Origin: Leucobacter aridicollis
GTDB lineage: Bacteria; Actinomycetota; Actinomycetes; Actinomycetales; Microbacteriaceae
DNA length: 64,000 bases
Assembly: GCF_024399335.1 (NCBI RefSeq)
Contig: NZ_CP075339.1
Span: 3,038,001 to 3,102,000, forward strand
Direction of reading: 5' to 3'
The notes under the pieces are model-generated. The model had not been told where the DNA came from. It saw only the letters and a program-made list of their open reading frames with translations, and made no database searches. Shown here piece after piece: positions 1 through 64,000 of the stretch. The position numbers and the translations under genes are program-made. Position 1 is the first letter of the stretch, and every line of letters begins with the position of its first letter.

Positions 1-2842
1 CAGCGGCAGCGGCGCGGCGCTCTGCTCGCTTACTCGCGCGCTTGCGCACCCGCTTCGGACGCTTGCGTCGCTCAGGGCGCTCAACAACCTCGCCCGTGGG
101 CAGCGCGAGCAGCAGCATTGCGAACAGCAGGACAAGCTGCGCGGTCCAGACAGTCTGCCCGCCGAACGAAGTCCCGACGAGCGCGGCAGACTCGTCCCCC
201 TCAGCTTCATGGCCTGTTGCGGCATCTGAGACGCGCCAGAGGAGTCCCTGCTCGGTCGTACCGACGCTCGCGAGTTCGGGGTGCTGGTCGAGCGTGCGCT
301 GGAGCTCGGTCTCCGCGCTCGGCTCATTCCCTGACCGCAGCAGCACGTAGGTGATGCGCTCGGCGTTCAGCGCGTCGGCGACGCTGCCGCCACCGATGCT
401 CGCGAGCGAGCCGACGAGTTCGGCGAGTTGCTTGTCGTCGTCGGTCGGGTCAGAGAGGCGCGCGGAGGTGCGGAAATCGTCAAGCTCGATACCCTCGCCT
501 GTCACAATTTCGGCGCGCATGGCTCCCTCACCTGACGCACTGAGTACGAGTGTGCGGGTGTTTGGGTTTTGTTCTCCAGCGACCTGGACGAGCGCGGGCA
601 TCCGAGACTCCCCTGGGCCCATCGGCACGTTGCCTGTGACAAGGCGCACCGCGATCGGCCCTGCAGCAACGACCGCTGCGACGAGCGCGACTGCGACGAC
701 CGCAGGCGCAGCACGTCGCGCCGTTTCGGCGCCGAGAGCTGCGAGCCCGAGTACGGCGAGCCAGTAGAGCACGAGGCCAGAACCCGTCCAGACCGCAATC
801 GGGGTGTCACCCGACGTGGTGGGCATGAGCTGGGTTGATCCGACCGCCGCGACTATTCCGAGCCCACCGAACAGGGCATGCAGCAGCGTTGCAGCTACCT
901 TGCCGGTGTAGAGGCCGAGCAGGGCCAGGAGTGCGATCGGAAGCATCAGCACGCCGACGAGGAGTGTCGCGGGTAGGTTACCGAGCCCGGCTGTCTCGAA
1001 GATGCGTCCCCAGCCGTCGAGGGCGAACTCTGGGAACCCGAGCAGCAGGTGCCAGGTCGTACCCGGTGTGTACGGCAGTGGGATCCCTGGGTCAGCGAGA
1101 AGGTCGAACGGTCGCCCGCCGAACACTGTCGCGATGATCTTCGGGCCGAAGAGCACGAGTGGAGCGATGGCGATCGACAGCACGCGCAGCGCGCCGCGCA
1201 GACTGGAGAATACGCCGACGACGAGGAAAACGAGCGCGACCGGGATGAGCACGGGGGCGCTCGCGAGGGCAACCGCAGCGAGCAGCGACGCAGTGCCAGC
1301 CCAGCTCCAGGACTCGCGACAGCGGGTGGCGGCGAGAAGCAACCACGGCATTACGACGGCCAGGATCAGCGTGGTGATTCGGCCCGAGGCGATCGAACCG
1401 AGCAGCACGGGGCTCAGAGCGAACCCGATGGCGACAACTGCCCGCGCCGCCCCCGACTCTGCAATCTGCGCCGCCCAGATCCAGGCGCCGAGCGCCGAGA
1501 GCGGAATTGCGATGATGAGCAGGATGACGAGCGCGTGCGAGGGGTTCCAGAACGTGACAGACCCGAGCACTGCGAGCACCCAGGCGAACGGGTCGGCGGG
1601 AACGCCGTCGAGTGTGCGGGTGTGATGCCAGAGCTCGCCGATAGGGCTGAGCGGCGCAAGGCCACCCCCGAACAGGCTCGTTTGGGCGATTGCCCACCAG
1701 GTAAGCGCGATCGCAGCCACCGCAGTAACCACGAGCACGGCGAGGCCGCCCGTCGAGACAAACCCGAGCTCTCGTGGAACACGCCCCTGGGCGGCAAGTA
1801 TCGCCTCGCGGTCGATCATTCGCGCGGTGCGCACCGTCTTTCTGTCGGTGCGCAGTGGGCGCACCGCTGCCCAGCCGACGCGTGACGCCCGCTTCACTCG
1901 TTTGCGTGACGCGAGAAGCGCTTTCGGGCGGAAGAAGACTGTCAGCGCGGCGACGAACTCGCCGATCATGTTTCCTGGTTGCTCGCGAATCAGCGCCCAG
2001 AAGACGCGAACGATTGCGAGAAGTGGCAATCCGAGCCACATGAGAAACGCAGGGAGTGCTGACGCGTAGGCAATGCGCCGGTGCAGGTGTGCGGTTCGAG
2101 CTTGCCTGTGGGCGGTGCGGAGCACTCCGCGGGACCTGTCGATGTGCGGCCCGGCGACGCCGCTTCTGGCGAAGCGCACCCGCGACTCTGGCGACACTTC
2201 GACCCTGTAGCCGGCGAGACGGGTGCGCACACAGAAGTCGAGCGCGTCGTCATAACTCGTGAAGGCTGGGTCGAAGCCGCCGAGCTCGTCCCACACGTCG
2301 CGGCGAACGAGCATGCCGACAGGGCCGACGCCGAGCACGTCCTCAAGGTGGTCGTACTGTTGTTGGTCGAGCTCTTGCCTCCTCAGCAGCCAGCGAGAGC
2401 CAGTCGTCGTGAGACTCTGTCCGAGCTCAATGATGCGCTCGGGGTGATCCCAGTCCACGAGTTTCGGGCCGGCGACGGCAACTGACTGCGCGCGCTGCAC
2501 GCTCGATAGGATCCGCTCGAGCGCCTCGGGCTCTGGGCAGGAGTCTTCACTCAGCAGCCAGATCCACTCTTCAGCCGGGTTTGATCCGGGAAGCACGGCG
2601 GAAAGCGCCGCGGCAACGGCGCGCCCGAATGACACGCGCGACGGGATGCCGATGACCCGCGACGCCTCGGCACCACCGAGGTTCGCGTGTACGAGCTGGG
2701 TGCCGACCCGCTCGGCGCCGCCGTTGTTGATGGCGACGATGGCGTTTGGGCGCCGCGTTTGAGAGGCGATCCCTGCGATCGTCTCATCGAGCCACTCCCC
2801 ACCTTGAGAAGCGACAATGACTGCGGTAACTGTGCTGCGCAT
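1..2842 (-). CDS. Large membrane glycosyltransferase, family 2 (3' end cut by window)
   Basis: A single minus-strand frame stays open from an ATG at 2842 to the left edge, at least 947 codons, so the stop lies outside the window. The N-terminal ~250 residues read as a GT2 fold: it opens MRSTVTAVIVASQGGEWLDE, followed by a WIWLLSEDSCPEPEALER acidic donor-site region, a GPVGMLVRRDVWDELGGFD acceptor-loop stretch, and then FDPAFTSYDDALDFCVRTRL. Hydrophobic segments begin near residue 275 and recur from about 360 onward, as expected for a multi-TM C-terminal half. It sits upstream of and divergent to nothing; whiB on the same strand precedes it, a pairing common in actinobacteria. It probably transfers a sugar to a cell-envelope glycan at the membrane; the substrate cannot be told. 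Confidence 0.85.
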   Translation of the reverse strand, partial: MRSTVTAVIVASQGGEWLDETIAGIASQTRRPNAIVAINNGGAERVGTQLVHANLGGAEASRVIGIPSRVSFGRAVAAALSAVLPGSNPAEEWIWLLSEDSCPEPEALERILSSVQRAQSVAVAGPKLVDWDHPERIIELGQSLTTTGSRWLLRRQELDQQQYDHLEDVLGVGPVGMLVRRDVWDELGGFDPAFTSYDDALDFCVRTRLAGYRVEVSPESRVRFARSGVAGPHIDRSRGVLRTAHRQARTAHLHRRIAYASALPAFLMWLGLPLLAIVRVFWALIREQPGNMIGEFVAALTVFFRPKALLASRKRVKRASRVGWAAVRPLRTDRKTVRTARMIDREAILAAQGRVPRELGFVSTGGLAVLVVTAVAAIALTWWAIAQTSLFGGGLAPLSPIGELWHHTRTLDGVPADPFAWVLAVLGSVTFWNPSHALVILLIIAIPLSALGAWIWAAQIAESGAARAVVAIGFALSPVLLGSIASGRITTLILAVVMPWLLLAATRCRESWSWAGTASLLAAVALASAPVLIPVALVFLVVGVFSSLRGALRVLSIAIAPLVLFGPKIIATVFGGRPFDLLADPGIPLPYTPGTTWHLLLGFPEFALDGWGRIFETAGLGNLPATLLVGVLMLPIALLALLGLYTGKVAATLLHALFGGLGIVAAVGSTQLMPTTSGDTPIAVWTGSGLVLYWLAVLGLAALGAETARRAAPAVVAVALVAAVVAAGPIAVRLVTGNVPMGPGESRMPALVQVAGEQNPNTRTLVLSASGEGAMRAEIVTGEGIELDDFRTSARLSDPTDDDKQLAELVGSLASIGGGSVADALNAERITYVLLRSGNEPSAETELQRTLDQHPELASVGTTEQGLLWRVSDAATGHEAEGDESAALVGTSFGGQTVWTAQLVLLFAMLLLALPTGEVVERPERRKRPKRVRKRASKRAERRAAAA

Positions 2843-2906
2843 AACGCCGTCAGTCTAGAAGGGGTGGCATGGTTTCAAACTGGGGGCATGCCGAGGAGCG
2901 CAAAGC

Positions 2907-3221
2907 TCAGCCGGCCTCGCGGCGCAGCTTGCGGCGTTCGCGCTCTGAAAGCCCGCCCCAAATGCCGAACCGCTCGTCGTTCTCGAGCGCGTAGTCGAGG
3001 CACTCCGAGCGCACCTCGCATGTCTCACAGATTCGCTTCGCTTCGCGGGTCGACCCTCCCTTTTCTGGGAAGAACGATTCTGGGTCGGTCTGCGCGCAGA
3101 GCGCGTCAGACTGCCATGCAAGAGCCTCATCTTCTGCCTGACGGCGAATTCCTGGGGTGCCGAGAAATACCGGATCGACAAACCAGTCGCCGGGAACGCC
3201 TGGCCCTGAAGCTTGTTCCAT
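2907..3221 (-). CDS. WhiB-family iron-sulfur transcriptional regulator
   Basis: A 104-aa protein with the four WhiB cysteines, C42, C65, C68 and C74 (the C-x2-C-x5-C cluster reads CETCEVRSEC), and the GIWGG turn at 86-90 followed by a basic tail ERERRKLRRE. WhiB proteins bind a [4Fe-4S] cluster and act with the principal sigma factor. Length and motif spacing resemble the WhiB2/WhmD group tied to septation and development, but that subgroup call is inference. I chose the ATG at 3221 because AAAGGAG stands 8 nt upstream; the ATG at 3266 in the same frame would make the protein run through that ribosome site. A strong promoter lies upstream (3284-3313). Confidence 0.92.
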   Translation of the reverse strand: MEQASGPGVPGDWFVDPVFLGTPGIRRQAEDEALAWQSDALCAQTDPESFFPEKGGSTREAKRICETCEVRSECLDYALENDERFGIWGGLSERERRKLRREAG

Positions 3222-3283
3222 GGGTGCGCTCCTTTCTCGAAATCTCTGCGTTTGCGACGCTGACACGCCGCATTACCTAAATA

Positions 3284-3313
3284 ATTACACCCTTGTCATT
3301 CGTTGAATGTCAA
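3284..3313 (-). promoter_or_regulatory. whiB promoter
   Basis: On the minus strand there is a consensus TTGACA at 3313-3308, an 18-nt spacer and TGTAAT at 3289-3284. This is the best sigma70-type promoter seen in the window and implies a leader of about 55 nt before whiB. The -35 box is part of an imperfect palindrome at 3293-3313 (TTGACATTC, AAC, GAATGACAA), so a regulator bound there would compete with RNA polymerase. Confidence 0.65.
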
Positions 3314-3328
3314 GCCGGAGAGTCTAAA

Positions 3329-3349
3329 CCCTCAAGTACTCGTTGAGGG
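3329..3349. promoter_or_regulatory. Perfect 7-bp inverted repeat in the whiB/exonuclease divergent region
   Basis: CCCTCAA, seven bases, TTGAGGG. It lies just upstream of the expected -35 of the exonuclease gene and upstream of the whiB promoter, a position that suits an operator serving either gene. It could also be a weak hairpin without function. Confidence 0.4.
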
Positions 3350-3376
3350 TCAGTGGAGTGTCGCGTGTCGCACCTC

Positions 3377-3382
3377 TACACT
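3377..3382 (+). promoter_or_regulatory. -10 box of a leaderless start (exonuclease III)
   Basis: TACACT ends 7 nt before the ATG at 3390 and there is no ribosome site, so transcription should begin at or next to the A of the start codon. Confidence 0.5.
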
Positions 3383-3389
3383 TGATGCC

Positions 3390-4250
3390 ATGTCTGAATC
3401 TCTTCGCGTCGCGTCGGTTAACGTCAACGGCATCCGGGCCGCCTACCGCAAAGGCATGGGCGACTGGCTCGCTGAACGGGACGTCGACGTGTTGGCGCTG
3501 CAGGAGGTGCGCGCGCAGGATGAGCACCTCGAGGAGTTCCTCGGTGCTGCGGGCTGGCACTGGCTGCACGACCCGTGCGAGATCAAGGGCCGCGCGGGCG
3601 TTGCGATCGCGAGCCGAGTTCCCGCGTTTGCGCACCGCGTCGGCCTGGGTGGAGCAGACGATCAGGATCGCGTGCAGTCATCAGGCCGCTGGCTCGAGGC
3701 CGACTTCGCGTTCGGCGACTCCCAGCTCACCATCGTCAGCAACTACACGCACTCGGGCGAAGTAGACACGCCGCGCCAGGAGGCAAAGTGGGCGTTTCTT
3801 GACGCCATGGGGGCGCGAATGATCGAGCTTGCAAGCGAGCGCGACTTCGCTGCGATCGTTGGGGATTTCAATGTCGGGCACCGCGAGCTCGACATCAAGA
3901 ATTGGAAGGGCAACGTGAAGAAGAGCGGCTTCCTGCCCAGGGAGCGAGCATATTTCGACCGTTTCTTCGGCCCGCGCGGCGAGCTCGTCACCGGCGTCGA
4001 CGGCTCTGAAGGTGAGGGATACGGCTGGGTCGACGTTGGGCGCACGTTTGCTGGCGAGGTCGATGGACCGTACTCGTGGTGGTCAAACCGCGGCCAGGCA
4101 TTCGACAACGACACCGGCTGGCGCATCGACTACCACGTCGTGACCCCGCAGCTCGGCGAGCGGGTAGTCGATTACAAGATCGACCGCGCCGCGGCCTACG
4201 ACGAGCGATGGTCGGATCACGCTCCAGTCGTCGTTGATTACCGCATCTGA
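3390..4250 (+). CDS. xth: Exodeoxyribonuclease III (AP endonuclease family)
   Basis: A 286-aa endonuclease/exonuclease/phosphatase-fold protein. The family's active-site blocks are all visible: N11 in VNVNGIR, E39 in LQEVR, NYTHSG, D159 and N161 in GDFN, and D276-H277 in WSDHAP. Enzymes of this type cut at abasic sites and remove 3'-blocking groups or nucleotides in base-excision repair, using a divalent metal. The frame is open for 29 codons upstream, but the ATG at 3390 aligns with the family start and fits a leaderless promoter. trpS follows on the same strand after 56 nt. Confidence 0.95.
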   Translation: MSESLRVASVNVNGIRAAYRKGMGDWLAERDVDVLALQEVRAQDEHLEEFLGAAGWHWLHDPCEIKGRAGVAIASRVPAFAHRVGLGGADDQDRVQSSGRWLEADFAFGDSQLTIVSNYTHSGEVDTPRQEAKWAFLDAMGARMIELASERDFAAIVGDFNVGHRELDIKNWKGNVKKSGFLPRERAYFDRFFGPRGELVTGVDGSEGEGYGWVDVGRTFAGEVDGPYSWWSNRGQAFDNDTGWRIDYHVVTPQLGERVVDYKIDRAAAYDERWSDHAPVVVDYRI

Positions 4251-4306
4251 CCGCGTCGCCGCGGCCACGCGATCCATACTTCACACAGAAACACGTTAGA
4301 TCTCAC

Positions 4307-5311
4307 ATGAGCGATTCAAAGCCAGTCATCTTTTCGGGCATGCAGCCCTCGAGCGATTCCCTCCAGCTCGGCAACTACATTGGCGCCCTGAGCCAGTGGA
4401 CGAAAATGCAAGAGGACTACGACGCGATCTTCTGCGTCGTGAACCTGCACGCGATCACCGTGCCGCAGGACCCAGCAGAGCTTGCCATGCGCACCCGCCG
4501 CACCGCGGCACAGTACATCGCGGCAGGCATCGACCCCGCGAAGTCGACGCTGTTCATCCAGTCGCACGTTCCAGCGCACGCCGAGCTCGCGTGGGTGCTG
4601 AACACACTGACAGGGTTCGGTGAGGCCGGGCGTATGACGCAGTTCAAGGACAAGTCGCAGCGCCACGGCGCTGATGCAGCCTCTGTCGGACTGTTCACCT
4701 ACCCGATTCTGATGGCGGCAGACATCCTGCTTTATCAGGCGGAGTCGGTGCCAGTCGGCGAAGACCAGCGCCAGCACGTCGAACTCACCCGCGATCTCGC
4801 AAACCGCTTCAACTCGCGCTTCGGCGACACCTTTGTGCTGCCAGAGGCACAGATTCCGAAGACGGTCGCAAAAATCTACGACCTGCAAAACCCAGCAGCA
4901 AAGATGTCGAAGTCGGCCGAGACCGAGGCAGGCCTCATCAAGGTGCTTGACCCTGCGAACGTCACCAAGAAGAAGATCATGCGCGCGGTCACCGACGACG
5001 GCGACGAGATTCGGTTCGACCGCGCGACTAAGCCGGGCGTCTCAAACCTGCTCACAATCTTCTCGGTGCTCGCCGAGCGCTCAATCGAGTCGATCGAGGA
5101 GGAGTTTGCGGGGCTCGGGTACGGTCACCTGAAGAAGGCCGTGGCCGAGGTCGTGGAAGACTCCCTCGCGCCAGTACGCGAGCGCACAACCGAGCTCATG
5201 GCCGATCCGGCTGAGCTCGATAGGCTGCTCGCACGCGGCGCTGAACGCGCGAACGAGATCGCAAACTCAACCCTCAATCTGGTCTATGACCGGGTCGGTC
5301 TGATGCGCTAA
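4307..5311 (+). CDS. trpS: Tryptophanyl-tRNA synthetase
   Basis: A 334-aa class I aminoacyl-tRNA synthetase charging tRNA-Trp with tryptophan. The HIGH-equivalent region is SSDSLQLGNY at 15-24, which lacks the usual histidines but keeps the LGNY of TrpRS, and the KMSKS loop is intact at 199-203. The segment GEDQRQHVELTRDLANRFN is also typical of the bacterial enzyme. No good ribosome site is visible; TTAGAT ending 5 nt before the ATG suggests leaderless transcription. Its tRNA substrate gene lies in the same window at 24.7 kb. Confidence 0.97.
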   Translation: MSDSKPVIFSGMQPSSDSLQLGNYIGALSQWTKMQEDYDAIFCVVNLHAITVPQDPAELAMRTRRTAAQYIAAGIDPAKSTLFIQSHVPAHAELAWVLNTLTGFGEAGRMTQFKDKSQRHGADAASVGLFTYPILMAADILLYQAESVPVGEDQRQHVELTRDLANRFNSRFGDTFVLPEAQIPKTVAKIYDLQNPAAKMSKSAETEAGLIKVLDPANVTKKKIMRAVTDDGDEIRFDRATKPGVSNLLTIFSVLAERSIESIEEEFAGLGYGHLKKAVAEVVEDSLAPVRERTTELMADPAELDRLLARGAERANEIANSTLNLVYDRVGLMR

Positions 5312-5314
5312 AGT
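5286..5314 (+). promoter_or_regulatory. Candidate promoter of the sensor/glycan-enzyme operon
   Basis: ATGACC at 5286-5291, a 17-nt spacer and TAAAGT at 5309-5314 at the very end of trpS. The following leader of about 20 nt carries an AGAGGGGG ribosome site before the ATG at 5344. Co-transcription with trpS is not excluded. Confidence 0.4.
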
Positions 5315-5343
5315 CGAGCTAATTCGCTAGAGGGGGACGCGAG

Positions 5344-6378
5344 ATGGCCGGGCTACACATACTCGTTGTCGACGACGATCCAGACGTCGCGCTCCTCGTA
5401 AAAACTGTGCTCGAGCGCCGGGCAGGAGCAACTGTCGCTGTCGCACACGACGCGGCTCGGGCGCTCGAGCAAGCGCGTGCGTCGCGCCCCGACATCGTCG
5501 TGACTGACATTGAGATGCCCGGCGCGAGCGGCATTGACCTCCTCACTGACATTCGCCGTGAGTTTCCCGGAGTTCCGGTACTCGTTATGACCGCGCACGT
5601 CTCCGTTGACTACGCCGTCTCGGCGCTCCGGGCACAGGCGGACGAGTTTCTGACGAAGCCGCTCGACAACACCCAACTCGTTGACGCAGTCACCCGCCTC
5701 GTCGAGGAGGCGCGCAGGCGCGGGCCTGGGCGTCGCCCCAATACCGTGCTCGCAGTTGGCGCGCACCCTGACGACGTCGAGATCGGAGTTGGCGGAATCC
5801 TCGCAGCTCACGCCGCCGCCGGCGACAGCATCACGATCCTGACCCTGTCGCGTGGCGCCCGCGGCGGAGACGCCGACAGCCGGCAGTTCGAGTCGCTCGC
5901 GGCTGCCGAATTGCTCGGCGCGCGCCTGTTTCTGAAAGACCTCGTCGACACCGAGATTCCGAACAGCGGGCAGACAGTGCGCCTGATCGAGGATGTCGTG
6001 CGAGAGGTCCAACCGACTGTCGTGTACACGCACTCGGGGAACGACAGGCATCAAGACCATCGCGCCGTGAGCGAGGCAACGATCGTCGCGACACGGAGCG
6101 TCGCTACCGTTGCCTGCTACCAGAGCCCGTCGGCGACGATCGATTTCAGACCGACACGGTTCGTGCGCATTGACGACTTCCTTGAGCGCAAGTTTGACTT
6201 ACTCGCCTGTTTTGACTCGCAGGTGGCGAGCCGCGACTACCTCACACGCGACTTCGTCACAGCTACAGCGCGATACTGGACCAGGTTCGGCGGCGGCAGG
6301 GCGGTAGAACCCCTCGAAATTGTGCGTGAAAGCACTGAACTTGCGCACAGCTACGAACGCCTCAGGTTGGAGAACTAA
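5344..6378 (+). CDS. Response-regulator receiver domain fused to a PIG-L (LmbE-like) deacetylase
   Basis: 344 aa in two clear parts. Residues 1-125 are a complete receiver domain: acidic triad D10-D12, phosphoacceptor D55 in TDIEMPG, T83 and K105 in LTKPL. After a short basic linker, residues 133-344 are a PIG-L zinc N-deacetylase: AHPDDVE at 140-146 (H141 and D144 as zinc ligands) and HSGNDRHQDH at 230-239 with the HxDH signature. PIG-L enzymes remove acetyl groups from GlcNAc-type sugars or pseudopeptides. No DNA-binding domain is present, so phosphorylation should control the deacetylase directly (inference). It opens a seven-gene run in which neighbouring genes overlap; its TAA shares a base with the next ATG. 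Confidence 0.9.
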   Translation: MAGLHILVVDDDPDVALLVKTVLERRAGATVAVAHDAARALEQARASRPDIVVTDIEMPGASGIDLLTDIRREFPGVPVLVMTAHVSVDYAVSALRAQADEFLTKPLDNTQLVDAVTRLVEEARRRGPGRRPNTVLAVGAHPDDVEIGVGGILAAHAAAGDSITILTLSRGARGGDADSRQFESLAAAELLGARLFLKDLVDTEIPNSGQTVRLIEDVVREVQPTVVYTHSGNDRHQDHRAVSEATIVATRSVATVACYQSPSATIDFRPTRFVRIDDFLERKFDLLACFDSQVASRDYLTRDFVTATARYWTRFGGGRAVEPLEIVRESTELAHSYERLRLEN

Positions 6379-7367
6379 TGCCCACTCGCGTACTCGTCAC
6401 CGGCGCGGGCGGGCCCGCCGGAGTCGCGGTGATTCGCTCGCTGCTTCGTAGGCCTGACCTCGAAGTCTTCGCAGCCGATATGGATGGCTGGGCGAGCGGG
6501 CTCTATCTCGTGCCAGCTGAACGGCGACGGCTAGTGCCGCCTGGGCGTGACGACTCGTTCGTCCCAGCGCTCGCGCAGCTCGTGTCCAGCGATGCGCTCG
6601 ACCTCGTGATCTCGACAGTCGATGTTGAGCTCGTTGCTGTCGCTGACCGCAGGGATGAACTCGCGCCCGCAGTCCTCGCGGCGCCGAGCTCAGACACGCT
6701 GCGCGTGTGCCTCGACAAGCTGGCCCTCGCAGAGCGGTGCGCGTCGACGGGCAGATCGCCGCGAACCGTCGCTGCCGGCCCGGAAGCGCTCGCGATCGAC
6801 TGGGAGTTCCCCGCCTTTGCAAAACCGCGCCAGGGTGCTGGCAGCCGCGGAATTCGCGTGGTGGCCGGCAGAGAGGCGCTTGAGGCGCTCCCGCTCGACG
6901 AGGGCCTCATTGTGCAGGATCTCCTCCCCGGAGACGAGTACTCGGTGGACGTCATTGCAGACGCAGCGGGGAACGTGGTCGCCGCCGTGCCGCGCACCCG
7001 CGCCCGCGTAGACTCGGGCGTCGCTATCGCCGGGCAAACCGTGCACGACTCTGAGCTTGAGGAAACCGCCGCAGCGATCGCTCGCGCGATCGGTCTGACC
7101 GGTGTGGCGAACGTCCAGCTGCGCCGAGACCGCGCCGGGCGCGCGATGCTGCTTGAAGTGAACCCCCGCTTCCCGGGTGCGCTCCCACTCACAATCTCAG
7201 CGGGTGTCGACATTCCATCGCTCGTTGTTGACTTGTTCCTCGGTAGGGATGTTCCGGCGAGCGTCGAATTCCGCGAGGTCGCGGCAGTGAGATTCCTCGA
7301 GGACATCGTCGTCGAGGTGTCAGACGTACTCGAGTCGGCGCACGCCGGCCACCAGGACGACGCATGA
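6378..7367 (+). CDS. ATP-grasp ligase, carbamoyl-phosphate-synthase-like
   Basis: 329 aa. An N-terminal Rossmann-like pre-ATP-grasp domain begins RVLVTGAGGPAGVAVIRSL (4-22). The ATP-grasp core shows the nucleotide-binding lysine region FAKPRQGAGSRGI near 147, the hinge IVQDLLPGDEYSVDV near 180, and the metal-binding LEVNPRFPG near 259. These proteins join a carboxylate, as an acyl phosphate, to an amine or other nucleophile. Being sandwiched between a deacetylase that could free an amine and a PHP hydrolase suggests it acylates or aminoacylates the product, but that is inference. It starts inside the stop of the previous gene and overlaps the next by 4 nt. Confidence 0.85.
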   Translation: MPTRVLVTGAGGPAGVAVIRSLLRRPDLEVFAADMDGWASGLYLVPAERRRLVPPGRDDSFVPALAQLVSSDALDLVISTVDVELVAVADRRDELAPAVLAAPSSDTLRVCLDKLALAERCASTGRSPRTVAAGPEALAIDWEFPAFAKPRQGAGSRGIRVVAGREALEALPLDEGLIVQDLLPGDEYSVDVIADAAGNVVAAVPRTRARVDSGVAIAGQTVHDSELEETAAAIARAIGLTGVANVQLRRDRAGRAMLLEVNPRFPGALPLTISAGVDIPSLVVDLFLGRDVPASVEFREVAAVRFLEDIVVEVSDVLESAHAGHQDDA

Positions 7368-8095
7368 GCGAACCCACCGCAGACTCAGGGATTCTCGGCG
7401 GCGATTTCCACGTGCACTCAACGTTCTCGGATGACGCTCGCTCGTCTCTCGCCGAGAACGTCGCGGCAGCCGCAGCCGCGGGCCTCCACACGGTGCGCCT
7501 CGTCGACCACGTGCGGCAATCTACCTCCTGGGTCCCCGAATACCTCGCTGCCGTCGCGGCTCTCGAAGTTCCCGACGGCCTCACTGTTCTCACCGGTGTC
7601 GAAGCGAAGATGCTGACCACCGAAGGCGAGCTCGACATTCCTGCGTTGCCCGCCGGGATCGACAGGATCCTCATCGCCGACCACCAGTTCCCGACAGCTG
7701 CGGGCCCTGTCGGCCCCTCCGAGATCATCGAGCGCATCTCTGCGGGGTTGTCCCCCACTGACGCCCTCGACGACTGCATCGCCGCACTCATCGCCGCGAT
7801 GGAGCGCTACCCAGGCAACCAGCTCGCCCACTGCTTCTCGATCCTGCCGAAAGTTGGACTCAGCGAGGATGACCTCTCGCGAGAGCACCTCGAAGCGTGG
7901 GCGCTGACCGCCGCGCGCACCGACACGTACGTTGAAGTCAACGAGAAGTGGGGCTGCCCTGGCCCGCGCGCGATCGCGGCTCTCCGGGCGGCCGGCGCGA
8001 CGCTCATCGCCTCGACAGACAGCCACGACGCAGCGACTGTTGGCAGCTATTCCCGCGTGCGTGAGCTCCTGCTGAACGCCGAGGCCACGCCGTGA
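7364..8095 (+). CDS. PHP-domain metal-dependent hydrolase
   Basis: 243 aa with the four PHP motifs: DFHVHSTFSDDA at the N terminus, LVDH, TGVEAK and a C-terminal STDSHD. The polymerase-and-histidinol-phosphatase fold binds two or three metals and usually cleaves phosphate esters; relatives include histidinol phosphatase and the YwqE/CpsB tyrosine phosphatases of capsule loci. All metal-ligand positions I can pick out appear intact, so it should be active. The ATG at 7364 overlaps the previous stop (ATGA), and its own stop overlaps the next GTG. The substrate is unknown; a phosphorylated sugar, a lipid or a phosphoprotein of this operon are the plausible choices. Confidence 0.85.
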   Translation: MSEPTADSGILGGDFHVHSTFSDDARSSLAENVAAAAAAGLHTVRLVDHVRQSTSWVPEYLAAVAALEVPDGLTVLTGVEAKMLTTEGELDIPALPAGIDRILIADHQFPTAAGPVGPSEIIERISAGLSPTDALDDCIAALIAAMERYPGNQLAHCFSILPKVGLSEDDLSREHLEAWALTAARTDTYVEVNEKWGCPGPRAIAALRAAGATLIASTDSHDAATVGSYSRVRELLLNAEATP

Positions 8096-9570
8096 ACGGG
8101 TTTCAGATCGCCCTCGCGGTCCTTCTGCTCGTGTGCGTGCTCGTTGGTACGCTGCCAGTGTTCAACACCGCGTTCCAGTTTCTCGTGCTCCCGTTCCACG
8201 CCGTTAAGAATCACTACCGGCGCGCGGCTCCGTTCACGCCAAACGTTGCGGTCATCGTTCCCGCTTGGAACGAGGGGCTCGTCATCGGAGCGTCGATCGA
8301 CAGGCTCCTCACCCTCGACTACCCAGAAGACAAGCTGCGCATCTTCGTTGTCGACGACGCCTCAACCGACGACACTCCCGACGTTGTGCTCGCCCGCGCA
8401 GCACAGCATCCCGGTCGCGTCGTGCACCTCCGGCGCGAGGTTGGCGGAGAGGGCAAGGCGCACACCCTGAACCACGGGATCTCGAAGGTACTTGCGGAGC
8501 CGTGGGCCGAGGCTGTACTGATCATGGATGCCGACGTCATCTTCGCCCACGACTCGCTTGGCAAGCTCACGCGGCACCTCGCCGACGAACGCGTCGGAGC
8601 TGTCACCGCGTACATCGCCGAGGGATCTGCTGACCGCAACTACCTCACGCGGTTCATCGGCATCGAGTACGTCATCGCCCAGCTCGCTGCGCGCCGCGCA
8701 CAGAACGTGCTCGGCGCCGTCGCCTGCCTCGCGGGAGGCGCCCAGTTGCACTCACGCGCGAATCTCGAAGCGATCGGCGGCCGGATTCCAACTGGCACGC
8801 TCGCTGAGGACACAATGACAACGTTCGAAAGCCAACTCACTGGCCGGAAGATGGTGTTCGAGCCGCACGCAGTCGTGCTCGCGGAAGAGCCCCGCACCGT
8901 CGACGCGTTGTGGAAGCAGCGTCTTCGCTGGGCCCGCGGAAACGTGCAGCTCACGTCGATCTACAAGCGGCTCTGGTTCCGCCCGAGCCGAACCCACAAG
9001 CTCGGGAGCATTCCGTTCGGCGTCGCCTGGTTCAGCATTCTGCTGCTGCCGGCGTTTCTCGTGCTCTCGGCCGCCGCACTGTTCGCGCTGCTGCTCCTGC
9101 ACAGCGACATCGCCGAATCAGTCTTCAGGTTCATGTGGATCGTGGCCGCCTGCACCTACATGTACTCGATCCTCTTCGCTGTGCAACTCGACCCGCGCAC
9201 CGCTCGCCACTCCTGGCGCGAGGCGCTCCTGTTTCCAGGCCTCGGGGCCATGGTCATCATGGCAGTCGCGTTGTTCCCCGGGGTGACAGACGCGGCACTC
9301 ACCGAGTGGTTCGGCAGGCTCACCCCTGGCGACCGGTTCGTGACTTCGAGCATCCTGTACCTGTGGGGGCCGCTGTCGCTTCTCGGGGCGTGGCTCGCGC
9401 GCTGGGTCGAGCGGTTCACGGGCGGAAAGTTTGTCGCTGGTCTACTGATTTACGTGTGCGGCTATGGTTCACTCCTGTGTGCCATTACTGTTGATTCCTA
9501 CATCAAGGAATGGCGCCGAGCAGACGCTTCTTGGGTGAAGACCGAGAAGGTTGGAAGGGTCGTTTCATGA
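8092..9570 (+). CDS. Processive family-2 glycosyltransferase, BcsA/PgaC-like
   Basis: 492 aa with one N-terminal membrane segment (about 5-30), a cytosolic GT2 domain, and four or five C-terminal membrane segments. Motifs of processive inverting synthases are present in order: VVDDASTDDTP, MDADVI (the DxD-type donor site), LAEDT (catalytic ED) and QRLRWARG (the QxxRW acceptor/channel motif). Such enzymes polymerise UDP-sugars and pass the chain through the membrane, as in cellulose, hyaluronan or poly-GlcNAc synthesis. The PIG-L deacetylase in the same operon makes GlcNAc a reasonable guess. It begins with GTG overlapping the previous TGA. Confidence 0.9.
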   Translation: MNGFQIALAVLLLVCVLVGTLPVFNTAFQFLVLPFHAVKNHYRRAAPFTPNVAVIVPAWNEGLVIGASIDRLLTLDYPEDKLRIFVVDDASTDDTPDVVLARAAQHPGRVVHLRREVGGEGKAHTLNHGISKVLAEPWAEAVLIMDADVIFAHDSLGKLTRHLADERVGAVTAYIAEGSADRNYLTRFIGIEYVIAQLAARRAQNVLGAVACLAGGAQLHSRANLEAIGGRIPTGTLAEDTMTTFESQLTGRKMVFEPHAVVLAEEPRTVDALWKQRLRWARGNVQLTSIYKRLWFRPSRTHKLGSIPFGVAWFSILLLPAFLVLSAAALFALLLLHSDIAESVFRFMWIVAACTYMYSILFAVQLDPRTARHSWREALLFPGLGAMVIMAVALFPGVTDAALTEWFGRLTPGDRFVTSSILYLWGPLSLLGAWLARWVERFTGGKFVAGLLIYVCGYGSLLCAITVDSYIKEWRRADASWVKTEKVGRVVS

Positions 9571-9698
9571 GTACACGCGAATCAGATGAAGAGATTCGGC
9601 GCGACGCCAGGCGCGAGCTGCGGCTCGTACCGCAGGCGCTGATTGCACTCATCATCGTTGCCGCGGTAGCCATCGCGCGAGAGCTGTTGCTCCGATGA
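9567..9698 (+). CDS. 43-aa single-pass membrane protein
   Basis: A short gene whose ATG overlaps the glycosyltransferase stop (ATGA) and whose own end overlaps the next start, so its reading frame is fixed by context. The product has a charged, acidic-then-basic N-terminal half (about 1-20) and one hydrophobic helix (about 21-40) ending in ARELLLR. It resembles no family I can name. Position between a membrane synthase and a receiver protein suggests a small accessory subunit, like those that stabilise or gate processive glycosyltransferases, but nothing in its sequence proves that. Confidence 0.7.
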   Translation: MSTRESDEEIRRDARRELRLVPQALIALIIVAAVAIARELLLR

Positions 9699-10042
9699 GC
9701 CCGAGCTTGCTTGCCCTCACCGTCGAGGACAACGCCGAGCAGACAGAGCTGCTGCGGCGCATGCTTGAGCGCGAGGGATACGAGGTCTTTTCAGCACCCG
9801 ACGCTGAGACCGCGATCGCCGCCTTCCCTGATATCCAGCCGTCGCTCGCGATCGTTGACCTCAGGCTCCCCGGCGTCACCGGGAGCGAATGCATCGACAT
9901 CTTGCGCTCCCGGTTTCCGAGCTGCCGCATCATCGTAAGCTCAGTGCTCGACGAAGACGAGTACCCGCGCGCAGACGCGTCGCTTCCCAAACCGTTTACA
10001 GGCGCAATGTTGCACGACCTACTTGCGGAGCTCACCCAGTGA
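9695..10042 (+). CDS. Stand-alone response-regulator receiver
   Basis: 115 aa, a single receiver domain with nothing after it. The acidic pocket is E11-D12, the phosphoacceptor is D55 in IVDLRLPG, the conserved serine is near 82-83, and K99 sits in LPKPF. With no output domain it is either a phosphate relay intermediate or sink, or acts by protein contact. It overlaps both neighbours by 4 nt. The kinase directly downstream is the obvious phosphodonor, and the receiver/PIG-L fusion at 5344 the obvious second target. Confidence 0.9.
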   Translation: MSPSLLALTVEDNAEQTELLRRMLEREGYEVFSAPDAETAIAAFPDIQPSLAIVDLRLPGVTGSECIDILRSRFPSCRIIVSSVLDEDEYPRADASLPKPFTGAMLHDLLAELTQ

Positions 10043-11805
10043 TCGACAGTCGAGAAGTCAGGTGGTACCGCAACTTCGATCAGCCGAGTCCGCTGCTCAA
10101 GCAGGCTCCGTCGGCTGTCGCGTTCTTGCTCGCCCTCACCACCGTGTTCCTCGTGCCAGGGCTTGCGCCCGTCGATGCCACGCTCATGCTGCTCTCCGGC
10201 GCGCTCATCGCCGGGGCCACAGTTTTCGCAGTGCTCCTGAGAGCGCGCGGGCATTTTCAGGGCCCAATCGTGCTCCTCATACCACTCGTCGACTTCCTCG
10301 GATTCGCCTTTTTCCGCGCGGCGACCGGCGCGGGTCAGTCGCTGTTCGCGACGCTCGTGCTCATCCCGATCGCATGGCTCGCGACCGCACCCGGTATTCG
10401 CCAGGTTGCAGTCGTTTTTGTGCTGAGTGCCGCGATGGTTTTCATCCCCTACATCACGCACCCGCCCGAGAACAGCACCGACCTGCTCCGCGGCATCATC
10501 GTCCCGCTCATCTACGCCACAGTGGCGGCGGTGATCAACGAGCTCGCCCGCCAGCAACGCGCGCGCGTGGAGCAGGCCGAGCGACTCGCCTCCGAGCGCA
10601 CCCGCGCCCTCCGCGCGAACGAGCAGGCGCTCGCACAGCTCCGCGAGAGCGAAACCCGCTACCGAACCCTGCTCGAATCTCACGAGAGCCTCTGGGCAGC
10701 AATCACCGCCCAGGCCGTCATCGCGACGGACTGCAACGGCCTCGTCAGCGCCTGGAATCCAGGGGCTGAACGCATGTTGGGCCTCAGCGAAGCCGAGGCC
10801 CTCGATGACGTCAGTATCGACAGGTTCTTCTCCCCCGCAGTGCTCGCGGCGCTCGCGGGCACGCGCCCAGGCGATCCGCCAAGCACCCCAGCCGAGCCGA
10901 GTGTTCGCGCGCTTTTCGAGCTCGCAAACGCCGGCTCAACGCTCGACGAAGAACTCGAAATTCAGACGGCCGCCGGGAGCAGGATCCCGGCCAGGGTCAC
11001 GGTCACGCGCAGAAACGACGGCGCAGGCAACCAACAGGGGTATCTACTCGTCGTCACTGACGAAACTCGCCAGGCTGAGGTCGCCCGGATGAAGGATGAG
11101 TTCGTCGGGATGATCTCGCACGAGCTTCGCACCCCGCTCAGCGCCATCATTGGGTTCCTCGACCTGCTGCGCAACGACCCCGAGCAGCCACTCGCAGACC
11201 AGCAGATCGAGTTCGTCGACATCATCGAGCGAAACGCAAAGCGCCTGCTCGCGCTCGTTGGCGACCTGCTCTTCACCGCGCAGGTTGAGTCGGGGAGATT
11301 CCCAATCACACCGCACCACGTCGATATCTACGACGCCCTCCGGCTTGCAACCGAATCGGCCCGGCCGCACGCTGAGGGCGAAGGCGTTGAGCTAAAGATC
11401 GACACTCCGGCGGAGCCGCTCTTCGTCATGGCGGACGGCGGCCGGCTCGGGCAGGCGATCGACAACCTCATCTCGAACGCGATCAAATTCACGCCACGCG
11501 GCGGTCGGGTGACGGTGGCGGGGATGCAACGCGATGGCGCAGTTGCGATCTCCGTGAGCGACACGGGCATCGGTATTCCGAAGGCCGAACAGGCAGACCT
11601 CTTCAACAGGTTCTTTCGGGCGTCCACCGCGACGCAGAACGCGATTCCCGGAGTTGGCCTCGGCCTCAACATCACGCACGCGATCGCGGTCGCTCACGGT
11701 GGCGACATCACAGTGGTGAGCGACGAGGGTGCCGGAACGACATTCGAGATGCGGCTGCCGCTCGCTCCACCCACACAAGCGATCCCGGTGGTACAGCGCG
11801 GCTGA
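10039..11805 (+). CDS. Six-TM PAS sensor histidine kinase
   Basis: 588 aa from a GTG that overlaps the preceding stop. Six hydrophobic segments fill residues ~20-165, like a MASE-type integral sensor with almost no outside loop. A coiled coil (about 168-205) leads to a PAS domain (about 206-320), then HisKA with H361 in MISHELRTPLS, and HATPase_c with the N box NLISNAIKFTP, G1 DTGIGIP and G2 GVGLGLNITHA. The frame is open far upstream, but those codons belong to the receiver gene in another frame. The membrane-embedded sensor could read a lipid, the membrane state or the polymer made by the operon. Its stop is inside a hairpin that probably ends the transcript. Confidence 0.92.
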   Translation: MIDSREVRWYRNFDQPSPLLKQAPSAVAFLLALTTVFLVPGLAPVDATLMLLSGALIAGATVFAVLLRARGHFQGPIVLLIPLVDFLGFAFFRAATGAGQSLFATLVLIPIAWLATAPGIRQVAVVFVLSAAMVFIPYITHPPENSTDLLRGIIVPLIYATVAAVINELARQQRARVEQAERLASERTRALRANEQALAQLRESETRYRTLLESHESLWAAITAQAVIATDCNGLVSAWNPGAERMLGLSEAEALDDVSIDRFFSPAVLAALAGTRPGDPPSTPAEPSVRALFELANAGSTLDEELEIQTAAGSRIPARVTVTRRNDGAGNQQGYLLVVTDETRQAEVARMKDEFVGMISHELRTPLSAIIGFLDLLRNDPEQPLADQQIEFVDIIERNAKRLLALVGDLLFTAQVESGRFPITPHHVDIYDALRLATESARPHAEGEGVELKIDTPAEPLFVMADGGRLGQAIDNLISNAIKFTPRGGRVTVAGMQRDGAVAISVSDTGIGIPKAEQADLFNRFFRASTATQNAIPGVGLGLNITHAIAVAHGGDITVVSDEGAGTTFEMRLPLAPPTQAIPVVQRG

Positions 11806-11821
11806 GCCAGCTCAGCCGCGC
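11796..11821 (+). terminator. Hairpin ending the sensor/glycan-enzyme operon
   Basis: A perfect 11-bp stem GCGCGGCTGAG / CTCAGCCGCGC with a CCAG loop, overlapping the kinase stop codon. There is no T run, as is common for actinobacterial terminators. The 120 bases that follow before the riboswitch hold a possible -10 (TATGCT at 11929-11934) and nothing else I recognise. Confidence 0.55.
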
Positions 11822-11944
11822 CGCGAGCCTCTGTGGTCGAGCGAGCCGTCGCCAGAGTCATGTGCCTGCAGGGCGTCCCGCAGTGTTCGCCCGTAGCAAT
11901 CCTGCACACATGGTGAGCGGGAGAGCGCTATGCTGAGGGGGTGT

Positions 11945-12083
11945 TCCGGGGTCGGTGGGATTCCGAACCGGCGGTGAAAGTCCGCGACCTCCGCATCCGC
12001 GGGGCTGAATCGGTGAAATTCCGATACCGACGGTGATGTGTGGGGCTTTGGCTCACGCACAAGTCCGGATAGGAGGAACGCGG
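11945..12083 (+). promoter_or_regulatory. FMN riboswitch (RFN element)
   Basis: The conserved blocks of the FMN aptamer are present in order: CCGGGGTCGGTGG, GAACCGGCGGTGAAAGTCC, GCGACC, a variable arm, GGTGAAATTCC, ACCGACGGT, and AGTCCGGATAGGAGGAACG. It stands 54 nt ahead of the first riboflavin gene and should lower its expression when FMN is abundant. The segment between aptamer and ATG contains the ribosome site AAAGGGA; control of translation start is more likely than termination because no U-tract hairpin is visible. Confidence 0.95.
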
Positions 12084-12137
12084 GTGACTGAGGCGACGCC
12101 TTGAGCACCCCATACCCGGGCACCCGAAAGGGATGAC

Positions 12138-12617
12138 ATGCCTGCAGCGCACGCACTCTCACCACAGGTGATCGAGGCAGCAATGCGTCGTGGGCTTGCG
12201 CTTGCCGAGCGCGGCCCCGAGCGGGACGAGAACCCACAGGTTGGCTGCGTCATCCTCGACGACGCTGGCGCAACCGTTGCTGAGGGCTGGCATGAGGGAG
12301 CTGGCACCCCACACGCGGAGGTTATGGCGCTCGCATCGCTCCCCCATGACATCGACGCTGCTCGGCTGACAGCGGTCGTCACGCTCGAACCGTGCAATCA
12401 CACGGGTCGTACGGGCCCGTGCGCTGAGGCGCTGCTTGCGCGCGGCATTGGAGCCGTCGCATTCGGGCTGTCTGACCCCGGGGCGGCGTCGAGCGGGGGC
12501 GGCGAGACGCTCCGCGCTGCCGGTGTCGCCGTCACCGGTGGTGTGCTCGCGGCAGAGGTCGGCGCATTCCTCGCTCCCTGGCTCGCACGGCAGGCGGGAG
12601 TGAACGATGACCGCTAG
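12138..12617 (+). CDS. ribD: Diaminohydroxyphosphoribosylaminopyrimidine deaminase (RibD N-terminal half as separate gene)
   Basis: 159 aa, just the cytidine-deaminase-like half of RibD. Zinc ligands H59, C86 and C95 and the catalytic E61 are in place (HAEV and PCNHTGRTGPC), as is ENPQVGCVI near the N terminus. It deaminates the pyrimidine made by GTP cyclohydrolase II in riboflavin synthesis. The gene stops exactly at the domain border where most RibD proteins run on into a reductase; the reductase is encoded by the next gene in another frame with an 11-nt overlap. Confidence 0.9.
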   Translation: MPAAHALSPQVIEAAMRRGLALAERGPERDENPQVGCVILDDAGATVAEGWHEGAGTPHAEVMALASLPHDIDAARLTAVVTLEPCNHTGRTGPCAEALLARGIGAVAFGLSDPGAASSGGGETLRAAGVAVTGGVLAAEVGAFLAPWLARQAGVNDDR

Positions 12618-13227
12618 ACCCACAGTGACCGTGAAGTGGGCGCAAACGATCGACGGCCGCGCAGCCGCCGCCGACGGCACAAGCCAGTGGATCAGTGGCC
12701 CAGCCGCCCGCGCCGACGTCCACGCGCGCCGTGCCGCGGCGGACGCGATCCTCATCGGCACAGGCACACTCCTCGCCGATGACCCGTCGCTCACGGCCCG
12801 AACACCAACCGGTGACTTGCTCGTCGAAGCCGCTGACCAACCGATTCCGGTCGTTGTCGGCGCGCGCGAGATTCCCTCTGGCGCGAAGGTGCTGCGCCAC
12901 CCGGCGCTCGCTTCGAGCGGGTCGCTCCCCATTCGGCTCGCGGGTGCAGACCTTGCCGCCGACCTCGCGACGCTTCACGAGCGCGGGATCCGCTCCCTCT
13001 TCGTTGAGGGCGGACCGCATATCGTGAGCTCCCTACTCAGGCTCGGCCTCGTCGACGAACTGCTCATCTACGTCGCCCCCGCGCTGCTTGGCGGGCCACG
13101 GCTCGCGGTGAGCGACCTCGGCATCGACACGATGGCAGGCATCGCCAGGCTCTCGTTTTCGAGCGTCGAGCGCCTGGGTCCAGACCTCTTGATTGTTGCA
13201 ACGCCCGAACCGAAGGAGACCCGCTAG
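12607..13227 (+). CDS. 5-amino-6-(5-phosphoribosylamino)uracil reductase (RibD C-terminal half as separate gene)
   Basis: 206 aa matching the dihydrofolate-reductase-like half of RibD: VTVKWAQTIDGRAAAADGTS at the start, GTGTLLADDPSLTAR, and the NADPH-side FVEGGPHIVSSLL near 140. It reduces the ribose of the deaminated intermediate using NADPH. The ATG at 12607 has GGGAG 6 nt upstream, inside the end of the deaminase gene, which supports a real start and not a sequencing frameshift. Its TAG shares a base with the GTG of the next gene. Confidence 0.88.
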   Translation: MTARPTVTVKWAQTIDGRAAAADGTSQWISGPAARADVHARRAAADAILIGTGTLLADDPSLTARTPTGDLLVEAADQPIPVVVGAREIPSGAKVLRHPALASSGSLPIRLAGADLAADLATLHERGIRSLFVEGGPHIVSSLLRLGLVDELLIYVAPALLGGPRLAVSDLGIDTMAGIARLSFSSVERLGPDLLIVATPEPKETR

Positions 13228-13856
13228 TGTTCACCGGACTTATCGAAGAGATCGGCGAGATCGTCGCCATCGAGCCACTCGGCGACTCCCTCAGGCTCAC
13301 AGTCGCTGGCCCGCTCGTCACGAGCGACGCAACCCACGGGGCCTCTATCGCCGTCTCTGGTGTCTGCCTGACGGTCATCGAACAGGGCGCGGACGAGACG
13401 GGCCGCGGCACTTTCAGCGCCGACGTCATGGCGCAGTCGATCAAGATGTCGACGCTCGGAGACCTCAGCGTCGGCAGCAAGGTCAACCTTGAGCGCGCGG
13501 CACGCCTCGATACCCGGCTCGGCGGCCACATCGTTCAGGGGCATGTTGACGGCACCGCGACGCTGCTCACCGTCGCAGACGGCGACGCCTGGCGTACGCT
13601 CCGTTTCGCGCTCTCCCGCGACCTCGCCCCGCTGCTCGTCGACAAGGGATCAGTGACGCTTTCAGGTACCTCACTCACGGTGTCGGCGATCTCGCCGGCA
13701 GCAGAGACTGAGCAGTGGTTCGAGGTCTCACTCATTCCCGAGACGCTCGAAGCGACAACACTCGGCGCGCTCAGCCCAGGCGATCGCGTCAACGTCGAAA
13801 CCGATCTCATTGCCCGCCACGTCGAGCGCATGCTCAGCTTCACGCCGCAGGCGTAG
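13227..13856 (+). CDS. ribE: Riboflavin synthase, alpha subunit
   Basis: 209 aa made of two lumazine-binding repeats. It opens with the family signature MFTGLIEEIGEI, and VNLERAARLDTRLGGHIVQG marks the join to the second repeat. The enzyme dismutates two 6,7-dimethyl-8-ribityllumazine molecules to riboflavin. Translation starts at a GTG overlapping the reductase stop, so the two are translationally coupled. Confidence 0.95.
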   Translation: MFTGLIEEIGEIVAIEPLGDSLRLTVAGPLVTSDATHGASIAVSGVCLTVIEQGADETGRGTFSADVMAQSIKMSTLGDLSVGSKVNLERAARLDTRLGGHIVQGHVDGTATLLTVADGDAWRTLRFALSRDLAPLLVDKGSVTLSGTSLTVSAISPAAETEQWFEVSLIPETLEATTLGALSPGDRVNVETDLIARHVERMLSFTPQA

Positions 13857-13898
13857 CAAGCTGCTCCCACGATTCACACACACGCTAAAGGACATCGA

Positions 13899-15167
13899 AT
13901 GACTACTGAACGTACCGAGGGTATCGCCTCGATCGACGAGGCCATCGCCGCGATCAAGGCCGGCCGCCCGGTCATCGTCGCAGACAACGAGAACCGTGAG
14001 AACGAGGGCGACGTGATCATCTCGGCCGAGCTCGCCTCAGCCGAGTGGATCGCGTGGACCGTGCACCGCTCGTCGGGGCTGCTCTGCGCCCCAATGACGA
14101 ACGAGATCGCCGACAAGCTCGACCTCCCCATGATGGTTGAGCGCAACGAAGACGTGCGCGGCACTGCGTACACAGTCACCGTTGATGCAGCGCATGGCGT
14201 CACCACCGGCATCAGCGCGAGCGACCGCGCGACGACAGCGCGCGTACTTGCAAACCCCGACGCTGTTCCGACAGACGTGAATCGGCCCGGCCACATCCTG
14301 CCGCTCCGCGCCGTCGACGGCGGCGTGCGCGCCCGCGATGGCCACACTGAGGCCGCCGTGGAGCTCATGCGGCTCGCTGGGCTGCGCGAGGTAGCGATCA
14401 TCGCCGAGATCGTCGCCGACGACGGTGAGATGATGCGTCTGCCGGGCCTCATCGAGCTTGGCGGCGCTGAAGGCGTTCCAGTCATCACGATCGAGCAGCT
14501 CATCGCGTACCTCAACGAGCACGACCCTGCAGGCACGCCCGCGGTGCAGGGACACTCGCGCCGCGTGAGCCTCCGGGCAGACACCCTGCTTCCCACCGAG
14601 CACGGAGACTTCCGCGCCCTCGCGTACCGTGACCGCCGTGCCGGGGTCGACCACGTCGCGCTCGTCGCTGCTGGACCAGACGGTGCGATGCCAGGCAAGG
14701 GCGCACTTGTCCGCGTTCACTCCGAGTGCATCACTGGTGAGGCATTCGGATCGCTCAAGTGCGAGTGCGGGCCGCAGCTCGACGCTGCGCTCGATCTCAT
14801 TCACGAGCGCGGGGGCGTCGTCGTGTACCTCCGTGGCCAGGAGGGACGCGGGATCGGGCTCGCAAACAAGCTTCGCGCCTACCAGCTGCAGGAGAGCGGC
14901 GTCGACACTCTCGACGCGAACCTGCAGCTCGGACTCCCAGCTGACGCGCGCGACTACACGGCAGCTGCCGAGATCCTTTCCGACCTCGGCATCAGCGACG
15001 TGCGGCTGCTCACGAACAATCCCGATAAGGTTGCCCAGCTTGAGGCACACGGGCTTGCAGTGGCCGACAGGGTGCCGCTGTTCGTCGGAGTGACCGACGA
15101 GAACCGAGGCTACCTGCAGGCCAAGCGTGACCGAATGGGACACGCGCTGCCTGCGGGCGAACTCTAA
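13899..15167 (+). CDS. ribBA: Bifunctional DHBP synthase / GTP cyclohydrolase II
   Basis: 422 aa. The N-terminal half is 3,4-dihydroxy-2-butanone-4-phosphate synthase with DNENRENEGD at 29-38. The C-terminal half is GTP cyclohydrolase II, with zinc cysteines C277, C288 and C290 (SECITGEAFGSLKCECG), RGQEGRGIGL and RLLTNNP. The two activities provide both precursors of lumazine. The ribosome site AAAGGA precedes the ATG. It is the fourth gene of the FMN-controlled operon. Confidence 0.97.
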   Translation: MTTERTEGIASIDEAIAAIKAGRPVIVADNENRENEGDVIISAELASAEWIAWTVHRSSGLLCAPMTNEIADKLDLPMMVERNEDVRGTAYTVTVDAAHGVTTGISASDRATTARVLANPDAVPTDVNRPGHILPLRAVDGGVRARDGHTEAAVELMRLAGLREVAIIAEIVADDGEMMRLPGLIELGGAEGVPVITIEQLIAYLNEHDPAGTPAVQGHSRRVSLRADTLLPTEHGDFRALAYRDRRAGVDHVALVAAGPDGAMPGKGALVRVHSECITGEAFGSLKCECGPQLDAALDLIHERGGVVVYLRGQEGRGIGLANKLRAYQLQESGVDTLDANLQLGLPADARDYTAAAEILSDLGISDVRLLTNNPDKVAQLEAHGLAVADRVPLFVGVTDENRGYLQAKRDRMGHALPAGEL

Positions 15168-15222
15168 ACCGGCGCATTCGATACGCACGATCCACACGAG
15201 TTAAGAACAGAGGACACCAGAA

Positions 15223-15726
15223 ATGAGTGGAGCAGGAGCCCCAACGCTCGCCGTCGACGCGACAGGGATGCGCGTCGCAATCATCGCAGGAAGCTGGCAC
15301 ACGGAGATCATGACAGGTCTCATCGCTGGCGCAGAGGCGTCAGTTGCCGCTTCGGGCGCCACGCACTCGCTCTTCAGGGTCGCGGGCGCGTTTGAATTGC
15401 CCGCAGCCGCTCAGGCAGCGCTCACTCCGGTGGCGCAGGGGGGCGGCGGGTTCGACGCGGCAGTCTGCCTCGGCGTCATCATTCGCGGCGGCACACCGCA
15501 CTTCGAGTACGTCTCGAGCGCCGTGACCGACGGACTCACTCGCGTGCAGCTCGACACGAGCCGCCCCGTTGGCTTCGGCGTTCTCACGACAGACAATGAG
15601 CAGCAGGCGCTCGATCGTTCGGGCCTGCCAGGCTCCATCGAGTCGAAGGGTGTTGAGGCAGCCGAGGCTGCCCTGCACCTCGCTGACGCGATGCGGACGA
15701 TCCGTGAGGCCGGCGCGGCCGCCTAG
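15223..15726 (+). CDS. ribH: 6,7-dimethyl-8-ribityllumazine synthase
   Basis: 167 aa. It contains the lumazine synthase blocks AIIAGSWHTEIM, VAGAFELPAAAQ, CLGVIIRGGTPHFEYVS and FGVLTTDNEQQALDR. It joins the DHBP and pyrimidine precursors; the family forms icosahedral or pentameric shells. GAGGACA precedes the ATG, and a strong terminator follows, ending the operon. Confidence 0.96.
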   Translation: MSGAGAPTLAVDATGMRVAIIAGSWHTEIMTGLIAGAEASVAASGATHSLFRVAGAFELPAAAQAALTPVAQGGGGFDAAVCLGVIIRGGTPHFEYVSSAVTDGLTRVQLDTSRPVGFGVLTTDNEQQALDRSGLPGSIESKGVEAAEAALHLADAMRTIREAGAAA

Positions 15727-15764
15727 TCGCTTGCACCGAGCCAGGTGCGCGCTGCTCCGGGAGA

Positions 15765-15799
15765 CCCCGGCTTCCCTGCAGCAGGGAAGCCGGGGTTTT
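15765..15799 (+). terminator. Terminator of the riboflavin operon
   Basis: CCCCGGCTTCCCT pairs perfectly with AGGGAAGCCGGGG around a 5-nt loop and is followed by TTTT. It is a textbook intrinsic terminator 38 nt after ribH. Confidence 0.9.
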
Positions 15800-15868
15800 G
15801 CGTCGTGGGCGCGTTCTGGCGGGGACAACTCCGCGACTTTCTCACAGCGCCCATGCACCACCGCTGGA

Positions 15869-15874
15869 TAGAGT
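15869..15874 (+). promoter_or_regulatory. -10 box of a leaderless start (ABC exporter)
   Basis: TAGAGT ends 6 nt before the GTG at 15881 and no ribosome site lies between. Confidence 0.45.
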
Positions 15875-15880
15875 GAACGG

Positions 15881-17872
15881 GTGCCAGAATCTAACGCGCG
15901 ACAGTCTGCTCAGCCAACCGACACCGTCTCGTCGGAGGCTCCCGGAGAGGCTCGCACGAGCGGGAAACGTCGCGGGCGCAGCGCACAGGCAAAGGGGCCT
16001 CGCGCATCGTTCAAGCAGCTCCTGCCGTACCTCTTCGAGCAGCGAGGCCTCCTCGCCTTCATCATCGCACTGAGCCTCGTGAGCGCGCTCGTATCGCTCT
16101 CTCAGCCACTCCTCGTCGGCCAGGTTATCGAGCGTGTCCAAGACTCTCGGCCGCTTGGCGTGCTCGTCGGCGTGCTTGTCGCCGTCGTCATCGTTGGCGC
16201 GCTACTCGACGGCTACCAGCACTACTTACTGCAGCGTATGGGCGAGGGAGTCGTGCTCCGCTCGCGGCGCAGGCTCATCGCGAAGATCCTGCACCTGCCG
16301 ATCTCGGAGTTTGATCGCCGACGCACGGGCGACCTCGTGTCACGTGTCGGGTCAGACACGACACTTCTTCGAGCCGTGCTCACGCAGGGCCTTGTCGAAG
16401 CCGTCGGCGGCTCATTGCTCTTCGTGGGCGCGCTCATCGGCATGCTCGTCATCGATCCAGTGCTGTTCCTCATCACCTTCGGCATCATCGGGGTATCGCT
16501 CGTTGTCGTCGTCGCGCTTTCGAGCCGCATCCGGCCCGCGGTCGCGCAGGCGCAGGAGAAGGTGGGCGACCTCGCCGCGTCGGTCGACCGCGCGATCGGG
16601 TCGATGCGCACAATTCGTGCGGCGGGCGCCGCAGACCGCGAGCAGGTCGCAATCGTGCAGCAGGCGGAGGAGGCGTACGGCTTCGGCCTCAAGATCGCCC
16701 GGATCTCAGCTCTCATTGTTCCGATCTCGTTCATCGCGCTGCAGGTGTCGCTCCTCTCAGTGCTCGGCTTCGGCGGGTACCGCGTCGCATCTGGCGCAAT
16801 CGAGATCAGCCAGCTCGTGACGTTCATCATCTTCCTCTTCATGATGGTGACCCCGCTGGGGCAGGCGTTCGGCGCCTTCTCCGCTGTGAACCAGGCGCTC
16901 GGCGCGCTCGGCCGCATCCAAGAGATCGACTCGCTCACTACAGAGACCGCAGGCGACGCCGACCTCTCCCCCTCAGGTGACCTCCTGCCCCTCGCAGAAT
17001 CGCGGAGTGACGCGGCGCCGGCTATCCGGTTTGAGAACGTACGGTTCACGTATCGATCGGCTGCGCCCGACAGGGTCGACGCACGCGAGCTCGTGCGGAG
17101 ACGCTCTGGCCGCGACGCCGCCGCGGTTCCCGCCGAGATTGTTGAGACGCCGGTGCTCCACGGGGTGTCATTCGATGTTCCACGTGGCACACGTGTCGCA
17201 CTCGTCGGGCCATCGGGCGCAGGTAAGTCGACAGTGCTCGGGCTGATCGAGCGCTTCTACGATCCTGACTCGGGCGCCATCGAGCTGTTTGGCGTCGACC
17301 TGCGTTCGCTCGACCGCGGAGAGCTTCGTTCACAGCTCGGCTACGTCGAACAAGATGCGCCCGTGCTCGCCGGCACCCTCAGAGACAACCTCCTCCTCGC
17401 CTCCCCCACAGCGAGCGACGCCGCCTGTGAACGCGTGCTCAGGGCTGTCAATCTTGGTGGTCTTCTCGACCGGTCGGCAGCGACCGGTGGCCTCGAGAGC
17501 GGCCTCGACGCGCAGGTCGGCGAAAACGGCCTCATGCTCTCGGGCGGCGAGAAGCAGCGACTCGCGATTGCACGCGCACTGCTCACTGCCCCGCCGATCC
17601 TGCTGCTCGATGAATCAACTGCGTCGCTTGACGGAGTCAACGAGCGTCTGATGCGCGAGGCGCTCGACTCCGTTGCGACCGGCAGAACACTCGTCGTCAT
17701 CGCGCATAGACTCTCGACAGTTGTCGACTCAGACAAGATCATCGTCGTGAACGATGGCGTCGTCATTGGTGAAGGCACACACGCCGAACTTGTCGCATCA
17801 GTGCCGCTGTACCGCGAGCTCGCCCAGCATCAGCTGCTGGTACCGAGGGGCCCAGAAGGTCCAACGAAGTAG
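15881..17872 (+). CDS. ABC exporter, fused permease and ATPase
   Basis: 663 aa half-transporter. After a 40-residue hydrophilic, charged N-terminal tail come about six membrane helices, then an ATPase domain with Walker A GPSGAGKST near 443, signature LSGGEKQR near 553, Walker B ILLLDEST near 573 and H-loop IAHRLS. It should work as a homodimer exporting a drug, lipid or peptide; the substrate cannot be told. Oddly, about 30 residues rich in Arg, Ala and Val sit between the A-loop (FTYRS) and the VLHGVSF strand. It starts with GTG, probably leaderless, and has no partner gene nearby. Confidence 0.9.
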   Translation: MPESNARQSAQPTDTVSSEAPGEARTSGKRRGRSAQAKGPRASFKQLLPYLFEQRGLLAFIIALSLVSALVSLSQPLLVGQVIERVQDSRPLGVLVGVLVAVVIVGALLDGYQHYLLQRMGEGVVLRSRRRLIAKILHLPISEFDRRRTGDLVSRVGSDTTLLRAVLTQGLVEAVGGSLLFVGALIGMLVIDPVLFLITFGIIGVSLVVVVALSSRIRPAVAQAQEKVGDLAASVDRAIGSMRTIRAAGAADREQVAIVQQAEEAYGFGLKIARISALIVPISFIALQVSLLSVLGFGGYRVASGAIEISQLVTFIIFLFMMVTPLGQAFGAFSAVNQALGALGRIQEIDSLTTETAGDADLSPSGDLLPLAESRSDAAPAIRFENVRFTYRSAAPDRVDARELVRRRSGRDAAAVPAEIVETPVLHGVSFDVPRGTRVALVGPSGAGKSTVLGLIERFYDPDSGAIELFGVDLRSLDRGELRSQLGYVEQDAPVLAGTLRDNLLLASPTASDAACERVLRAVNLGGLLDRSAATGGLESGLDAQVGENGLMLSGGEKQRLAIARALLTAPPILLLDESTASLDGVNERLMREALDSVATGRTLVVIAHRLSTVVDSDKIIVVNDGVVIGEGTHAELVASVPLYRELAQHQLLVPRGPEGPTK

Positions 17873-17969
17873 CTGGCAGGTCCTTTCCCCGGCAGCCGTG
17901 TGTCATGTCACGTACCACGCGCCAAAACTGGGGATAATCGTCTGAGATTGCCCAGACGAGGACGTACAG

Positions 17970-18737
17970 ATGGACGCTGCAGAGCTCACCGCACGGATCA
18001 AAGATCTCATCACGCTCGCCCGCGGCGACGGCGGCACACACGAGGGCGGGGATATCGGGCGCCCGGTGAGCTCACGCGACGAGGGAACCGCGCTCTTCTC
18101 TTCGCTGCAGCTCAACGCGCGCGAATCAGTGAGCGCCCTCGACAACGGAGACTACTGCGGCGACACAAACGGGCAGAGCCCCTCACAAGCAATCGCGCTC
18201 TCTGCCGGCATTCGGTACCGCGTGGTGTATTCGACAAGCATCTTCGAGCACGACGCACACCTCGAGGCGACGCTCGACGCCATCGCGCAGGGGGAGGAAG
18301 CCCGCGTCTCCGACCTCGTACCCTCCCGGCTAGTCATCCGCGACCGCTGTGAGGCCCTCGTCATCGCGAAAGGCTACCCCAACGTCAGTCCCCTCGGTTT
18401 TCACACGACGCACCCGGCGACAGTCGAATACCTGTGCGACCTGTTCGACGCGGTGTGGACCCGCGCTCTTCCGGTCTCGCCACCGCAGCTTGACGCTCAG
18501 GCAGCCCTGTCACCCGAGCAAGTCCAGTTGCTCCAGTATCTCGTGCTCGGACGCACGGATGCGAGCATCGCGCGCTCCCTCGGCGTCAGCGAGCGCACTG
18601 TGCAACGACAAGTCCAGGCGATCCAACATGCGCTCGGTGCGAAGGGTCGTTTTCACCTTGGTGTCTGTATCGGAGAGTATCTCGCCGGCCACGAGAACGT
18701 CCCGGTGCAGCTGGGCGCGGTGCCCGTGATCCCGTAG
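17970..18737 (+). CDS. LuxR-type HTH transcriptional regulator
   Basis: 255 aa. The C-terminal ~60 residues form a LuxR-like helix-turn-helix: LSPEQVQLLQYLVLGRTDAS, then IARSLGVSERTVQRQVQAIQ. The N-terminal part opens with a helix MDAAELTARIKDL and shows no receiver or PAS motif I recognise; a middle segment (VIRDRCEALVIAKG) resembles TrmB or GAF-like regulators only loosely. A paralogue with the same layout lies at 21660 on the other side of the collagenase gene, which points convergently toward this one. GATAAT at 17933-17938 is a likely -10. Confidence 0.85.
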   Translation: MDAAELTARIKDLITLARGDGGTHEGGDIGRPVSSRDEGTALFSSLQLNARESVSALDNGDYCGDTNGQSPSQAIALSAGIRYRVVYSTSIFEHDAHLEATLDAIAQGEEARVSDLVPSRLVIRDRCEALVIAKGYPNVSPLGFHTTHPATVEYLCDLFDAVWTRALPVSPPQLDAQAALSPEQVQLLQYLVLGRTDASIARSLGVSERTVQRQVQAIQHALGAKGRFHLGVCIGEYLAGHENVPVQLGAVPVIP

Positions 18738-18768
18738 GCTCACGAGCACCGCGCCCAGTCAGCGGTTC

Positions 18769-21363
18769 TTAGAAGTGCGCGACAACGCTAACGTTGTCAA
18801 ACGATTCAGCGCCGTAGAGAGTGACGTAGTTCCACCCCGAGGCTGGCCAATCGAGCACAACCTGCTCGTTGTTGCCCGCATTGGTCGAGCGTCCCTGGTG
18901 ATTGTTCTGGCTCGCCCAGCCTCCACTGCCGACGTAGAGATCGGCGTTGCCTGTGCCGCCACCAGCAGTGATCGTGAGACGCGGCGTACCCTCGGGAACC
19001 CAAACCATGAGGTAGTCAGAGTCGCCCGCGCCGCCCGAGCGCTTCATCCGGCCGCACACCTGGCCGAGCGACCGGGTATCGGGGTCGTCGCAGACGGGGA
19101 TCTCCCAGGTGTTCTCGCCGCCGGTTCCCGGGCCGGTCTCCTCATCGCCGACGACGGTCACCTTGCGGGTCGCCGATGCCGTCGCACCCTTGTTGTCGGT
19201 CACGGTGAGCTTCACCGTGAACTCACCAGCCGCGGCGTAGGTCACGACCGGGCTCTGCTCGGTCGAGGTCTCGCCGTTGCCGAACTCCCACGCCCAGCTT
19301 GCGATCGAGCCGTCGGCGTCCGTCGACCCGTCAGTCAGCGTCACCTGCAGGCCTTCAATAGCCGCGGTGAACGCCGCGGTCGGGGGCGTGTTGGTCGTCG
19401 GTTGCTCGCCGCCGAGCTCGACCCCGCAGTTGCCAGCGGCACACTCGGCGAGGTACCCGGCGAACTCGGCGTCGTACGACGTGCCGATGCTGTTCTTCAG
19501 GTACGCGCGGGCCGCGTTCCAGTCGCCCGAGCGGTAGTGTCCGAGCACGGTCTGCATCTCTGCCGGGTGCTTGTTCAGCATGAAACTCACCGCGAGGTAG
19601 CCCCACCGGTAGATGCGGTCGGTGCCGTGGTCGTACGTCGTGTCGAACAGCTCGCTGAGCTTGTACGTGCCTGCGGCCGCAAGATTCTGCGCCTCAGTGT
19701 AAGCAAGGCCACGGTAGTGGTACGAGATGTACTCGGCGAAGCCCTCAACCCACCAGATCGTCGGGGTAAGCATGTTCTCGCCGAAGTCACCGTGCATGTT
19801 GAAGCGGCCGTCGAGGTAGTGGGTGTACTCGTGGTTGAGGTTCCAGATCGCGAACGCAGGGCGCAGCCACTCGGCTTCGTACGCGATGAATCGCGCCTGG
19901 TTGTTCGCCTGTGACGGGTCGCCCTCGAGGTACATGCCACCATTGTTGGTGTCGATGTCGAACAGGGTGCCTGCGTACGACTGGTAGTCGTCGCTCGAGT
20001 CGAAGACAACGACTTCGATGTTCGTGTTGATGTCGCCGGGTACCGGGCCCGGGTCCTTCGCGACGGCGTGGAAGTACGCGTCCTGCGCGAGCAGACTGTT
20101 GCAGCTCTCGGTGAGCTGGCCCTGCGTCATCTCCTGCGCACGGATGGTGATGCTTGAGCTGCAGACGTGCGTAGCGGGAAGCACGAAGGCCTCGATCTGC
20201 TCTTGCAGGTCGCAGATGCCGTAGTAGCTGCAGTTGTCGCGATCGTACCAGTCGGCCATCGTGGCGACGGCAACCCACAGCGCCGAACCGGACCCTTCGA
20301 GGGTGTTCTCATCGAGAATCGCCTTGACGTGCGGCTTCGCGGCGGCTTTCACCTGCGGATCGCCGAGGAACCGGCCGAGTTCGCGGCCCGCGTTCGTCAC
20401 GAGGTACGCGCGCGGCGTCTGCAGGAGGCCTGCGTTCGTGACGGTGAAGTTACGAAGCGTCTGCAGGATCGACGGGTCAGCCGCGACCGCGCTCACGAAC
20501 GCAGGAACCTGGTGCCCGCGGAACAGCACGGTGTAGCTCGCATTCACGGCGTTCAGCATCCACCACGACGAGTCGTAGCTCGCGTTGTAATCGGTGAGCA
20601 GGTGCTTGACCACAAACAGGTACCGGTCGTTGAGCTCTGCGCTGTCGATCAGCGTCACGGCCTCGGAGAGCGTCTCGCCGTTCGCGTCAGAGACATCCTT
20701 CGAGTGCGGATTCGCAAAGAACGTGTCGAGCGCACCCGTCATTGCGGTGCGAAGCGCGTTCCCGTACGCTGGCACGCTTGCCGAGTTGTAGTACTGCACG
20801 TAGTAGCCCGCGCGTAGGAACAGCACGAACTGCGCCGCTGAGGTCGAGTTGTTGCCCGGGTAGGTCTCCGAGATCGTGCGCAGCGCGTTCGCGGCGCTCA
20901 CCATCTTGGCCTCGGAGAAAACCTGAGCTGCCTGGCTGCCCGTTACCGAGAACAGCGTGTTGATACAGTCGGTGCTGCTTGCCGCGATGAGGTCCGTGAG
21001 CGCCCTGCCCGACGCAGCGGCGAAGTCAGCCTTCGTGCACTCTGCCTTCGCCGCACGCGCGCCCTGCGCCCGCTGCTTCTCGGAGCCCGCCTGCATGGAG
21101 GGGCGCTTGGGCGCCTCGAGTTCGTCGGTCGCTTCAACTCGCAGCGCTTCTGTATTCGCTGAAAGGGGCGGGAGTGCCGAGTCTTCTCCATCACTGTTTG
21201 GATTCAGCAGGCCTGAAATATACGCCGGCGCAGTTTCGTCCGCCGGCACTTCCGCCTCCCCCGTGGTGCCGAGCGCGGCTGCCGGTGCCGTAAAGGCGAG
21301 CCCCGCGCAGACCGCGATGCCGAGGAGCATCGTCGCTCCCCGCCGCATCGTTCGTGCTGTCAT
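18769..21363 (-). CDS. Secreted microbial collagenase (peptidase family M9)
   Basis: 864 aa. A signal peptide occupies the first ~30 residues (MTARTMRRGATMLLGIAVCA...). A helical M9 activator-like domain follows, then the gluzincin catalytic site HEYTH at 511-515 with the downstream Glu ligand in WWVEGFAEY (E540 or E544). The C terminus carries a PKD domain (about 660-750) and a pre-peptidase PPC-type collagen-binding domain. The domain order matches clostridial and Vibrio collagenases that digest triple-helical collagen. I chose the ATG at 21363, preceded by GAAGAAGGA; an upstream in-frame start would bury the signal peptide. The two flanking LuxR-type regulators make regulated expression likely. 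Confidence 0.93.
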   Translation of the reverse strand: MTARTMRRGATMLLGIAVCAGLAFTAPAAALGTTGEAEVPADETAPAYISGLLNPNSDGEDSALPPLSANTEALRVEATDELEAPKRPSMQAGSEKQRAQGARAAKAECTKADFAAASGRALTDLIAASSTDCINTLFSVTGSQAAQVFSEAKMVSAANALRTISETYPGNNSTSAAQFVLFLRAGYYVQYYNSASVPAYGNALRTAMTGALDTFFANPHSKDVSDANGETLSEAVTLIDSAELNDRYLFVVKHLLTDYNASYDSSWWMLNAVNASYTVLFRGHQVPAFVSAVAADPSILQTLRNFTVTNAGLLQTPRAYLVTNAGRELGRFLGDPQVKAAAKPHVKAILDENTLEGSGSALWVAVATMADWYDRDNCSYYGICDLQEQIEAFVLPATHVCSSSITIRAQEMTQGQLTESCNSLLAQDAYFHAVAKDPGPVPGDINTNIEVVVFDSSDDYQSYAGTLFDIDTNNGGMYLEGDPSQANNQARFIAYEAEWLRPAFAIWNLNHEYTHYLDGRFNMHGDFGENMLTPTIWWVEGFAEYISYHYRGLAYTEAQNLAAAGTYKLSELFDTTYDHGTDRIYRWGYLAVSFMLNKHPAEMQTVLGHYRSGDWNAARAYLKNSIGTSYDAEFAGYLAECAAGNCGVELGGEQPTTNTPPTAAFTAAIEGLQVTLTDGSTDADGSIASWAWEFGNGETSTEQSPVVTYAAAGEFTVKLTVTDNKGATASATRKVTVVGDEETGPGTGGENTWEIPVCDDPDTRSLGQVCGRMKRSGGAGDSDYLMVWVPEGTPRLTITAGGGTGNADLYVGSGGWASQNNHQGRSTNAGNNEQVVLDWPASGWNYVTLYGAESFDNVSVVAHF

Positions 21364-21583
21364 TATGTCCTTCTTCCTATCGTTCTGCGCACGATTGCGC
21401 GCGACCAGGCCGCCGCACTCCTGCCTCGATTCGGGCGCACCAAAACACCGCCCCCGCAGTACGCAGAAGCAGAGATGACTTGCCCTGCGGTCAGTGTGAC
21501 ACACGGCCGGAAGACCCGCCAAGGTCGGGAACACGTCACCTGGTGTCGGAGGTGCGCCACGAGCAGGTTGGGTCAGCGCTACC

Positions 21584-21589
21584 TAGAAT
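21584..21589 (+). promoter_or_regulatory. -10 box ahead of the leader ORF
   Basis: TAGAAT ends 5 nt before the ATG at 21595. It also covers an in-frame ATG of the regulator at 21588, making that ATG an unlikely start. Confidence 0.5.
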
Positions 21590-21594
21590 GAACT

Positions 21595-21663
21595 ATGAAG
21601 GCCACCCCGAAGTTGCGGGACGCAGCGCTCATCGCCCTCGGCTGGAAGGACAGCACACTGTGA
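21595..21663 (+). CDS. 22-codon leader ORF coupled to the regulator gene
   Basis: ATG at 21595 reads MKATPKLRDAALIALGWKDS plus two residues (Thr-Leu) and stops at TGA 21661-21663. That stop overlaps the GTG start of the downstream regulator (GTGA). A TAGAAT -10 box is placed so that the transcript would begin at or next to this ATG. The peptide has no run of a single amino acid, so classical attenuation is not evident; translational coupling is the simplest role. It may be a chance ORF. Confidence 0.45.
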   Translation: MKATPKLRDAALIALGWKDSTL

Positions 21664-22370
21664 ATGTTGCACAACTCACAAGTCGCCTTGAGGCGTTGCT
21701 TCGAGAGGCAAGTGAAGCGCCGGAGCAGAGGGACGAGGATCCTCTGCTGCTCGGCAGCGAGGTTCGCACAGCGGGCGAGCTCCGCACCCGGTTTCTCGCG
21801 CTCGGAGCACAGGCGACGCAGACGCTCGATGTGTTGAGGGCAGCGCCAATGGCCGCGTTCGCGCACTGGGAGGCGTTGCCACCGCAGCGTCCCGCGAGCA
21901 CTGTGCGTGTCCGGAGAGTACTTTCACCGACCGAAACCGGCTCCGCCGGAGAAGACTCGGTGCGCTTCTCGGAACTCGCTTCGATGCACCTGGTCATGCG
22001 CGACGGTGCCGAAGCGCTGCTAGCCGTGCCCGTGGAGGGGACCGCACACGGCGACGTTGTCCTCGCAATCCATGCAACGCACCCGGCCCTCGTCGACTAT
22101 CTCATGGTGGTGTTCGAGAGCGCTTGGGCGCACGCCCTCCCGCAGGCGCACTCCCTCCCCGGACGGCTCGGCGACGGCTTCTCACAGGACGAGCTTGAGC
22201 TACTAGACCAGCTGCTCCTGGGACTCACGGATTCAAGCATCGCCCGCGAGCTTGGCCTCAGCGTTCGAACCGTGCAACGACGCGCGGGAGCCCTGCAGCG
22301 GCGCTTGGGTGTGAGCCGGAGGTTTCAGCTGGGTATGCGTGTCGGACTCGACGGCTTCCCGGCCCGCTAG
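21660..22370 (+). CDS. LuxR-type HTH transcriptional regulator (paralogue of 17970)
   Basis: 236 aa with a C-terminal LuxR-like HTH (FSQDELELLDQLLLGLTDSS, IARELGLSVRTVQRRAGALQ) that closely matches the regulator at 17970. The N termini also align (MNVAQLTSRLEALL against MDAAELTARIKDLI), which supports the GTG at 21660; GGAAGGA lies 9 nt upstream. It is divergent from the collagenase gene across about 230 bp and could control it. Its end overlaps the convergent acyltransferase gene by 4 nt. Confidence 0.85.
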   Translation: MNVAQLTSRLEALLREASEAPEQRDEDPLLLGSEVRTAGELRTRFLALGAQATQTLDVLRAAPMAAFAHWEALPPQRPASTVRVRRVLSPTETGSAGEDSVRFSELASMHLVMRDGAEALLAVPVEGTAHGDVVLAIHATHPALVDYLMVVFESAWAHALPQAHSLPGRLGDGFSQDELELLDQLLLGLTDSSIARELGLSVRTVQRRAGALQRRLGVSRRFQLGMRVGLDGFPAR

Positions 22371-23422
22371 CGAGTTTGGGCTTCGCCGCGGCCGAACATC
22401 CAGGCGAGGTTCGGCTCAACGATTGGTCTGAAGAGCGCCGAGACGGGCTTCGTCGACAGCAGGGCCGCGATCGCTATGGCTATGCCCGAGAGCGCCACGA
22501 TGCCCAGCCAGCCGAGTTCGCCGACCGCACCTACGAAGCCAGACTCGCGCAGTGCCCACACGACGACTCCGTGCAGTAAGTAGACGTAGAGCGTGCGCGC
22601 GCCCCACACGGTGGCGATTGAGTGTGAACGCGACACAACAATGAGCAGTGCGAGCGTCATCGCGGCCGCAAGGAGCATGAGCAGGCCGACGACGAGCATT
22701 CCACCCGCTGCGAGCCCGAACCAGCCCGCCAGGCCGGAGCCGTTGGCGTTCCAACCACCGACCGGTGCGTGCTCGAACATCCACGAGTAACTGTCTCGGT
22801 GGGTCAACCACCTGTCGATACGCCAGAAACCCCTGACCCCACCGGGAAGCAGTGCAAACACGGCAAGCACCGCTGCCACTGCGCCCAGAAGCGCCCATGC
22901 GCCAGCGCGAAGAGACCTGCTTGGTGTCATGAACCAACTGCCCGAGAGCCAGCCGCGCTCACGAGCAAGCCAAGCGCCGACGAAGAATGGCAAGAACGCG
23001 AGCGTGCGCGCTGCAGAAAAGTTCACCCCAATTGCGGGCAGCAGCGGGGCAACGAGTGCGAGCGCGGTCGCGAGCAGAAGCGGATGCTTGAATCTTGCGA
23101 TGTACGGCAGCAGGATGCGCATCGTGGCGAGGGTCACAAGGAACCACAGTGTCCACGCCGGACTCACCAAGAAGCTCTGACTGAGCTGTTTGCCTTCGAC
23201 GAGCCCGCGCAGTACCGCCCAGATTCCCTCCCAGGCAAGCCAAACAACGACGAGCTGCACTGTCGACACGATCGCCTTCGGTGTGACCTCAGGCTTCGAA
23301 AACAGCCCCGACAGCACGATCATCGCAGGCATGTGGAACAGGTAGATGTACGCGTACAGCGCGAATCCGAGCTCGGTGTCAGTGCGAACTGTCGAGATCA
23401 AGTGCCCGATCACGACGAGCAC
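22367..23422 (-). CDS. Membrane acyltransferase, family 3
   Basis: At least 351 aa with about ten membrane helices and the family-3 N-terminal block ending IVLVVIGHLIS, whose His is catalytic in this family. Such enzymes put acetyl or other acyl groups on surface sugars or glycolipids. The first ATG or GTG is at 23422, but the frame is open and looks coding for some 23 codons upstream (WDNARFALI just before, as in relatives), back to about 23491 next to the nusG stop. No ATG, GTG or TTG exists in that stretch, so a CTG start at 23491 or a shortened protein must be considered. Three-prime end overlaps the convergent regulator. Confidence 0.8.
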   Translation of the reverse strand: MLVVIGHLISTVRTDTELGFALYAYIYLFHMPAMIVLSGLFSKPEVTPKAIVSTVQLVVVWLAWEGIWAVLRGLVEGKQLSQSFLVSPAWTLWFLVTLATMRILLPYIARFKHPLLLATALALVAPLLPAIGVNFSAARTLAFLPFFVGAWLARERGWLSGSWFMTPSRSLRAGAWALLGAVAAVLAVFALLPGGVRGFWRIDRWLTHRDSYSWMFEHAPVGGWNANGSGLAGWFGLAAGGMLVVGLLMLLAAAMTLALLIVVSRSHSIATVWGARTLYVYLLHGVVVWALRESGFVGAVGELGWLGIVALSGIAIAIAALLSTKPVSALFRPIVEPNLAWMFGRGEAQTR

Positions 23423-23432
23423 AATAAGCGCA

Positions 23433-23468
23433 AAACGCGCGTTGTCCCAAAGGGCGACGCGCGTTTTA
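23433..23468 (-). terminator. Bidirectional terminator-like hairpin after nusG
   Basis: AAAACGCGCGT and ACGCGCGTTTT form a perfect 11-bp stem with A and T flanks on both sides, so it can end transcription either way; the loop itself contains CCC-AAA-GGG. It starts 26 nt after the nusG stop and lies inside the apparent N-terminal coding part of the acyltransferase. Confidence 0.65.
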
Positions 23469-23493
23469 GCGGGTGAAGCTTGAGTAGCCAGGG

Positions 23494-24306
23494 CTAGACC
23501 ATCTTCGTGACCTGGTCGAAGCCGAGCTCGACAGGGGTTTCGCGCTCGAAGAGCGACACCAGAACCGTGAGCTTCCCAGCAGCCGGGTTGATCTCGCTGA
23601 TCGTGCCTGGGAGCCCCTCGAAGGAGCCCGACTTGATGGTGATTGTCTCGCCGATCTCGAAATCGATCTCGACCTGGCCCTGAGCCACCGCGTTTGCGGG
23701 AGCCTTGCCCTTTGCAGTCGCTGCAGGCTCGAGCTCGACGGTGCTCTTGAGCATCTCGAACGCCTCGTTGATGCGAAGCGGCACAGGATTGTGCGCGTTT
23801 CCGACGAAGCCTGTCACGCCGGGAGTGTGGCGCACGACGGACCAGGTGCTCTCAGTGAGGTTCATGCGAACGAGCACGTAGCCGGGGATGCGCACGCGGG
23901 TGACCATCTTGCGCTGGCCGTTCTTGACCTCCATGACCTCTTCCATCGGGACCTGGATTTCGTAGATGTCATCTACTGCACCCATGACCTCGCGACGGTT
24001 CCAGAGGTTGGACTTCACCTTGCGCTCGTAGCCGGCGTAGGTGTGAATCACGAACCACTTGCCCGGCCTGCGACGCAGGTCCTTCTTAAAAGCCTTGTAC
24101 GGGTCTTCAGCGGACGCTTCCGCTTCGCCCGCTTCTGTCGACTCCTCGTCGACGATTGCGGTTGCGGCGGCCTCTGCCTCGTCGACCGAGTCGATATCGA
24201 GTGCGTCTTCGACTGCCGCGTCGACCTCTGGGTCGGCCACGTTCGCCAGCGCGTCAAGCGCCGCGTCGAGCTCTGACTCAGGTGTGGAGCTGTTCTCGGG
24301 CGTCAT
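23494..24306 (-). CDS. nusG: Transcription termination/antitermination factor NusG
   Basis: 270 aa. A long acidic N-terminal tail (about 1-75, rich in Ala, Glu and Asp), typical of actinobacterial NusG, precedes the NGN domain (KWFVIHTYAGYERKVKSNL through VRHTPGVTGFVG) and a C-terminal KOW motif (GSFEGLPGTISEINP). NusG binds RNA polymerase and links it to Rho, ribosomes or pausing. It follows secE by 48 nt on the same strand, the conserved order in most bacteria. AGAAGG precedes the ATG. Confidence 0.97.
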   Translation of the reverse strand: MTPENSSTPESELDAALDALANVADPEVDAAVEDALDIDSVDEAEAAATAIVDEESTEAGEAEASAEDPYKAFKKDLRRRPGKWFVIHTYAGYERKVKSNLWNRREVMGAVDDIYEIQVPMEEVMEVKNGQRKMVTRVRIPGYVLVRMNLTESTWSVVRHTPGVTGFVGNAHNPVPLRINEAFEMLKSTVELEPAATAKGKAPANAVAQGQVEIDFEIGETITIKSGSFEGLPGTISEINPAAGKLTVLVSLFERETPVELGFDQVTKMV

Positions 24307-24354
24307 CTCAGTGGTGCCTTCTCGTTCGTTACGTGTGTGGTGGTCGTCTGGGCT

Positions 24355-24624
24355 CTAGCGAAGCGGAGTGCCGAAGACGAAGAGGGTGACCCAGCCGAAG
24401 GCCTGGTCGAGCACCCACACGAGCGCCATCATCACGACCACAAAGGCGAGCACGACGAGGGTGTACCTAACGAGCTCCTTGCGGGTCGGGGTAACGACCT
24501 TCTTCAGCTCCGAAAACACTTGCTGGATAAACAGGATGATTCGCCCGAAGAAGCCGCGTTTACGGTCATCCTTCTTCGCCGGCTCGACGTTGCCGCCGTT
24601 CTCAGCGAGTTCAATGCTGCTCAT
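24355..24624 (-). CDS. secE: Preprotein translocase subunit SecE
   Basis: 89 aa with a hydrophilic, lysine-rich N terminus, an amphipathic helix FIQQVFSELKKVVTPTRKEL and one membrane helix (YTLVVLAFVVVMMALVWVLD). SecE clamps the SecY channel. AAAGGAC precedes the ATG. tRNA-Trp lies 40 nt upstream. Confidence 0.96.
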   Translation of the reverse strand: MSSIELAENGGNVEPAKKDDRKRGFFGRIILFIQQVFSELKKVVTPTRKELVRYTLVVLAFVVVMMALVWVLDQAFGWVTLFVFGTPLR

Positions 24625-24664
24625 CGGGTTTGTCCTTTCAGTGCCCTGATCTAACGATCAGGCG

Positions 24665-24740
24665 TGGCAGGGCGGACAGGACTCGAACCTGCAACCTACG
24701 GTTTTGGAGACCGTTGCGCTACCAATTGCGCCACCACCCT
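24665..24740 (-). tRNA. tRNA-Trp (anticodon CCA)
   Basis: 76 nt on the minus strand with a 7-bp acceptor stem AGGGTGG/CCGCCCT, discriminator G and an encoded CCA tail. The anticodon stem-loop ACGGT-CTCCAAA-ACCGT gives anticodon CCA, and the T arm has TTCGAGT. The tRNA-Trp, secE, nusG order is conserved in actinobacteria. The ~198 bases up to the next gene should hold its promoter and that of the aminotransferase. Confidence 0.98.
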
Positions 24741-24938
24741 AAAAGGGAGACTCCCGCTTTACGACTGCGTTTTGGGCACAACCGATAATGGCAGAAGTCA
24801 ATGCCTAGGTACAAGACTACGCGATCCTGTGCTGCTTGTCGAACTGGGATTGTTTTCGGCCGCACGCCGGGTGCGCCGCGCCCTACACGCCACCACGCAG
24901 GATCCCACGGGCATGCGCTGAGGAGTAGTCTTAATCTC

Positions 24939-26141
24939 GTGACCGAAACCAACCGTTTGTCAAAGAAGATCGCCGCCATCGCAGAGTCAGCCACGCTCAA
25001 GGTTGATTCAAAGGCAAAAGCCCTCCAGGCCGAAGGCCGCCCAGTCATTAGCTTTGCCGCAGGCGAGCCTGACTTTGCGACCCCGGAACACATTGTTGAC
25101 GCGGCACGCAAGGCCCTCGACGACCCCAAGAACTTCCGTTACACCCCCGCAGTCGGCCTTCCCGTGCTGCGCGAAGCAATCGTGCGGAAGACCAAGCGTG
25201 ACTCGGGCCTCGACATCACGCCGGCTCAGGTCATCGTGACAAACGGCGGCAAGCACGCCGTCTACTCGGCCTTCCAGACAATCCTCGACCCGGGCGACGA
25301 AGTTATCCTTCCCGCCCCGTACTGGACGAGCTACTCCGAGGAGATCAAGCTCGCCGACGGTACAGCGGTTGAGGTCTTCGCTGGCGCCGACCAGGGCTAC
25401 AAGGTCACTGTCGACCAGCTTGAGGCCGCTCGCACCGATCGCACCAAGGCACTGCTGTTCTGCTCGCCGTCGAACCCGACGGGCGCCGTGTACACGGCTG
25501 AGGAAACAACCGCTATCGGCGAGTGGGCGCTCGCAAACAACCTGCTCGTCGTCACCGACGAGATCTATCAGAACCTCACCTACGACGGCGTCCGCGCGAT
25601 CTCGATCGTCGAGGCAGTCCCTGCGCTCGCAGACAACACCATCCTCGTGAACGGCGTTGCAAAGACCTACGCGATGACTGGCTGGCGCATCGGCTGGTTC
25701 ATCGGCCCGGCAGATCTTGTCAAGGGTGCGGCGAACCTGCAGTCGCACATGACATCGAACATCAACAACATCGCGCAGATCGCCGCGGCAGCTGCTCTCG
25801 ATGGCCCGCAGGAGCCGATTGAGGAGATGCGGCAGGCGTTCGATCGGCGTCGCGGTCTGATTGTTGAAGAGCTCAACAAGGTCCCAGGCTTCCACTGCCC
25901 CACCCCGGAGGGCGCGTTCTACGCCTATGTCGATGTGACCGCGGCGCTTGGCCGCGAGATCCGCGGGGTCACCCCAACGACATCGCTCGAACTTGCCGAC
26001 CTGATTCTCTCTGAGGCAGAGGTCGCGGCAGTACCCGGTGAGGCCTTCGGCCCGTCGGGCTACCTGCGCTTCAGCTACGCACTCGGCGACGATGCAATTC
26101 TCGAGGGCGTTCGCCGCATCCAGGCGCTGCTCTCCGAGTAG
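24939..26141 (+). CDS. Aspartate-type aminotransferase, class I
   Basis: 400 aa PLP enzyme. It shows [13 protein letters not shown] near the N terminus, the substrate-side [22 protein letters not shown] and the PLP lysine K242 in [16 protein letters not shown]. Family members transfer the amino group between aspartate (or aromatic amino acids) and 2-oxoglutarate. The frame is open upstream to 24801, but the GTG at 24939 matches the family start ([14 protein letters not shown]) and has TAGTCT 7 nt before it, suggesting leaderless transcription. Confidence 0.93.
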
Positions 26142-26177
26142 CAGGCCGCGCTCTAGCGCACCTGACGCGCGAACGAG

Positions 26178-26203
26178 GGGTCCGGGACAATCGTCCCGGA
26201 CCC
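26178..26203 (+). terminator. Terminator after the aminotransferase
   Basis: A perfect 11-bp stem GGGTCCGGGAC / GTCCCGGACCC with an AATC loop, 37 nt past the stop. The tail is TTCGTCG, not a clean T run. The remaining ~150 bases before the next start show only a probable -10 (TACCGT at 26345-26350). Confidence 0.8.
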
Positions 26204-26357
26204 TTCGTCGTCTGTGGAGCGATCTCGGAGACCGCGAGCGCGGATTCGTACCGGCACCCGGCGAGCGGTGCCGGATGGCACTGCGGCCTCAGCCAATCGT
26301 CCACGATGCCTGTGCACTCCTGACAGCAACAGGTGTCGCCGTGTTACCGTGTGCCGC

Positions 26358-27404
26358 ATGGCGGGCATAACCGACGCAGTTCAATTCTTCGACGGACTCC
26401 TCACCGAGGCGCGCTCGCGCGAGGCAATCCTGTCTCAGGCGGCAGTTGCAATCCGTGGAACTGTCGCAGTGCGGTTCCCGGGCGGCAACCGTATCGTGAG
26501 AGTCAGCCCGGCAGCCGAGCCGCAGTTCACGAGGCAGCCAAACAGGGTGAACTACCACGGCCCAGACGGGATCCACGTCTGGCATCAGGACGCTGCAGAC
26601 GGTGTGCCAGACGACTTTCTGCCGAGGCTCGCGGTCGCGCTGCGGATCGCAGCCCACTGGGACCGGGCACCCGGCGACGCCAACCACGCAATCCAGACGC
26701 TGTTTCGCCCAGAGACCGCCGCGGGCGCGAAGACCGCTGCCTTGGCGGAGCTCTCCCTGCTTGCGGAGCAGCCGATTCGGGTCCTCGCGATCGGGGGAAA
26801 CGAGAAGCTCGCCGAGCACTTCGCCGAGCAGGGGGCTCGATCGAGCGAACTCTATGCCCGAATGCGGTACCCAAAGTACGAAGCTCTGCTCGTCTCAGCC
26901 TCGTTCACGCCCGAACGAGTTGGCCCGCCCCCGCAAGGAGTTCTCGCAGCCTTCAGCGGCGTATTTCCCGCTGACCGGGCGGATTGGGCGCTCCGCAACG
27001 CGCAGGACGCGTTGCGCTTCACATCGCTGTCGCGGCAACGAAGCCCGCTCCACCTTTCACGAGACGAGGGCTGGCGCAACGGCGGGGAGCTTCACAGCAT
27101 CGCGGCGCTCACGAGCCTCCCGCGAGCGAAGCTTAGAACTCTTGAGGACGTGCAAATCCTCGAGCGTCTCAGGAAGGCCCACGGCGATCGCGTGCTGCAC
27201 GTGCTCGAGGCGTTCGCCACCACTACCTCGGTACGAGGCGCGGGTTCAGAGCTCTACATGCACAGAAACACGGTGGCGCACTGGGTTCGCAAAGCCGAGC
27301 AGGCGTTCGGTTACTCGCTGTCGCAGCCGTACGCTCGGGCCGTACTGTTCGTGAGCCTGTGTATGCACCACCTCGTCTACCGCAGCCCCGAGATTACGGC
27401 GTAA
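26358..27404 (+). CDS. PucR/CdaR-type transcriptional regulator
   Basis: 348 aa. The C-terminal ~70 residues match the PucR helix-turn-helix: ILERLRKAHGDRVLHVLEAF, then MHRNTVAHWVRKAEQAFGYS. The N-terminal two thirds have no domain I can name with certainty, though AAVAIRGTVAVRFPGG and GGNEKLAEHFAEQ could be part of a degenerate sensor. I chose the ATG at 26358 because TACCGT ends 7 nt before it, and the upstream in-frame residues are low-complexity Arg/Pro. It converges on manA with an 11-nt overlap. The target is unknown. Confidence 0.8.
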   Translation: MAGITDAVQFFDGLLTEARSREAILSQAAVAIRGTVAVRFPGGNRIVRVSPAAEPQFTRQPNRVNYHGPDGIHVWHQDAADGVPDDFLPRLAVALRIAAHWDRAPGDANHAIQTLFRPETAAGAKTAALAELSLLAEQPIRVLAIGGNEKLAEHFAEQGARSSELYARMRYPKYEALLVSASFTPERVGPPPQGVLAAFSGVFPADRADWALRNAQDALRFTSLSRQRSPLHLSRDEGWRNGGELHSIAALTSLPRAKLRTLEDVQILERLRKAHGDRVLHVLEAFATTTSVRGAGSELYMHRNTVAHWVRKAEQAFGYSLSQPYARAVLFVSLCMHHLVYRSPEITA

Positions 27405-28683
27405 CTGCTGATCCGACAGTTGCGAGAAACACCTCGCCGCTTCCTGTCAGGTGGATGGGCTCGCCAGCAGAGACATACAGGGACTGCCCGCGAGCGGCGT
27501 TTGCCATCTCGGCCAGCTCCGCCTCCGGCCTCGAAACGAGTACCCGGCCTGCAGTCACGATGAGCACGAGCGGGGCGTGGGCCTCAACGACAACCTCTGT
27601 CGCAGCCCCCTCAAGGCGGGCGCCGCCGAGCGACGCAGCATCGCCAAACGCACCGACAGAACTGCCGTCGCTGTCGTGGGTAACGCGGGCCCTGAACAGG
27701 CGGAAGTCTGGCACCCCCGGGTCCCACTCGCAGAGACCGGCCGCGGCACGCCTGCCGAGCATTCGTGGCTCGCTCAACTCACCAAAGTCGAGGACGCGAA
27801 GCATCTCAGGAATGTCGACGTGTTTCTCGGTCAGGCCTGCGCGCAACACGTTGTCAGAAGCCGCCATCACCTCGACCGCGATCCCACCGAGGTATGCATG
27901 GAGCTGCCTGGCACCAAGGTAGACGGCTTCCCCGGGGGCGAGCCTCACGTGATGCAGCAGCAGCGATACGAGCGCCCCAGGGTCGTCAGGGTAGTGATCT
28001 GCGAGGCTCCGCAGGCACTCGAGCCGATCCGGATGGATTGCAGGTCGCGACCCAGCGCCGATTGCGTCCACAACTGCCCGCATCGCGTCACGCACCTCAT
28101 CGGTGTCGGAGAACGCCCACCAAAGAAACTCCTCCCGCCCACGATCCGGGTCAGCGCCCACAAGTCTGTCGGCCACTGCCCAGAGCGCAGCCGCGCCGTG
28201 GGGCGCAGCTGCGGCGAGCGCACGGAGATCCATGATCGTGTCGCCGAGAGGCCTAAAACCGCTGAGAGCGGTGACCTCGCTGAGCGCGACAAGTAACTCG
28301 GGTTTGTGGTTCGGATCGCGGTAATTGCGAACCGGCGAATCAATTGGCACTCCCGCCGCGTTTTCCGCGGCGAAGCCAGCGCGCGCCTGGCGCTCGTCAG
28401 GGTGCGCCTGCAGCGACAGCGGCGCCCCGATAGCGAGCACCTTCAGGAGGAAGGGCAGCGGTCCGCCATTCACCCCATAGCGTTCCGGATCCTGCGAAAT
28501 CAGCTCGATCAGCGTGTGCGGCACGGGGGTCGCCTTCGCGACGCTCGCCGGGCTCCCCGGATGATCCCCAAGCCACAGCTCGGCCTGCGGTTCACCTGTC
28601 GGCGCGTGGCCCAGCATCGCCGGAAGTGCATCGGTTGAGCCCCACGCATATGCGCGCGGAGTGTTCTCGATGAAGATCAGCAC
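27394..28683 (-). CDS. manA: Mannose-6-phosphate isomerase, class I
   Basis: 429 aa cupin metalloenzyme. The start IENTPRAYAWGS is diagnostic, and zinc-site motifs LQAHPDE and NHKPELLVAL follow; GARQLHAYLGGIAVEVMAASDNV is in the second cupin. It interconverts fructose-6-P and mannose-6-P, feeding GDP-mannose for the surface glycans made nearby. I chose GTG 28683 (GGGAG 4 nt upstream, and it matches the family start); an in-frame ATG at 28716 is possible but would overlap the divergent promoter. Confidence 0.93.
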   Translation of the reverse strand: MLIFIENTPRAYAWGSTDALPAMLGHAPTGEPQAELWLGDHPGSPASVAKATPVPHTLIELISQDPERYGVNGGPLPFLLKVLAIGAPLSLQAHPDERQARAGFAAENAAGVPIDSPVRNYRDPNHKPELLVALSEVTALSGFRPLGDTIMDLRALAAAAPHGAAALWAVADRLVGADPDRGREEFLWWAFSDTDEVRDAMRAVVDAIGAGSRPAIHPDRLECLRSLADHYPDDPGALVSLLLHHVRLAPGEAVYLGARQLHAYLGGIAVEVMAASDNVLRAGLTEKHVDIPEMLRVLDFGELSEPRMLGRRAAAGLCEWDPGVPDFRLFRARVTHDSDGSSVGAFGDAASLGGARLEGAATEVVVEAHAPLVLIVTAGRVLVSRPEAELAEMANAARGQSLYVSAGEPIHLTGSGEVFLATVGSAVTP

Positions 28684-28710
28684 AATGCTCCCAGCGGTAT
28701 CCCGATGCTC

Positions 28711-28716
28711 TACCAT
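28711..28716 (+). promoter_or_regulatory. -10 box of a leaderless start (O-antigen-ligase-like gene)
   Basis: TACCAT ends 7 nt before the ATG at 28724, inside the short divergent space to manA. Confidence 0.4.
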
Positions 28717-28723
28717 ACCGGGT

Positions 28724-30109
28724 ATGGCCAACAGCAAGACAAGACTCGGGGTGAGCGCGTACGCGATCGTCGTGTTTGTCTTCACACTCGCCAGCAACGG
28801 CGCACGAAACCTTCTCGGTTGGCCCGGCTTCATCGCTGCGGCAATCGTGCTCGCAGCCATCGGCGGCATCATGTTCCTGAAGATGCGACCAGAACGCTTT
28901 CGCTGGTACAGGCTACCCTCGCCGATCTACCTATTTCTCGCGCTCGCCGTGCTTTCGATCCTGTGGTCGCAGTACCGTCTTGAAAGCCTGCTTGGTGTCG
29001 TCGCGCAGCTCCTCACGACGCTCGTCGCCGTGGCCCTCGCGTTCATCCTCACCTGGCACGAGACCCTGCGCACCCTCGGCACCGCGCTTCGCTACGTGAT
29101 CGGCCTCTCGTTCCTGTTCGAACTGTTCGTCGCCGTATTCGTGAAGCACCCGGTGCTGCCCTGGTGGCTCGAACTGACCGCGGAGCAGGAGGAGAAGACA
29201 CCGAAGCTGCTCTACTGGAGCCGCGACCTGCTCTTCGAGGGCGGCCCCATCCAGGGGCTCGTCGGCAGCTCGACACTGTTCGGCTTCATCGGCCTCATCG
29301 GCCTCATCATCTTCGCAATCCAGCTGCGCGCGCGACTCATCACCCGGTTCGCCGGATGGTTCTGGGTCGCCATGTCGCTCGCCACGCTCGCGCTCACGCG
29401 CTCTGCGACCGTGACAGTCGCGCTCGTCGCCGTCGTCATCGCGCTCGCGTTCGCGCTGTGGGCGCGCCGCTCCGGGCCCGTCGGCAGGCTCCCGGTCTAC
29501 ATCACCGGGGCCGTCGTGCTCGCCGCGATCGCCGGCGTCGCATTGTTCGCGCGGACGTGGGTATTCTCGCTGCTCGGCAAGAGCAGCGACCTCACCGGCC
29601 GCGTCGACACCTGGGAAGGCGTCATCTCGCTCGCGCAGCAGCGTCCGTGGTTCGGGTGGGGCTGGATCAGCTACTGGGCCCCCTGGGTAGAGCCTTTCAA
29701 GTCACTCGACGTCCAGGGCGGCATCCAGGTCATGAGCGCCCACAATGCGTGGCTTGACGTCTGGCTACAACTCGGCATCGCCGGCCTCCTGCTGTTCGTT
29801 CCGCTCGTCGCCCTCACGCTCTGGCGCGTGTGGTTCCGTGCGGTCGACCAGCCGCGTCGAGGCTACGGCCCCCCGCTTCCATACGCGACGAGCGCCCTTT
29901 GGCCGTTCCTGCTCATGGTCGCGCTCGTCGTCCAGTCGTTTGCGGAGAGCCGGATCCTGATCGAAAGCGGCTGGCTCCTGCTCATCATGCTTGCGGCGAA
30001 GAGCCGCTTCGATTTCGAGCTGCCCTCGCTCGACGCCGAACCGCAGCGGGTGCCCTGGCGCCAAGTACCCATCCCGCGCGAGATCGCGCCCGCGACAACG
30101 GCTCGCTAG
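28724..30109 (+). CDS. O-antigen ligase/polymerase-like membrane protein
   Basis: 461 aa with about eleven membrane helices and a long outside loop. The Wzy_C-like stretch SLAQQRPWFGWGWISYWAPW and SAHNAWLDVWLQLGIAGLLL, with the conserved H-N and L-x-x-G pattern, marks the O-antigen ligase family. Members join or polymerise lipid-linked oligosaccharides on the outer face of the membrane. It is the first of the surface-glycan genes, next to manA. Whether it polymerises repeats or ligates them to a wall acceptor cannot be told. Confidence 0.85.
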   Translation: MANSKTRLGVSAYAIVVFVFTLASNGARNLLGWPGFIAAAIVLAAIGGIMFLKMRPERFRWYRLPSPIYLFLALAVLSILWSQYRLESLLGVVAQLLTTLVAVALAFILTWHETLRTLGTALRYVIGLSFLFELFVAVFVKHPVLPWWLELTAEQEEKTPKLLYWSRDLLFEGGPIQGLVGSSTLFGFIGLIGLIIFAIQLRARLITRFAGWFWVAMSLATLALTRSATVTVALVAVVIALAFALWARRSGPVGRLPVYITGAVVLAAIAGVALFARTWVFSLLGKSSDLTGRVDTWEGVISLAQQRPWFGWGWISYWAPWVEPFKSLDVQGGIQVMSAHNAWLDVWLQLGIAGLLLFVPLVALTLWRVWFRAVDQPRRGYGPPLPYATSALWPFLLMVALVVQSFAESRILIESGWLLLIMLAAKSRFDFELPSLDAEPQRVPWRQVPIPREIAPATTAR

Positions 30110-30146
30110 CGTTACCGCTCCGCGGCCGCCCGCGAGCCACGCTTGG

Positions 30147-30152
30147 TAGAAT
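30147..30152 (+). promoter_or_regulatory. -10 box of a leaderless start (118-aa protein)
   Basis: TAGAAT ends 7 nt before the GTG at 30160, with no ribosome site between. Confidence 0.5.
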
Positions 30153-30159
30153 CGGGCAC

Positions 30160-30516
30160 GTGAACCTCCCCTCCGAGCGCCTGCAGAAACTGCGGGACGA
30201 CGCGCGCATCGAACGCGAGACTATCCTCGAGTATCGCGTGCGCGGAGGGCAGGACCCGGCTGTCGCATACGAAGAGACACCTGAGCTCGACGACTTTGTG
30301 GTCGCCGCCCTGCGCGACGAGCTCCTCGAAGACCGCGGGCAGCTTGCCGAGTACGGACTCGCCCGCCTCGCCGCGCAGTCATCGAGCCCAGACGCCGACA
30401 CACACCGAGTAAACGCGGATCGGGTTGAGTTCGAGCTGCTTCGCGAGATCGCCGACTCAGTGCCAGAGCTCGCCATCGCCGTCTGGCGCGCCGCCGGCAA
30501 ACTGAACGTGGAGTAG
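30160..30516 (+). CDS. Hypothetical protein, 118 aa, helical and acidic
   Basis: Starts at a GTG placed 7 nt after TAGAAT. The product is highly charged, predicted mostly alpha-helical (MNLPSERLQKLRDDARIERE..., then ELDDFVVAALRDELLEDRGQ), without signal peptide or membrane helix. Codon use is like its neighbours, and the frame ends cleanly with no overlap. I do not recognise a family. It sits between an O-antigen-ligase-like gene and glfT2; that placement is the only functional hint. The 139 bases after it contain TAGAAT (30609-30614), the likely -10 of glfT2. Confidence 0.65.
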   Translation: MNLPSERLQKLRDDARIERETILEYRVRGGQDPAVAYEETPELDDFVVAALRDELLEDRGQLAEYGLARLAAQSSSPDADTHRVNADRVEFELLREIADSVPELAIAVWRAAGKLNVE

Positions 30517-30655
30517 CCTGCGCGGGGCAGGGTGTGGCGCCGGCGTGAACATTTCACACCTCGCGCCCCGAGTTCCGCAGGCTCTCAGCCGGTCGAATTC
30601 CGCGAGGATAGAATAAGCCGGTCAGTACCCTGATCCGGAAGAGAGACGCCCCTAG

Positions 30656-32557
30656 ATGCCGACTACGCTGCAGTCAATCGTGTTCCCGGTGTCACAGGAC
30701 CCCGACGTCCTGCCGCTCTACGCCGATTCCGAGACCTGGACGAAGGTCGGCACCCGGCCCATCAGGCTGAGCAACAACGCGAGCATTGACAACGTCCTCT
30801 CGCGCTCGAGCGCCAGAGTGCGCGCGGGCCAGCGCGTTTCGTTCGCGAGCTACTTCAACGCGTTCCCCGCCGCATACTGGCAGCGGTGGACCGTCGTCAC
30901 GAGCGTCACACTGTCGCTTCGCACAGTTGGCCGCGGCACCATCATCGTCTACCGGTCGAACGCGAACGGCGTGCCGCAGCGCGTCGCTTCCCACCAGGTC
31001 TCAGACTCGGCGTCGACGACCTTCGAGCTCCCCCTCACCTCGTTCAGCGACGGCGGTTGGTACTGGTTCGACCTCATCGCCAGCACCGAGGACCTCGTGC
31101 TCGACGGCGGCGACTGGTCAACCTCGGCTGAGCCCGTGCAGACGGGCAAGCTGAGCCTCGGCATGACAACGTACAACAAGCCCGACTACTGTGTCGCGAC
31201 GCTCGCGAATATCGCCGAAAACCCTGCGCTTCTTGAGGGGATCGATCGCATCTTCCTCGTCGACCAGGGCACGCAGAAAGTACGCGACGAGGCAGGCTTC
31301 GATGAGGTCCAGGCGTCGCTCGGCGAACACCTGCAGGTCATCGAGCAGGGCAACCTTGGCGGCTCGGGCGGGTTCTCCCGCTCGATGTCCGAGACGCTCG
31401 AGCGCGAAGACACAGACTTCCTGCTGCTGCTCGATGACGATATCGAGTTCGAGACCGAAAGCGCCCTGCGCGCGCTGCAGTTCGGCAGGTTCAGCCGAGA
31501 GCCGGTCATCGTCGGCGGCCACATGTTTGATCTGCTCGACAAGCCTGTCATGCACGCATGGGCCGAGGTCGTACGTCCCGACCCGTTCATGTGGGGGCCA
31601 TCGTTTGAAGAGCAGCACCGCCACGACTTCCGCAACCGCAACCTGCGCCAGACGAAGTGGATGCACGCGCGGCTCGACTCCGACTACAACGGCTGGTGGA
31701 TGTGCATGATCCCGAAGCAGGTCATCGCCGAGATCGGACTCTCCCTGCCGGTCTTCATCAAGTGGGACGACGCCGAATATGGCCTGCGCGCAAAGGCAGC
31801 CGGATACCGGACAGTCTCGCTCCCCGGCGTCGCCCTGTGGCACGTGTCGTGGCTCGACAAAGACGACTCGCAAGACTGGCAGGCGTTCTTCCACACCCGC
31901 AACAGGCTCATCGCGGGCCTCTTGCACTCCGACCGCCCGAAGAGCGGGAAGCTGCTCCAAAACAGCGGCCGCCAAGACATTAAGAAGCTGCTGAACATGC
32001 AGTACTACGCGACCCAGCTCGCGGTCGACGGCATGCGTGCCGTGCTGCAGGGCCCGGCGTCGCTGCACGACGACATCTCGCGCGACATGCCTGCGGCCCG
32101 AGGACGGGCGAAGGACTTCCCCGAGACCCGCGTGTACCGCCCGGGCGACCCAGAGACCCCGGTGTCTCGCGGCGGCCGCGCGCTCCCCGAGCTGGCCGAG
32201 AAGCCGAAGGGGCCCGGCGGTCTCGGACTCGCACTGTTCACTCTTCGTATGGTGCCCCAGCACTGGCGGCGCGCGACGGTTCCCGAGGGCGAGCAGCCTG
32301 ACCTCGAGTACGCGAAGCAGGGCGCACACTGGTGGCAGATCCCGCACCACGCGAACGTGATCGTCGGCGCCGCCGACGGTAGCGGCAAGATGTGGTACCG
32401 CCACGACCGGGCGAAGTTCCGCAGGCTGCTGCGCGAATCCCGCAGCCTGAGCAAGCAAATCGCGAAGAACTGGGACAGACTGGCGGCCGAGTACCGCGCT
32501 GCCCTCCCCCAGATGACCTCGGTCGAGGAGTGGCGGAAGACGTTCGACGGCCGCTAG
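30656..32557 (+). CDS. glfT2: Galactofuranosyltransferase GlfT2
   Basis: 633 aa, near the length of mycobacterial GlfT2. An N-terminal beta-sandwich (1-160) precedes the GT-A domain, with QGNLGGSGGFSRSM, the metal-binding D260-D261-D262 in LLLDDDIE, WWMCMIP, and the catalytic W370-D371-D372 in KWDDAEYGLRA followed by LWHVSW. The C-terminal region is helical. In mycobacteria this enzyme alternately makes beta-1,5 and beta-1,6 galactofuranose links at the inner membrane face. GGAAGAGAG precedes the ATG. UDP-galactopyranose mutase, its donor source, lies 1.7 kb further. Confidence 0.95.
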   Translation: MPTTLQSIVFPVSQDPDVLPLYADSETWTKVGTRPIRLSNNASIDNVLSRSSARVRAGQRVSFASYFNAFPAAYWQRWTVVTSVTLSLRTVGRGTIIVYRSNANGVPQRVASHQVSDSASTTFELPLTSFSDGGWYWFDLIASTEDLVLDGGDWSTSAEPVQTGKLSLGMTTYNKPDYCVATLANIAENPALLEGIDRIFLVDQGTQKVRDEAGFDEVQASLGEHLQVIEQGNLGGSGGFSRSMSETLEREDTDFLLLLDDDIEFETESALRALQFGRFSREPVIVGGHMFDLLDKPVMHAWAEVVRPDPFMWGPSFEEQHRHDFRNRNLRQTKWMHARLDSDYNGWWMCMIPKQVIAEIGLSLPVFIKWDDAEYGLRAKAAGYRTVSLPGVALWHVSWLDKDDSQDWQAFFHTRNRLIAGLLHSDRPKSGKLLQNSGRQDIKKLLNMQYYATQLAVDGMRAVLQGPASLHDDISRDMPAARGRAKDFPETRVYRPGDPETPVSRGGRALPELAEKPKGPGGLGLALFTLRMVPQHWRRATVPEGEQPDLEYAKQGAHWWQIPHHANVIVGAADGSGKMWYRHDRAKFRRLLRESRSLSKQIAKNWDRLAAEYRAALPQMTSVEEWRKTFDGR

Positions 32558-32593
32558 CCTCTTCGCGCGGCTGCTTGCGCGCGACTGACGCTG

Positions 32594-32644
32594 CGTTGCT
32601 ATGTTGGTTGTGACGCCCTTGGCGTCCGGCTCAACCACGCAACG
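32594..32644 (+). promoter_or_regulatory. Nested inverted repeats ahead of the AGCS transporter
   Basis: Three nested complementary pairs share one axis: CGTTG/CAACG (32594-32598/32640-32644), GGTTG/CAACC (32606-32610/32632-32636) and GACGCC/GGCGTC (32612-32617/32621-32626). A possible -10, TATGTT, sits at 32600-32605, so only the inner stem would be in the transcript. It may be a leader element or an operator; it matches no riboswitch class I know. Confidence 0.35.
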
Positions 32645-32666
32645 ACGCGAAAGACGGTGATGCACC

Positions 32667-34196
32667 TTGACCGAAAAGCTGCAGGAGATACTTGACACCA
32701 TCGGCGGGGTGATTTGGGGGCCGTTCGTCCTTATCCCACTCCTGTTCCTCACCGGCCTGTATTTGACAGTCAGGCTCGGAGGTATCCAGTTTCTGCGGCT
32801 CGGGGCAGCGCTGAACCTCGGCCTGCTTCGGCGTAAGGACCCTGGAGCACAGGGCGACATCTCACAGTTCCAGGCGCTCACGACGGCCCTCGCGGCCACC
32901 GTCGGCACCGGCAACATCGTCGGCGTTGCGACAGCCATTGGGATCGGTGGCCCTGGCGCGTTGTTCTGGATGTGGATCACCGGCCTGCTCGGCATGGCCT
33001 CGAAGTACACCGAGGCATTCCTGGGCGTGCGCTACCGGCAGGCAGACGCGAAGGGCGAGCGCAACGGCGGACCACAGTACTACCTCGAGAAGGGCATCCG
33101 CGGGCCACTCGGCAAGATCCTCGGCTGGTCATTCACCATCTTCGCGGTGTTCGCCTGCTTCGGCATCGGTAACCTCACCCAGTCGAACTCGATCGCGGCC
33201 AACGTCGAGCACAGCTTCAACGTCCCCGTCTGGGTGACGGGCCTGATCCTGACCGCCTTCGCTTTCGTCGTGCTCGTCGGCGGCATCAAGTCGATCGGCA
33301 AGGTTACCGCCGGGTTCGTGCCGATCATGATCGTGTTCTACGTCGTCGCCGCGCTCTACATTCTCGGCGCGAACGTCGGCGAGGTGCCCGCCGCCCTCGC
33401 GACGATCTTCCACGACGCATTCACTGGCACAGCTGCTGCGGGCGGGTTCGCCGGTTCAGTGTTCATCATCGCCGTCCAGTACGGTTTCGCGCGCGGCATC
33501 TTCTCGAACGAGTCCGGCATGGGTTCGGCAGCGATCGCGGCCGCGGCCGCGCAGACGAGCCACCCAGTGCGCCAGGGCCTCGTGTCGATGACGCAGACCT
33601 TCATCGACACGATCATCGTCGTCACGATGACGGGCCTCGTGATCGTCACGACAGGCACGTACTCGCAAATCGATCCCGACACCAACGAGCAACTCTCCCC
33701 CGCCCTCATGACCGGCCAGGCGTTCTCGCATGGCCTTCCAGGCGAGTGGGGCCACTGGGTCGTGACCATCGGGCTCGTGATGTTCGCATTCTCGACAATC
33801 CTCGGGTGGGCCTACTACGGCGAGCGCAACATCGTACGAATCTTTGGTCGCAAGATCGCGATCCCGTTCCGGGTGGTGTTCTCGCTGATCGTATTCGTCG
33901 GCGCGACGACCCAGCTCGACATCGCGTGGTCGTTCTCGGACATGATGAACGGGCTCATGGCGATCCCGAACCTCATCGGCCTACTCATCCTCTCGGGCCT
34001 CGTCGCCCGCGAGACGCGTGCATACCTGAAGTTCGACCCGAAGCTCACGGCGACGCCCGAAGAGATCCAACAGGCCTTGGCAGACGAACCCGGCTACCAG
34101 GCGTGGCGCACTAGGGAGGCCGAGCTTGATCTCGAGGGCGGCAGAGAGCCGCAGACGCCCGCGACACGGAGCGTGCCGGTGCGGCAGGAGGAGTAA
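32667..34196 (+). CDS. Alanine/glycine:cation symporter (AGCS family)
   Basis: 509 aa with about eleven membrane helices. Family motifs include FQALTTALAATVGTGNIVGV near 68, GPGALFWMWITGLLGM and GFARGIFSNESGMGSAAIAA near 272. AGCS carriers take up alanine or glycine with sodium or protons. The start is a TTG at 32667; the ATG seven bases upstream is out of frame. A structured stretch precedes it. Its place between glfT2 and glf is unusual, and a role in glycan assembly is not implied. Confidence 0.92.
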   Translation: MTEKLQEILDTIGGVIWGPFVLIPLLFLTGLYLTVRLGGIQFLRLGAALNLGLLRRKDPGAQGDISQFQALTTALAATVGTGNIVGVATAIGIGGPGALFWMWITGLLGMASKYTEAFLGVRYRQADAKGERNGGPQYYLEKGIRGPLGKILGWSFTIFAVFACFGIGNLTQSNSIAANVEHSFNVPVWVTGLILTAFAFVVLVGGIKSIGKVTAGFVPIMIVFYVVAALYILGANVGEVPAALATIFHDAFTGTAAAGGFAGSVFIIAVQYGFARGIFSNESGMGSAAIAAAAAQTSHPVRQGLVSMTQTFIDTIIVVTMTGLVIVTTGTYSQIDPDTNEQLSPALMTGQAFSHGLPGEWGHWVVTIGLVMFAFSTILGWAYYGERNIVRIFGRKIAIPFRVVFSLIVFVGATTQLDIAWSFSDMMNGLMAIPNLIGLLILSGLVARETRAYLKFDPKLTATPEEIQQALADEPGYQAWRTREAELDLEGGREPQTPATRSVPVRQEE

Positions 34197-34207
34197 CCGG
34201 AACACGA

Positions 34208-34243
34208 AACGGCCGGCCCCAGCGAGTAGTGGGGCCGGCCGTT
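34208..34243. terminator. Bidirectional terminator between the AGCS gene and glf
   Basis: A perfect 14-bp stem AACGGCCGGCCCCA / TGGGGCCGGCCGTT with an 8-nt loop, between two convergent genes. AA and TT at its ends let it serve both strands. Confidence 0.85.
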
Positions 34244-34280
34244 CTCCGGTCGCTCGATGCGAGGCGACACACGATTAGGG

Positions 34281-35504
<1,224 letters not shown>

Positions 35505-36800
35505 TTACGCGGATGCGCCAATCACGATCCTCGGCACGCCCTTCCATGCTGCCGGATCGGTGAAGTTGCGGCCATCTGCAAAGAGCTTGATTCCTGGGAA
35601 GCTCGCGGGCCCAAGTTCGCGATACTCGGCATGATCCGCCTGCAAGATGGCAACGTCAACTGCGTCGCCGATCTTGTGGGGCGTAAAGCCGAAAGCGGCA
35701 AGCTCATCATCCGAGAAGACAGGGTCGTGCACAGTCACGACTGCTCCTCGCCGTGTCAGTTCATCGACGGTTGGGAAGACCCCGGACACCGCCGTCTCCT
35801 TCACCCCACCGCGGTAGGACGCACCGAGCACGACCACACGCTGGCCGGCCAGCTCTCCAATGGTCTGCTCGACACGGTCCACAACGTAGGTTGGCATCGT
35901 CGCGTTGTAGTTGCGCGCGGTGCGCACGATATCAGCATCGGGATCTGTTGAGAGGTAGAGGCGGGGGTACACCGGGATACAGTGGCCTCCGACAGCGATT
36001 CCGGGCCGGTGAATGTGGCTAAATGGCTGCGAGTTGCAGGCCTCGATAACCTTGTAGACGTCGATACCGATTGTGTCCGCGTATCGTGCGAACTGGTTAG
36101 CAAGCCCGATGTTTACGTCGCGGTACGTTGTCTCAGCGAGCTTCGCCATCTCGGCTGCTTCAGCCGTGCCCATGTCCCAGACGCCGTTGGGCTGGCGCAG
36201 TTCCGGCCGCTCGTCAAACGTGAGGACCGACTCGTAAAACTCGATTGCTTTCTTCGTCCCGGCGTCGTTGAGCCCACCGACGAGCTTCGGGTATTTCTTC
36301 AGATCCTCGTAGACTCGGCCGGTGAGCACGCGCTCAGGAGAAAACACGAGGTGGAAGTCTTCACCCTCGGTCAGTCCAGAAACCTCTTCAATAAGTGGCT
36401 TCCAGCGGTTGCGAGTGGTGCCAACGGGGAGCGTCGTTTCGTACGAAATTAGCGTTCCCGGTGTGAGGTGCTCTGCGAGCGACGTGGTCGCAGCATCCAT
36501 CCACTTGAAGTCAGGCTCCCAGGTCTCCTCATCGACGAGCAACGGTACGACGAGGACGACCGCATCGGCTCCAGGGATCGCGTCAGCATAGTCCGTGGTC
36601 GCGCGGAGCTTCCCAGAGGGCACCTGCTCGGCGAGCTTCTCTGCCAGGCCGGCTTCGCCCGGGAAGGGTTCAATACCCGAGTTGATGACGTCAACGAGCG
36701 CCTGGTTGACGTCAACGCCGACAACCTCGTGCCCCATCGATGCGAACTGGGTCGCGAGAGGAAGGCCAATTTTTCCGGTGGCTACGACTGCAATCTTCAC
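35505..36800 (-). CDS. wecC: UDP-N-acetyl-D-mannosamine dehydrogenase-like enzyme
   Basis: 431 aa nucleotide-sugar dehydrogenase. The NAD-binding MKIAVVATGKIGLPLATQFA starts the protein, and the catalytic C274 is in AVGGHCIPVYPRLY. It oxidises UDP-ManNAc twice to UDP-ManNAcA; the epimerase supplying UDP-ManNAc is two genes upstream, which favours this substrate over UDP-Glc or UDP-GalNAc. I prefer the GTG at 36800 over the GTG at 36806 because TACACT ends 6 nt before it. Confidence 0.9.
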   Translation of the reverse strand: MKIAVVATGKIGLPLATQFASMGHEVVGVDVNQALVDVINSGIEPFPGEAGLAEKLAEQVPSGKLRATTDYADAIPGADAVVLVVPLLVDEETWEPDFKWMDAATTSLAEHLTPGTLISYETTLPVGTTRNRWKPLIEEVSGLTEGEDFHLVFSPERVLTGRVYEDLKKYPKLVGGLNDAGTKKAIEFYESVLTFDERPELRQPNGVWDMGTAEAAEMAKLAETTYRDVNIGLANQFARYADTIGIDVYKVIEACNSQPFSHIHRPGIAVGGHCIPVYPRLYLSTDPDADIVRTARNYNATMPTYVVDRVEQTIGELAGQRVVVLGASYRGGVKETAVSGVFPTVDELTRRGAVVTVHDPVFSDDELAAFGFTPHKIGDAVDVAILQADHAEYRELGPASFPGIKLFADGRNFTDPAAWKGVPRIVIGASA

Positions 36801-36806
36801 ACTCAC

Positions 36807-36812
36807 AGTGTA
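36807..36812 (-). promoter_or_regulatory. -10 box of a leaderless start (UDP-ManNAc dehydrogenase)
   Basis: TACACT at 36812-36807, six bases, then GTG-AAG-ATT. The epimerase gene at 39071 has the same arrangement, TACACT, six bases and GTG-AAG-ATT. Confidence 0.5.
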
Positions 36813-36828
36813 GTCGCCACGCGACCTG

Positions 36829-38004
36829 CTACCCGTGAAGCAGCTCCGACACTCTCGCGCGGACCGGCGCAGATTGCGCCTCGAAACTCAACGGGCGGGC
36901 CGCGCGTTCCGCTGCACGCTTAAACTCAGCCAGCTGCGCGCTGTCAATCGACTCAATCGACCGCACGAGGTCTGCGACCTCGAACGTGTCACTGACGACG
37001 CCCAACCGGTATGCCTGCAGCTCTCGGACCATCTCCTCGCTCGGTCCGATGGCGAGCCCGAGGCGCGCTTGAACGTAGTCGAAGAATTTGTTCGGAAGGG
37101 TGAGCCGTGCATTCGTATGGGTCGGCGGAATCCAAAACACCCCGAGATCATAGGAGGCGAGGGTGTTGGGCAGTTCATGCGGCCGAACCGGATCGTTGAA
37201 CGTGATGCGGGGGTCGCCGGCGGCGAGGGCTTGCAACTGGCGCAGGTGCTCCCCACCGTCACCCGCGGACACCAAATAGAGGTCGAGCGTGAATCTCTCC
37301 GGCAGTTCCAGGAACGCCCGAATCATCGACTCGAGCCCGCGCCCACTGATGGCAGCACCGCTGTGAACGCACCTGACAATTTCCGAGCCTTCGTGGTCAC
37401 GCGCCTCGATGTCACGGAACGGGCCCGCATTCGTCATGAGCTGAGCGTCAACACCGAACCTGTCTCGGTACAACTCAACGATTCCCTCGGAGACCGTCGT
37501 TACGAGCGCAGCCCGGGGAAGATAAGTGTCGCAGAGGTGCACCATGAACGGAGCAACGAGCAGCCGCCACGAGGCGATATGGGTCCGTTCCTCCGGCGCC
37601 CACTCGTGCATGTCAGCCCACACGGGCGCCCCATCGGCGAGAGCAAACGCGAGATCGAGCACACGCGCGTCGTTGGCGACAACCAGGTCCCAGCCCGTTG
37701 CAGGGGCTGCAAGCGAGTCCCGCCCCACTTCGAGCACCCACCGCGCTGCGGGCGCCCCACATTCGGCCGCACGGTGCGCTCGCAGGGCAAGCTTTGCTAC
37801 ACCGGCGGGTGTTTGCGGGAGCGTCGCAAGCCCGTCCGGCACCCGCAGGTGATATGCCGCGCCGGCGGGCGTCGCCCCGAAACCGATCGAAGTCACCTCG
37901 CCAAGTTCGGCGAGCAACGAAATCTGGCGCAGCACACGGGCATCACGCTCAATCGGAGTCAGCGAGATGCACAAGATCCTCGCTGGCAAAGCTGGGGCGT
38001 TCAT
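36829..38004 (-). CDS. Glycosyltransferase, GT4-like
   Basis: 391 aa, two Rossmann-like halves. The N-terminal half begins with ARILCISLTPIERDARVLRQ and the C-terminal half has VRCVHSGAAISGRGLESMIR, FNDPVRPHELPNTLASYDLG and LPNKFFDYVQARLGLAIGPS, the nucleotide-sugar region of GT4 retaining enzymes. It shares this last block with the transferase at 45689, so the two are paralogues. The ATG overlaps the epimerase stop (ATGA), giving a two-gene unit; ManNAcA transfer is a guess from context. Confidence 0.85.
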   Translation of the reverse strand: MNAPALPARILCISLTPIERDARVLRQISLLAELGEVTSIGFGATPAGAAYHLRVPDGLATLPQTPAGVAKLALRAHRAAECGAPAARWVLEVGRDSLAAPATGWDLVVANDARVLDLAFALADGAPVWADMHEWAPEERTHIASWRLLVAPFMVHLCDTYLPRAALVTTVSEGIVELYRDRFGVDAQLMTNAGPFRDIEARDHEGSEIVRCVHSGAAISGRGLESMIRAFLELPERFTLDLYLVSAGDGGEHLRQLQALAAGDPRITFNDPVRPHELPNTLASYDLGVFWIPPTHTNARLTLPNKFFDYVQARLGLAIGPSEEMVRELQAYRLGVVSDTFEVADLVRSIESIDSAQLAEFKRAAERAARPLSFEAQSAPVRARVSELLHG

Positions 38005-39071
38005 TTGCCGAAGTGGTCGAAGAGAGTCGCCACCGCGCGTTGCGAAGCATCGCCCGCCCCATACGGAGTAGCCTCAGAGGGCGCGGGGCGCTGCCTACTC
38101 ACACCGGCACGAATTTCCTCCGCGGAGTTCGCTAGCACGTTCCAACCGAGGTCAACGGTCTCCACCCATTCGGTCTCTGTGCGCACAGTCGTACAGGGCA
38201 CCCGCAGTAGGAAAGCTTCCTTTTGAAGGCCGCCCGAGTCGGTGATGATTCCCGCGCTCCCGAGCGCCGCGGCGATGAGCTCTGGGTATCCTAGAGAACC
38301 GTAGGCGGTGAGTGTTCCGGTGGTGAGCTCGATTCCGTGCTTCGCCGCCCGCGCCTGCACCCGAGGGTGTGCCAGCAGCAACACGGGCTTGTCGACGTGG
38401 GCTAGCGCCGCAACAATCTCGCTCAGTCGGCTGGGGTCGTCGGTGTTTTCAGCACGGTGGATCGTCGCGACGTAGTAGGAACCAGGCTCGCGGCCAACGA
38501 GAATATCGACCTCGGGCGGCGTTTTAGTCACCGTGTCGCGGACACGGAGCAGCACATCGGTCATCACGTCTCCCACGAGCGTTGAGCGCGACGCGAGACC
38601 TTCGGCTGCTAGGTGAGCCATCGCTCCCTCGGTGGGGGCGAGGCAGAGATCCGCAACGTGGTCAGTCAAGACCCGGTTGTGCTCTTCAGGCATCGCCCTG
38701 TTGAAGGACCGCAGCCCCGCTTCGAGATGCGCAACCGGGAGATGCAGCTTCGCCGCGCTGAGCGCAGCGGCCAAAGTCGAGTTCGTGTCGCCATAAACGA
38801 GCACGCAGTCTGGGGCGGCTTCGGTGAGGACGTCATCCATCTTCGCGAGCATCGCCCCGGTCTGCACGCCGTGGCTGCCCGAGCCGACCCCCAGATGGAC
38901 GTCGGGGTCGGGAATACCAAGGTCCCGGAAAAAGACGTCGGACAGCATCGGATCGTAGTGCTGCCCGGTGTGGACGATGATGTGCTCGTGCCCTGCGGCC
39001 CGAATCGCTTCGTTGACCGGGGCGAGCTTGACGAACTGCGGTCGCGCACCCACTACGCTGAGAATCTTCAC
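38001..39071 (-). CDS. wecB: UDP-N-acetylglucosamine 2-epimerase (non-hydrolysing)
   Basis: 356 aa. VKILSVVGARPQFVKLAPV at the N terminus, HTGQHYDPMLSDVFF, YGDTNSTLA, HLEAGLRSFNRAMPEEHNR and DSGGLQKEA are all diagnostic. It interconverts UDP-GlcNAc and UDP-ManNAc. I start it at GTG 39071: TACACT ends 6 nt before, and the longer frame to 39092 would include the promoter. With the dehydrogenase it supplies UDP-ManNAcA. Confidence 0.95.
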   Translation of the reverse strand: MKILSVVGARPQFVKLAPVNEAIRAAGHEHIIVHTGQHYDPMLSDVFFRDLGIPDPDVHLGVGSGSHGVQTGAMLAKMDDVLTEAAPDCVLVYGDTNSTLAAALSAAKLHLPVAHLEAGLRSFNRAMPEEHNRVLTDHVADLCLAPTEGAMAHLAAEGLASRSTLVGDVMTDVLLRVRDTVTKTPPEVDILVGREPGSYYVATIHRAENTDDPSRLSEIVAALAHVDKPVLLLAHPRVQARAAKHGIELTTGTLTAYGSLGYPELIAAALGSAGIITDSGGLQKEAFLLRVPCTTVRTETEWVETVDLGWNVLANSAEEIRAGVSRQRPAPSEATPYGAGDASQRAVATLFDHFGK

Positions 39072-39077
39072 AGTGCG

Positions 39078-39083
39078 AGTGTA
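39078..39083 (-). promoter_or_regulatory. -10 box of a leaderless start (epimerase)
   Basis: TACACT at 39083-39078 ends 6 nt before the GTG start at 39071. Confidence 0.5.
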
Positions 39084-39185
39084 CCGCTCCACAGGCTGAG
39101 CTTCCCGAGCCCGCTTGGCCTACCACGACTGGCTCACACAGAAGAGGTACTCGGATGCACCGGCTCTCGGTATCGTTGAACCACG

Positions 39186-41405
39186 ATGGTTGACACGACT
39201 TCCGCGCCCGCTGGGCCAACGCTGCTACTCATCACCAGTTTCTTCCCGTTCGAATCTGGCGAAGAGTTCATTGAGGGTGAGATCGGCCGCCTGGCTGCGG
39301 AGTTCTCGGAGGTCCTCATCGCCCCCCTCTCTTACCGTTCAGGGATGACCCAGACACGCGATCTGCCCGCGAACGTCGGGGTTCTCCGGATCCCTCCGGG
39401 GCACCGGAGCGGCTCTGATGCTGCAGACGCCATCCGGTTCGCAGTTCGGCACCCGTGGCGCGCTCTGCGCTCGCTGTCCCGCGCTGTCGCGGATGGCGGG
39501 CTGCGCCCCTCACGAACCTGGGCAAATCTGCAGTTCGACCTTCTCAGCTCGCTCTTGGCCAGTGAACTCGCGCAACTACTTCCGGAGGGCTTTCTTCGTT
39601 CGCAGGACGCCGTCATCTACAGCTATTGGATGCACACGCAGGCGCGGACCGCGGTCGAACTGCGCGGCCTCATCAGACGTCCAAAGATCCCTCTCGTCAC
39701 CCGCGGCCACGGCGGCGACATCTACACCGAGGCTCATCGGAGCGGGTTCCTCCCCCAGCGCGCCAGGATCGCCGCAGCGATGGCACGAATCTACCCGGTG
39801 TCGCGTAACGGCGCCGACTACCTGCGACGGCGCTTCCCATCAGCAAGGAACCGTATCTCCCCGCGCCGTCTCGGAGTCGCTGCCGCCCACAACCCGGGCA
39901 ACCCCCAGCAAGCTGCCCAGCTGGTCATCACCTGCTCCTGGGTTCGCCCACTCAAACGTCTCGATCTGTTCGTCGACGCGCTGGCGCTCGCGCAGCAGTC
40001 CTTTCCACAGGCCCGCTGGGTGCATTTCGGGGGCGGCCCAGCCGAGGCGATGGCAGCGCTGCATGACCTCGCGACTGAACAACTCGCCCCTGGAAGCTTC
40101 GAGTTCGCAGGCGCCCTGACAAACTCCGAACTGCGCGCTCGCTATGGCGCGCAGCCGGCGACCGTGTTCGTCAATGTATCGGAGACCGAGGGCGTGCCCG
40201 TGTCTATCATGGAGGCGCTCGCCCAGGGGCTCCCGGTCATCGCCACAGACGTCGGAGGGAGCGCGGAGCTCATCGACGCTGACGCGGGCATGTTCGACGG
40301 GCTCCTCCCTGCACGGCCCAGTGCGCGCATTGTCGCCGACCGCCTCGAGACTTTGCTGAGCAGCCCGCCAGAGAGATTCGCTGACTACGTCAGCGCGAGC
40401 CTCACACACTGGCAATCCGAGTGGTCGAGCGAAACCAATTACACGGCTTTTGCGCGCGAGCTCGCCTCGCTGCCCAGGGGGTCGGCCGACACAGGTATCA
40501 CCACCAACGCTCCCGCCGCTGCGCCGAGGCCTGACGTTGCGGCCCCAGCCCTACCCCACTGCAGCGTCGTTATCCCGTGCTACAACGGTGAGCAGACGCT
40601 GCCACGGCAGCTCGACGCGCTGCTGCGCCAGGACCCCAAGGTTGTTCGCGAGATCATCGTGGCTGACAACATGTCCACCGACGGCACCAAAGACGTCGTA
40701 GCCAGCTACGCCGCGCGAGATCCACGCGTAAAATACCACCACTCAGATCGTGGCCAGGGCCCCGTCTTCGCCCAGAACGATGGCGTTCGGGCGAGCACGC
40801 AACCGTTCGTCATGCTGTGCGGGGCCGACGATGAGGTTCAGCCCGGGTGGGCTGAGGGCTTCGCTGCGGAGTTTCGCGCGGGCGCCAAGATCGTCGGCTG
40901 CACCATTGTGCGAACTGCTGAGAACGGCGAAACGCTCGAGGAAATCTCGCAGCTCAGTGACGCATCGTGGCCCGGGTATCTCACGCTCGGCGGCGGTCAA
41001 GCAGGGTTCGCCAGACACGTGTTCGACGAGCTTGACGGGCTCGACGAGTCCTTCGCCGGTGCTGCCGAGGATGTCGATTTCTTCTGGCGTGCCCAGCTTG
41101 CGGGCTACGGGATCTCCTTCGCTCCGGACGCGAGATTCAACTATTACTCTCGCCCGACCGGTTCGGAGGTGTTGGCGCAGCGCCGTGGCTGGGGCCGCAG
41201 CCGCGCCCAGCTCTACGCGAAATACCGCAGTCTTGGGATGCCCCGGCGGAGCAGGTTCCTCGCGATCCCGATGATTCCCTGGTGTTTGCTCAGGTTGGCC
41301 CTCGCCGGAACCAACGAACACCGCCGCACCCAAGCACTCGCGGGTCTCGGCACCAACATTGGGGTGCTCGAGGGGTCGTTGAAATACCGCTGCTGGTACC
41401 TGTAG
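39186..41405 (+). CDS. Fused GT4/GT2 bifunctional glycosyltransferase
   Basis: 739 aa. Residues 1-~420 are GT4-like: LLLITSFFPFESGEEFIEGE, VTRGHGGDIY, CSWVRPLKRLDLFVDAL and VNVSETEGVPVSIMEALAQG. After a Pro/Ala-rich linker (~430-455), residues ~458-739 are GT2: CSVVIPCYNGEQTLPRQLDA, IIVADNMSTDGT, LCGADDEVQPGW and AGAAEDVDFFWRAQLAGYGI. It could add two consecutive sugars to one acceptor. It is divergent from the epimerase unit across ~115 bp and converges on the next gene with an 18-nt gap. Confidence 0.88.
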   Translation: MVDTTSAPAGPTLLLITSFFPFESGEEFIEGEIGRLAAEFSEVLIAPLSYRSGMTQTRDLPANVGVLRIPPGHRSGSDAADAIRFAVRHPWRALRSLSRAVADGGLRPSRTWANLQFDLLSSLLASELAQLLPEGFLRSQDAVIYSYWMHTQARTAVELRGLIRRPKIPLVTRGHGGDIYTEAHRSGFLPQRARIAAAMARIYPVSRNGADYLRRRFPSARNRISPRRLGVAAAHNPGNPQQAAQLVITCSWVRPLKRLDLFVDALALAQQSFPQARWVHFGGGPAEAMAALHDLATEQLAPGSFEFAGALTNSELRARYGAQPATVFVNVSETEGVPVSIMEALAQGLPVIATDVGGSAELIDADAGMFDGLLPARPSARIVADRLETLLSSPPERFADYVSASLTHWQSEWSSETNYTAFARELASLPRGSADTGITTNAPAAAPRPDVAAPALPHCSVVIPCYNGEQTLPRQLDALLRQDPKVVREIIVADNMSTDGTKDVVASYAARDPRVKYHHSDRGQGPVFAQNDGVRASTQPFVMLCGADDEVQPGWAEGFAAEFRAGAKIVGCTIVRTAENGETLEEISQLSDASWPGYLTLGGGQAGFARHVFDELDGLDESFAGAAEDVDFFWRAQLAGYGISFAPDARFNYYSRPTGSEVLAQRRGWGRSRAQLYAKYRSLGMPRRSRFLAIPMIPWCLLRLALAGTNEHRRTQALAGLGTNIGVLEGSLKYRCWYL

Positions 41406-41423
41406 CGAAGTCTCTACTGCAGG

Positions 41424-43340
41424 CTAACTGCCAGCGCCACAAACGAATTCAGGTTTCACGATCACGAAGTCAGGCAGGCAGTAGCCGGGAGGTGTGTGCA
41501 CGGGAACGACGCGGGTCCCCTGGTCGACCCCGTGCCATGCCCGGAAGCTGTTGAGTAGCCAATCGGTCTGCTTCCTCGGCGGGTTCTCCACTTCGACTGC
41601 CTGACTCACTACCAGCACCGGGGCCGCCAGCACCGAGATACTTGCCGTGGCGACGCTTACAGAGTCGAGCTGCGCCGCCCGCTCCGCGAGCATTGATTCG
41701 CGCAATGCGAGGCCCTGAAGCTGCACGTTTGCGGTTGCGAACGCAAACGGAGCGGCGACGCACACCGCAACCACACTGCCGGCAACCGCGACGACGCTGA
41801 GCCTCGCGCCGCGGGTTGCACTCCGCAGCACAGTAGCTGCCACCACCGCGACGATGTAGGCGCTGATGACCACCCCGAATCCCGGGACGGTGAAGTTGCG
41901 CAACGGCACAATGGGCGAGGCCACAGCGCTCACAGCGAACACTCCATACGTGCTCCCACAGAATATGGCGGCGGCAAGCGCGAGCCCGCGCAGCGCGAAC
42001 CGCCGTACGGAGCTCGGCTCCGACAAGTTCATTGCGGTGATGACCCCGGCCACGAGCACGAGCAGCAGGATCCACCAGGTCAGCTGCGCTGTGAGCGTTT
42101 CATAGTGTTCGAAGGGGCCGAACAGTACCGCGCGCAGGCCGACCTCGTTGTCCACCGCGGCGCGACGCGCCATCGTCCCGGGCGACAGGAACACGACAAG
42201 AAATCCGCCGATTAGAGCGATGCAGGCGAGCAAGCTCAGCCGCAGGCGCGACCAATCGCGTCGGATGAACTCCCACACGAGCCAGAGCCCTGCAGCCGCT
42301 ATCGCCAGCAGCGCAACCGGTTCGCTGAAAGCCTGCCCGGCCGCCAACACGAGCGCATAGCCACCAAGCACAAGCGGCCCTCTGCGTTCCCGCCGCGCCA
42401 GCGTGATCGTGAGGCCAAGGCTCACCAGGAATGCGACGAGCCCCCCAAGGTAGACGGTGCTCGAAGTGAGCCACAGGTAGCTGTCAAAGAGACTGGGCAG
42501 CGCGAGGAACGCCACCGCGGTGAGCACGCTGCCGAGCGCGACACTCAGCGTCACGATTCTGCGGGCGAGGGGCAGCAGCAATGCGAGAACCCATGCGAGT
42601 GCGACCGACAGAGACACGAAGAACAGGAAGGGAAATACCTGCAGCACGCGCTCGCCGAACAGCAGGAAGCCGACCGTGACGAGCGTGTTCTGCGATATCC
42701 TCCCGTTGTGTCCGCTGTAGTGTTCGCCGATGTACTGCAGTGCATTACCGGTATTGCGGATGCTGGCGAGGTAGGAGTAGTCATCGGCTACGAATGTCGC
42801 AGACAAGGAAAGCAGCATAAACACCGTCGCAAACCCCACAGAGAGGACGCCGAGTACCGCAGCGCCACGGTCTGCTCGGAGCACAGCGGCGGCCGTTCCA
42901 AACCTACGCGCGACAGCAGCCCCTACCCGGTCAGACGCAGTTCCGAAGATGACCGTACGGTAGAGGAAGAAGTTCCAGATGGTGGTGATTGCAAGCGCGA
43001 TCGTCCGGGACCAGAACACCCCAATGGCGGGCGCAGCCCAGGCAGCGACAACGAGAGTGAACCCGTAGTTCAGGAACACCAGCAGAAGGTAGAACCCTGC
43101 CTGCGCGCCGAGAACGCCGCTGCTGCGCTCACGGTTTCCAAACGCCAGCAGTTTTTGCAGCACGAAGCTAAACGCGAGCCCGAGCCAGTAGCTCACCGTC
43201 ACCGACGTCGCTGCGCCCTGTGACAGCAGCACCGCAGCCACGAACAGTACGGTCATTTCAAAGAGATAGCCGATACCCCCAACTAACACGTACCTCAGTG
43301 CCGTCGACCGTTCTAGCAGCGACCGGAGCCTGCCGATCAC
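41424..43340 (-). CDS. GtrA-like flippase domain fused to a DUF6056-type membrane protein
   Basis: 638 aa. Residues 1-135 are GtrA-like with four helices (ALRYVLVGGIGYLFEMTVLF, then AITTIWNFFLYRTVIFG). The rest has about ten membrane helices and short motifs such as FVADDYSYLASIRNTG and GHNGRISQN, which resemble the DUF6056 group; this family assignment is from memory of such motifs. GtrA proteins are proposed to flip polyprenyl-phosphate-linked sugars, and the second part may be a GT-C-like transferase. Start overlaps the stop of the GtrB-like gene (ATGA), the expected partner. Confidence 0.8.
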   Translation of the reverse strand: MIGRLRSLLERSTALRYVLVGGIGYLFEMTVLFVAAVLLSQGAATSVTVSYWLGLAFSFVLQKLLAFGNRERSSGVLGAQAGFYLLLVFLNYGFTLVVAAWAAPAIGVFWSRTIALAITTIWNFFLYRTVIFGTASDRVGAAVARRFGTAAAVLRADRGAAVLGVLSVGFATVFMLLSLSATFVADDYSYLASIRNTGNALQYIGEHYSGHNGRISQNTLVTVGFLLFGERVLQVFPFLFFVSLSVALAWVLALLLPLARRIVTLSVALGSVLTAVAFLALPSLFDSYLWLTSSTVYLGGLVAFLVSLGLTITLARRERRGPLVLGGYALVLAAGQAFSEPVALLAIAAAGLWLVWEFIRRDWSRLRLSLLACIALIGGFLVVFLSPGTMARRAAVDNEVGLRAVLFGPFEHYETLTAQLTWWILLLVLVAGVITAMNLSEPSSVRRFALRGLALAAAIFCGSTYGVFAVSAVASPIVPLRNFTVPGFGVVISAYIVAVVAATVLRSATRGARLSVVAVAGSVVAVCVAAPFAFATANVQLQGLALRESMLAERAAQLDSVSVATASISVLAAPVLVVSQAVEVENPPRKQTDWLLNSFRAWHGVDQGTRVVPVHTPPGYCLPDFVIVKPEFVCGAGS

Positions 43341-44326
43341 AGAGTGTCCTCCATCGGCCCCAAGCCCCGCGACCCAACACGGTCAACGACGTACAGGGGC
43401 CGGTTCTGCGCTTGGGCGTGGATATGCGCGAGGTACACCGCCATCATGCCCTGGGCAGTAAGCACAATCCCGACCATGAATGTCACGAAGATACCGAGTA
43501 GCGCCGCACCGCTGAAGCGCAGATGCAGCGGGTCGCCAAGCAAGAACTGCTCGACCCCGATAAAGACTCCGGCGAGCAGCGCGAGCAGCGTGCACGCAAC
43601 ACCGACATAACCAAAGAAGAATAGTGGCCGCAGGCTCATCGTAGTGAAGCTGTTGACCGCGAGGCCGAAAAGCTTGCCGACCGTGTAACTCGCATCGCCT
43701 GCGATCCGCGCTGGGGCGTCGAACTCGACGTACGCCCGCCGAAAGCCGAGCCAGTCGATGAGCCCCCGGGTGATTCGGTTCCGTTCCGTAAACCGAAGGA
43801 ACTCGCGGCGCACGTCGCTGTCGATGAGCCGATAGTCCGTGGACCTCGGCACGGTCTGCATCTCGGAAATCGCGTTAAGGAGGCGGTAAAAAGACCGGGA
43901 TCCGATGCGCTTCATCATGCCCTCGCGCTGGTTGCTTTGGCGCACCCCGACTACGACCTGCGCTCCGGCGCGCCACCGCGCAACAAACTCGCCAATGAGC
44001 GCCGGCGGGTGCTGCCCGTCCGCGTCCATGATCACTGTCGCTCCCCCGCGGGATTGTGCAATACCCGCGGTAACGGCGACCTCCTTGCCGAAATTGCGTG
44101 ACAGATTGATTACTCGAACCCGACTGTCAGCGTCCGCGATCTCAGTCAGGAGTTCGAGCGTGGCGTCGGTGCTGCCGTCATTTACGTACACCACTTCGAA
44201 GGGAGCGTCGAGCTGTGTCTCCAATGCTGGCACGAGTACCTCTGCATGGAAGTACGCTATTCCGTCTTGCTCGTTATGCGCGGGCAGCACGACCGAAATC
44301 TCGGGGGGGCGCGGTCCGCGCGACAT
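43337..44326 (-). CDS. Polyprenyl-phosphate glycosyltransferase, GtrB/DPM-like
   Basis: 329 aa. The GT2 domain shows SVVLPAHNEQDGI, VNDGSTDATLELL, INLSRNFGKEVAVTAGIAQS and IMDADGQHPP, all typical of dolichol-phosphate mannose synthase relatives. Two C-terminal membrane helices (about 230-260 and 270-300) are typical of GtrB/ArnC. It should charge polyprenyl phosphate with a sugar on the inner face. The next gene encodes the GtrA-type flippase part. Confidence 0.92.
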   Translation of the reverse strand: MSRGPRPPEISVVLPAHNEQDGIAYFHAEVLVPALETQLDAPFEVVYVNDGSTDATLELLTEIADADSRVRVINLSRNFGKEVAVTAGIAQSRGGATVIMDADGQHPPALIGEFVARWRAGAQVVVGVRQSNQREGMMKRIGSRSFYRLLNAISEMQTVPRSTDYRLIDSDVRREFLRFTERNRITRGLIDWLGFRRAYVEFDAPARIAGDASYTVGKLFGLAVNSFTTMSLRPLFFFGYVGVACTLLALLAGVFIGVEQFLLGDPLHLRFSGAALLGIFVTFMVGIVLTAQGMMAVYLAHIHAQAQNRPLYVVDRVGSRGLGPMEDTL

Positions 44327-44353
44327 CGTTACTCGGCATGTTCGTCTCCCTAA

Positions 44354-45526
44354 TTACCTCACTCGCTCGATCGCTGCCACGGCCCGCGAAGCAACACCAC
44401 GCAGCGATACCTCACGGGCCGCCCACTTAGTGACAGCACGCCTGCGTTCGGGCAACACCGGTGCGTCGGCCGCGGCGATCATCGCTTCCGCGACCGCGAC
44501 AGGATCGTAGGCTGCTGTCGTACCGATCGCGGCGCCGCAGACCTCCGAAGCGACAAACTCGACGCCGGGGCCGACACCCGCATACACCATCGGAGCGCCA
44601 CACACCGCCGCGGTATAGAGCTTCGTCGGGAAGGCAAAATCGTACCCTTCACCCGGTCGTACACTCGCGAGTGCTGCCGTCGCCGTCTGTATGCGCGGCG
44701 CGAGTTCGGGGGCGGTCACCGTCGCTTCGAACGATACCGACCCTGCAACGCCAAGCCGTTCTGCGAGGCGCTGCAGGTTTTCCTGCTCGATCCCGCCACC
44801 CACAAATTCGAGCTTCGTGGAGGGGTGCGCTCGCAACACTGCCGGCAGTGCCTCGATAAACACGGCGGCCCCGTGAAGCTCGGATGCTGTCCCCGCATAG
44901 ATAAACGTTGGCCGCGACGCGCCCGTGAAGTCGGGGGCGGCTGTGAGCGAAGCGCTGAGCAACTCCGCGTCCACGCCGTTGCCGACCGTCGTGACCGATG
45001 AACGAACGCCAAGCTCCGCGATGCGTTCTGTCACCCCGGCCGACACCGAGAGCACCAGCGCCGCCCCGTTGAGCGCGAACTTCTCCATTAGCCGCACAGC
45101 GGTGATGACAAGCTTCGACGCCCCCGTCTGTTGGGCAGCGTCAGACCACACATCAGCCGCATAGTACGCGTACGGCGTCCGGCGCAACGCGGCGGCGAGC
45201 CGAACAAAGACCCCCGTAGTAGGGGGCGGTTCCGTTATGATCATGTCCGCACGTCGCCCGAACAGAATTCGGAAGAACAGAGGCACATCAAAGCTTAGGT
45301 ATTGCAGGTAGCCACGAACATATCCGCTACTATCTCGGAGCACGGGGAACCTAGACACGCTGTACGGACGGGCCACATCGTTTGCGTCCGCCGCGGCGCC
45401 GGGGCTCACCGTGAGCACGGTAACGTCGTGGCCGCCTTCGACGAACCCAGAGGCCAAAGCGCGCAACCGGTACGTGGCTGCGCTCGGCTCGGGATCGAAA
45501 ATCCTGCTCGTAATTGTGATGCGCAT
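44354..45526 (-). CDS. Glycosyltransferase, GT4 (WcaI/WbuB-like)
   Basis: 390 aa. RITITSRIFDPEPSAATYRL at the N terminus and TEPPPTTGVFVRLAAALRRT, YYAADVWSDAA, TTVGNGVDAELLSAS, FIYAGTASELHG and the donor-site FPTKLYTAAVCGAPMVYAGV show a GT-B retaining transferase of the WbuB/WcaI sort. The start could be the ATG at 45526 (chosen for its fit to the family) or a GTG 12 nt upstream with GGGGAG close before it. About 160 bp separate it from the next gene upstream, space enough for a promoter. Confidence 0.88.
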   Translation of the reverse strand: MRITITSRIFDPEPSAATYRLRALASGFVEGGHDVTVLTVSPGAAADANDVARPYSVSRFPVLRDSSGYVRGYLQYLSFDVPLFFRILFGRRADMIITEPPPTTGVFVRLAAALRRTPYAYYAADVWSDAAQQTGASKLVITAVRLMEKFALNGAALVLSVSAGVTERIAELGVRSSVTTVGNGVDAELLSASLTAAPDFTGASRPTFIYAGTASELHGAAVFIEALPAVLRAHPSTKLEFVGGGIEQENLQRLAERLGVAGSVSFEATVTAPELAPRIQTATAALASVRPGEGYDFAFPTKLYTAAVCGAPMVYAGVGPGVEFVASEVCGAAIGTTAAYDPVAVAEAMIAAADAPVLPERRRAVTKWAAREVSLRGVASRAVAAIERVR

Positions 45527-45688
45527 GTGGGCTACCACTGCTCCCCTTCGCGTCGGAAGGACGCGCGGGCCAGCCGATCAGCGTGACATGCCTTCCTGGT
45601 CGAAGAAGGACCCACCACCATACGCGCTGTGTTCACCCTCAGAGTGTATCTCGCGACCCGTGGATACAGCCGTGGCAGTGACTCCGAG

Positions 45689-46831
45689 TTAGACAAGGAT
45701 TCCCTCGACTGCACGCAGCCACACCCCGTGTTGCTGATCTGCGCTCAACTCTGCAGCGGCTTCTGCCGCGTTCGCCTTCCAACGCTTTATATCAGCCTCG
45801 TCGAGCCCGTCGAACACCGCGGTAACAGCGGCCTCGTCGAAGCCATCTGCCACCGCGCCGAGGTCGTAGCTGCGCAGCAGCTTCGCCATGTCAGCGGTGG
45901 GCCCGATGATCATGCCGAGGCGTGCCTGCACAAAATCAAAGAACTTATTCGGAAGCGCAAGCTCATTGTTCGTATTTGTCGGGGCCAAAATATGCACACC
46001 GACGTCATACGCATTCAGCGTTTCGACGAGTTCTGCGTTGGGCACGGGTGGGTGGATAGTGACCCGCGGGCCGAGCTCGGTTGCAAGCGCGAGGAGCTTC
46101 TGACCGAACTCACTGTGCTGCTGCGTGAGATACATATCGAGGGTGACGTTCGCGCGCGTGCGTGCAGCTGCGCGCATCATTACTTCGGGGCGCCGATTCT
46201 CGGCGGCGACCCCCGAGTGCACGAGCCGGATTGGGGTGTGTGCCGGCTGTGTCGTGAGTTCTGGCCGCAGCGGGGCCGCGTTCCACACCACACCGCAGGA
46301 CAGCCCAAATTCCGCCTCGTATCGTTCTGCAATCGTGCCTGACACGGTGGTCACCGCACCGGCACGCGAGGCGCGGTTGCGCAGCAGCCACTGCTGGTAG
46401 GGCTTCCGCACCCGCACCCATACAGGTAAGTCGTCGCGGAGGCCAGGGTAGTACTCGTGGAGGTCGAGCAGCACCCGCCCCGGGTCGCTGACCGCGTAGG
46501 CGACGGAAAGCGTTTCGAGTTCATTTGCAACCACCGCGTCGAACTGCCTCCCGGCGAGGGCTGCGATGGCGTGCTGGGCTCGGAGGTCTGAGTGAAAGGC
46601 GAGCCGATACGCGTGGCTGCGAACCCAAAATGGCTCAAGGTAGCGCCGCGCCCCAGCTGCCGCAGCAACGCCGGTGCTCAACTGGATGTGCTCGATATCG
46701 TCGCGAACAGCCTCGCCGTAACCGCACGTGACGACACGGTATTCGTCGGCAAACAACAATGCCTGCTTCTTCACTCGTGCGTCTGCTGCTATGTCCGTGA
46801 AGCTGAGAATAAGTAGTGTCCGCTGAGTCAT
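45689..46831 (-). CDS. Glycosyltransferase, GT4-like (paralogue of 36829)
   Basis: 380 aa with RTLLILSFTDIAADARVKKQ, LLDLHEYYPGLRDDLPVWVR, VHSGVAAENRRPEVMMRAA and LPNKFFDFVQARLGMIIGPT. The last block is nearly the same as in the transferase at 36829, and lengths are alike, so the pair probably arose by duplication and may use the same donor. The ATG overlaps the ABC gene's stop by 4 nt, so the two are coupled. The 162 bases after it hold no gene. Confidence 0.85.
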   Translation of the reverse strand: MTQRTLLILSFTDIAADARVKKQALLFADEYRVVTCGYGEAVRDDIEHIQLSTGVAAAAGARRYLEPFWVRSHAYRLAFHSDLRAQHAIAALAGRQFDAVVANELETLSVAYAVSDPGRVLLDLHEYYPGLRDDLPVWVRVRKPYQQWLLRNRASRAGAVTTVSGTIAERYEAEFGLSCGVVWNAAPLRPELTTQPAHTPIRLVHSGVAAENRRPEVMMRAAARTRANVTLDMYLTQQHSEFGQKLLALATELGPRVTIHPPVPNAELVETLNAYDVGVHILAPTNTNNELALPNKFFDFVQARLGMIIGPTADMAKLLRSYDLGAVADGFDEAAVTAVFDGLDEADIKRWKANAAEAAAELSADQQHGVWLRAVEGILV

Positions 46832-48612
46832 TCTGCAATCAATCCTGCGAGTTGTGCTTGAACTTTGAACTCTGGCACGCGCGCAACGACCTCATCGAAC
46901 GTGCCGACAGCGAGCATCTCGCCGTCATGAATGTAGCAAACCTGGTCGTAGTCTCTGATCGTCGCGAGGCGGTGCGCGACAGTGATGAATGTGACGGCAC
47001 CGTGGAGCTCGCGCATCGACTCGGTAATGCGGTTCTCGGTCGCAGTGTCGAGCGAGCTCGTGGCTTCGTCCATGACCATTACAAATGGGTCAGCGTACAG
47101 CGCGCGGGCAATCCCTAGGCGCTGTTGTTGGCCGCCAGAGATCGCGGCGCCGCGCTCGCCGATTCGCTCACGGATCCCGTCACCCCGAGTCACGAGCCCC
47201 TCGAGGTTGGCCCGGTGAAGCGCGGCAACGACTCGGTCCTCGTCATAGTCCATCTCCCAGGTCAGCGCCACATTCTGCGCGATCGAGGCATCGAATAGCG
47301 CGACGCGCTGCGGGACATAGCCCACGCGACGGCGCCACTGCAACATGACCGTGTCGAGGTCAACGGTGTCGATGGCAATCTCGCCGGATGTCGGGCTACT
47401 GAGGCCGAGCATCAAGTCAATGAGCGTAGATTTCCCTGACCCTGACGGGCCGACAATTGCGAGCGACGATCCGAACGGGATCCGCAGACTAATCCCGCGC
47501 AGCGCGTCCTGTTCCCCTCCCGGGTAGCGAAACGACACGTTCGAGAAGCAAAGCTCCCCGGGAGCTGCGGGCAGCAACTCGCGGTCCTCGCGCTCCTCGG
47601 TACGGATGCGCGGGTCTTCAATCGCCGTGAGTTCGCGGATGACGTCTCGGGCATAGGGCAAGTTTGCTGACGCCGTCGTGAAGCTCGACTGCACCGCGTT
47701 CATCGCCGGAATCATACGGAAGCCGGTGGCCGCGAACAGCGAGATCGCGACAACCGCGCCAGACACACCGCCCGTGAGGTACGCGCTCACCCCCACCACG
47801 ACAAATCCTCCGATGAGGGCAGCTTCGAACCCGTATTTTGGCACGACGCTCAGGAATGACACGTTTGCACGCGCCCGGGTAGCGATGCGTCGATTCTTCG
47901 AGATCACGCGGCCAACCTCATCAAGCTTGTCGCGCAGAACCACTTCCTTGAGCGCGTCGACCATCTCCGTCATGATCGTTGCCACGCGGTACGCCGAATC
48001 ACGGTTCACTCTGCCTGCCTGCTGCGATTTTCGAGTCACGACTACGAGCATGAGGAAGGAGATCGTACCGAGGTACACGAACGCCACGAGTGCGGTAACG
48101 GGCTGGGCAAGCACGAGAACCACGAGCACCGAGATAAACGTCAGCGCATTTCCGGGGACAAGTGACAGCGGCAGGATGAAACCCATCGTGGTATTCGCCA
48201 TCGAGCTATCGACGATTCGGGTGACCTCGGCGGTACTGAGTTCCGAGCGCTTCTCCCAACTCGACCGGGTGTACCCGCGAAACAACGCGTCACCAACCTC
48301 GAGTTCATAGCGGGCGAATCGCCTCGTCGCGAACCAGTGCAGCGTCACGGCGAACACGCCCTTCAGGATGAATAGCACGCACACAAGCGCGACGATCCAC
48401 ACAGTGGCGCTTTCGGGCACCTCACCGTAGAAGGGAAGCTTGATCGGTTGCGCACTCGCAAGCGGCGTAATGATCAACACGATGAGCCCAAGCGCCGCCG
48501 TATCCAGGACGGCAAGTAACCCCGTCGCGATCGAATACCAGACGTAGTAGCGCCCGGCGCCCTTCGGCAGGAACCGGAACAGCTGCACCAGTGTCCCTAC
48601 TAGGTTCTTCAT
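46828..48612 (-). CDS. ABC flippase, PglK/MsbA-like
   Basis: 594 aa half-transporter with about six membrane helices and an ATPase domain: Walker A GPSGSGKST near 388, signature ISGGQQQRLG, Walker B VMVMDEATSSLD, H-loop VAHRLA. Its overall look, with ELVIGDALFRGYTRSSWEK-like early region, resembles PglK, which flips lipid-linked oligosaccharides. The gene is coupled at both ends to glycosyltransferase genes by 4-nt overlaps, which supports a glycan-flipping role. Confidence 0.88.
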   Translation of the reverse strand: MKNLVGTLVQLFRFLPKGAGRYYVWYSIATGLLAVLDTAALGLIVLIITPLASAQPIKLPFYGEVPESATVWIVALVCVLFILKGVFAVTLHWFATRRFARYELEVGDALFRGYTRSSWEKRSELSTAEVTRIVDSSMANTTMGFILPLSLVPGNALTFISVLVVLVLAQPVTALVAFVYLGTISFLMLVVVTRKSQQAGRVNRDSAYRVATIMTEMVDALKEVVLRDKLDEVGRVISKNRRIATRARANVSFLSVVPKYGFEAALIGGFVVVGVSAYLTGGVSGAVVAISLFAATGFRMIPAMNAVQSSFTTASANLPYARDVIRELTAIEDPRIRTEEREDRELLPAAPGELCFSNVSFRYPGGEQDALRGISLRIPFGSSLAIVGPSGSGKSTLIDLMLGLSSPTSGEIAIDTVDLDTVMLQWRRRVGYVPQRVALFDASIAQNVALTWEMDYDEDRVVAALHRANLEGLVTRGDGIRERIGERGAAISGGQQQRLGIARALYADPFVMVMDEATSSLDTATENRITESMRELHGAVTFITVAHRLATIRDYDQVCYIHDGEMLAVGTFDEVVARVPEFKVQAQLAGLIAE

Positions 48613-49769
48613 GCCGTTTTCCCTTCATCAAGCCAGTCGGCGAGCACTCGCCCACTCCAGCTGCCGTCGTGAATCCGCCGGACGTAGTCCGGCCCTAAGG
48701 CGGCGACGCGCTGGGCCTCCACCGGGTCACTCAACGTCTGCCCCAACACTGTCACCAGCGTCTCATGGGTAGCCTCAATGATCGGCAGCTCCGCCCCGGT
48801 GAGTTCCAGCAGCCGGTGACGGTCCGGCACGTGCGAGATGAGGATTCGTCCCGCCGCCATTGCCTCGCACGCAGCGACCCCGTATGGCCCGCCACGGAAT
48901 TGGTCGAGCACGACATCGGCGCCGCGGTAGAGGTCGACCATGGCCTCGTGGGAGACCCCACGCACACTGACGAAGTCGATGATGCCTTGCTCATGCAGCG
49001 CCCGCAGCTTCGGCTCGATGAGGTCGGTCCCCTTAATGACTGAACTCGACGGGACATGCACGACGCGAGGGACCCCACCGTGAGCGAGCGGAGGCGTCGT
49101 CGTGGCCCAAACCTCGGGCGAGATCACCACTGGCAGCCAGGTCGCGTTGGGGATATCGCTGAGCAGGTCGACCGTCGAGACAAAAACCCGACAGTTCGTA
49201 CGTGCGAGGGTACGCCGGCTCCGAGCCGTGGTTTCAACGAGTGCAGCGGTGAGGTCGGAGTCGACAGCGAAAAACGAATCCGGTTCCGTGCGCATGTGCG
49301 CTGCCGGGTCTCGGATGTCGCTGCCGTGGAACACCAGGCCGACCTGCACTCCCTGCGCTGTCAGGCGTTCGACTTCCGCAGGTACGGTGTTGCTGCCGCT
49401 GCCAGCTAACACGCTCCGGTTCGACTCGATAAGCACTGCGCGATATCCACCAAGCGCCGCGAGCTGGCGTTGCTGCCAGGTAAGCGAGGCCGCCGCGTAG
49501 CCAAGGTGGGTGTGCATGTCCACAGGAAACGCGAACGGGTTCGTTGTCCCGAACTGCGCGCTCGTGACCGTGAATTCGGGGTGGGCTTCCTCAAGCGCCC
49601 TGGCCCACCGGTACGCCTGACCGGCGCTGTTCGCCGGGCCGATGAACACTCGTGACCGCGCGGAATCGGGCGGCGCGACGTCAGGAAAACCGACTCCACG
49701 CTGCCGCAGCCGAGCGAGAACGAGCCAGTTCCGCAAGCGTCCCCACACCGAGGCTCTGGCAGTGCCCAT
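48609..49769 (-). CDS. Glycosyltransferase, GT4-like
   Basis: 386 aa. The C-terminal half has VVHVPSSSVIKGTDLIEPKL, VSHEAMVDLYRGADVVLDQF and GPYGVAACEAMAAGRILISH, a GT-B donor domain. The N-terminal half starts SRVFIGPANSAGQAYRWARA and holds GLVFHGSDIRDPAAH, like transferases working on capsule or teichoic-type glycans. Coupled downstream to the ABC flippase (ATGA) and 9 nt after the aminotransferase gene. Confidence 0.82.
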   Translation of the reverse strand: MGTARASVWGRLRNWLVLARLRQRGVGFPDVAPPDSARSRVFIGPANSAGQAYRWARALEEAHPEFTVTSAQFGTTNPFAFPVDMHTHLGYAAASLTWQQRQLAALGGYRAVLIESNRSVLAGSGSNTVPAEVERLTAQGVQVGLVFHGSDIRDPAAHMRTEPDSFFAVDSDLTAALVETTARSRRTLARTNCRVFVSTVDLLSDIPNATWLPVVISPEVWATTTPPLAHGGVPRVVHVPSSSVIKGTDLIEPKLRALHEQGIIDFVSVRGVSHEAMVDLYRGADVVLDQFRGGPYGVAACEAMAAGRILISHVPDRHRLLELTGAELPIIEATHETLVTVLGQTLSDPVEAQRVAALGPDYVRRIHDGSWSGRVLADWLDEGKTA

Positions 49770-49778
49770 ACCCAGTAG

Positions 49779-50885
49779 TCAGCCGCCGATCAGAGTGGAT
49801 ACGGCGTCGACAATTCGTGCAATGTCGGCTTCGGCCAACGAAGGGTGCACCGGCAGCGACAACACCTCGCGTGCCGCACGCTCGGTTTCGGGGAGGTCGA
49901 GTCCCGGGGCAAACTGCGCGAGCGATGGCAGTCGGTGATTCGGGATCGGGTAGTAAACGCCGCTCCCAATCGAGTACTCGTCTTTCAGCGCGGTGTGCAA
50001 CCGATCACGTTCTCCAGCGTCAACGCGGATCGTGTACTGGTGGTACACGTGAACAGCTCCCGGAGCGACCGTCGGCGTCGTCACCCCAGAGATTTCAGCG
50101 AGCCCAGCGTCGAGCAAGGCAGCGTTACGCTGGCGCTGCGCCGTCCACGCATCAACTTTGGTGAGCTGGACCCGGCCGATCGCCGCATGAATGTCAGTCA
50201 TTCGAGCGTTGAAGCCGATGGCCTCGTTCTCATATTGCTTCTCCATGCCCTGGTTCCGGAGCACTCGGACGTTGCGCGCAATCTCGCCAGTTGCGCAGCT
50301 CACCATGCCACCCTCACCCGATGTCATGTTCTTGGTCGGGTAGAGGCTGAACATTGCAAAGTCGCCGATGGTACCCACCGGACGGCCCTTCCAGCTGGCT
50401 CCGTGGGCCTGCGCGGCATCCTCGAAGATCGCGATGCCGTGCTCGTTCGCGATGGCTTCGATTTCGTCAACAAGGAAGGGGTGCCCATAGAGGTGCACGG
50501 GCATGATGCCTTTAGTCCGCGGCGTGATCGCGGCGCGCACAGCGGCGGGATCCAGCGTGAAGTACGTGGGCTCAATGTCGACGAACACCGGGGTAGCCCC
50601 CGACAACGCGACAGAGTTACCCGTCGCAGCGAACGTGAACGAGGGCACGATGACTTCGTCACCGGGTCCTACTCCGGCGGCGAGCAGGCCCAGGTGTTGG
50701 CCACTGGTACCAGAATTCACGGCAACCGTTTCTCGCCCTGAGACGAAGTGGTCAGCAAACTCGCGTTCGAAAGCGACAACTTCGGGGCCCTGGGCGATCA
50801 TCCCGGACCGCAGCACGCGGTCGACGGCTTCGCGCTCTTCATCACCAATCAGTGGTTTGGCCGCGGGAATGAACTCCAAAGTCAT
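49779..50885 (-). CDS. DegT/DnrJ/EryC1/StrS sugar aminotransferase
   Basis: 368 aa PLP enzyme. AVNSGTSGQHLGLLAAGVGP, VIVPSFTFAATGNSVALSGA, IFEDAAQAHGASWKGRPVG and the PLP lysine K185 in YPTKNMTSGEGG are the family marks, as is RMTDIHAAIGRVQL. It transfers an amino group to a keto sugar nucleotide, so the glycan should contain an amino-deoxy sugar. GAAAGGTGA precedes the ATG. It heads the minus-strand gene run that reaches 41424. The 124 bases upstream show only a weak TATCCT -10. Confidence 0.93.
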   Translation of the reverse strand: MTLEFIPAAKPLIGDEEREAVDRVLRSGMIAQGPEVVAFEREFADHFVSGRETVAVNSGTSGQHLGLLAAGVGPGDEVIVPSFTFAATGNSVALSGATPVFVDIEPTYFTLDPAAVRAAITPRTKGIMPVHLYGHPFLVDEIEAIANEHGIAIFEDAAQAHGASWKGRPVGTIGDFAMFSLYPTKNMTSGEGGMVSCATGEIARNVRVLRNQGMEKQYENEAIGFNARMTDIHAAIGRVQLTKVDAWTAQRQRNAALLDAGLAEISGVTTPTVAPGAVHVYHQYTIRVDAGERDRLHTALKDEYSIGSGVYYPIPNHRLPSLAQFAPGLDLPETERAAREVLSLPVHPSLAEADIARIVDAVSTLIGG

Positions 50886-51009
50886 GAGTCACCTTTCAAA
50901 GCATGAACGGCGTCCACCGTCCCTCCAACCAGGATAGCGCGGCGGCCCCTCGACAGTCGCCGAATACCGCAGTATGAAGCTCACTCACGGCCATGCGGGG
51001 CCTCGGCAG

Positions 51010-52689
51010 CTACTTGTTCAGCCCAGCACCAAGAAACACGACCGCTGCGGTTTTGCCGCCGGTAGTCTTCATCCCGATACTCACGTAGCCTCGAGCGCCG
51101 CCGTTCGGCAGGGTGAGCCAGCGGGTGCCCGCCCCAGTCGTCTGCATGAGTGCGAGCGCCCGGTCGGCCCGGTTACCGGAGCCGCTCACTACCGCTGTAG
51201 TCTGGTAGCGCACCCATGGCTGCTTGGCCCAGAGACCGGGCTGCTGCTTGGCCGGACCTGTACCGAGCTGACCAGCCCAGGACTGAGCTGGAGCGCCACG
51301 GTAACTGTCCGCGACACGGAGCGCCCCCAACTTTTCGGAGTACCTCGACGCGTTGATCTTCGCGTACATACGTTCGACAAGCTCCCAGTCGGCGGCCGAG
51401 ACACCGCTCGGCTTCGTCATACACTCATTGCCGTTGCGCACCGTGTCTGCCAGCACCCCTGGCCCTCCGAGCAGGTAGGTGTCCGCCGGGGCAACGGCAT
51501 CGTTCGCGGCGTAGCTTATGGTCGGCACACAGTCCGCGCGGGTGAGCAAGAGTACGCTCCCCCTCGCGCCGGCAGCAGCAGCCCCCGCGAGCGCGTCAGC
51601 AAAGCCCAATCCGTTCGCCCAATACGTCGATGACACCCCGGGCGCGTAAACACCTCGAGCAATCTTCGCCGCGGTGTCGTACCGGTCGATTCCGGCATAG
51701 CGGGTGACCGACCCAGAGCCGGCAAGTGACCGTTGCATCGCGGTGCTTACCGCCCCCGTGCCGCCGGCGATTCGCATCGAAGTGGCACCCAACCGTTTCA
51801 GTTCAGCGATCACGCTCGCGGGTGCCGACGCCGCGTTTCCGGGGACGAGCAGCACCGGCACCCTCAGCTTGCCAGCCGCAGCGGCTGCGGCGAGCGCGTC
51901 AGCGAAATCCGTTCCGGTGGCAACGAAGACATCCTTCGACGTCCGCCAGCCGTGCTTAGACACGGCGACTGCCGTCGTGTAGCGGTCTGTGCCCCCAAGC
52001 CTCACTGCGCTTCCAGCAAGATTGCGGGCCTGGTTGAAGACCGCGGCGGACACGACACCGTCACCGCCGACGACGATGACTTCCTTGGGCCGCAAGCGCT
52101 TCAGCTCGGCAAGGGTCTCCTGTGGCAAATGTGCATGGTCCGTGAGCAGCATCGGCGCCCCCAGTCTGGCCGAGAGCGCGCCAGCCGCCAACGAGTCAGG
52201 AAAATCCATGCCGTTGACGAGAATCACCGTGTCGGCGGTCTTCGGATAGGCGTGGCGCGATACCGCTGCTGCTGTGGCGTACCGGTTCGCGCCCGAGAGG
52301 CGAGTGTTGCGCGTCTCTGTGAACGGGGTCGCCGCGAGCGGCGCGGCACGCAACAGCTGGGGTGCGTCAGCAGTTGGCACGTCAGCCGTGCCAACCTCGT
52401 CGTCAGGGAGCGGCTCGCTGAGTTCCGGGTCCGCGGCTTCACCGTCAACCTCTACATCGGTTTCGGGGCCTGTCAGATCTTCGTCGCCCGGGGCGGGCAG
52501 GTTGGGGTCGAGACCATCGTTTGGTTCCCCTGACTCTGCCGGGAGCTTCGGATCCGACGGCACTTCAGGGGCCGCGTTGGTCATCGCTTGCGCGGGGGCA
52601 TCGCCGGCCGGACCGCCGATCGCCGTTCCGAGGAGCCCTGCGAGCACGACCACGCCAAGGGCGGCACGGCTGAACTTCTTCGATGTCAT
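51010..52689 (-). CDS. Secreted cell-wall-binding-repeat-2 protein
   Basis: 559 aa. A signal peptide (1-~35) is followed by an acidic, proline-rich spacer (~38-105) and then three cell-wall-binding type 2 repeats, beginning RLSGANRYATAAAVSRHAYP, then VRLGGTDRYTTAVAVSKHGW, then VTRYAGIDRYDTAAKIARGV. The last ~130 residues (VERMYAKINASRYSEKLGAL..., ending YVSIGMKTTGGKTAAVVFLG) look like a small CAP-type domain, though less surely. CWB2 repeats in clostridia hold proteins on anionic wall polymers. Its ATG overlaps the upstream stop (ATGA). Confidence 0.9.
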   Translation of the reverse strand: MTSKKFSRAALGVVVLAGLLGTAIGGPAGDAPAQAMTNAAPEVPSDPKLPAESGEPNDGLDPNLPAPGDEDLTGPETDVEVDGEAADPELSEPLPDDEVGTADVPTADAPQLLRAAPLAATPFTETRNTRLSGANRYATAAAVSRHAYPKTADTVILVNGMDFPDSLAAGALSARLGAPMLLTDHAHLPQETLAELKRLRPKEVIVVGGDGVVSAAVFNQARNLAGSAVRLGGTDRYTTAVAVSKHGWRTSKDVFVATGTDFADALAAAAAAGKLRVPVLLVPGNAASAPASVIAELKRLGATSMRIAGGTGAVSTAMQRSLAGSGSVTRYAGIDRYDTAAKIARGVYAPGVSSTYWANGLGFADALAGAAAAGARGSVLLLTRADCVPTISYAANDAVAPADTYLLGGPGVLADTVRNGNECMTKPSGVSAADWELVERMYAKINASRYSEKLGALRVADSYRGAPAQSWAGQLGTGPAKQQPGLWAKQPWVRYQTTAVVSGSGNRADRALALMQTTGAGTRWLTLPNGGARGYVSIGMKTTGGKTAAVVFLGAGLNK

Positions 52690-54437
52690 ACCGTGCCCCC
52701 TACTACCGATTCGCCAGCGCCGGGTTTCGTTCCCGGTGACGCGGGTGCACTTCCCTCGGTGAATACGACGCCGCGCGCGTTCGTCCAGACCCCGACACCC
52801 GAGCTAAAACTCATGCTGCATTCGGTTCCGGCGGCGTTGCAGATGTACCTCCCGTTCGGCCAGCCCCACGCGCTTGCCGGACCCCCGAGGCGAAGATACT
52901 CATCACCTAACGCCCCCGCCCTAAGCGACGCAACGCCGTGGGACGAGGAGAACATCGATCCGCGCTGGAAGTCAAGGCGCTTACCGCCCCCGTTTGCCGA
53001 GATACTCGTGACCTTGCCCGTCGGTGCACCGAGCGCATGCCCAACGCCCCCCTCTTCGATCCAGCGCGGCCCGAATGGGTGCGCAACGAGGAAAGTCTTG
53101 CCGTCACCACCGAGCCCAACGGTCCCCTTCTGGAACGCCTGGTAGTTTGCCCCACCTACGGGCTTTGCGGCGGCCGTGGGATAGCCCCAGCTTCCAGAGA
53201 AGCCGCCCGAGCTGTTCCAGGCGGCAACAAGTACCGTTGGGATAAGGAACACTCCCGAAGCTTTGGACTCTACGACCGAACCAGACTGGAACCGCATCAC
53301 GTTATTGCCGGACGTCCCCTGGTTCGCCGCAGCCTCGAGCGGCCAGCCCCAAGACCCGGAAACGCCGCCGGCCTTGTTGAAGGCAGCGAGGATTGGGCTC
53401 GCCTTGGTCATCCCTGAGACCTTTGCGCCAGATGCGCGCGGTTCAAAGACGATCCCTCCCGCAAACTGTTGGCTCCTGCCACCGCCGTTTGCATTCGAGG
53501 TCACCGCGTTTGCGGTCGGCTTCCCGAGCCACTGCTGGTGCACAGTCCAATAGTCGAGAATCTTTCCGGTCGCCTCGAACTGGCCGTTGGGAGTACCGAA
53601 CCATGCCTTGAACAGATTGAAAAAGTTGCGATTGCCATAGCTCGAACACTCGTCGCCCTCGCCCCAACCGGCGTCGAGCGAAGCCTTGTTCGGCTGATAG
53701 GGCGTGTAGATGTACAGCGCTGCGGTCGCACGGTTCTCGAGGTATACGTCTTTGCCTCCGCACGACACTTCGGTGTCCCATCGAATGAAACTAGTCGCAT
53801 ATGGCTTGTAGTTGTAGTTGTTCGGGAAAGCCTCGTAGACCTTCAGCTGCCACGCGGCACCGTACACCTGCTCGAAGAAGCCACCCTTCTTTGGGTCGCA
53901 GTTTGCGGTGCCCCCCGGCCCACTATCGGGGCAGGCATATCCCATAGCACTGGAGTATTGCGCGTTGTTCGGCCAAGGATCAGTGATGAGGCCCTGCTCT
54001 TTCTCAAGCATTACCAGCAGCGCTTGCTGACTGACCCCACAGGCTTTGCCGACCTTCGCAATGATCTGCGCCACGGTCTCGTTGCCTCCGCCAGCGTACG
54101 CGGCGCAGTACGCGTTCGAGGCGCGGGTCTGTGTCTTCGCGACGTAGTCCTTCGTACACTTGGACGCGAGCGTCGTTGGGCCGCCCCACATGACCTGTTT
54201 GCCGACCTCGTACCCAGGTCGGCCAAGCCAACACTCCGGTACCCGTTTATTCAGAAACGTTTGCACCTGCGCAGCTGTCATCGCGTTACCGTCATAAAAC
54301 AGCGTGTCTGAGATAATGTTGCCAGCTTCGAAACCTGTCACTGGCGCGGCCTCAGCCGGCGCGGCGGAGGCGTTGGGCAGGAGCAGCGCGACCATCGCCA
54401 CGAGTGCGAGTATGGCGTTTCGGGCTGACGAATTCAC
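52686..54437 (-). CDS. Secreted LGFP-repeat protein
   Basis: 583 aa. A signal peptide (~1-30, NSSARNAILALVAMVALLLP) precedes a Cys-containing N-terminal domain (~35-280) in which GVSQQALLVMLEKEQGLITD suggests a lysozyme-like fold. Then come about four LGFP-type repeats, recognised by SGSWGWPLEAA, SGSWGYPTAAA, GHALGAPTGKV and ASAWGWPNGRY. In corynebacteria LGFP repeats are thought to bind the arabinogalactan layer. I chose GTG 54437, with AGGGGAG 5 nt before; an upstream start at 54458 is possible. It is coupled to the CWB2 gene. Confidence 0.87.
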   Translation of the reverse strand: MNSSARNAILALVAMVALLLPNASAAPAEAAPVTGFEAGNIISDTLFYDGNAMTAAQVQTFLNKRVPECWLGRPGYEVGKQVMWGGPTTLASKCTKDYVAKTQTRASNAYCAAYAGGGNETVAQIIAKVGKACGVSQQALLVMLEKEQGLITDPWPNNAQYSSAMGYACPDSGPGGTANCDPKKGGFFEQVYGAAWQLKVYEAFPNNYNYKPYATSFIRWDTEVSCGGKDVYLENRATAALYIYTPYQPNKASLDAGWGEGDECSSYGNRNFFNLFKAWFGTPNGQFEATGKILDYWTVHQQWLGKPTANAVTSNANGGGRSQQFAGGIVFEPRASGAKVSGMTKASPILAAFNKAGGVSGSWGWPLEAAANQGTSGNNVMRFQSGSVVESKASGVFLIPTVLVAAWNSSGGFSGSWGYPTAAAKPVGGANYQAFQKGTVGLGGDGKTFLVAHPFGPRWIEEGGVGHALGAPTGKVTSISANGGGKRLDFQRGSMFSSSHGVASLRAGALGDEYLRLGGPASAWGWPNGRYICNAAGTECSMSFSSGVGVWTNARGVVFTEGSAPASPGTKPGAGESVVGGTV

Positions 54438-54470
54438 GGTTTCTCCCCTGCGCATCACCCCACCCTAATC

Positions 54471-54487
54471 TTCAACCGTAGGTTGAA
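54471..54487. promoter_or_regulatory. Perfect 7-bp inverted repeat in a divergent promoter
   Basis: TTCAACC, GTA, GGTTGAA, between the LGFP gene (minus) and the DPM-like gene (plus). It lies ~35 nt upstream of the LGFP start and ~57 nt upstream of the other, right for an operator. Confidence 0.35.
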
Positions 54488-54543
54488 ACAAGCCATGTGT
54501 TGCTCACGATACGAAGAACCTCCCTATCTGCAAGAATAGAGGC

Positions 54544-55248
54544 ATGAACCCAGGTGCCTCGGGCAGCCCAGCGCGCGCTCATGACGACACAGATGTCTGG
54601 GTCGTTATCCCGCTTTACAACGAAGCTGCGGTCATCGCGGAGGTGGTTGAGGGCTTGCTGCCCACATTCCCGAATGTCGTGTGTGTCGACGACGGCTCCA
54701 CCGATGGTTCCGGAGTCATTGCAGCGGGTGCCGGGGCGCGCCTTGTTTCGCACCCCATCAACCTTGGTCAGGGTGCCGCGCTCCAAACCGGGTTCGACTT
54801 CGCTCTTGAACGGGACGCGCGATTCGTTGTCACGTTCGACGCTGACGGCCAGCATCGCGCCGAAGACGCCGTCGCCATGGTTGAGCGCGCGAGAACAGAG
54901 GACGTTGCGATTGTCTTCGGCTCCCGGTTTTTGGATGACAGAACTAATCCAGGTGTCCTCAAGAAGATTGTCCTTAAGACCGCGGTGTGGGTCACAAACG
55001 TCACGACCCGAACAAAACTCACTGACGCCCACAACGGCTTGCGGGTCATTCGAGAAGATGCACTACGGCAAATCAAGCTACGGCAAGACCGCATGGCACA
55101 CGGTACCGAGATTGTCGTTCAGCTCGGGCGGACTGGGCTCCCGTTCGTCGAGCAGCCCGTTGAAGTCCTGTACACGGACTACTCCAAGGCCAAGGGCCAA
55201 TCCTTACTTAACTCCGTCAACATTCTCGTTGACCTTCTGATTCGGTAG
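54544..55248 (+). CDS. Polyprenyl-phosphate glycosyltransferase, DPM-like
   Basis: 234 aa GT2 with VVIPLYNEAAVIAEVVEGLL, CVDDGSTDGS, HPINLGQGAALQTGFDFALE and TFDADGQHRAEDA. There is no C-terminal membrane helix, unlike the enzyme at 43337. AAGAAT ends 6 nt before the ATG. It starts a plus-strand trio with a DUF2304 and a DUF6541 protein, an arrangement seen in other actinobacterial glycan loci; it should make a lipid-linked sugar donor. Confidence 0.92.
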   Translation: MNPGASGSPARAHDDTDVWVVIPLYNEAAVIAEVVEGLLPTFPNVVCVDDGSTDGSGVIAAGAGARLVSHPINLGQGAALQTGFDFALERDARFVVTFDADGQHRAEDAVAMVERARTEDVAIVFGSRFLDDRTNPGVLKKIVLKTAVWVTNVTTRTKLTDAHNGLRVIREDALRQIKLRQDRMAHGTEIVVQLGRTGLPFVEQPVEVLYTDYSKAKGQSLLNSVNILVDLLIR

Positions 55249-55253
55249 GCGAC

Positions 55254-55607
55254 ATGCTTTTCCAAGCGCTCCTCATTGCCCTTGTCATAATCATTACCGT
55301 GTTTGCAGTCCGGAGTTTGCCGGGCGAAAAGTCACTGGCGGTCAAGCGTCTCATCGCGCTTCTGTTCGTCGCCGCCGCGATTCTAGCGATCCTATTCCCC
55401 CAGTTGCTCTCCGCTGTTGCGAATTTCTTTGGAATCGGACGCGGCACCGATCTCCTGTTATACCTCTTTGTGGTTGCGGGTCTCGTCTTCGCAGTTCTCA
55501 CGATTCGGGCGAAAGCAAGGAGCGACGCTCGCGTCACTGAGCTCGCTCGAGCCGTCGCACTCATGGAGGCTCGTCTCACTGAGCCGGAAGGCACACCCCG
55601 CCCGTGA
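55254..55607 (+). CDS. DUF2304 membrane protein
   Basis: 117 aa with three membrane helices (about 1-20, 32-55, 68-88) and a charged C-terminal helix (ARSDARVTELARAVALMEAR). It matches DUF2304 in size and in its usual position right behind a DPM-like transferase. Such small proteins may help the transferase bind the membrane, or flip the lipid sugar. Its end overlaps the next GTG. Confidence 0.85.
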   Translation: MLFQALLIALVIIITVFAVRSLPGEKSLAVKRLIALLFVAAAILAILFPQLLSAVANFFGIGRGTDLLLYLFVVAGLVFAVLTIRAKARSDARVTELARAVALMEARLTEPEGTPRP

Positions 55608-57556
55608 CCGAGTGGCTCGCCCTGCTGTTTCCGCTGACCTGCTCGCTCGCGCTGGTCGCGACCCTTGGGCTCCCCGCGGCCCTTGCTCTCGGGGCCCGGG
55701 GGTTCACACTCGCATTACTCACAATCCCGGCTGCGTTCGCGGTGATCTCCGTTGCGAGCATCGCGCTCCCGCTCGCGGGCCTCACGTGGACCCCCGTGAC
55801 AGTCTGTGCTTCCGGTGTCGGGCTCGCACTGTTGCTGCTCATTGCGCGTCGCTGGCTCGGTTCTCAGAACGAGCCGCCAAGCCGGGCGGCCCGGTTCTGG
55901 CCTGTGTCAGCGGCGGCAGCCATCGGCGGGGCAGCAATCGCTGTGTCACTCGTGCTCGGAATCAAGGGGCCAAGCCACGTTTCACAGTCCTACGACGCGA
56001 TCTTCCATCTCAACGCTGTCCGCTTCATCCTCGACACAGGCTCCGCTTCGCCGTTTGATATGACGTTGGCCACTTCGCCGGATGCTGCGGTGTACTACCC
56101 AACTCCTTGGCATGGCTTCGTCGCGCTCATCGTGCAACTATCTGGTGCCTCGATCCCGCTCGCCACAAACGCAGCGGTGTTCACAGTTGCCTGCGTCGTG
56201 TGGCCTATCGGCGCCGTCGCCCTCGGGCGTGCCGTCGCGGGGCCATCCATGCGTGTAACACTCGTGTCGGGAATACTCGCAGCGGCATTTCCGTCGTTTC
56301 CGCTTCTCCTCGTGCGATACGGGGTGCTCTATCCCAACCTCCTCGCGACCGCGCTCATCCCGTTCGCCTTCGTCGCTCTCCTCGCTCTGCTGAATCTCGG
56401 ACCGGCGAGGACTTCATTTGCCGCGAGCAATGGCACGCGGATTGTTCTCTTTCTCGGAGCGCTCGGAGCAGCCTCAACAGCCCACCCCAACGCGTTCTTC
56501 GCGCTCGTAGTCGTCAGTCTCCCAGCTGTGTTCGTTTCCGCGTATCGTGGTTGGCGACGTCCTGGCCAAGAGCAGCTTGGGACAAGAGTGGCCATCGCGC
56601 TGGGCCTATTGGCATTATGTGGCGCGATCGGCTTCCTCTGGCTGCGCGCCACAACTTCCGATAACGGGTGGGAGGGCACCAAGAGTTTCCCAGCGGCCGT
56701 TTGGGACGCATTCGGCTCGAGCCCGCGTCTCGAAGGGCACGCCTGGGTGCTTACGGCGCTCGTTGTAATTGGCGCCATTATCGCCATCGGCCAACGGCGT
56801 CACCGGTGGCTTATTATCAGTTACGCCGCGCTGTTGCTGTTGTTTGGCGTAGCCAACGGCCTTCCCGCGAGTGCTTTGCGAACCGCACTCATTGGCCTGT
56901 GGTACAACGATGCCTGGCGGCTTGCAGCGATCCTGCCGCTCGCCGCAATTCCCCTTGCCGTCCTCGGGCTCTCCACGCTCGCCGCCCTCATCCATGTCGG
57001 ATGGCTGCGTTGGCGCGCCCTGCTCGGCAGGGATCCTGCCACCGGCCGGGCCGCCGCCGCCGGCGCAGCAGTACTGCTAGCCCTCGCGGCTACTCAGGGC
57101 TCCGGGATCTACGCCGCAGTCCAGGCTGTGAGTTCACGTTACGATCCCGTCGGCAACCCCATCCTCCTCTCTGAAGACGAGGAGACATTGCTCAAGCGTT
57201 TGGATGAGCATGTGCCGGCCGACACCGTACTCGCGGCGAACCCGTGGAACGGCGGCTCGCTTGCTTACGCGATTAGTGACCGAGAGGTTCTAGTCGCGCA
57301 TACGGGAGGCTTGTTGACCCCCGAGGTTGCGGAGCTGACTTCCAATCTCGCAGACGGTGGGGCCCGAGTCTGCGAACTCGCCGCAGATCTTAATGTGGAG
57401 TTCGTCCTTGACTTTGGTGAACGCTACGTGTTCCCGGGCACTCCTCGTGCTGAGCCCTTTGCGGGCATCAGCGGCGTCGAAGACAGCAGCATCCTCACGG
57501 AGGTCGACCGTGAGGGCGACGCCGTGCTCTTCGAAATCACCGGCTGCTCGCAGTAG
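55604..57556 (+). CDS. DUF6541-like polytopic membrane protein
   Basis: 650 aa with about thirteen membrane helices. The first outside loop has SYDAIFHLNAVRFILDTGSA with an acidic residue and His early, and a C-terminal outside region (~500-650) contains LDEHVPADTVLAANPWNGGS. This is the layout of GT-C glycosyltransferases that use lipid-linked donors, and I assign DUF6541 from overall appearance. It starts with a GTG overlapping the DUF2304 stop and ends the trio. Confidence 0.8.
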   Translation: MTEWLALLFPLTCSLALVATLGLPAALALGARGFTLALLTIPAAFAVISVASIALPLAGLTWTPVTVCASGVGLALLLLIARRWLGSQNEPPSRAARFWPVSAAAAIGGAAIAVSLVLGIKGPSHVSQSYDAIFHLNAVRFILDTGSASPFDMTLATSPDAAVYYPTPWHGFVALIVQLSGASIPLATNAAVFTVACVVWPIGAVALGRAVAGPSMRVTLVSGILAAAFPSFPLLLVRYGVLYPNLLATALIPFAFVALLALLNLGPARTSFAASNGTRIVLFLGALGAASTAHPNAFFALVVVSLPAVFVSAYRGWRRPGQEQLGTRVAIALGLLALCGAIGFLWLRATTSDNGWEGTKSFPAAVWDAFGSSPRLEGHAWVLTALVVIGAIIAIGQRRHRWLIISYAALLLLFGVANGLPASALRTALIGLWYNDAWRLAAILPLAAIPLAVLGLSTLAALIHVGWLRWRALLGRDPATGRAAAAGAAVLLALAATQGSGIYAAVQAVSSRYDPVGNPILLSEDEETLLKRLDEHVPADTVLAANPWNGGSLAYAISDREVLVAHTGGLLTPEVAELTSNLADGGARVCELAADLNVEFVLDFGERYVFPGTPRAEPFAGISGVEDSSILTEVDREGDAVLFEITGCSQ

Positions 57557-57619
57557 CCGCCAGCCGTAGCGCTCAGCCTGGGGGCTCGCACTGGCAGCGA
57601 ACGCTCGGGGTGCCCTGTC

Positions 57620-58603
57620 TTACTGGTAGATCGGGTTGTCAGGGAATCGAGGCTGAGGGTTAAACGAGCGCGCGTTGTTGAGCGCAGCCTTTATCCGTTT
57701 CTTGACGCCAGTAGCTACCTCTCCCTCACGCATTTCGGTAATGACGCGACGGTAGTACAGCAGATACGAAAGCCGACCCTCATTCCGAAGCCTGTATGAA
57801 GCCTGGTTGCGGGTGCCCTTCTCGAACTTCCACACATTTGACTCGTCAACCTGGCGGTAGTTCACGCCTGCATTGACCCCCATGTCGTGCACGACGACGC
57901 TGTCGAGGGCGATGATTCCGGCACCGTAGTGCCGCTCCAAGCGCTTCGTGTATTCCTTGTCATCGAACCAGATGAAGTACTCCCCCAGCGGGAGACCCTG
58001 TTCTTCGATCGCCCACCGGGGTACGAGCACCGAGACGAATGTGCACTCGGTCACCAACAACGAGTTCACACCCATGAGATACGCTCGGGGCCAATCCCAG
58101 GTCGTAATTGGGTTGTTCATCTCGCAGAGTGAGCCGTCAATGAACTTCACGAGTGAACACGCAAACGGGACCTCGTATCTGAGCGCCTGCGACGACTTGT
58201 GTCGCTGACGCAGCAGTACCTCAAGCGCTTCGGCCTCCGGATAGCAGTCATCGTCCATGATCCAGACGTAGTCAGCGCCAAGGTTGTACCCGTGCGCCAT
58301 GCCGTATTCGAAACCGCCGGCACCGCCGAGGTTCTCGTCAAGGTGAAGGACTTTGAGTTTTGGCTCGTCGAGGCTATCGAGGTACTCTCTGGTTCCGTCC
58401 GTTGAGTTATTGTTCACGACAACAACCCACTCGCAAGCATGGCTTTGCGCGAGCACCGCAGCAAGCGTCTTGGGTAGCTTCTCGATCCGGTTGTACGTCA
58501 CCACCACCGCGGCGACCTGACCAAGCTCGCCTGGAGCACTCCGGTTAGTGACGACGGGCACGGGTCGCGTGTTCGTTGGCTGCTCTGAAAATGATTCCGC
58601 CAC
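57620..58603 (-). CDS. GlfT1-like family-2 glycosyltransferase
   Basis: 327 aa. VAAVVVTYNRIEKLPKTLAA, VVNNNSTDGTREYL, LDENLGGAGGFEYGMAHGY, the donor-site WIMDDDCYPEAEAL and WFDDKEYTKRLERHYGAG match galactofuranosyl- or rhamnosyl-transferases of the GlfT1 type. In mycobacteria GlfT1 adds the first galactofuranoses and lies beside wzm and wzt, as here. The GTG at 58603 has GGAAGG 8 nt upstream; the frame runs further to 58768 but through the next gene. The 63 bp to the plus-strand gene end at 57556 hold nothing clear. Confidence 0.88.
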   Translation of the reverse strand: MAESFSEQPTNTRPVPVVTNRSAPGELGQVAAVVVTYNRIEKLPKTLAAVLAQSHACEWVVVVNNNSTDGTREYLDSLDEPKLKVLHLDENLGGAGGFEYGMAHGYNLGADYVWIMDDDCYPEAEALEVLLRQRHKSSQALRYEVPFACSLVKFIDGSLCEMNNPITTWDWPRAYLMGVNSLLVTECTFVSVLVPRWAIEEQGLPLGEYFIWFDDKEYTKRLERHYGAGIIALDSVVVHDMGVNAGVNYRQVDESNVWKFEKGTRNQASYRLRNEGRLSYLLYYRRVITEMREGEVATGVKKRIKAALNNARSFNPQPRFPDNPIYQ

Positions 58604-58634
58604 GACTGGCCTTCCTATTTTGTTTGACCGTAGC

Positions 58635-58820
58635 TCAGTCTGCGGACTGAGCGGTTCCCGCGCCCGGCGTGAGGTGTTCCTCGATGAGATCGAGAATCTC
58701 GGCGACTCTGAGGCTGTCGCGACGGTACTCATCGAGTTCACGTTCGAGTTCATCGATGCGGGCAGCAAGACGCCGGTGTGCGGAGAATACGTTCAGCACC
58801 CGCTTGATTTGTTGCTTCAC
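58635..58820 (-). CDS. 61-aa coiled-coil protein
   Basis: A small protein almost wholly heptad-like (RRLAARIDELERELDEYRRD, then SLRVAEILDLIEEHL). It starts at a GTG that overlaps the upstream stop (GTGA) with AAGGAG 5 nt before, so translation is well supported. There is no membrane segment. It is likely an adaptor or oligomerising partner for its neighbours, the LicD-methyltransferase fusion and the GlfT1-like enzyme. Confidence 0.75.
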   Translation of the reverse strand: MKQQIKRVLNVFSAHRRLAARIDELERELDEYRRDSLRVAEILDLIEEHLTPGAGTAQSAD

Positions 58821-60364
58821 GAGGACTCCTTTTTCAGTGATTTGTCATACGAGAACCGAACGCCATAGGGTGCACGTGCCAGTTCCGTGCCCTGAGCTTG
58901 CAGTGCCACAATCTCAGCTCGAAGCCCGAACTCCGCAGCTCGATCGCGCAGCCAGCCTGGTTCAATTGCCCAGCTGGTTGGCTCATGCTGTGGACCGCTG
59001 AGGTCGCGTGCGCCGTAGAGCGTAGCGAGGGCTACGCCACCTGAGCGGAGGGCCATCCTCACGAAACGAAAGGCTTGCGGCATCCCGTGAGGCCCGAGGC
59101 CCTCAATGAGGTGGTTCGCGACGAGGTCAAACGCCCCGGTGATCCCTACGGTACGCGGCAGTGTCAGCGACCTGTTGCGGTACAGGTTGACGTGAGTTGG
59201 CTCCACTCCAGCCGCACCGCGGCCGGCGACAAGTTCCAAGGCCGCGGGCGAGTAGTCAGCAGCGATCACCGTACGATTGGTGTCTTCGCCGTACAGATCT
59301 GCGCTCAGCGCCCCAGCTCCTGCCCCGAGATCGATCACCCAGCGTGAACGAAGCTTGTCGTGTTGTTCGAGCAACCAGGCTCTGCCCGCTTGCCACCGCT
59401 CATCGGCTTCTAGCCCGCCCGTCTGATAGTGCTCGTTCCAAAAGTCTCGGGTGTAGTGGAAAGATCCGAACCAGTTTTGAAAGCGGCGGATCGTCGGTCG
59501 GGGCGTATGCAGCCGGTACCCAGGGATCGGGGTACGCCAGTTCTCGTCGTAATTGAGGACAAGCCACGCTTCCGGGTCTGCGGGTGCAGGGTATTCGCGA
59601 CCTTGAATTGTCGTTGTTCCAAACGGCAGCATCTGGTCTTCACGCATCTTGCCGCGTACATGGAACGGCTGGTTAATACACCCGTCGTCAGTAAAGAAGG
59701 CTGCGAAGACGTCAACGTAGTGATCAAGCTGACCTTCAGGTCCGCGGAAGTACAGTTGCATATGCGTCGCGCTGTGGCGGACCAGTTCGTACCCCAGCGC
59801 TTCAAGCCGATGCCCGATGGCGAACCCTTCGGCGGCAACGTCGACGGGATTCGTGTGCGTTGAAAGATATGCGACGTCAGCGTCATCGTCGTGGGGCAGC
59901 AGTGCCCCGTCGCGCACGCCTCCCAGCAGCGTGCCGCCGACAACGAAAGGGCGTAGGCCCATGTGGGCGAGGTTGGCGATGACCTCTGCCGTACGGTCAA
60001 GGATCCGTTCCTGCACGCCAACGTTGCCGGCTTCTAAGGTCTTACCGAGCCTGCCCCACTTATTGAGCGCCAACGGGATCCCGTCTGCATCGGTAACTCG
60101 AGTATGCACTTGATCGTCGGTGAAGCTGACATCTACGGCGCCAAGCTCTAACTCACTGCCGGACTTCGCAAGACGAACGCGCGTGCTCCCAACGAGGTAT
60201 GGAAGCAGCGGCTGCGGCCACTCGTGCTCGTCCCCGCGCGGGCGCCGACCCTCGCTGAGATCGATGGACCAGACGCGTTCCTCACCAAAGAAGATGTCAA
60301 CCGAACGAACATCAGAGCCGAGCGCGGGTAGCGTGACTCCCGTGAGGTTTGCCGAAAACGTCAT
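58817..60364 (-). CDS. LicD-like phosphotransferase fused to a methyltransferase
   Basis: 515 aa. After an N-terminal ~130-residue region without a clear match comes a LicD/nucleotidyltransferase-like core, with GGTLLGGVRDGALLPHDDDA near 143 and QLYFRGPEG downstream. From ~335 there is a class I SAM methyltransferase, with DLGAGAGALSADLY as its SAM loop and NHLIEGLGPHGMPQAFRFV later. LicD proteins move phosphocholine or other phospho-alcohols onto glycans. A single chain doing both suggests a methylated phosphate decoration. The next two genes are coupled or close on the same strand. Confidence 0.85.
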   Translation of the reverse strand: MTFSANLTGVTLPALGSDVRSVDIFFGEERVWSIDLSEGRRPRGDEHEWPQPLLPYLVGSTRVRLAKSGSELELGAVDVSFTDDQVHTRVTDADGIPLALNKWGRLGKTLEAGNVGVQERILDRTAEVIANLAHMGLRPFVVGGTLLGGVRDGALLPHDDDADVAYLSTHTNPVDVAAEGFAIGHRLEALGYELVRHSATHMQLYFRGPEGQLDHYVDVFAAFFTDDGCINQPFHVRGKMREDQMLPFGTTTIQGREYPAPADPEAWLVLNYDENWRTPIPGYRLHTPRPTIRRFQNWFGSFHYTRDFWNEHYQTGGLEADERWQAGRAWLLEQHDKLRSRWVIDLGAGAGALSADLYGEDTNRTVIAADYSPAALELVAGRGAAGVEPTHVNLYRNRSLTLPRTVGITGAFDLVANHLIEGLGPHGMPQAFRFVRMALRSGGVALATLYGARDLSGPQHEPTSWAIEPGWLRDRAAEFGLRAEIVALQAQGTELARAPYGVRFSYDKSLKKESS

Positions 60365-60447
60365 AACACCTCAATCCTGCTCATGAAATCGAAAACTGGC
60401 CGCGTACCATGGTAGCTGTCCTACGTCTGAACACAGGTATCAGCCAG

Positions 60448-60453
60448 TAGACT
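60448..60453 (+). promoter_or_regulatory. -10 box of a leaderless start (Wzm)
   Basis: TAGACT ends 7 nt before the GTG at 60461. The minus-strand side of this ~96-bp divergent space has the 10-bp palindrome TACCATGGTA near 60405-60414. Confidence 0.5.
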
Positions 60454-60460
60454 CTAGCCT

Positions 60461-61327
60461 GTGAGCGGAAACGAGATCTTGGACGACCCCGATTTTCAGA
60501 AGCCTGGGTCAAACCGTGGTCTTCTTGCGGTGTTCCGTCATCGGTACCTACTTTCGCTGCTCCTCAAAAAGGGAGTTGCAACGCGCTACCACGGCTCAGT
60601 GCTTGGTTGGGTGTGGTCGTATATTCGGCCGGCCGCGCAGTTCCTCATGTACTTTCTCGTTATCGGCGTGCTGCTCAACCAGAACCGCGGGGTCGAGCTG
60701 TTTCCGATCTACCTTTTTTCGGGCATCGTGGCGGTGAACCTATTCAGCGAGGCGCTGCGCAACACTACGAGTGCCATCATCGACAATAAGTCGCTGGTGA
60801 AGAAGATCTACCTTCCCAGAGCGCTGTTTCCCGTCGCCGCGCTCGGCGTTGGATTGATTCATTTCCTACCCCAGGTCGCGTTGCTACTTGTCGTCGCGAT
60901 TATCTTCGGCTGGACGCTCGGCTGGATCCCGATCGTGGCCTTCCTCATCGGTGTTCTACTGATTCTCACGTTCTCGCTCGGGCTCGGTCTGTTTTTCGGC
61001 GCGATCAACGTCTCCTACAGGGACGCGAAAAACGTCGTCGACCTGATTCTGATGTTTGCGACTTGGGCCTCGCCCGTACTCTACAGCTGGGAGATGGTCC
61101 ACGAGCGCGCCCCCGAATGGCTATACCACATCTACATGTCGAACCCGATGACGGCCGCTGTCGAGATGTTCCATACTGCGTTCTGGCTGCCGATGGCAGC
61201 CAGTGCTAATAGGCCGCCAGAGATGATCCTGCACACGCTCATCGCAGCTGGCGTTGCACTCGCCACTCTTCTCATCGGCCAATTTACGTTCAAGAAGCTG
61301 GAGGGTTCCTTTGCCCAAAACCTCTGA
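60461..61327 (+). CDS. wzm: ABC-2 type polysaccharide exporter permease
   Basis: 288 aa with six membrane helices. RYHGSVLGWVWSYIRPAAQF near 47 is the diagnostic ABC-2 exporter motif, and NVSYRDAKNVVDLILMFATW lies in the second half. It forms the channel that exports lipid-linked glycan. It starts with GTG, leaderless, and overlaps the ATPase gene by 17 nt. Confidence 0.95.
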   Translation: MSGNEILDDPDFQKPGSNRGLLAVFRHRYLLSLLLKKGVATRYHGSVLGWVWSYIRPAAQFLMYFLVIGVLLNQNRGVELFPIYLFSGIVAVNLFSEALRNTTSAIIDNKSLVKKIYLPRALFPVAALGVGLIHFLPQVALLLVVAIIFGWTLGWIPIVAFLIGVLLILTFSLGLGLFFGAINVSYRDAKNVVDLILMFATWASPVLYSWEMVHERAPEWLYHIYMSNPMTAAVEMFHTAFWLPMAASANRPPEMILHTLIAAGVALATLLIGQFTFKKLEGSFAQNL

Positions 61328-62438
61328 TTCCCAGCAGAAGCCGGTCATTGTCTTTAAGGATGTCACAAAGACGTTCAAGATCAAGCACTCGCACTCGTTC
61401 AAACAGGCGTTCATCTTCGCGATCCAGGGCAAAGAGCTCTCGACTGATTTTCACGCTGTTGACGGCGTGAGCTTCGAGGTTACCGAAGGCGAGTCGGTAG
61501 CGCTTATGGGGCGAAACGGCTCTGGGAAGTCAACGACACTCAAGCTACTCTCGGGGGTTATGAATCCCGATGCCGGGCAGATCCGGACCCGTGGTCGGAT
61601 CGCAGGGCTCCTTGAGGTCGGGGCTGGCTTCCACCCCGATCTCACTGGGCGCGAAAACGTGTACCTCAACGCCGCAATTCTCGGAATGAGTAAGGAGGAA
61701 ACTGACGCACGCTTCCAAGACATTCTGGAGTTCTCCGAAATCGGAGATTTCATCGATACCGAGGTGAAACGATACTCGTCCGGCATGTACTCGCGGCTCG
61801 GTTTCTCGGTTGCTGTCCATACAGAGCTCGACACATTGCTCGTCGACGAGGTCCTGTCTGTTGGTGACGCCGAGTTTCGCAAGAAGTGCGAGCGCAAGAT
61901 GCTCGAGCTCACAGCTCAGGGCAAGACGATGTTCATCGTCAGCCACAATGCGGGCCAAGTTCGCAAACTGTGCAAGCGAGGCATCGTCCTGGAACACGGG
62001 AAGATTGTCTTTGATGGACCCATTGAAGAAGCCATCGTGCGGCTCCAGTCCAATCCCGATGCACTGCTCACGGACTACCCCGTCGTCGGCGAGATCTATG
62101 AACTTTACTCTCATGATCCGAAGAAGTACGGCATGCCCCTCGGACCGCAGCAGGAGATTGAAGGCGATGCGCCTGGGTCCTATCAGCTCTTTGACACCGG
62201 TGTGATCACGAGCTACGTGGACCCCGCCACCGGTGAAGCCGTCACTCACGGACTATCCCGCGGCCATTTCCTCCCCGTGTATCTCAAGAACGGGGGCCCA
62301 GCCGGCCCGTGGGGTCTCATCGTGGCACCCCCTGCAGGCAGGCTCGAGGACTACGAAGAGCGCGTGATGCGTTTCACTCGCGGCGATGCAGTGTTCACAC
62401 TGGACACCGGTATACATTTCAGGCCGACCCAGGTCTAG
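61311..62438 (+). CDS. wzt: ABC-type polysaccharide exporter ATPase
   Basis: 375 aa. Walker A GRNGSGKST near 83, signature YSSGMYSRLG near 163, Walker B TLLVDEVLSVGD near 185, H-loop VSHNAGQ. After the ATPase domain a ~110-residue tail (to the end) differs from the carbohydrate-binding domain of O-antigen Wzt. I chose a TTG start at 61311 because GGAGGG lies 5 nt upstream inside the permease gene and the N terminus fits; the ATG or GTG further upstream would lie deep in the permease. It converges on the next gene with a 4-nt overlap. Confidence 0.93.
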   Translation: MPKTSDSQQKPVIVFKDVTKTFKIKHSHSFKQAFIFAIQGKELSTDFHAVDGVSFEVTEGESVALMGRNGSGKSTTLKLLSGVMNPDAGQIRTRGRIAGLLEVGAGFHPDLTGRENVYLNAAILGMSKEETDARFQDILEFSEIGDFIDTEVKRYSSGMYSRLGFSVAVHTELDTLLVDEVLSVGDAEFRKKCERKMLELTAQGKTMFIVSHNAGQVRKLCKRGIVLEHGKIVFDGPIEEAIVRLQSNPDALLTDYPVVGEIYELYSHDPKKYGMPLGPQQEIEGDAPGSYQLFDTGVITSYVDPATGEAVTHGLSRGHFLPVYLKNGGPAGPWGLIVAPPAGRLEDYEERVMRFTRGDAVFTLDTGIHFRPTQV

Positions 62439-64000
62439 CGCGGCCCGTCTATAACAGCCTCGAGCGCAGCTCGTGCCGTATCGAGGTAGGCCTCTGCGTC
62501 GAAGTCTTCGGCTCCAACAATCGTTCCGCTCACAATTCGAGTGAGCCCCGTTACCATCCCCTCCACTGTCGGTGGAACGAGAAGCCCGAGCTTGCCCCCC
62601 TGCAGGACAGACGCGGGGCCTGGGATATCAGTCGAAACTACGGGAGTTCCCAGAGTCATGGCCTCGAGTGCCACGAGTGACTGACCCTCGTGCGTGGATG
62701 AGACGAACAGTACGTCTGCTTTGCTGATCACCGGGTACGGGTTTGCCCGGTATCCAGCAAACATTACACGGTCTCTGAGGCCGAGCTTCGATGCGAGAGC
62801 CTTCAACTCACTGCTCTTAGGTCCGTCTCCAAGGAACGTGGCAAACACCGCCGAGGTGTTCGAACTTGAGAACTCAGCGAGCGCGCGCAGGAATCCCTGA
62901 TGGTTCTTTTCAGTCGAGAGTCGCCCCGCAACAACGACGTGTATTCCGGATCGCTGCATCCAATCAGCGACGTCAGTGTCTAGCTGCTCGGTGCCAAGCT
63001 CACGAATCAATGCAGGATTGATGGTGTTCGGTAGCTCGACATGACGTTCACGCGGGACACCGTACTGCAGCGCCAATGCTTCACGGTTGGCCTGCATCAC
63101 TGACTCGCTGACTGACGGCAAGCTATCGAAGTGATCGAGGAGTTGACCAGTTGCGGCGAGCACAGGGAAGCGCACACTGCGTTCCATCTCGAATTCGTTG
63201 TGGAGTACCGAAACGGTTCTCGTCTCCTCGGGGAATCCTAGCCCGACAAGTGCAGTCTGGTAGAGGCCGTACCCGTCAAAATCTACGGCAGTCGCAAACC
63301 GGACGCCAGCAAAATGACGCCTTCGCTCACGCTGCATGAGTGAAGTTACCTGCCGTAGCGCGTGCTCGGTGAGCGGTTCCCGAAAGACCCTCAGCCTGTA
63401 CCAGGCGTAGTTCTCGCGCCGGGTTGCAATCGTGGCGGACATCAACATCGTGAAATCGACGCGCTCGTGCACTTCTTCCGCGATCGGCGCGTTCGACGTG
63501 TTTCGGAGGGCGGCGTGCGGCAGGACTAGACGCGCCCTAGCGCTGATGTTTGGCGCGGTCGCTAGGAGGTTCCTGAGCGATCGTGTGATTCCGTTGGGGT
63601 TCAGGCTAACAACGTTGAGCGCGATACGATCAGACGGCGCAAATTCAGGTTCCCCAGCGCTGGAAAGCATAGCTTCAAGCACCCGAGCTGTCGCATGTCC
63701 ATCCTCTTGTGCCCACAGCTCAACCGTCGGGGACCCGGCCCAATCCACCATCCTTGGGGCATCATTCAGCGCCGCAAGCAAGTCGTCCTCTGTACGCACG
63801 CTGATGCCCGGAACGTCATCAAGGTTGAAATACAAGCCACGCGTCCTGGCATACTCTTCAAAGTCGTAGACATACTTGATAATCGGACGATTCAGCGGTG
63901 CATAGTCGAAAATCAAACTTGAGTAGTCGGAGACCAAGACATCAGCCATCCCGAGAAGTTCATTCGTGTCGACCTCCTCAGGAGCAATGCTGACATTCTC
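62435..64000 (-). CDS. TagF-like glycerophosphotransferase / GT4 fusion (5' end outside window)
   Basis: The frame is open to the right edge (at least 521 codons), with no stop between the ATG at 63949 and 64000, so the true start lies beyond. The visible N-terminal part reads MADVLVSDYSSLIFDYAPLN, then GLYFNLDDVPG, the end of a CDP-glycerol glycerophosphotransferase domain. From about 100 residues on comes a GT4 domain, with VVAGRLSTEKNHQGFLRALA, VSSTHEGQSLVALEAMTLGT and STDIPGPASVL. It probably builds a phosphodiester-linked or teichoic-type wall glycan. Confidence 0.85.
   Translation of the reverse strand, partial: ENVSIAPEEVDTNELLGMADVLVSDYSSLIFDYAPLNRPIIKYVYDFEEYARTRGLYFNLDDVPGISVRTEDDLLAALNDAPRMVDWAGSPTVELWAQEDGHATARVLEAMLSSAGEPEFAPSDRIALNVVSLNPNGITRSLRNLLATAPNISARARLVLPHAALRNTSNAPIAEEVHERVDFTMLMSATIATRRENYAWYRLRVFREPLTEHALRQVTSLMQRERRRHFAGVRFATAVDFDGYGLYQTALVGLGFPEETRTVSVLHNEFEMERSVRFPVLAATGQLLDHFDSLPSVSESVMQANREALALQYGVPRERHVELPNTINPALIRELGTEQLDTDVADWMQRSGIHVVVAGRLSTEKNHQGFLRALAEFSSSNTSAVFATFLGDGPKSSELKALASKLGLRDRVMFAGYRANPYPVISKADVLFVSSTHEGQSLVALEAMTLGTPVVSTDIPGPASVLQGGKLGLLVPPTVEGMVTGLTRIVSGTIVGAEDFDAEAYLDTARAALEAVIDGPR

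Follow-up and report, generated by a model that had tools for sequence, protein, structure and literature searches.

What does a sensor histidine kinase do in an operon of sugar-modifying enzymes? In the window (the 64,000-nucleotide stretch of DNA that we analysed), seven co-directional genes on the + strand (5344-11805) encode, in order, a fusion of a receiver domain to a PIG-L domain, an ATP-grasp protein, a PHP-domain protein, a family-2 glycosyltransferase (GT2), a 43-amino-acid peptide, a lone receiver, and a histidine kinase. A preliminary description had listed these genes in this order, with overlapping stops and starts, and the coordinates, the junctions, and the domain profiles bear it out. 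In the literature that we searched, we found no description of the gene set as one system. We propose that it is probably an exopolysaccharide system of the synthase-dependent kind, controlled directly by two-component signaling.

The genes are tightly packed. The stop codon of the fusion overlaps the ATG of the ATP-grasp gene by 1 base, and each of the five junctions downstream of the ATP-grasp start is a 4-base overlap. A separate gene caller, based on codon usage, found six of the seven genes with identical ends; it missed only the gene for the 43-amino-acid peptide. The kinase most probably starts at the GTG at 10039 (giving 588 amino acids) rather than at 9889, the mechanical start of its open reading frame. 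Upstream, 32 bases separate the end of trpS from the start of the fusion; downstream, 332 bases separate the kinase from riboflavin genes, and this gap contains an FMN riboswitch (11938-12084). A scan for sigma-70-like promoters found none and there was one terminator-like site, as compared to 3.3 expected by chance, so the operon might be co-transcribed with trpS.

Do these genes belong together? The preliminary description took them as one set, which a neighborhood scan could have undone by showing that they are rarely together. Instead, among 120 genomes from the window's family, all 13 genomes with the GT2 also had the fusion, and the two genes adjoined in 12 of the 13. Similarly, the GT2 came with the fusion in 6 of 6 cases among 81 genomes from the Cellulomonas family (adjoining in 5), and in 2 of 2 cases among 296 genomes from the window's phylum, which include the window's own genome. 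None of these three samples contained the GT2 without the fusion. (We scored the top first-look candidates in each genome, and the family and phylum names of the samples are inferred from named relatives.) The co-occurrence is above chance by simple odds that ignore relatedness. The fusion does occur without this GT2: of the genomes that carry the fusion, 9 of 22 in the window's family and 7 of 13 in that of Cellulomonas have no such GT2. The same holds for six of 24 genomes that were picked, for the most part, because their GT2 was absent or far away, and in two loci (L100 and L104), a GT4 gene lies beside the fusion instead.

The module recurs beyond these samples. Among the matches listed, relatives of the fusion are found in Streptomyces, Proteobacteria, Myxococcota, and Rhodothermales; many records of Microbacterium and Leucobacter contain the module, as do scattered Gram-negative bacteria. 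In the class of the Marinicella genome, just 1 of 143 sampled genomes was positive, and this was the Marinicella genome itself. From the best 80 of at least 492 fusion-related stretches, we kept the 74 loci with a full-length fusion call (removing L034 and L083-L087). In these loci, the neighbors of the fusion include the ATP-grasp gene (60 loci), the GT2 (53), the kinase (51), and the PHP gene (49), and because the loci are the best of the at least 492, these frequencies lean towards close relatives. Some rows of our comparisons represent one place or protein (L001, L089, and the window; L081, L090, L091, and L105; L047 and L102; L037 and L131; L120 and L134).

The GT2 (8092..9570; 492 amino acids; PF13641, 1.7e-31) is of the polysaccharide-synthase type and has five hydrophobic segments (1 + 4 transmembrane segments). 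Its DD, DAD, AED, and QRxRW motifs are of the processive type and are conserved in every one of the 65 rows (62 distinct), although these motifs alone do not prove processivity. The gene that follows it (9567..9698) encodes the 43-amino-acid peptide, which matched no family; hydropathy gives it a single transmembrane segment. Homologous small peptides adjoin 51 of 62 distinct GT2 genes, across phyla, and share a glutamate (in 51 of 52 aligned rows) and an aspartate or asparagine (52 of 52). We detected no such peptide alongside the other 11 distinct GT2 genes. Where the GT2 is elsewhere (L020, L022, and L092), the peptide stays with the genes for the cytosolic enzymes. So what had been noted as a membrane peptide is, more specifically, a conserved component of the module and a companion of the synthase.

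The preliminary description had allowed for either a secreted polymer or a glycolipid, and the relatives point to the polymer. In 11 of the 74 loci (from the best 80 of at least 492), all from diderm lineages as judged by record titles, a TPR-barrel protein is encoded near the fusion. A model of one of these proteins (pLDDT 91.3) predicts TPR repeats and a 14-strand barrel; its best match in the PDB is the cellulose exporter BcsC, and it also matches 4y25 (titled bacterial polysaccharide outer membrane secretin), PelBC, and many general porins. Some Gram-negative loci encode a BcsB-like protein. These partners favor an exported polymer over a glycolipid, and a membrane GT2 with processive-type motifs and, in diderms, a TPR and beta-barrel exporter are what is broadly expected of a synthase-dependent exopolysaccharide system. 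Judging from Leucobacter relatives, the window comes from what is probably a monoderm actinobacterium, so the route of export in this organism is extrapolated from the relatives.

We also considered that the GT2 might place one amino sugar on a lipid, which PIG-L would deacetylate, as in the GPI or hopanoid lipid pathways, and whose amine would be acylated by the ATP-grasp enzyme. The classical substrates of PIG-L enzymes are glycolipids or small glycosides, and the GT2 does score against HpnB (69 bits) and HpnI (46 bits). However, it is closer to PgaC/IcaA (TIGR03937, its best match in NCBIfam, at 118.1 bits with a cut-off of 422.3 bits) and to NodC (84 bits), and the outer-membrane TPR-barrel, the BcsB-like partner, and the small transmembrane protein suit the export of a polymer. 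We think that a glycolipid product is unlikely.

The other enzymes of the exopolysaccharide system that we propose are predicted to act in the cytoplasm. The fusion (5344..6378; 344 amino acids) combines PF00072 (4.1e-31) with PF02585 (2.3e-24) and is predicted to be a phospho-regulated de-N-acetylase; of the 88 distinct fusions, 84-88 keep the metal-binding and catalytic positions of the PIG-L domain. The ATP-grasp protein (6378..7367; 329 amino acids; PF15632, 2.9e-32) is a putative ligase of the ATPgrasp_Ter or PRK12767 type, with 2pn1 as the nearest solved structure, and K149, E260, and N262 are conserved in all 69 rows (67 distinct). By profile match, these two enzyme folds are like those of BshB1-type PIG-L deacetylases and PRK12767 ATP-grasp proteins, but the scores are under the curated cut-offs, and the receiver fusion and the GT2 context set them apart. 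The PHP-domain hydrolase (7364..8095; 243 amino acids; PF02811, 3.2e-08; matching YcdX, PDB 1m65, at 2.2e-06) is a probable phosphatase, with D106, H107, and D219 conserved in all 60 rows (57 distinct). Across the 74 kept loci (from the best 80 of at least 492), there is one phosphatase slot, which is filled by PHP, LMW-PTP, or a His-phosphatase, and never by two of them. Other neighbors were set aside. A protein that we label c36 occurs in 8 rows (with L120 and L134 the same protein, scoring weakly at 44 and 64 bits); its model has a pLDDT of just 56.4, and none of its matches to alpha/alpha-barrel glycosidases reached E ≤ 0.001. Neighbors c1 (aminotransferase-like) and c2 (nitrilase-like) seem ordinary, as judged by eye from sequence.

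How would the kinase control these enzymes? The kinase (10039..11805; 588 amino acids) has PAS_9, HisKA, and HATPase_c domains and six hydrophobic segments, which agrees with the six-transmembrane PAS kinase originally described, and its H361 is conserved in all 58 rows (54 distinct). The sensors differ between loci: L059 has a heme-NO-binding protein and a hybrid kinase, and in L134, an HNOBA hybrid kinase is next to the GT2 and the ATP-grasp gene. The lone receiver (9695..10042; 115 amino acids; PF00072, 7.5e-15) is optional, being absent from L016, L106, and L035-L038; D55 and K99 are conserved in all 30 of its rows (28 distinct). Of the 88 distinct fusions (92 rows with duplicates), 84 have the phospho-acceptor D55 in the fused receiver and 77 have the lysine. 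A conserved phospho-acceptor and a fused catalytic domain are expected of response regulators with enzymatic output.

The preliminary description had argued that neither receiver has a DNA-binding domain, so the kinase should regulate enzyme activity. This would be wrong if the kinase acts through a DNA-binding regulator and the receiver of the fusion is vestigial or dimerizing. Regulators of the OmpR type (L027 and L081) or the LuxR type (L059) are indeed encoded near the fusion in some loci. Also, the four fusions that lack the phospho-Asp (L076, L077, L079 from Serinicoccus, and L080) still have the GT2 and an ATP-grasp gene nearby, so the switch is dispensable in some loci. However, all four lack a linked kinase, while the phospho-Asp is present in 58 of 58 distinct kinase-linked fusions. 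(Of 93 distinct loci, 35 do not have such a kinase linked on the same strand.) And in 18 of the 58 distinct kinase-linked loci, the operon and the 1.5 kb around it encode no receiver besides the fused one, which fits direct control of the enzyme by the kinase. These 18 loci agree with the original argument; the DNA-binding regulators and the Asp-less fusions weaken it. Purely transcriptional control seems improbable to us, and the best reading is that the receiver controls deacetylation, with both the chemistry and the phosphotransfer being predictions.

Receivers have been found on other enzymes of metabolism or glycan synthesis. Response regulators with enzymatic output include archaeal fusions of a receiver to a BcsA-like glycosyltransferase (PMC5847659). 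In contrast, the output here is PIG-L, and among the matches listed, the fusion recurs in several bacterial phyla. The type II systems of bacterial cellulose secretion (Bcs) share with our module a GT2 synthase, the BcsC-like TPR-barrel, and, in some loci, the BcsB-like partner. BcsF is a single-TM peptide that brings the cytosolic protein BcsE to the synthase (PMC11470070), and the 43-amino-acid peptide is comparable to it, although the soluble part of the 43-amino-acid peptide precedes the TM segment, whereas the cytosolic tail of BcsF is C-terminal. Unlike in Bcs systems, none of the seven window genes encodes a PilZ domain, and the set of enzymes is different.

The systems PgaABCD and IcaADBC, which make and export PNAG (poly-beta-1,6-GlcNAc), also resemble our module, with a membrane GT2 synthase, a small transmembrane partner, deacetylation, and, in Gram-negative bacteria, a TPR-barrel exporter. 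(PgaC, PgaD, IcaA, and IcaD are described in PMC7112194.) However, the PIG-L domain in the window is cytoplasmic and fused to a receiver, and the operon adds an ATP-grasp enzyme and a phosphatase. That the locus is a divergent pga/ica system, with cytoplasmic PIG-L in place of the usual deacetylase, is quite improbable: PgaC_IcaA is the top NCBIfam match of the GT2, and the small transmembrane protein and the TPR-barrel do resemble PgaD/IcaD and PgaA, but the GT2 falls far below the PgaC cut-off, none of the seven window genes encodes a polysaccharide deacetylase of the PgaB/IcaB type, and we know of no place for an ATP-grasp enzyme or a phosphatase in PNAG synthesis.

In the synthase-dependent system that we propose, the GT2 would polymerize and extrude an amino-sugar polymer, and the single-TM peptide would steady the GT2 or serve as a docking point. 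The cytoplasmic enzymes would prepare the precursor or the nascent chain: PIG-L would strip N-acetyl groups, the ATP-grasp enzyme would couple the amine thus exposed to a carboxylate, which might be an amino acid, and the PHP enzyme would take a phosphate off an intermediate or a protein. By phosphorylating the receiver that is fused to PIG-L, the kinase could switch deacetylation, and with it the charge of the polymer or its output. The TPR-barrel protein of diderm relatives would carry the product through the outer membrane. What the data show is the gene content, the linkage, the conserved residues, and a predicted fold like that of an exporter; the substrate, the polymer, the phosphotransfer, its allosteric effect, and the docking are predictions. 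More speculatively, this could be a distinct, undescribed class of exopolysaccharide machine that several phyla share and whose precursor chemistry is acted on directly by a phosphorelay. The receiver-gated deacetylase and the ATP-grasp enzyme would replace acetyl with a different acyl group, either ahead of polymerization or in its course, with the peptide docking the enzymes on the synthase. Interchangeable sensors, including nitric-oxide sensors in some Gram-negative bacteria, would set the charge quickly, and not via transcription or c-di-GMP. We consider this fuller scheme possible, but we hold it only tentatively.

For the synthase-dependent polymers that are known, the switch is often c-di-GMP or transcription, and deacetylation often occurs outside of the cytoplasm. 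For instance, PgaC-PgaD is linked to c-di-GMP (PMC7112194). If our proposal is correct, then control works differently here, with a two-component system acting on the very enzyme that modifies the sugar. It would also suggest a role for the receiver/PIG-L fusions and for this family of very small membrane peptides. PIG-L or LmbE appears alongside biofilm topics in PMC12613277 and PMC9487997. The four fusions that lack both the phospho-Asp and a linked kinase form a natural comparison set. In the source records, receiver/PIG-L fusions are often named just "response regulator."

The seven-gene operon is at 5344-11805 on the forward strand of the window and encodes a receiver/PIG-L fusion protein (the fusion), an ATP-grasp enzyme, a PHP hydrolase, a membrane family-2 glycosyltransferase (GT2), a 43-aa single-TM peptide, a lone receiver, and a six-TM PAS histidine kinase (likely start GTG 10039), in the order given by the preliminary description. 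Each gene overlaps the next, by 1 base at one of the six junctions and by 4 bases at the other five. The upstream gene, trpS, is 32 bases away, and riboflavin genes with an FMN riboswitch at their head are 332 bases downstream. (The riboswitch is at 11938-12084, and the split ribD, ribE, ribBA, and ribH at 12138-15726 are ordinary riboflavin genes.) The genome is a single contig of 3.6 Mb. Among the named-relative matches listed, the nearest fusions are from Leucobacter. In another genome from the genus (G096), no fusion was found at E ≤ 1e-45, and between trpS and the riboflavin genes are two other genes, of 746 and 222 codons (locus L141, 5630-8625, reverse strand). In L. tardus (locus L016), the operon has different neighbors than in the window. 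So the operon varies in both presence and place.

The seven-gene set is one module. In the neighborhood check that the preliminary description had proposed, the GT2 always co-occurred with the fusion, and the two genes were mostly adjacent. Among 120 evenly sampled genomes of the window's family, Microbacteriaceae going by named relatives (cut-offs of E ≤ 1e-45 for the fusion and E ≤ 1e-60 for the GT2), 22 encode the fusion and 13 encode the GT2, and all 13 are among the 22. This overlap has a chance probability of ~6e-12 if genomes are independent, which they are not. The two genes are within ~2 kb of each other in 12 of the 13; they are far apart in genome G055, and genome G025 has an additional, distant GT2. 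In 81 genomes from the family of a Cellulomonas genome, all 6 with the GT2 are among the 13 with the fusion (adjacent in five, on separate contigs in one). Across 296 genomes from the window's phylum, only the window genome and one other encode either protein, and both have both genes, adjacent (2/2).

In named genomes, the best 80 fusion loci (of at least 492 fusion-related stretches, leaning to close relatives) include Microbacterium, Leucobacter, Leifsonia, Cellulomonas, Blastococcus, Serinicoccus, Streptomyces, Thermoleophilia, Ilumatobacteraceae, Marinicella, Acidiferrobacterales, Burkholderiales, Rhodospirillales, Reyranella, Myxococcota, and Rhodothermales. We kept 74 of the 80 (six had no full-length fusion call); within 7 kb of the fusion, 60 of these have the ATP-grasp gene and 53 have the GT2. 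In 24 genomes, picked mostly for lacking a GT2 at the locus or having it at a distance, the GT2 is encoded somewhere in 18 and was not found anywhere in the other 6.

D55 of the fused receiver is present in 84 of 88 distinct fusions and K105 in 77 of 88, while H361 of the kinase is present in 58/58 rows. In 58 of 93 distinct loci (61 rows before duplicates were removed), the fusion has such a kinase within 7.5 kb on its own strand. In 18 of these 58 (19 rows before duplicate removal), the operon and the 1.5 kb around it contain no receiver besides the fused one, so the lone receiver is optional. The aspartate is retained wherever the kinase is linked: none of the four fusions that lack D55 (in loci L076 8632-9684, L077 8968-10041, L079 7607-8770, and L080 8884-10047; local coordinates) has a linked kinase. 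All four nonetheless have the GT2 and ATP-grasp genes nearby. The pattern therefore speaks both for the switch, through the aspartate kept with every linked kinase, and against a general need for it, as the enzymes also occur together where it is lost. These four fusions may be the product of just a few losses.

The preliminary description had argued that because neither receiver has a DNA-binding domain, the kinase should regulate enzyme activity. The loci in which the fused receiver stands alone agree with this, but DNA-binding regulators are close to the fusion in L027 and L081 (OmpR type) and in L059 (LuxR type), so in these three loci control may act on transcription as well as, or instead of, on the enzyme. 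In L059, a haem-NO-binding gene (with homologs in L050 and L061) and a hybrid kinase also adjoin the fusion, and in the myxococcal locus L134, the GT2 and ATP-grasp genes have an HNOBA-domain hybrid kinase beside them. Apparently, the enzyme-fused receiver is the recurring link, and the sensors change around it.

Some loci (L045, L047/L102, L096-L101, and L103) retain the fusion together with the kinase, some also with lone receivers, and have no ATP-grasp, PHP, or GT2 gene in the stretch examined. (The module at L102 7905-17400, the same place as L047, is truncated: a single fusion is accompanied by several lone receivers and a tandem run of four same-type kinases.) In L100, a GT4 gene is directly upstream of the fusion, and in L104, GT4 and GH92 genes adjoin it. 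In L054, L056, and L057, a divergent GT2 and an ATP-grasp-like gene lie farther off and face the fusion and kinase (Pfam on L054), possibly as a parallel system; the facing genes also include protein c63, which has no assigned family. So receiver/PIG-L proteins form a wider family, with various glycan enzymes as partners.

The enzymes' key residues are well conserved: the metal and catalytic positions of PIG-L in 84-88 of 88 distinct fusions, K149, E260, and N262 of ATP-grasp in 69/69 rows, D106, H107, and D219 of PHP in 60/60 rows, and the DD, DAD, AED, and QRxRW motifs of the GT2 in 65/65 rows. Among the 60 ATP-grasp-bearing loci, the hydrolase slot holds PHP in 48, a His-phosphatase in 5, a LMW-PTP in 3 (one member of each of these two kinds was checked by Pfam), and nothing in 4, two of which are at contig ends. 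No locus of the 60 has two kinds together. Because three unrelated hydrolases occupy one slot, the gene content points to a putative common dephosphorylation step.

The preliminary description proposed a secreted polymer or glycolipid, and the evidence leans to the polymer. Besides its synthase motifs, the GT2 scores best against PgaC/IcaA among NCBIfam models, yet well below that model's cut-off. Some Gram-negative loci (11 of the 74 kept) encode a secreted TPR protein close to the fusion. The AlphaFold2 model of the Marinicella protein (mean pLDDT 91.3) has 11 helices and then 14 strands, and of PDB entries it matches E. coli BcsC best (TM-score 0.40, rmsd 11.7, E 2.2e-13); it also matches 4y25, PelBC, and FadL, OmpF, and other general barrels. 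BcsB-like proteins are found in L064 and L088 (Pfam) and L070 (profile). Together, these observations favor an exported polysaccharide, short of proof.

Other proteins occur nearby. A large protein with a signal-like N-terminus is encoded downstream of the GT2 (L080 13376-15196, L079 12090-13898, L074 13280-14746); the L079 and L080 copies have no Pfam match, and a poor model weakly resembles alpha/alpha-barrel glycosidases. A family of ~112-121 aa is near the GT2 or the fusion in several phyla (L061 5419-5784, L062 14680-15018, relatives in L064, L070, and L088); its L061 member has no Pfam match.

In 55 of 65 GT2 rows, there is a short hydrophobic ORF at the GT2 stop, overlapping it or close behind. 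After removing three duplicate rows and recounting one unrelated match (L094) as without, a peptide homolog is beside the GT2 in 51 of 62, with copies in Marinicella, Rhodospirillales, Rhodothermales, and Streptomyces. In an alignment of 52 rows (one locus twice), D/N is present in 52, E in 51, and R after the TM in 43. Where the GT2 is elsewhere in the genome (L092, L020, and L022), the peptide remains with the fusion, ATP-grasp, PHP, receiver, and kinase. The peptide might act in docking, like BcsF, another single-pass peptide, which brings cytosolic BcsE to cellulose synthase (PMC11470070), or as a synthase co-subunit, like PgaD and IcaD, which are reported to be needed for full glycosyltransferase function (PMC7112194).

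Title and abstract searches that combined PIG-L or LmbE with ATP-grasp, receiver, exopolysaccharide, or glycosyltransferase found no paper on this gene set (most subscription literature was outside their scope). PIG-L, LmbE, and ATP-grasp are absent from the main text of a survey of synthase-dependent operons (PMC7112194). An archaeal census of two-component systems describes receivers fused to metabolic enzymes, BcsA-like glycosyltransferases among them; PIG-L does not come up in a term search of it (PMC5847659). The module is probably a variant of synthase-dependent exopolysaccharide systems, apparently an undescribed one. This bears out the observation itself and, in part, upholds and sharpens the preliminary interpretation: the single module stands, and the receiver-to-enzyme control and the sugar chemistry are predictions from sequence.

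Elsewhere in the window, the AT skew peaks at 0.254 at 42001-44000 (2-kb values). A WhiB regulator and a large protein whose N-terminal domain is a GT2 are neighbors, the latter at 2-3221 on the reverse strand with no fewer than 946 codons inside the window; both are kept in L009.
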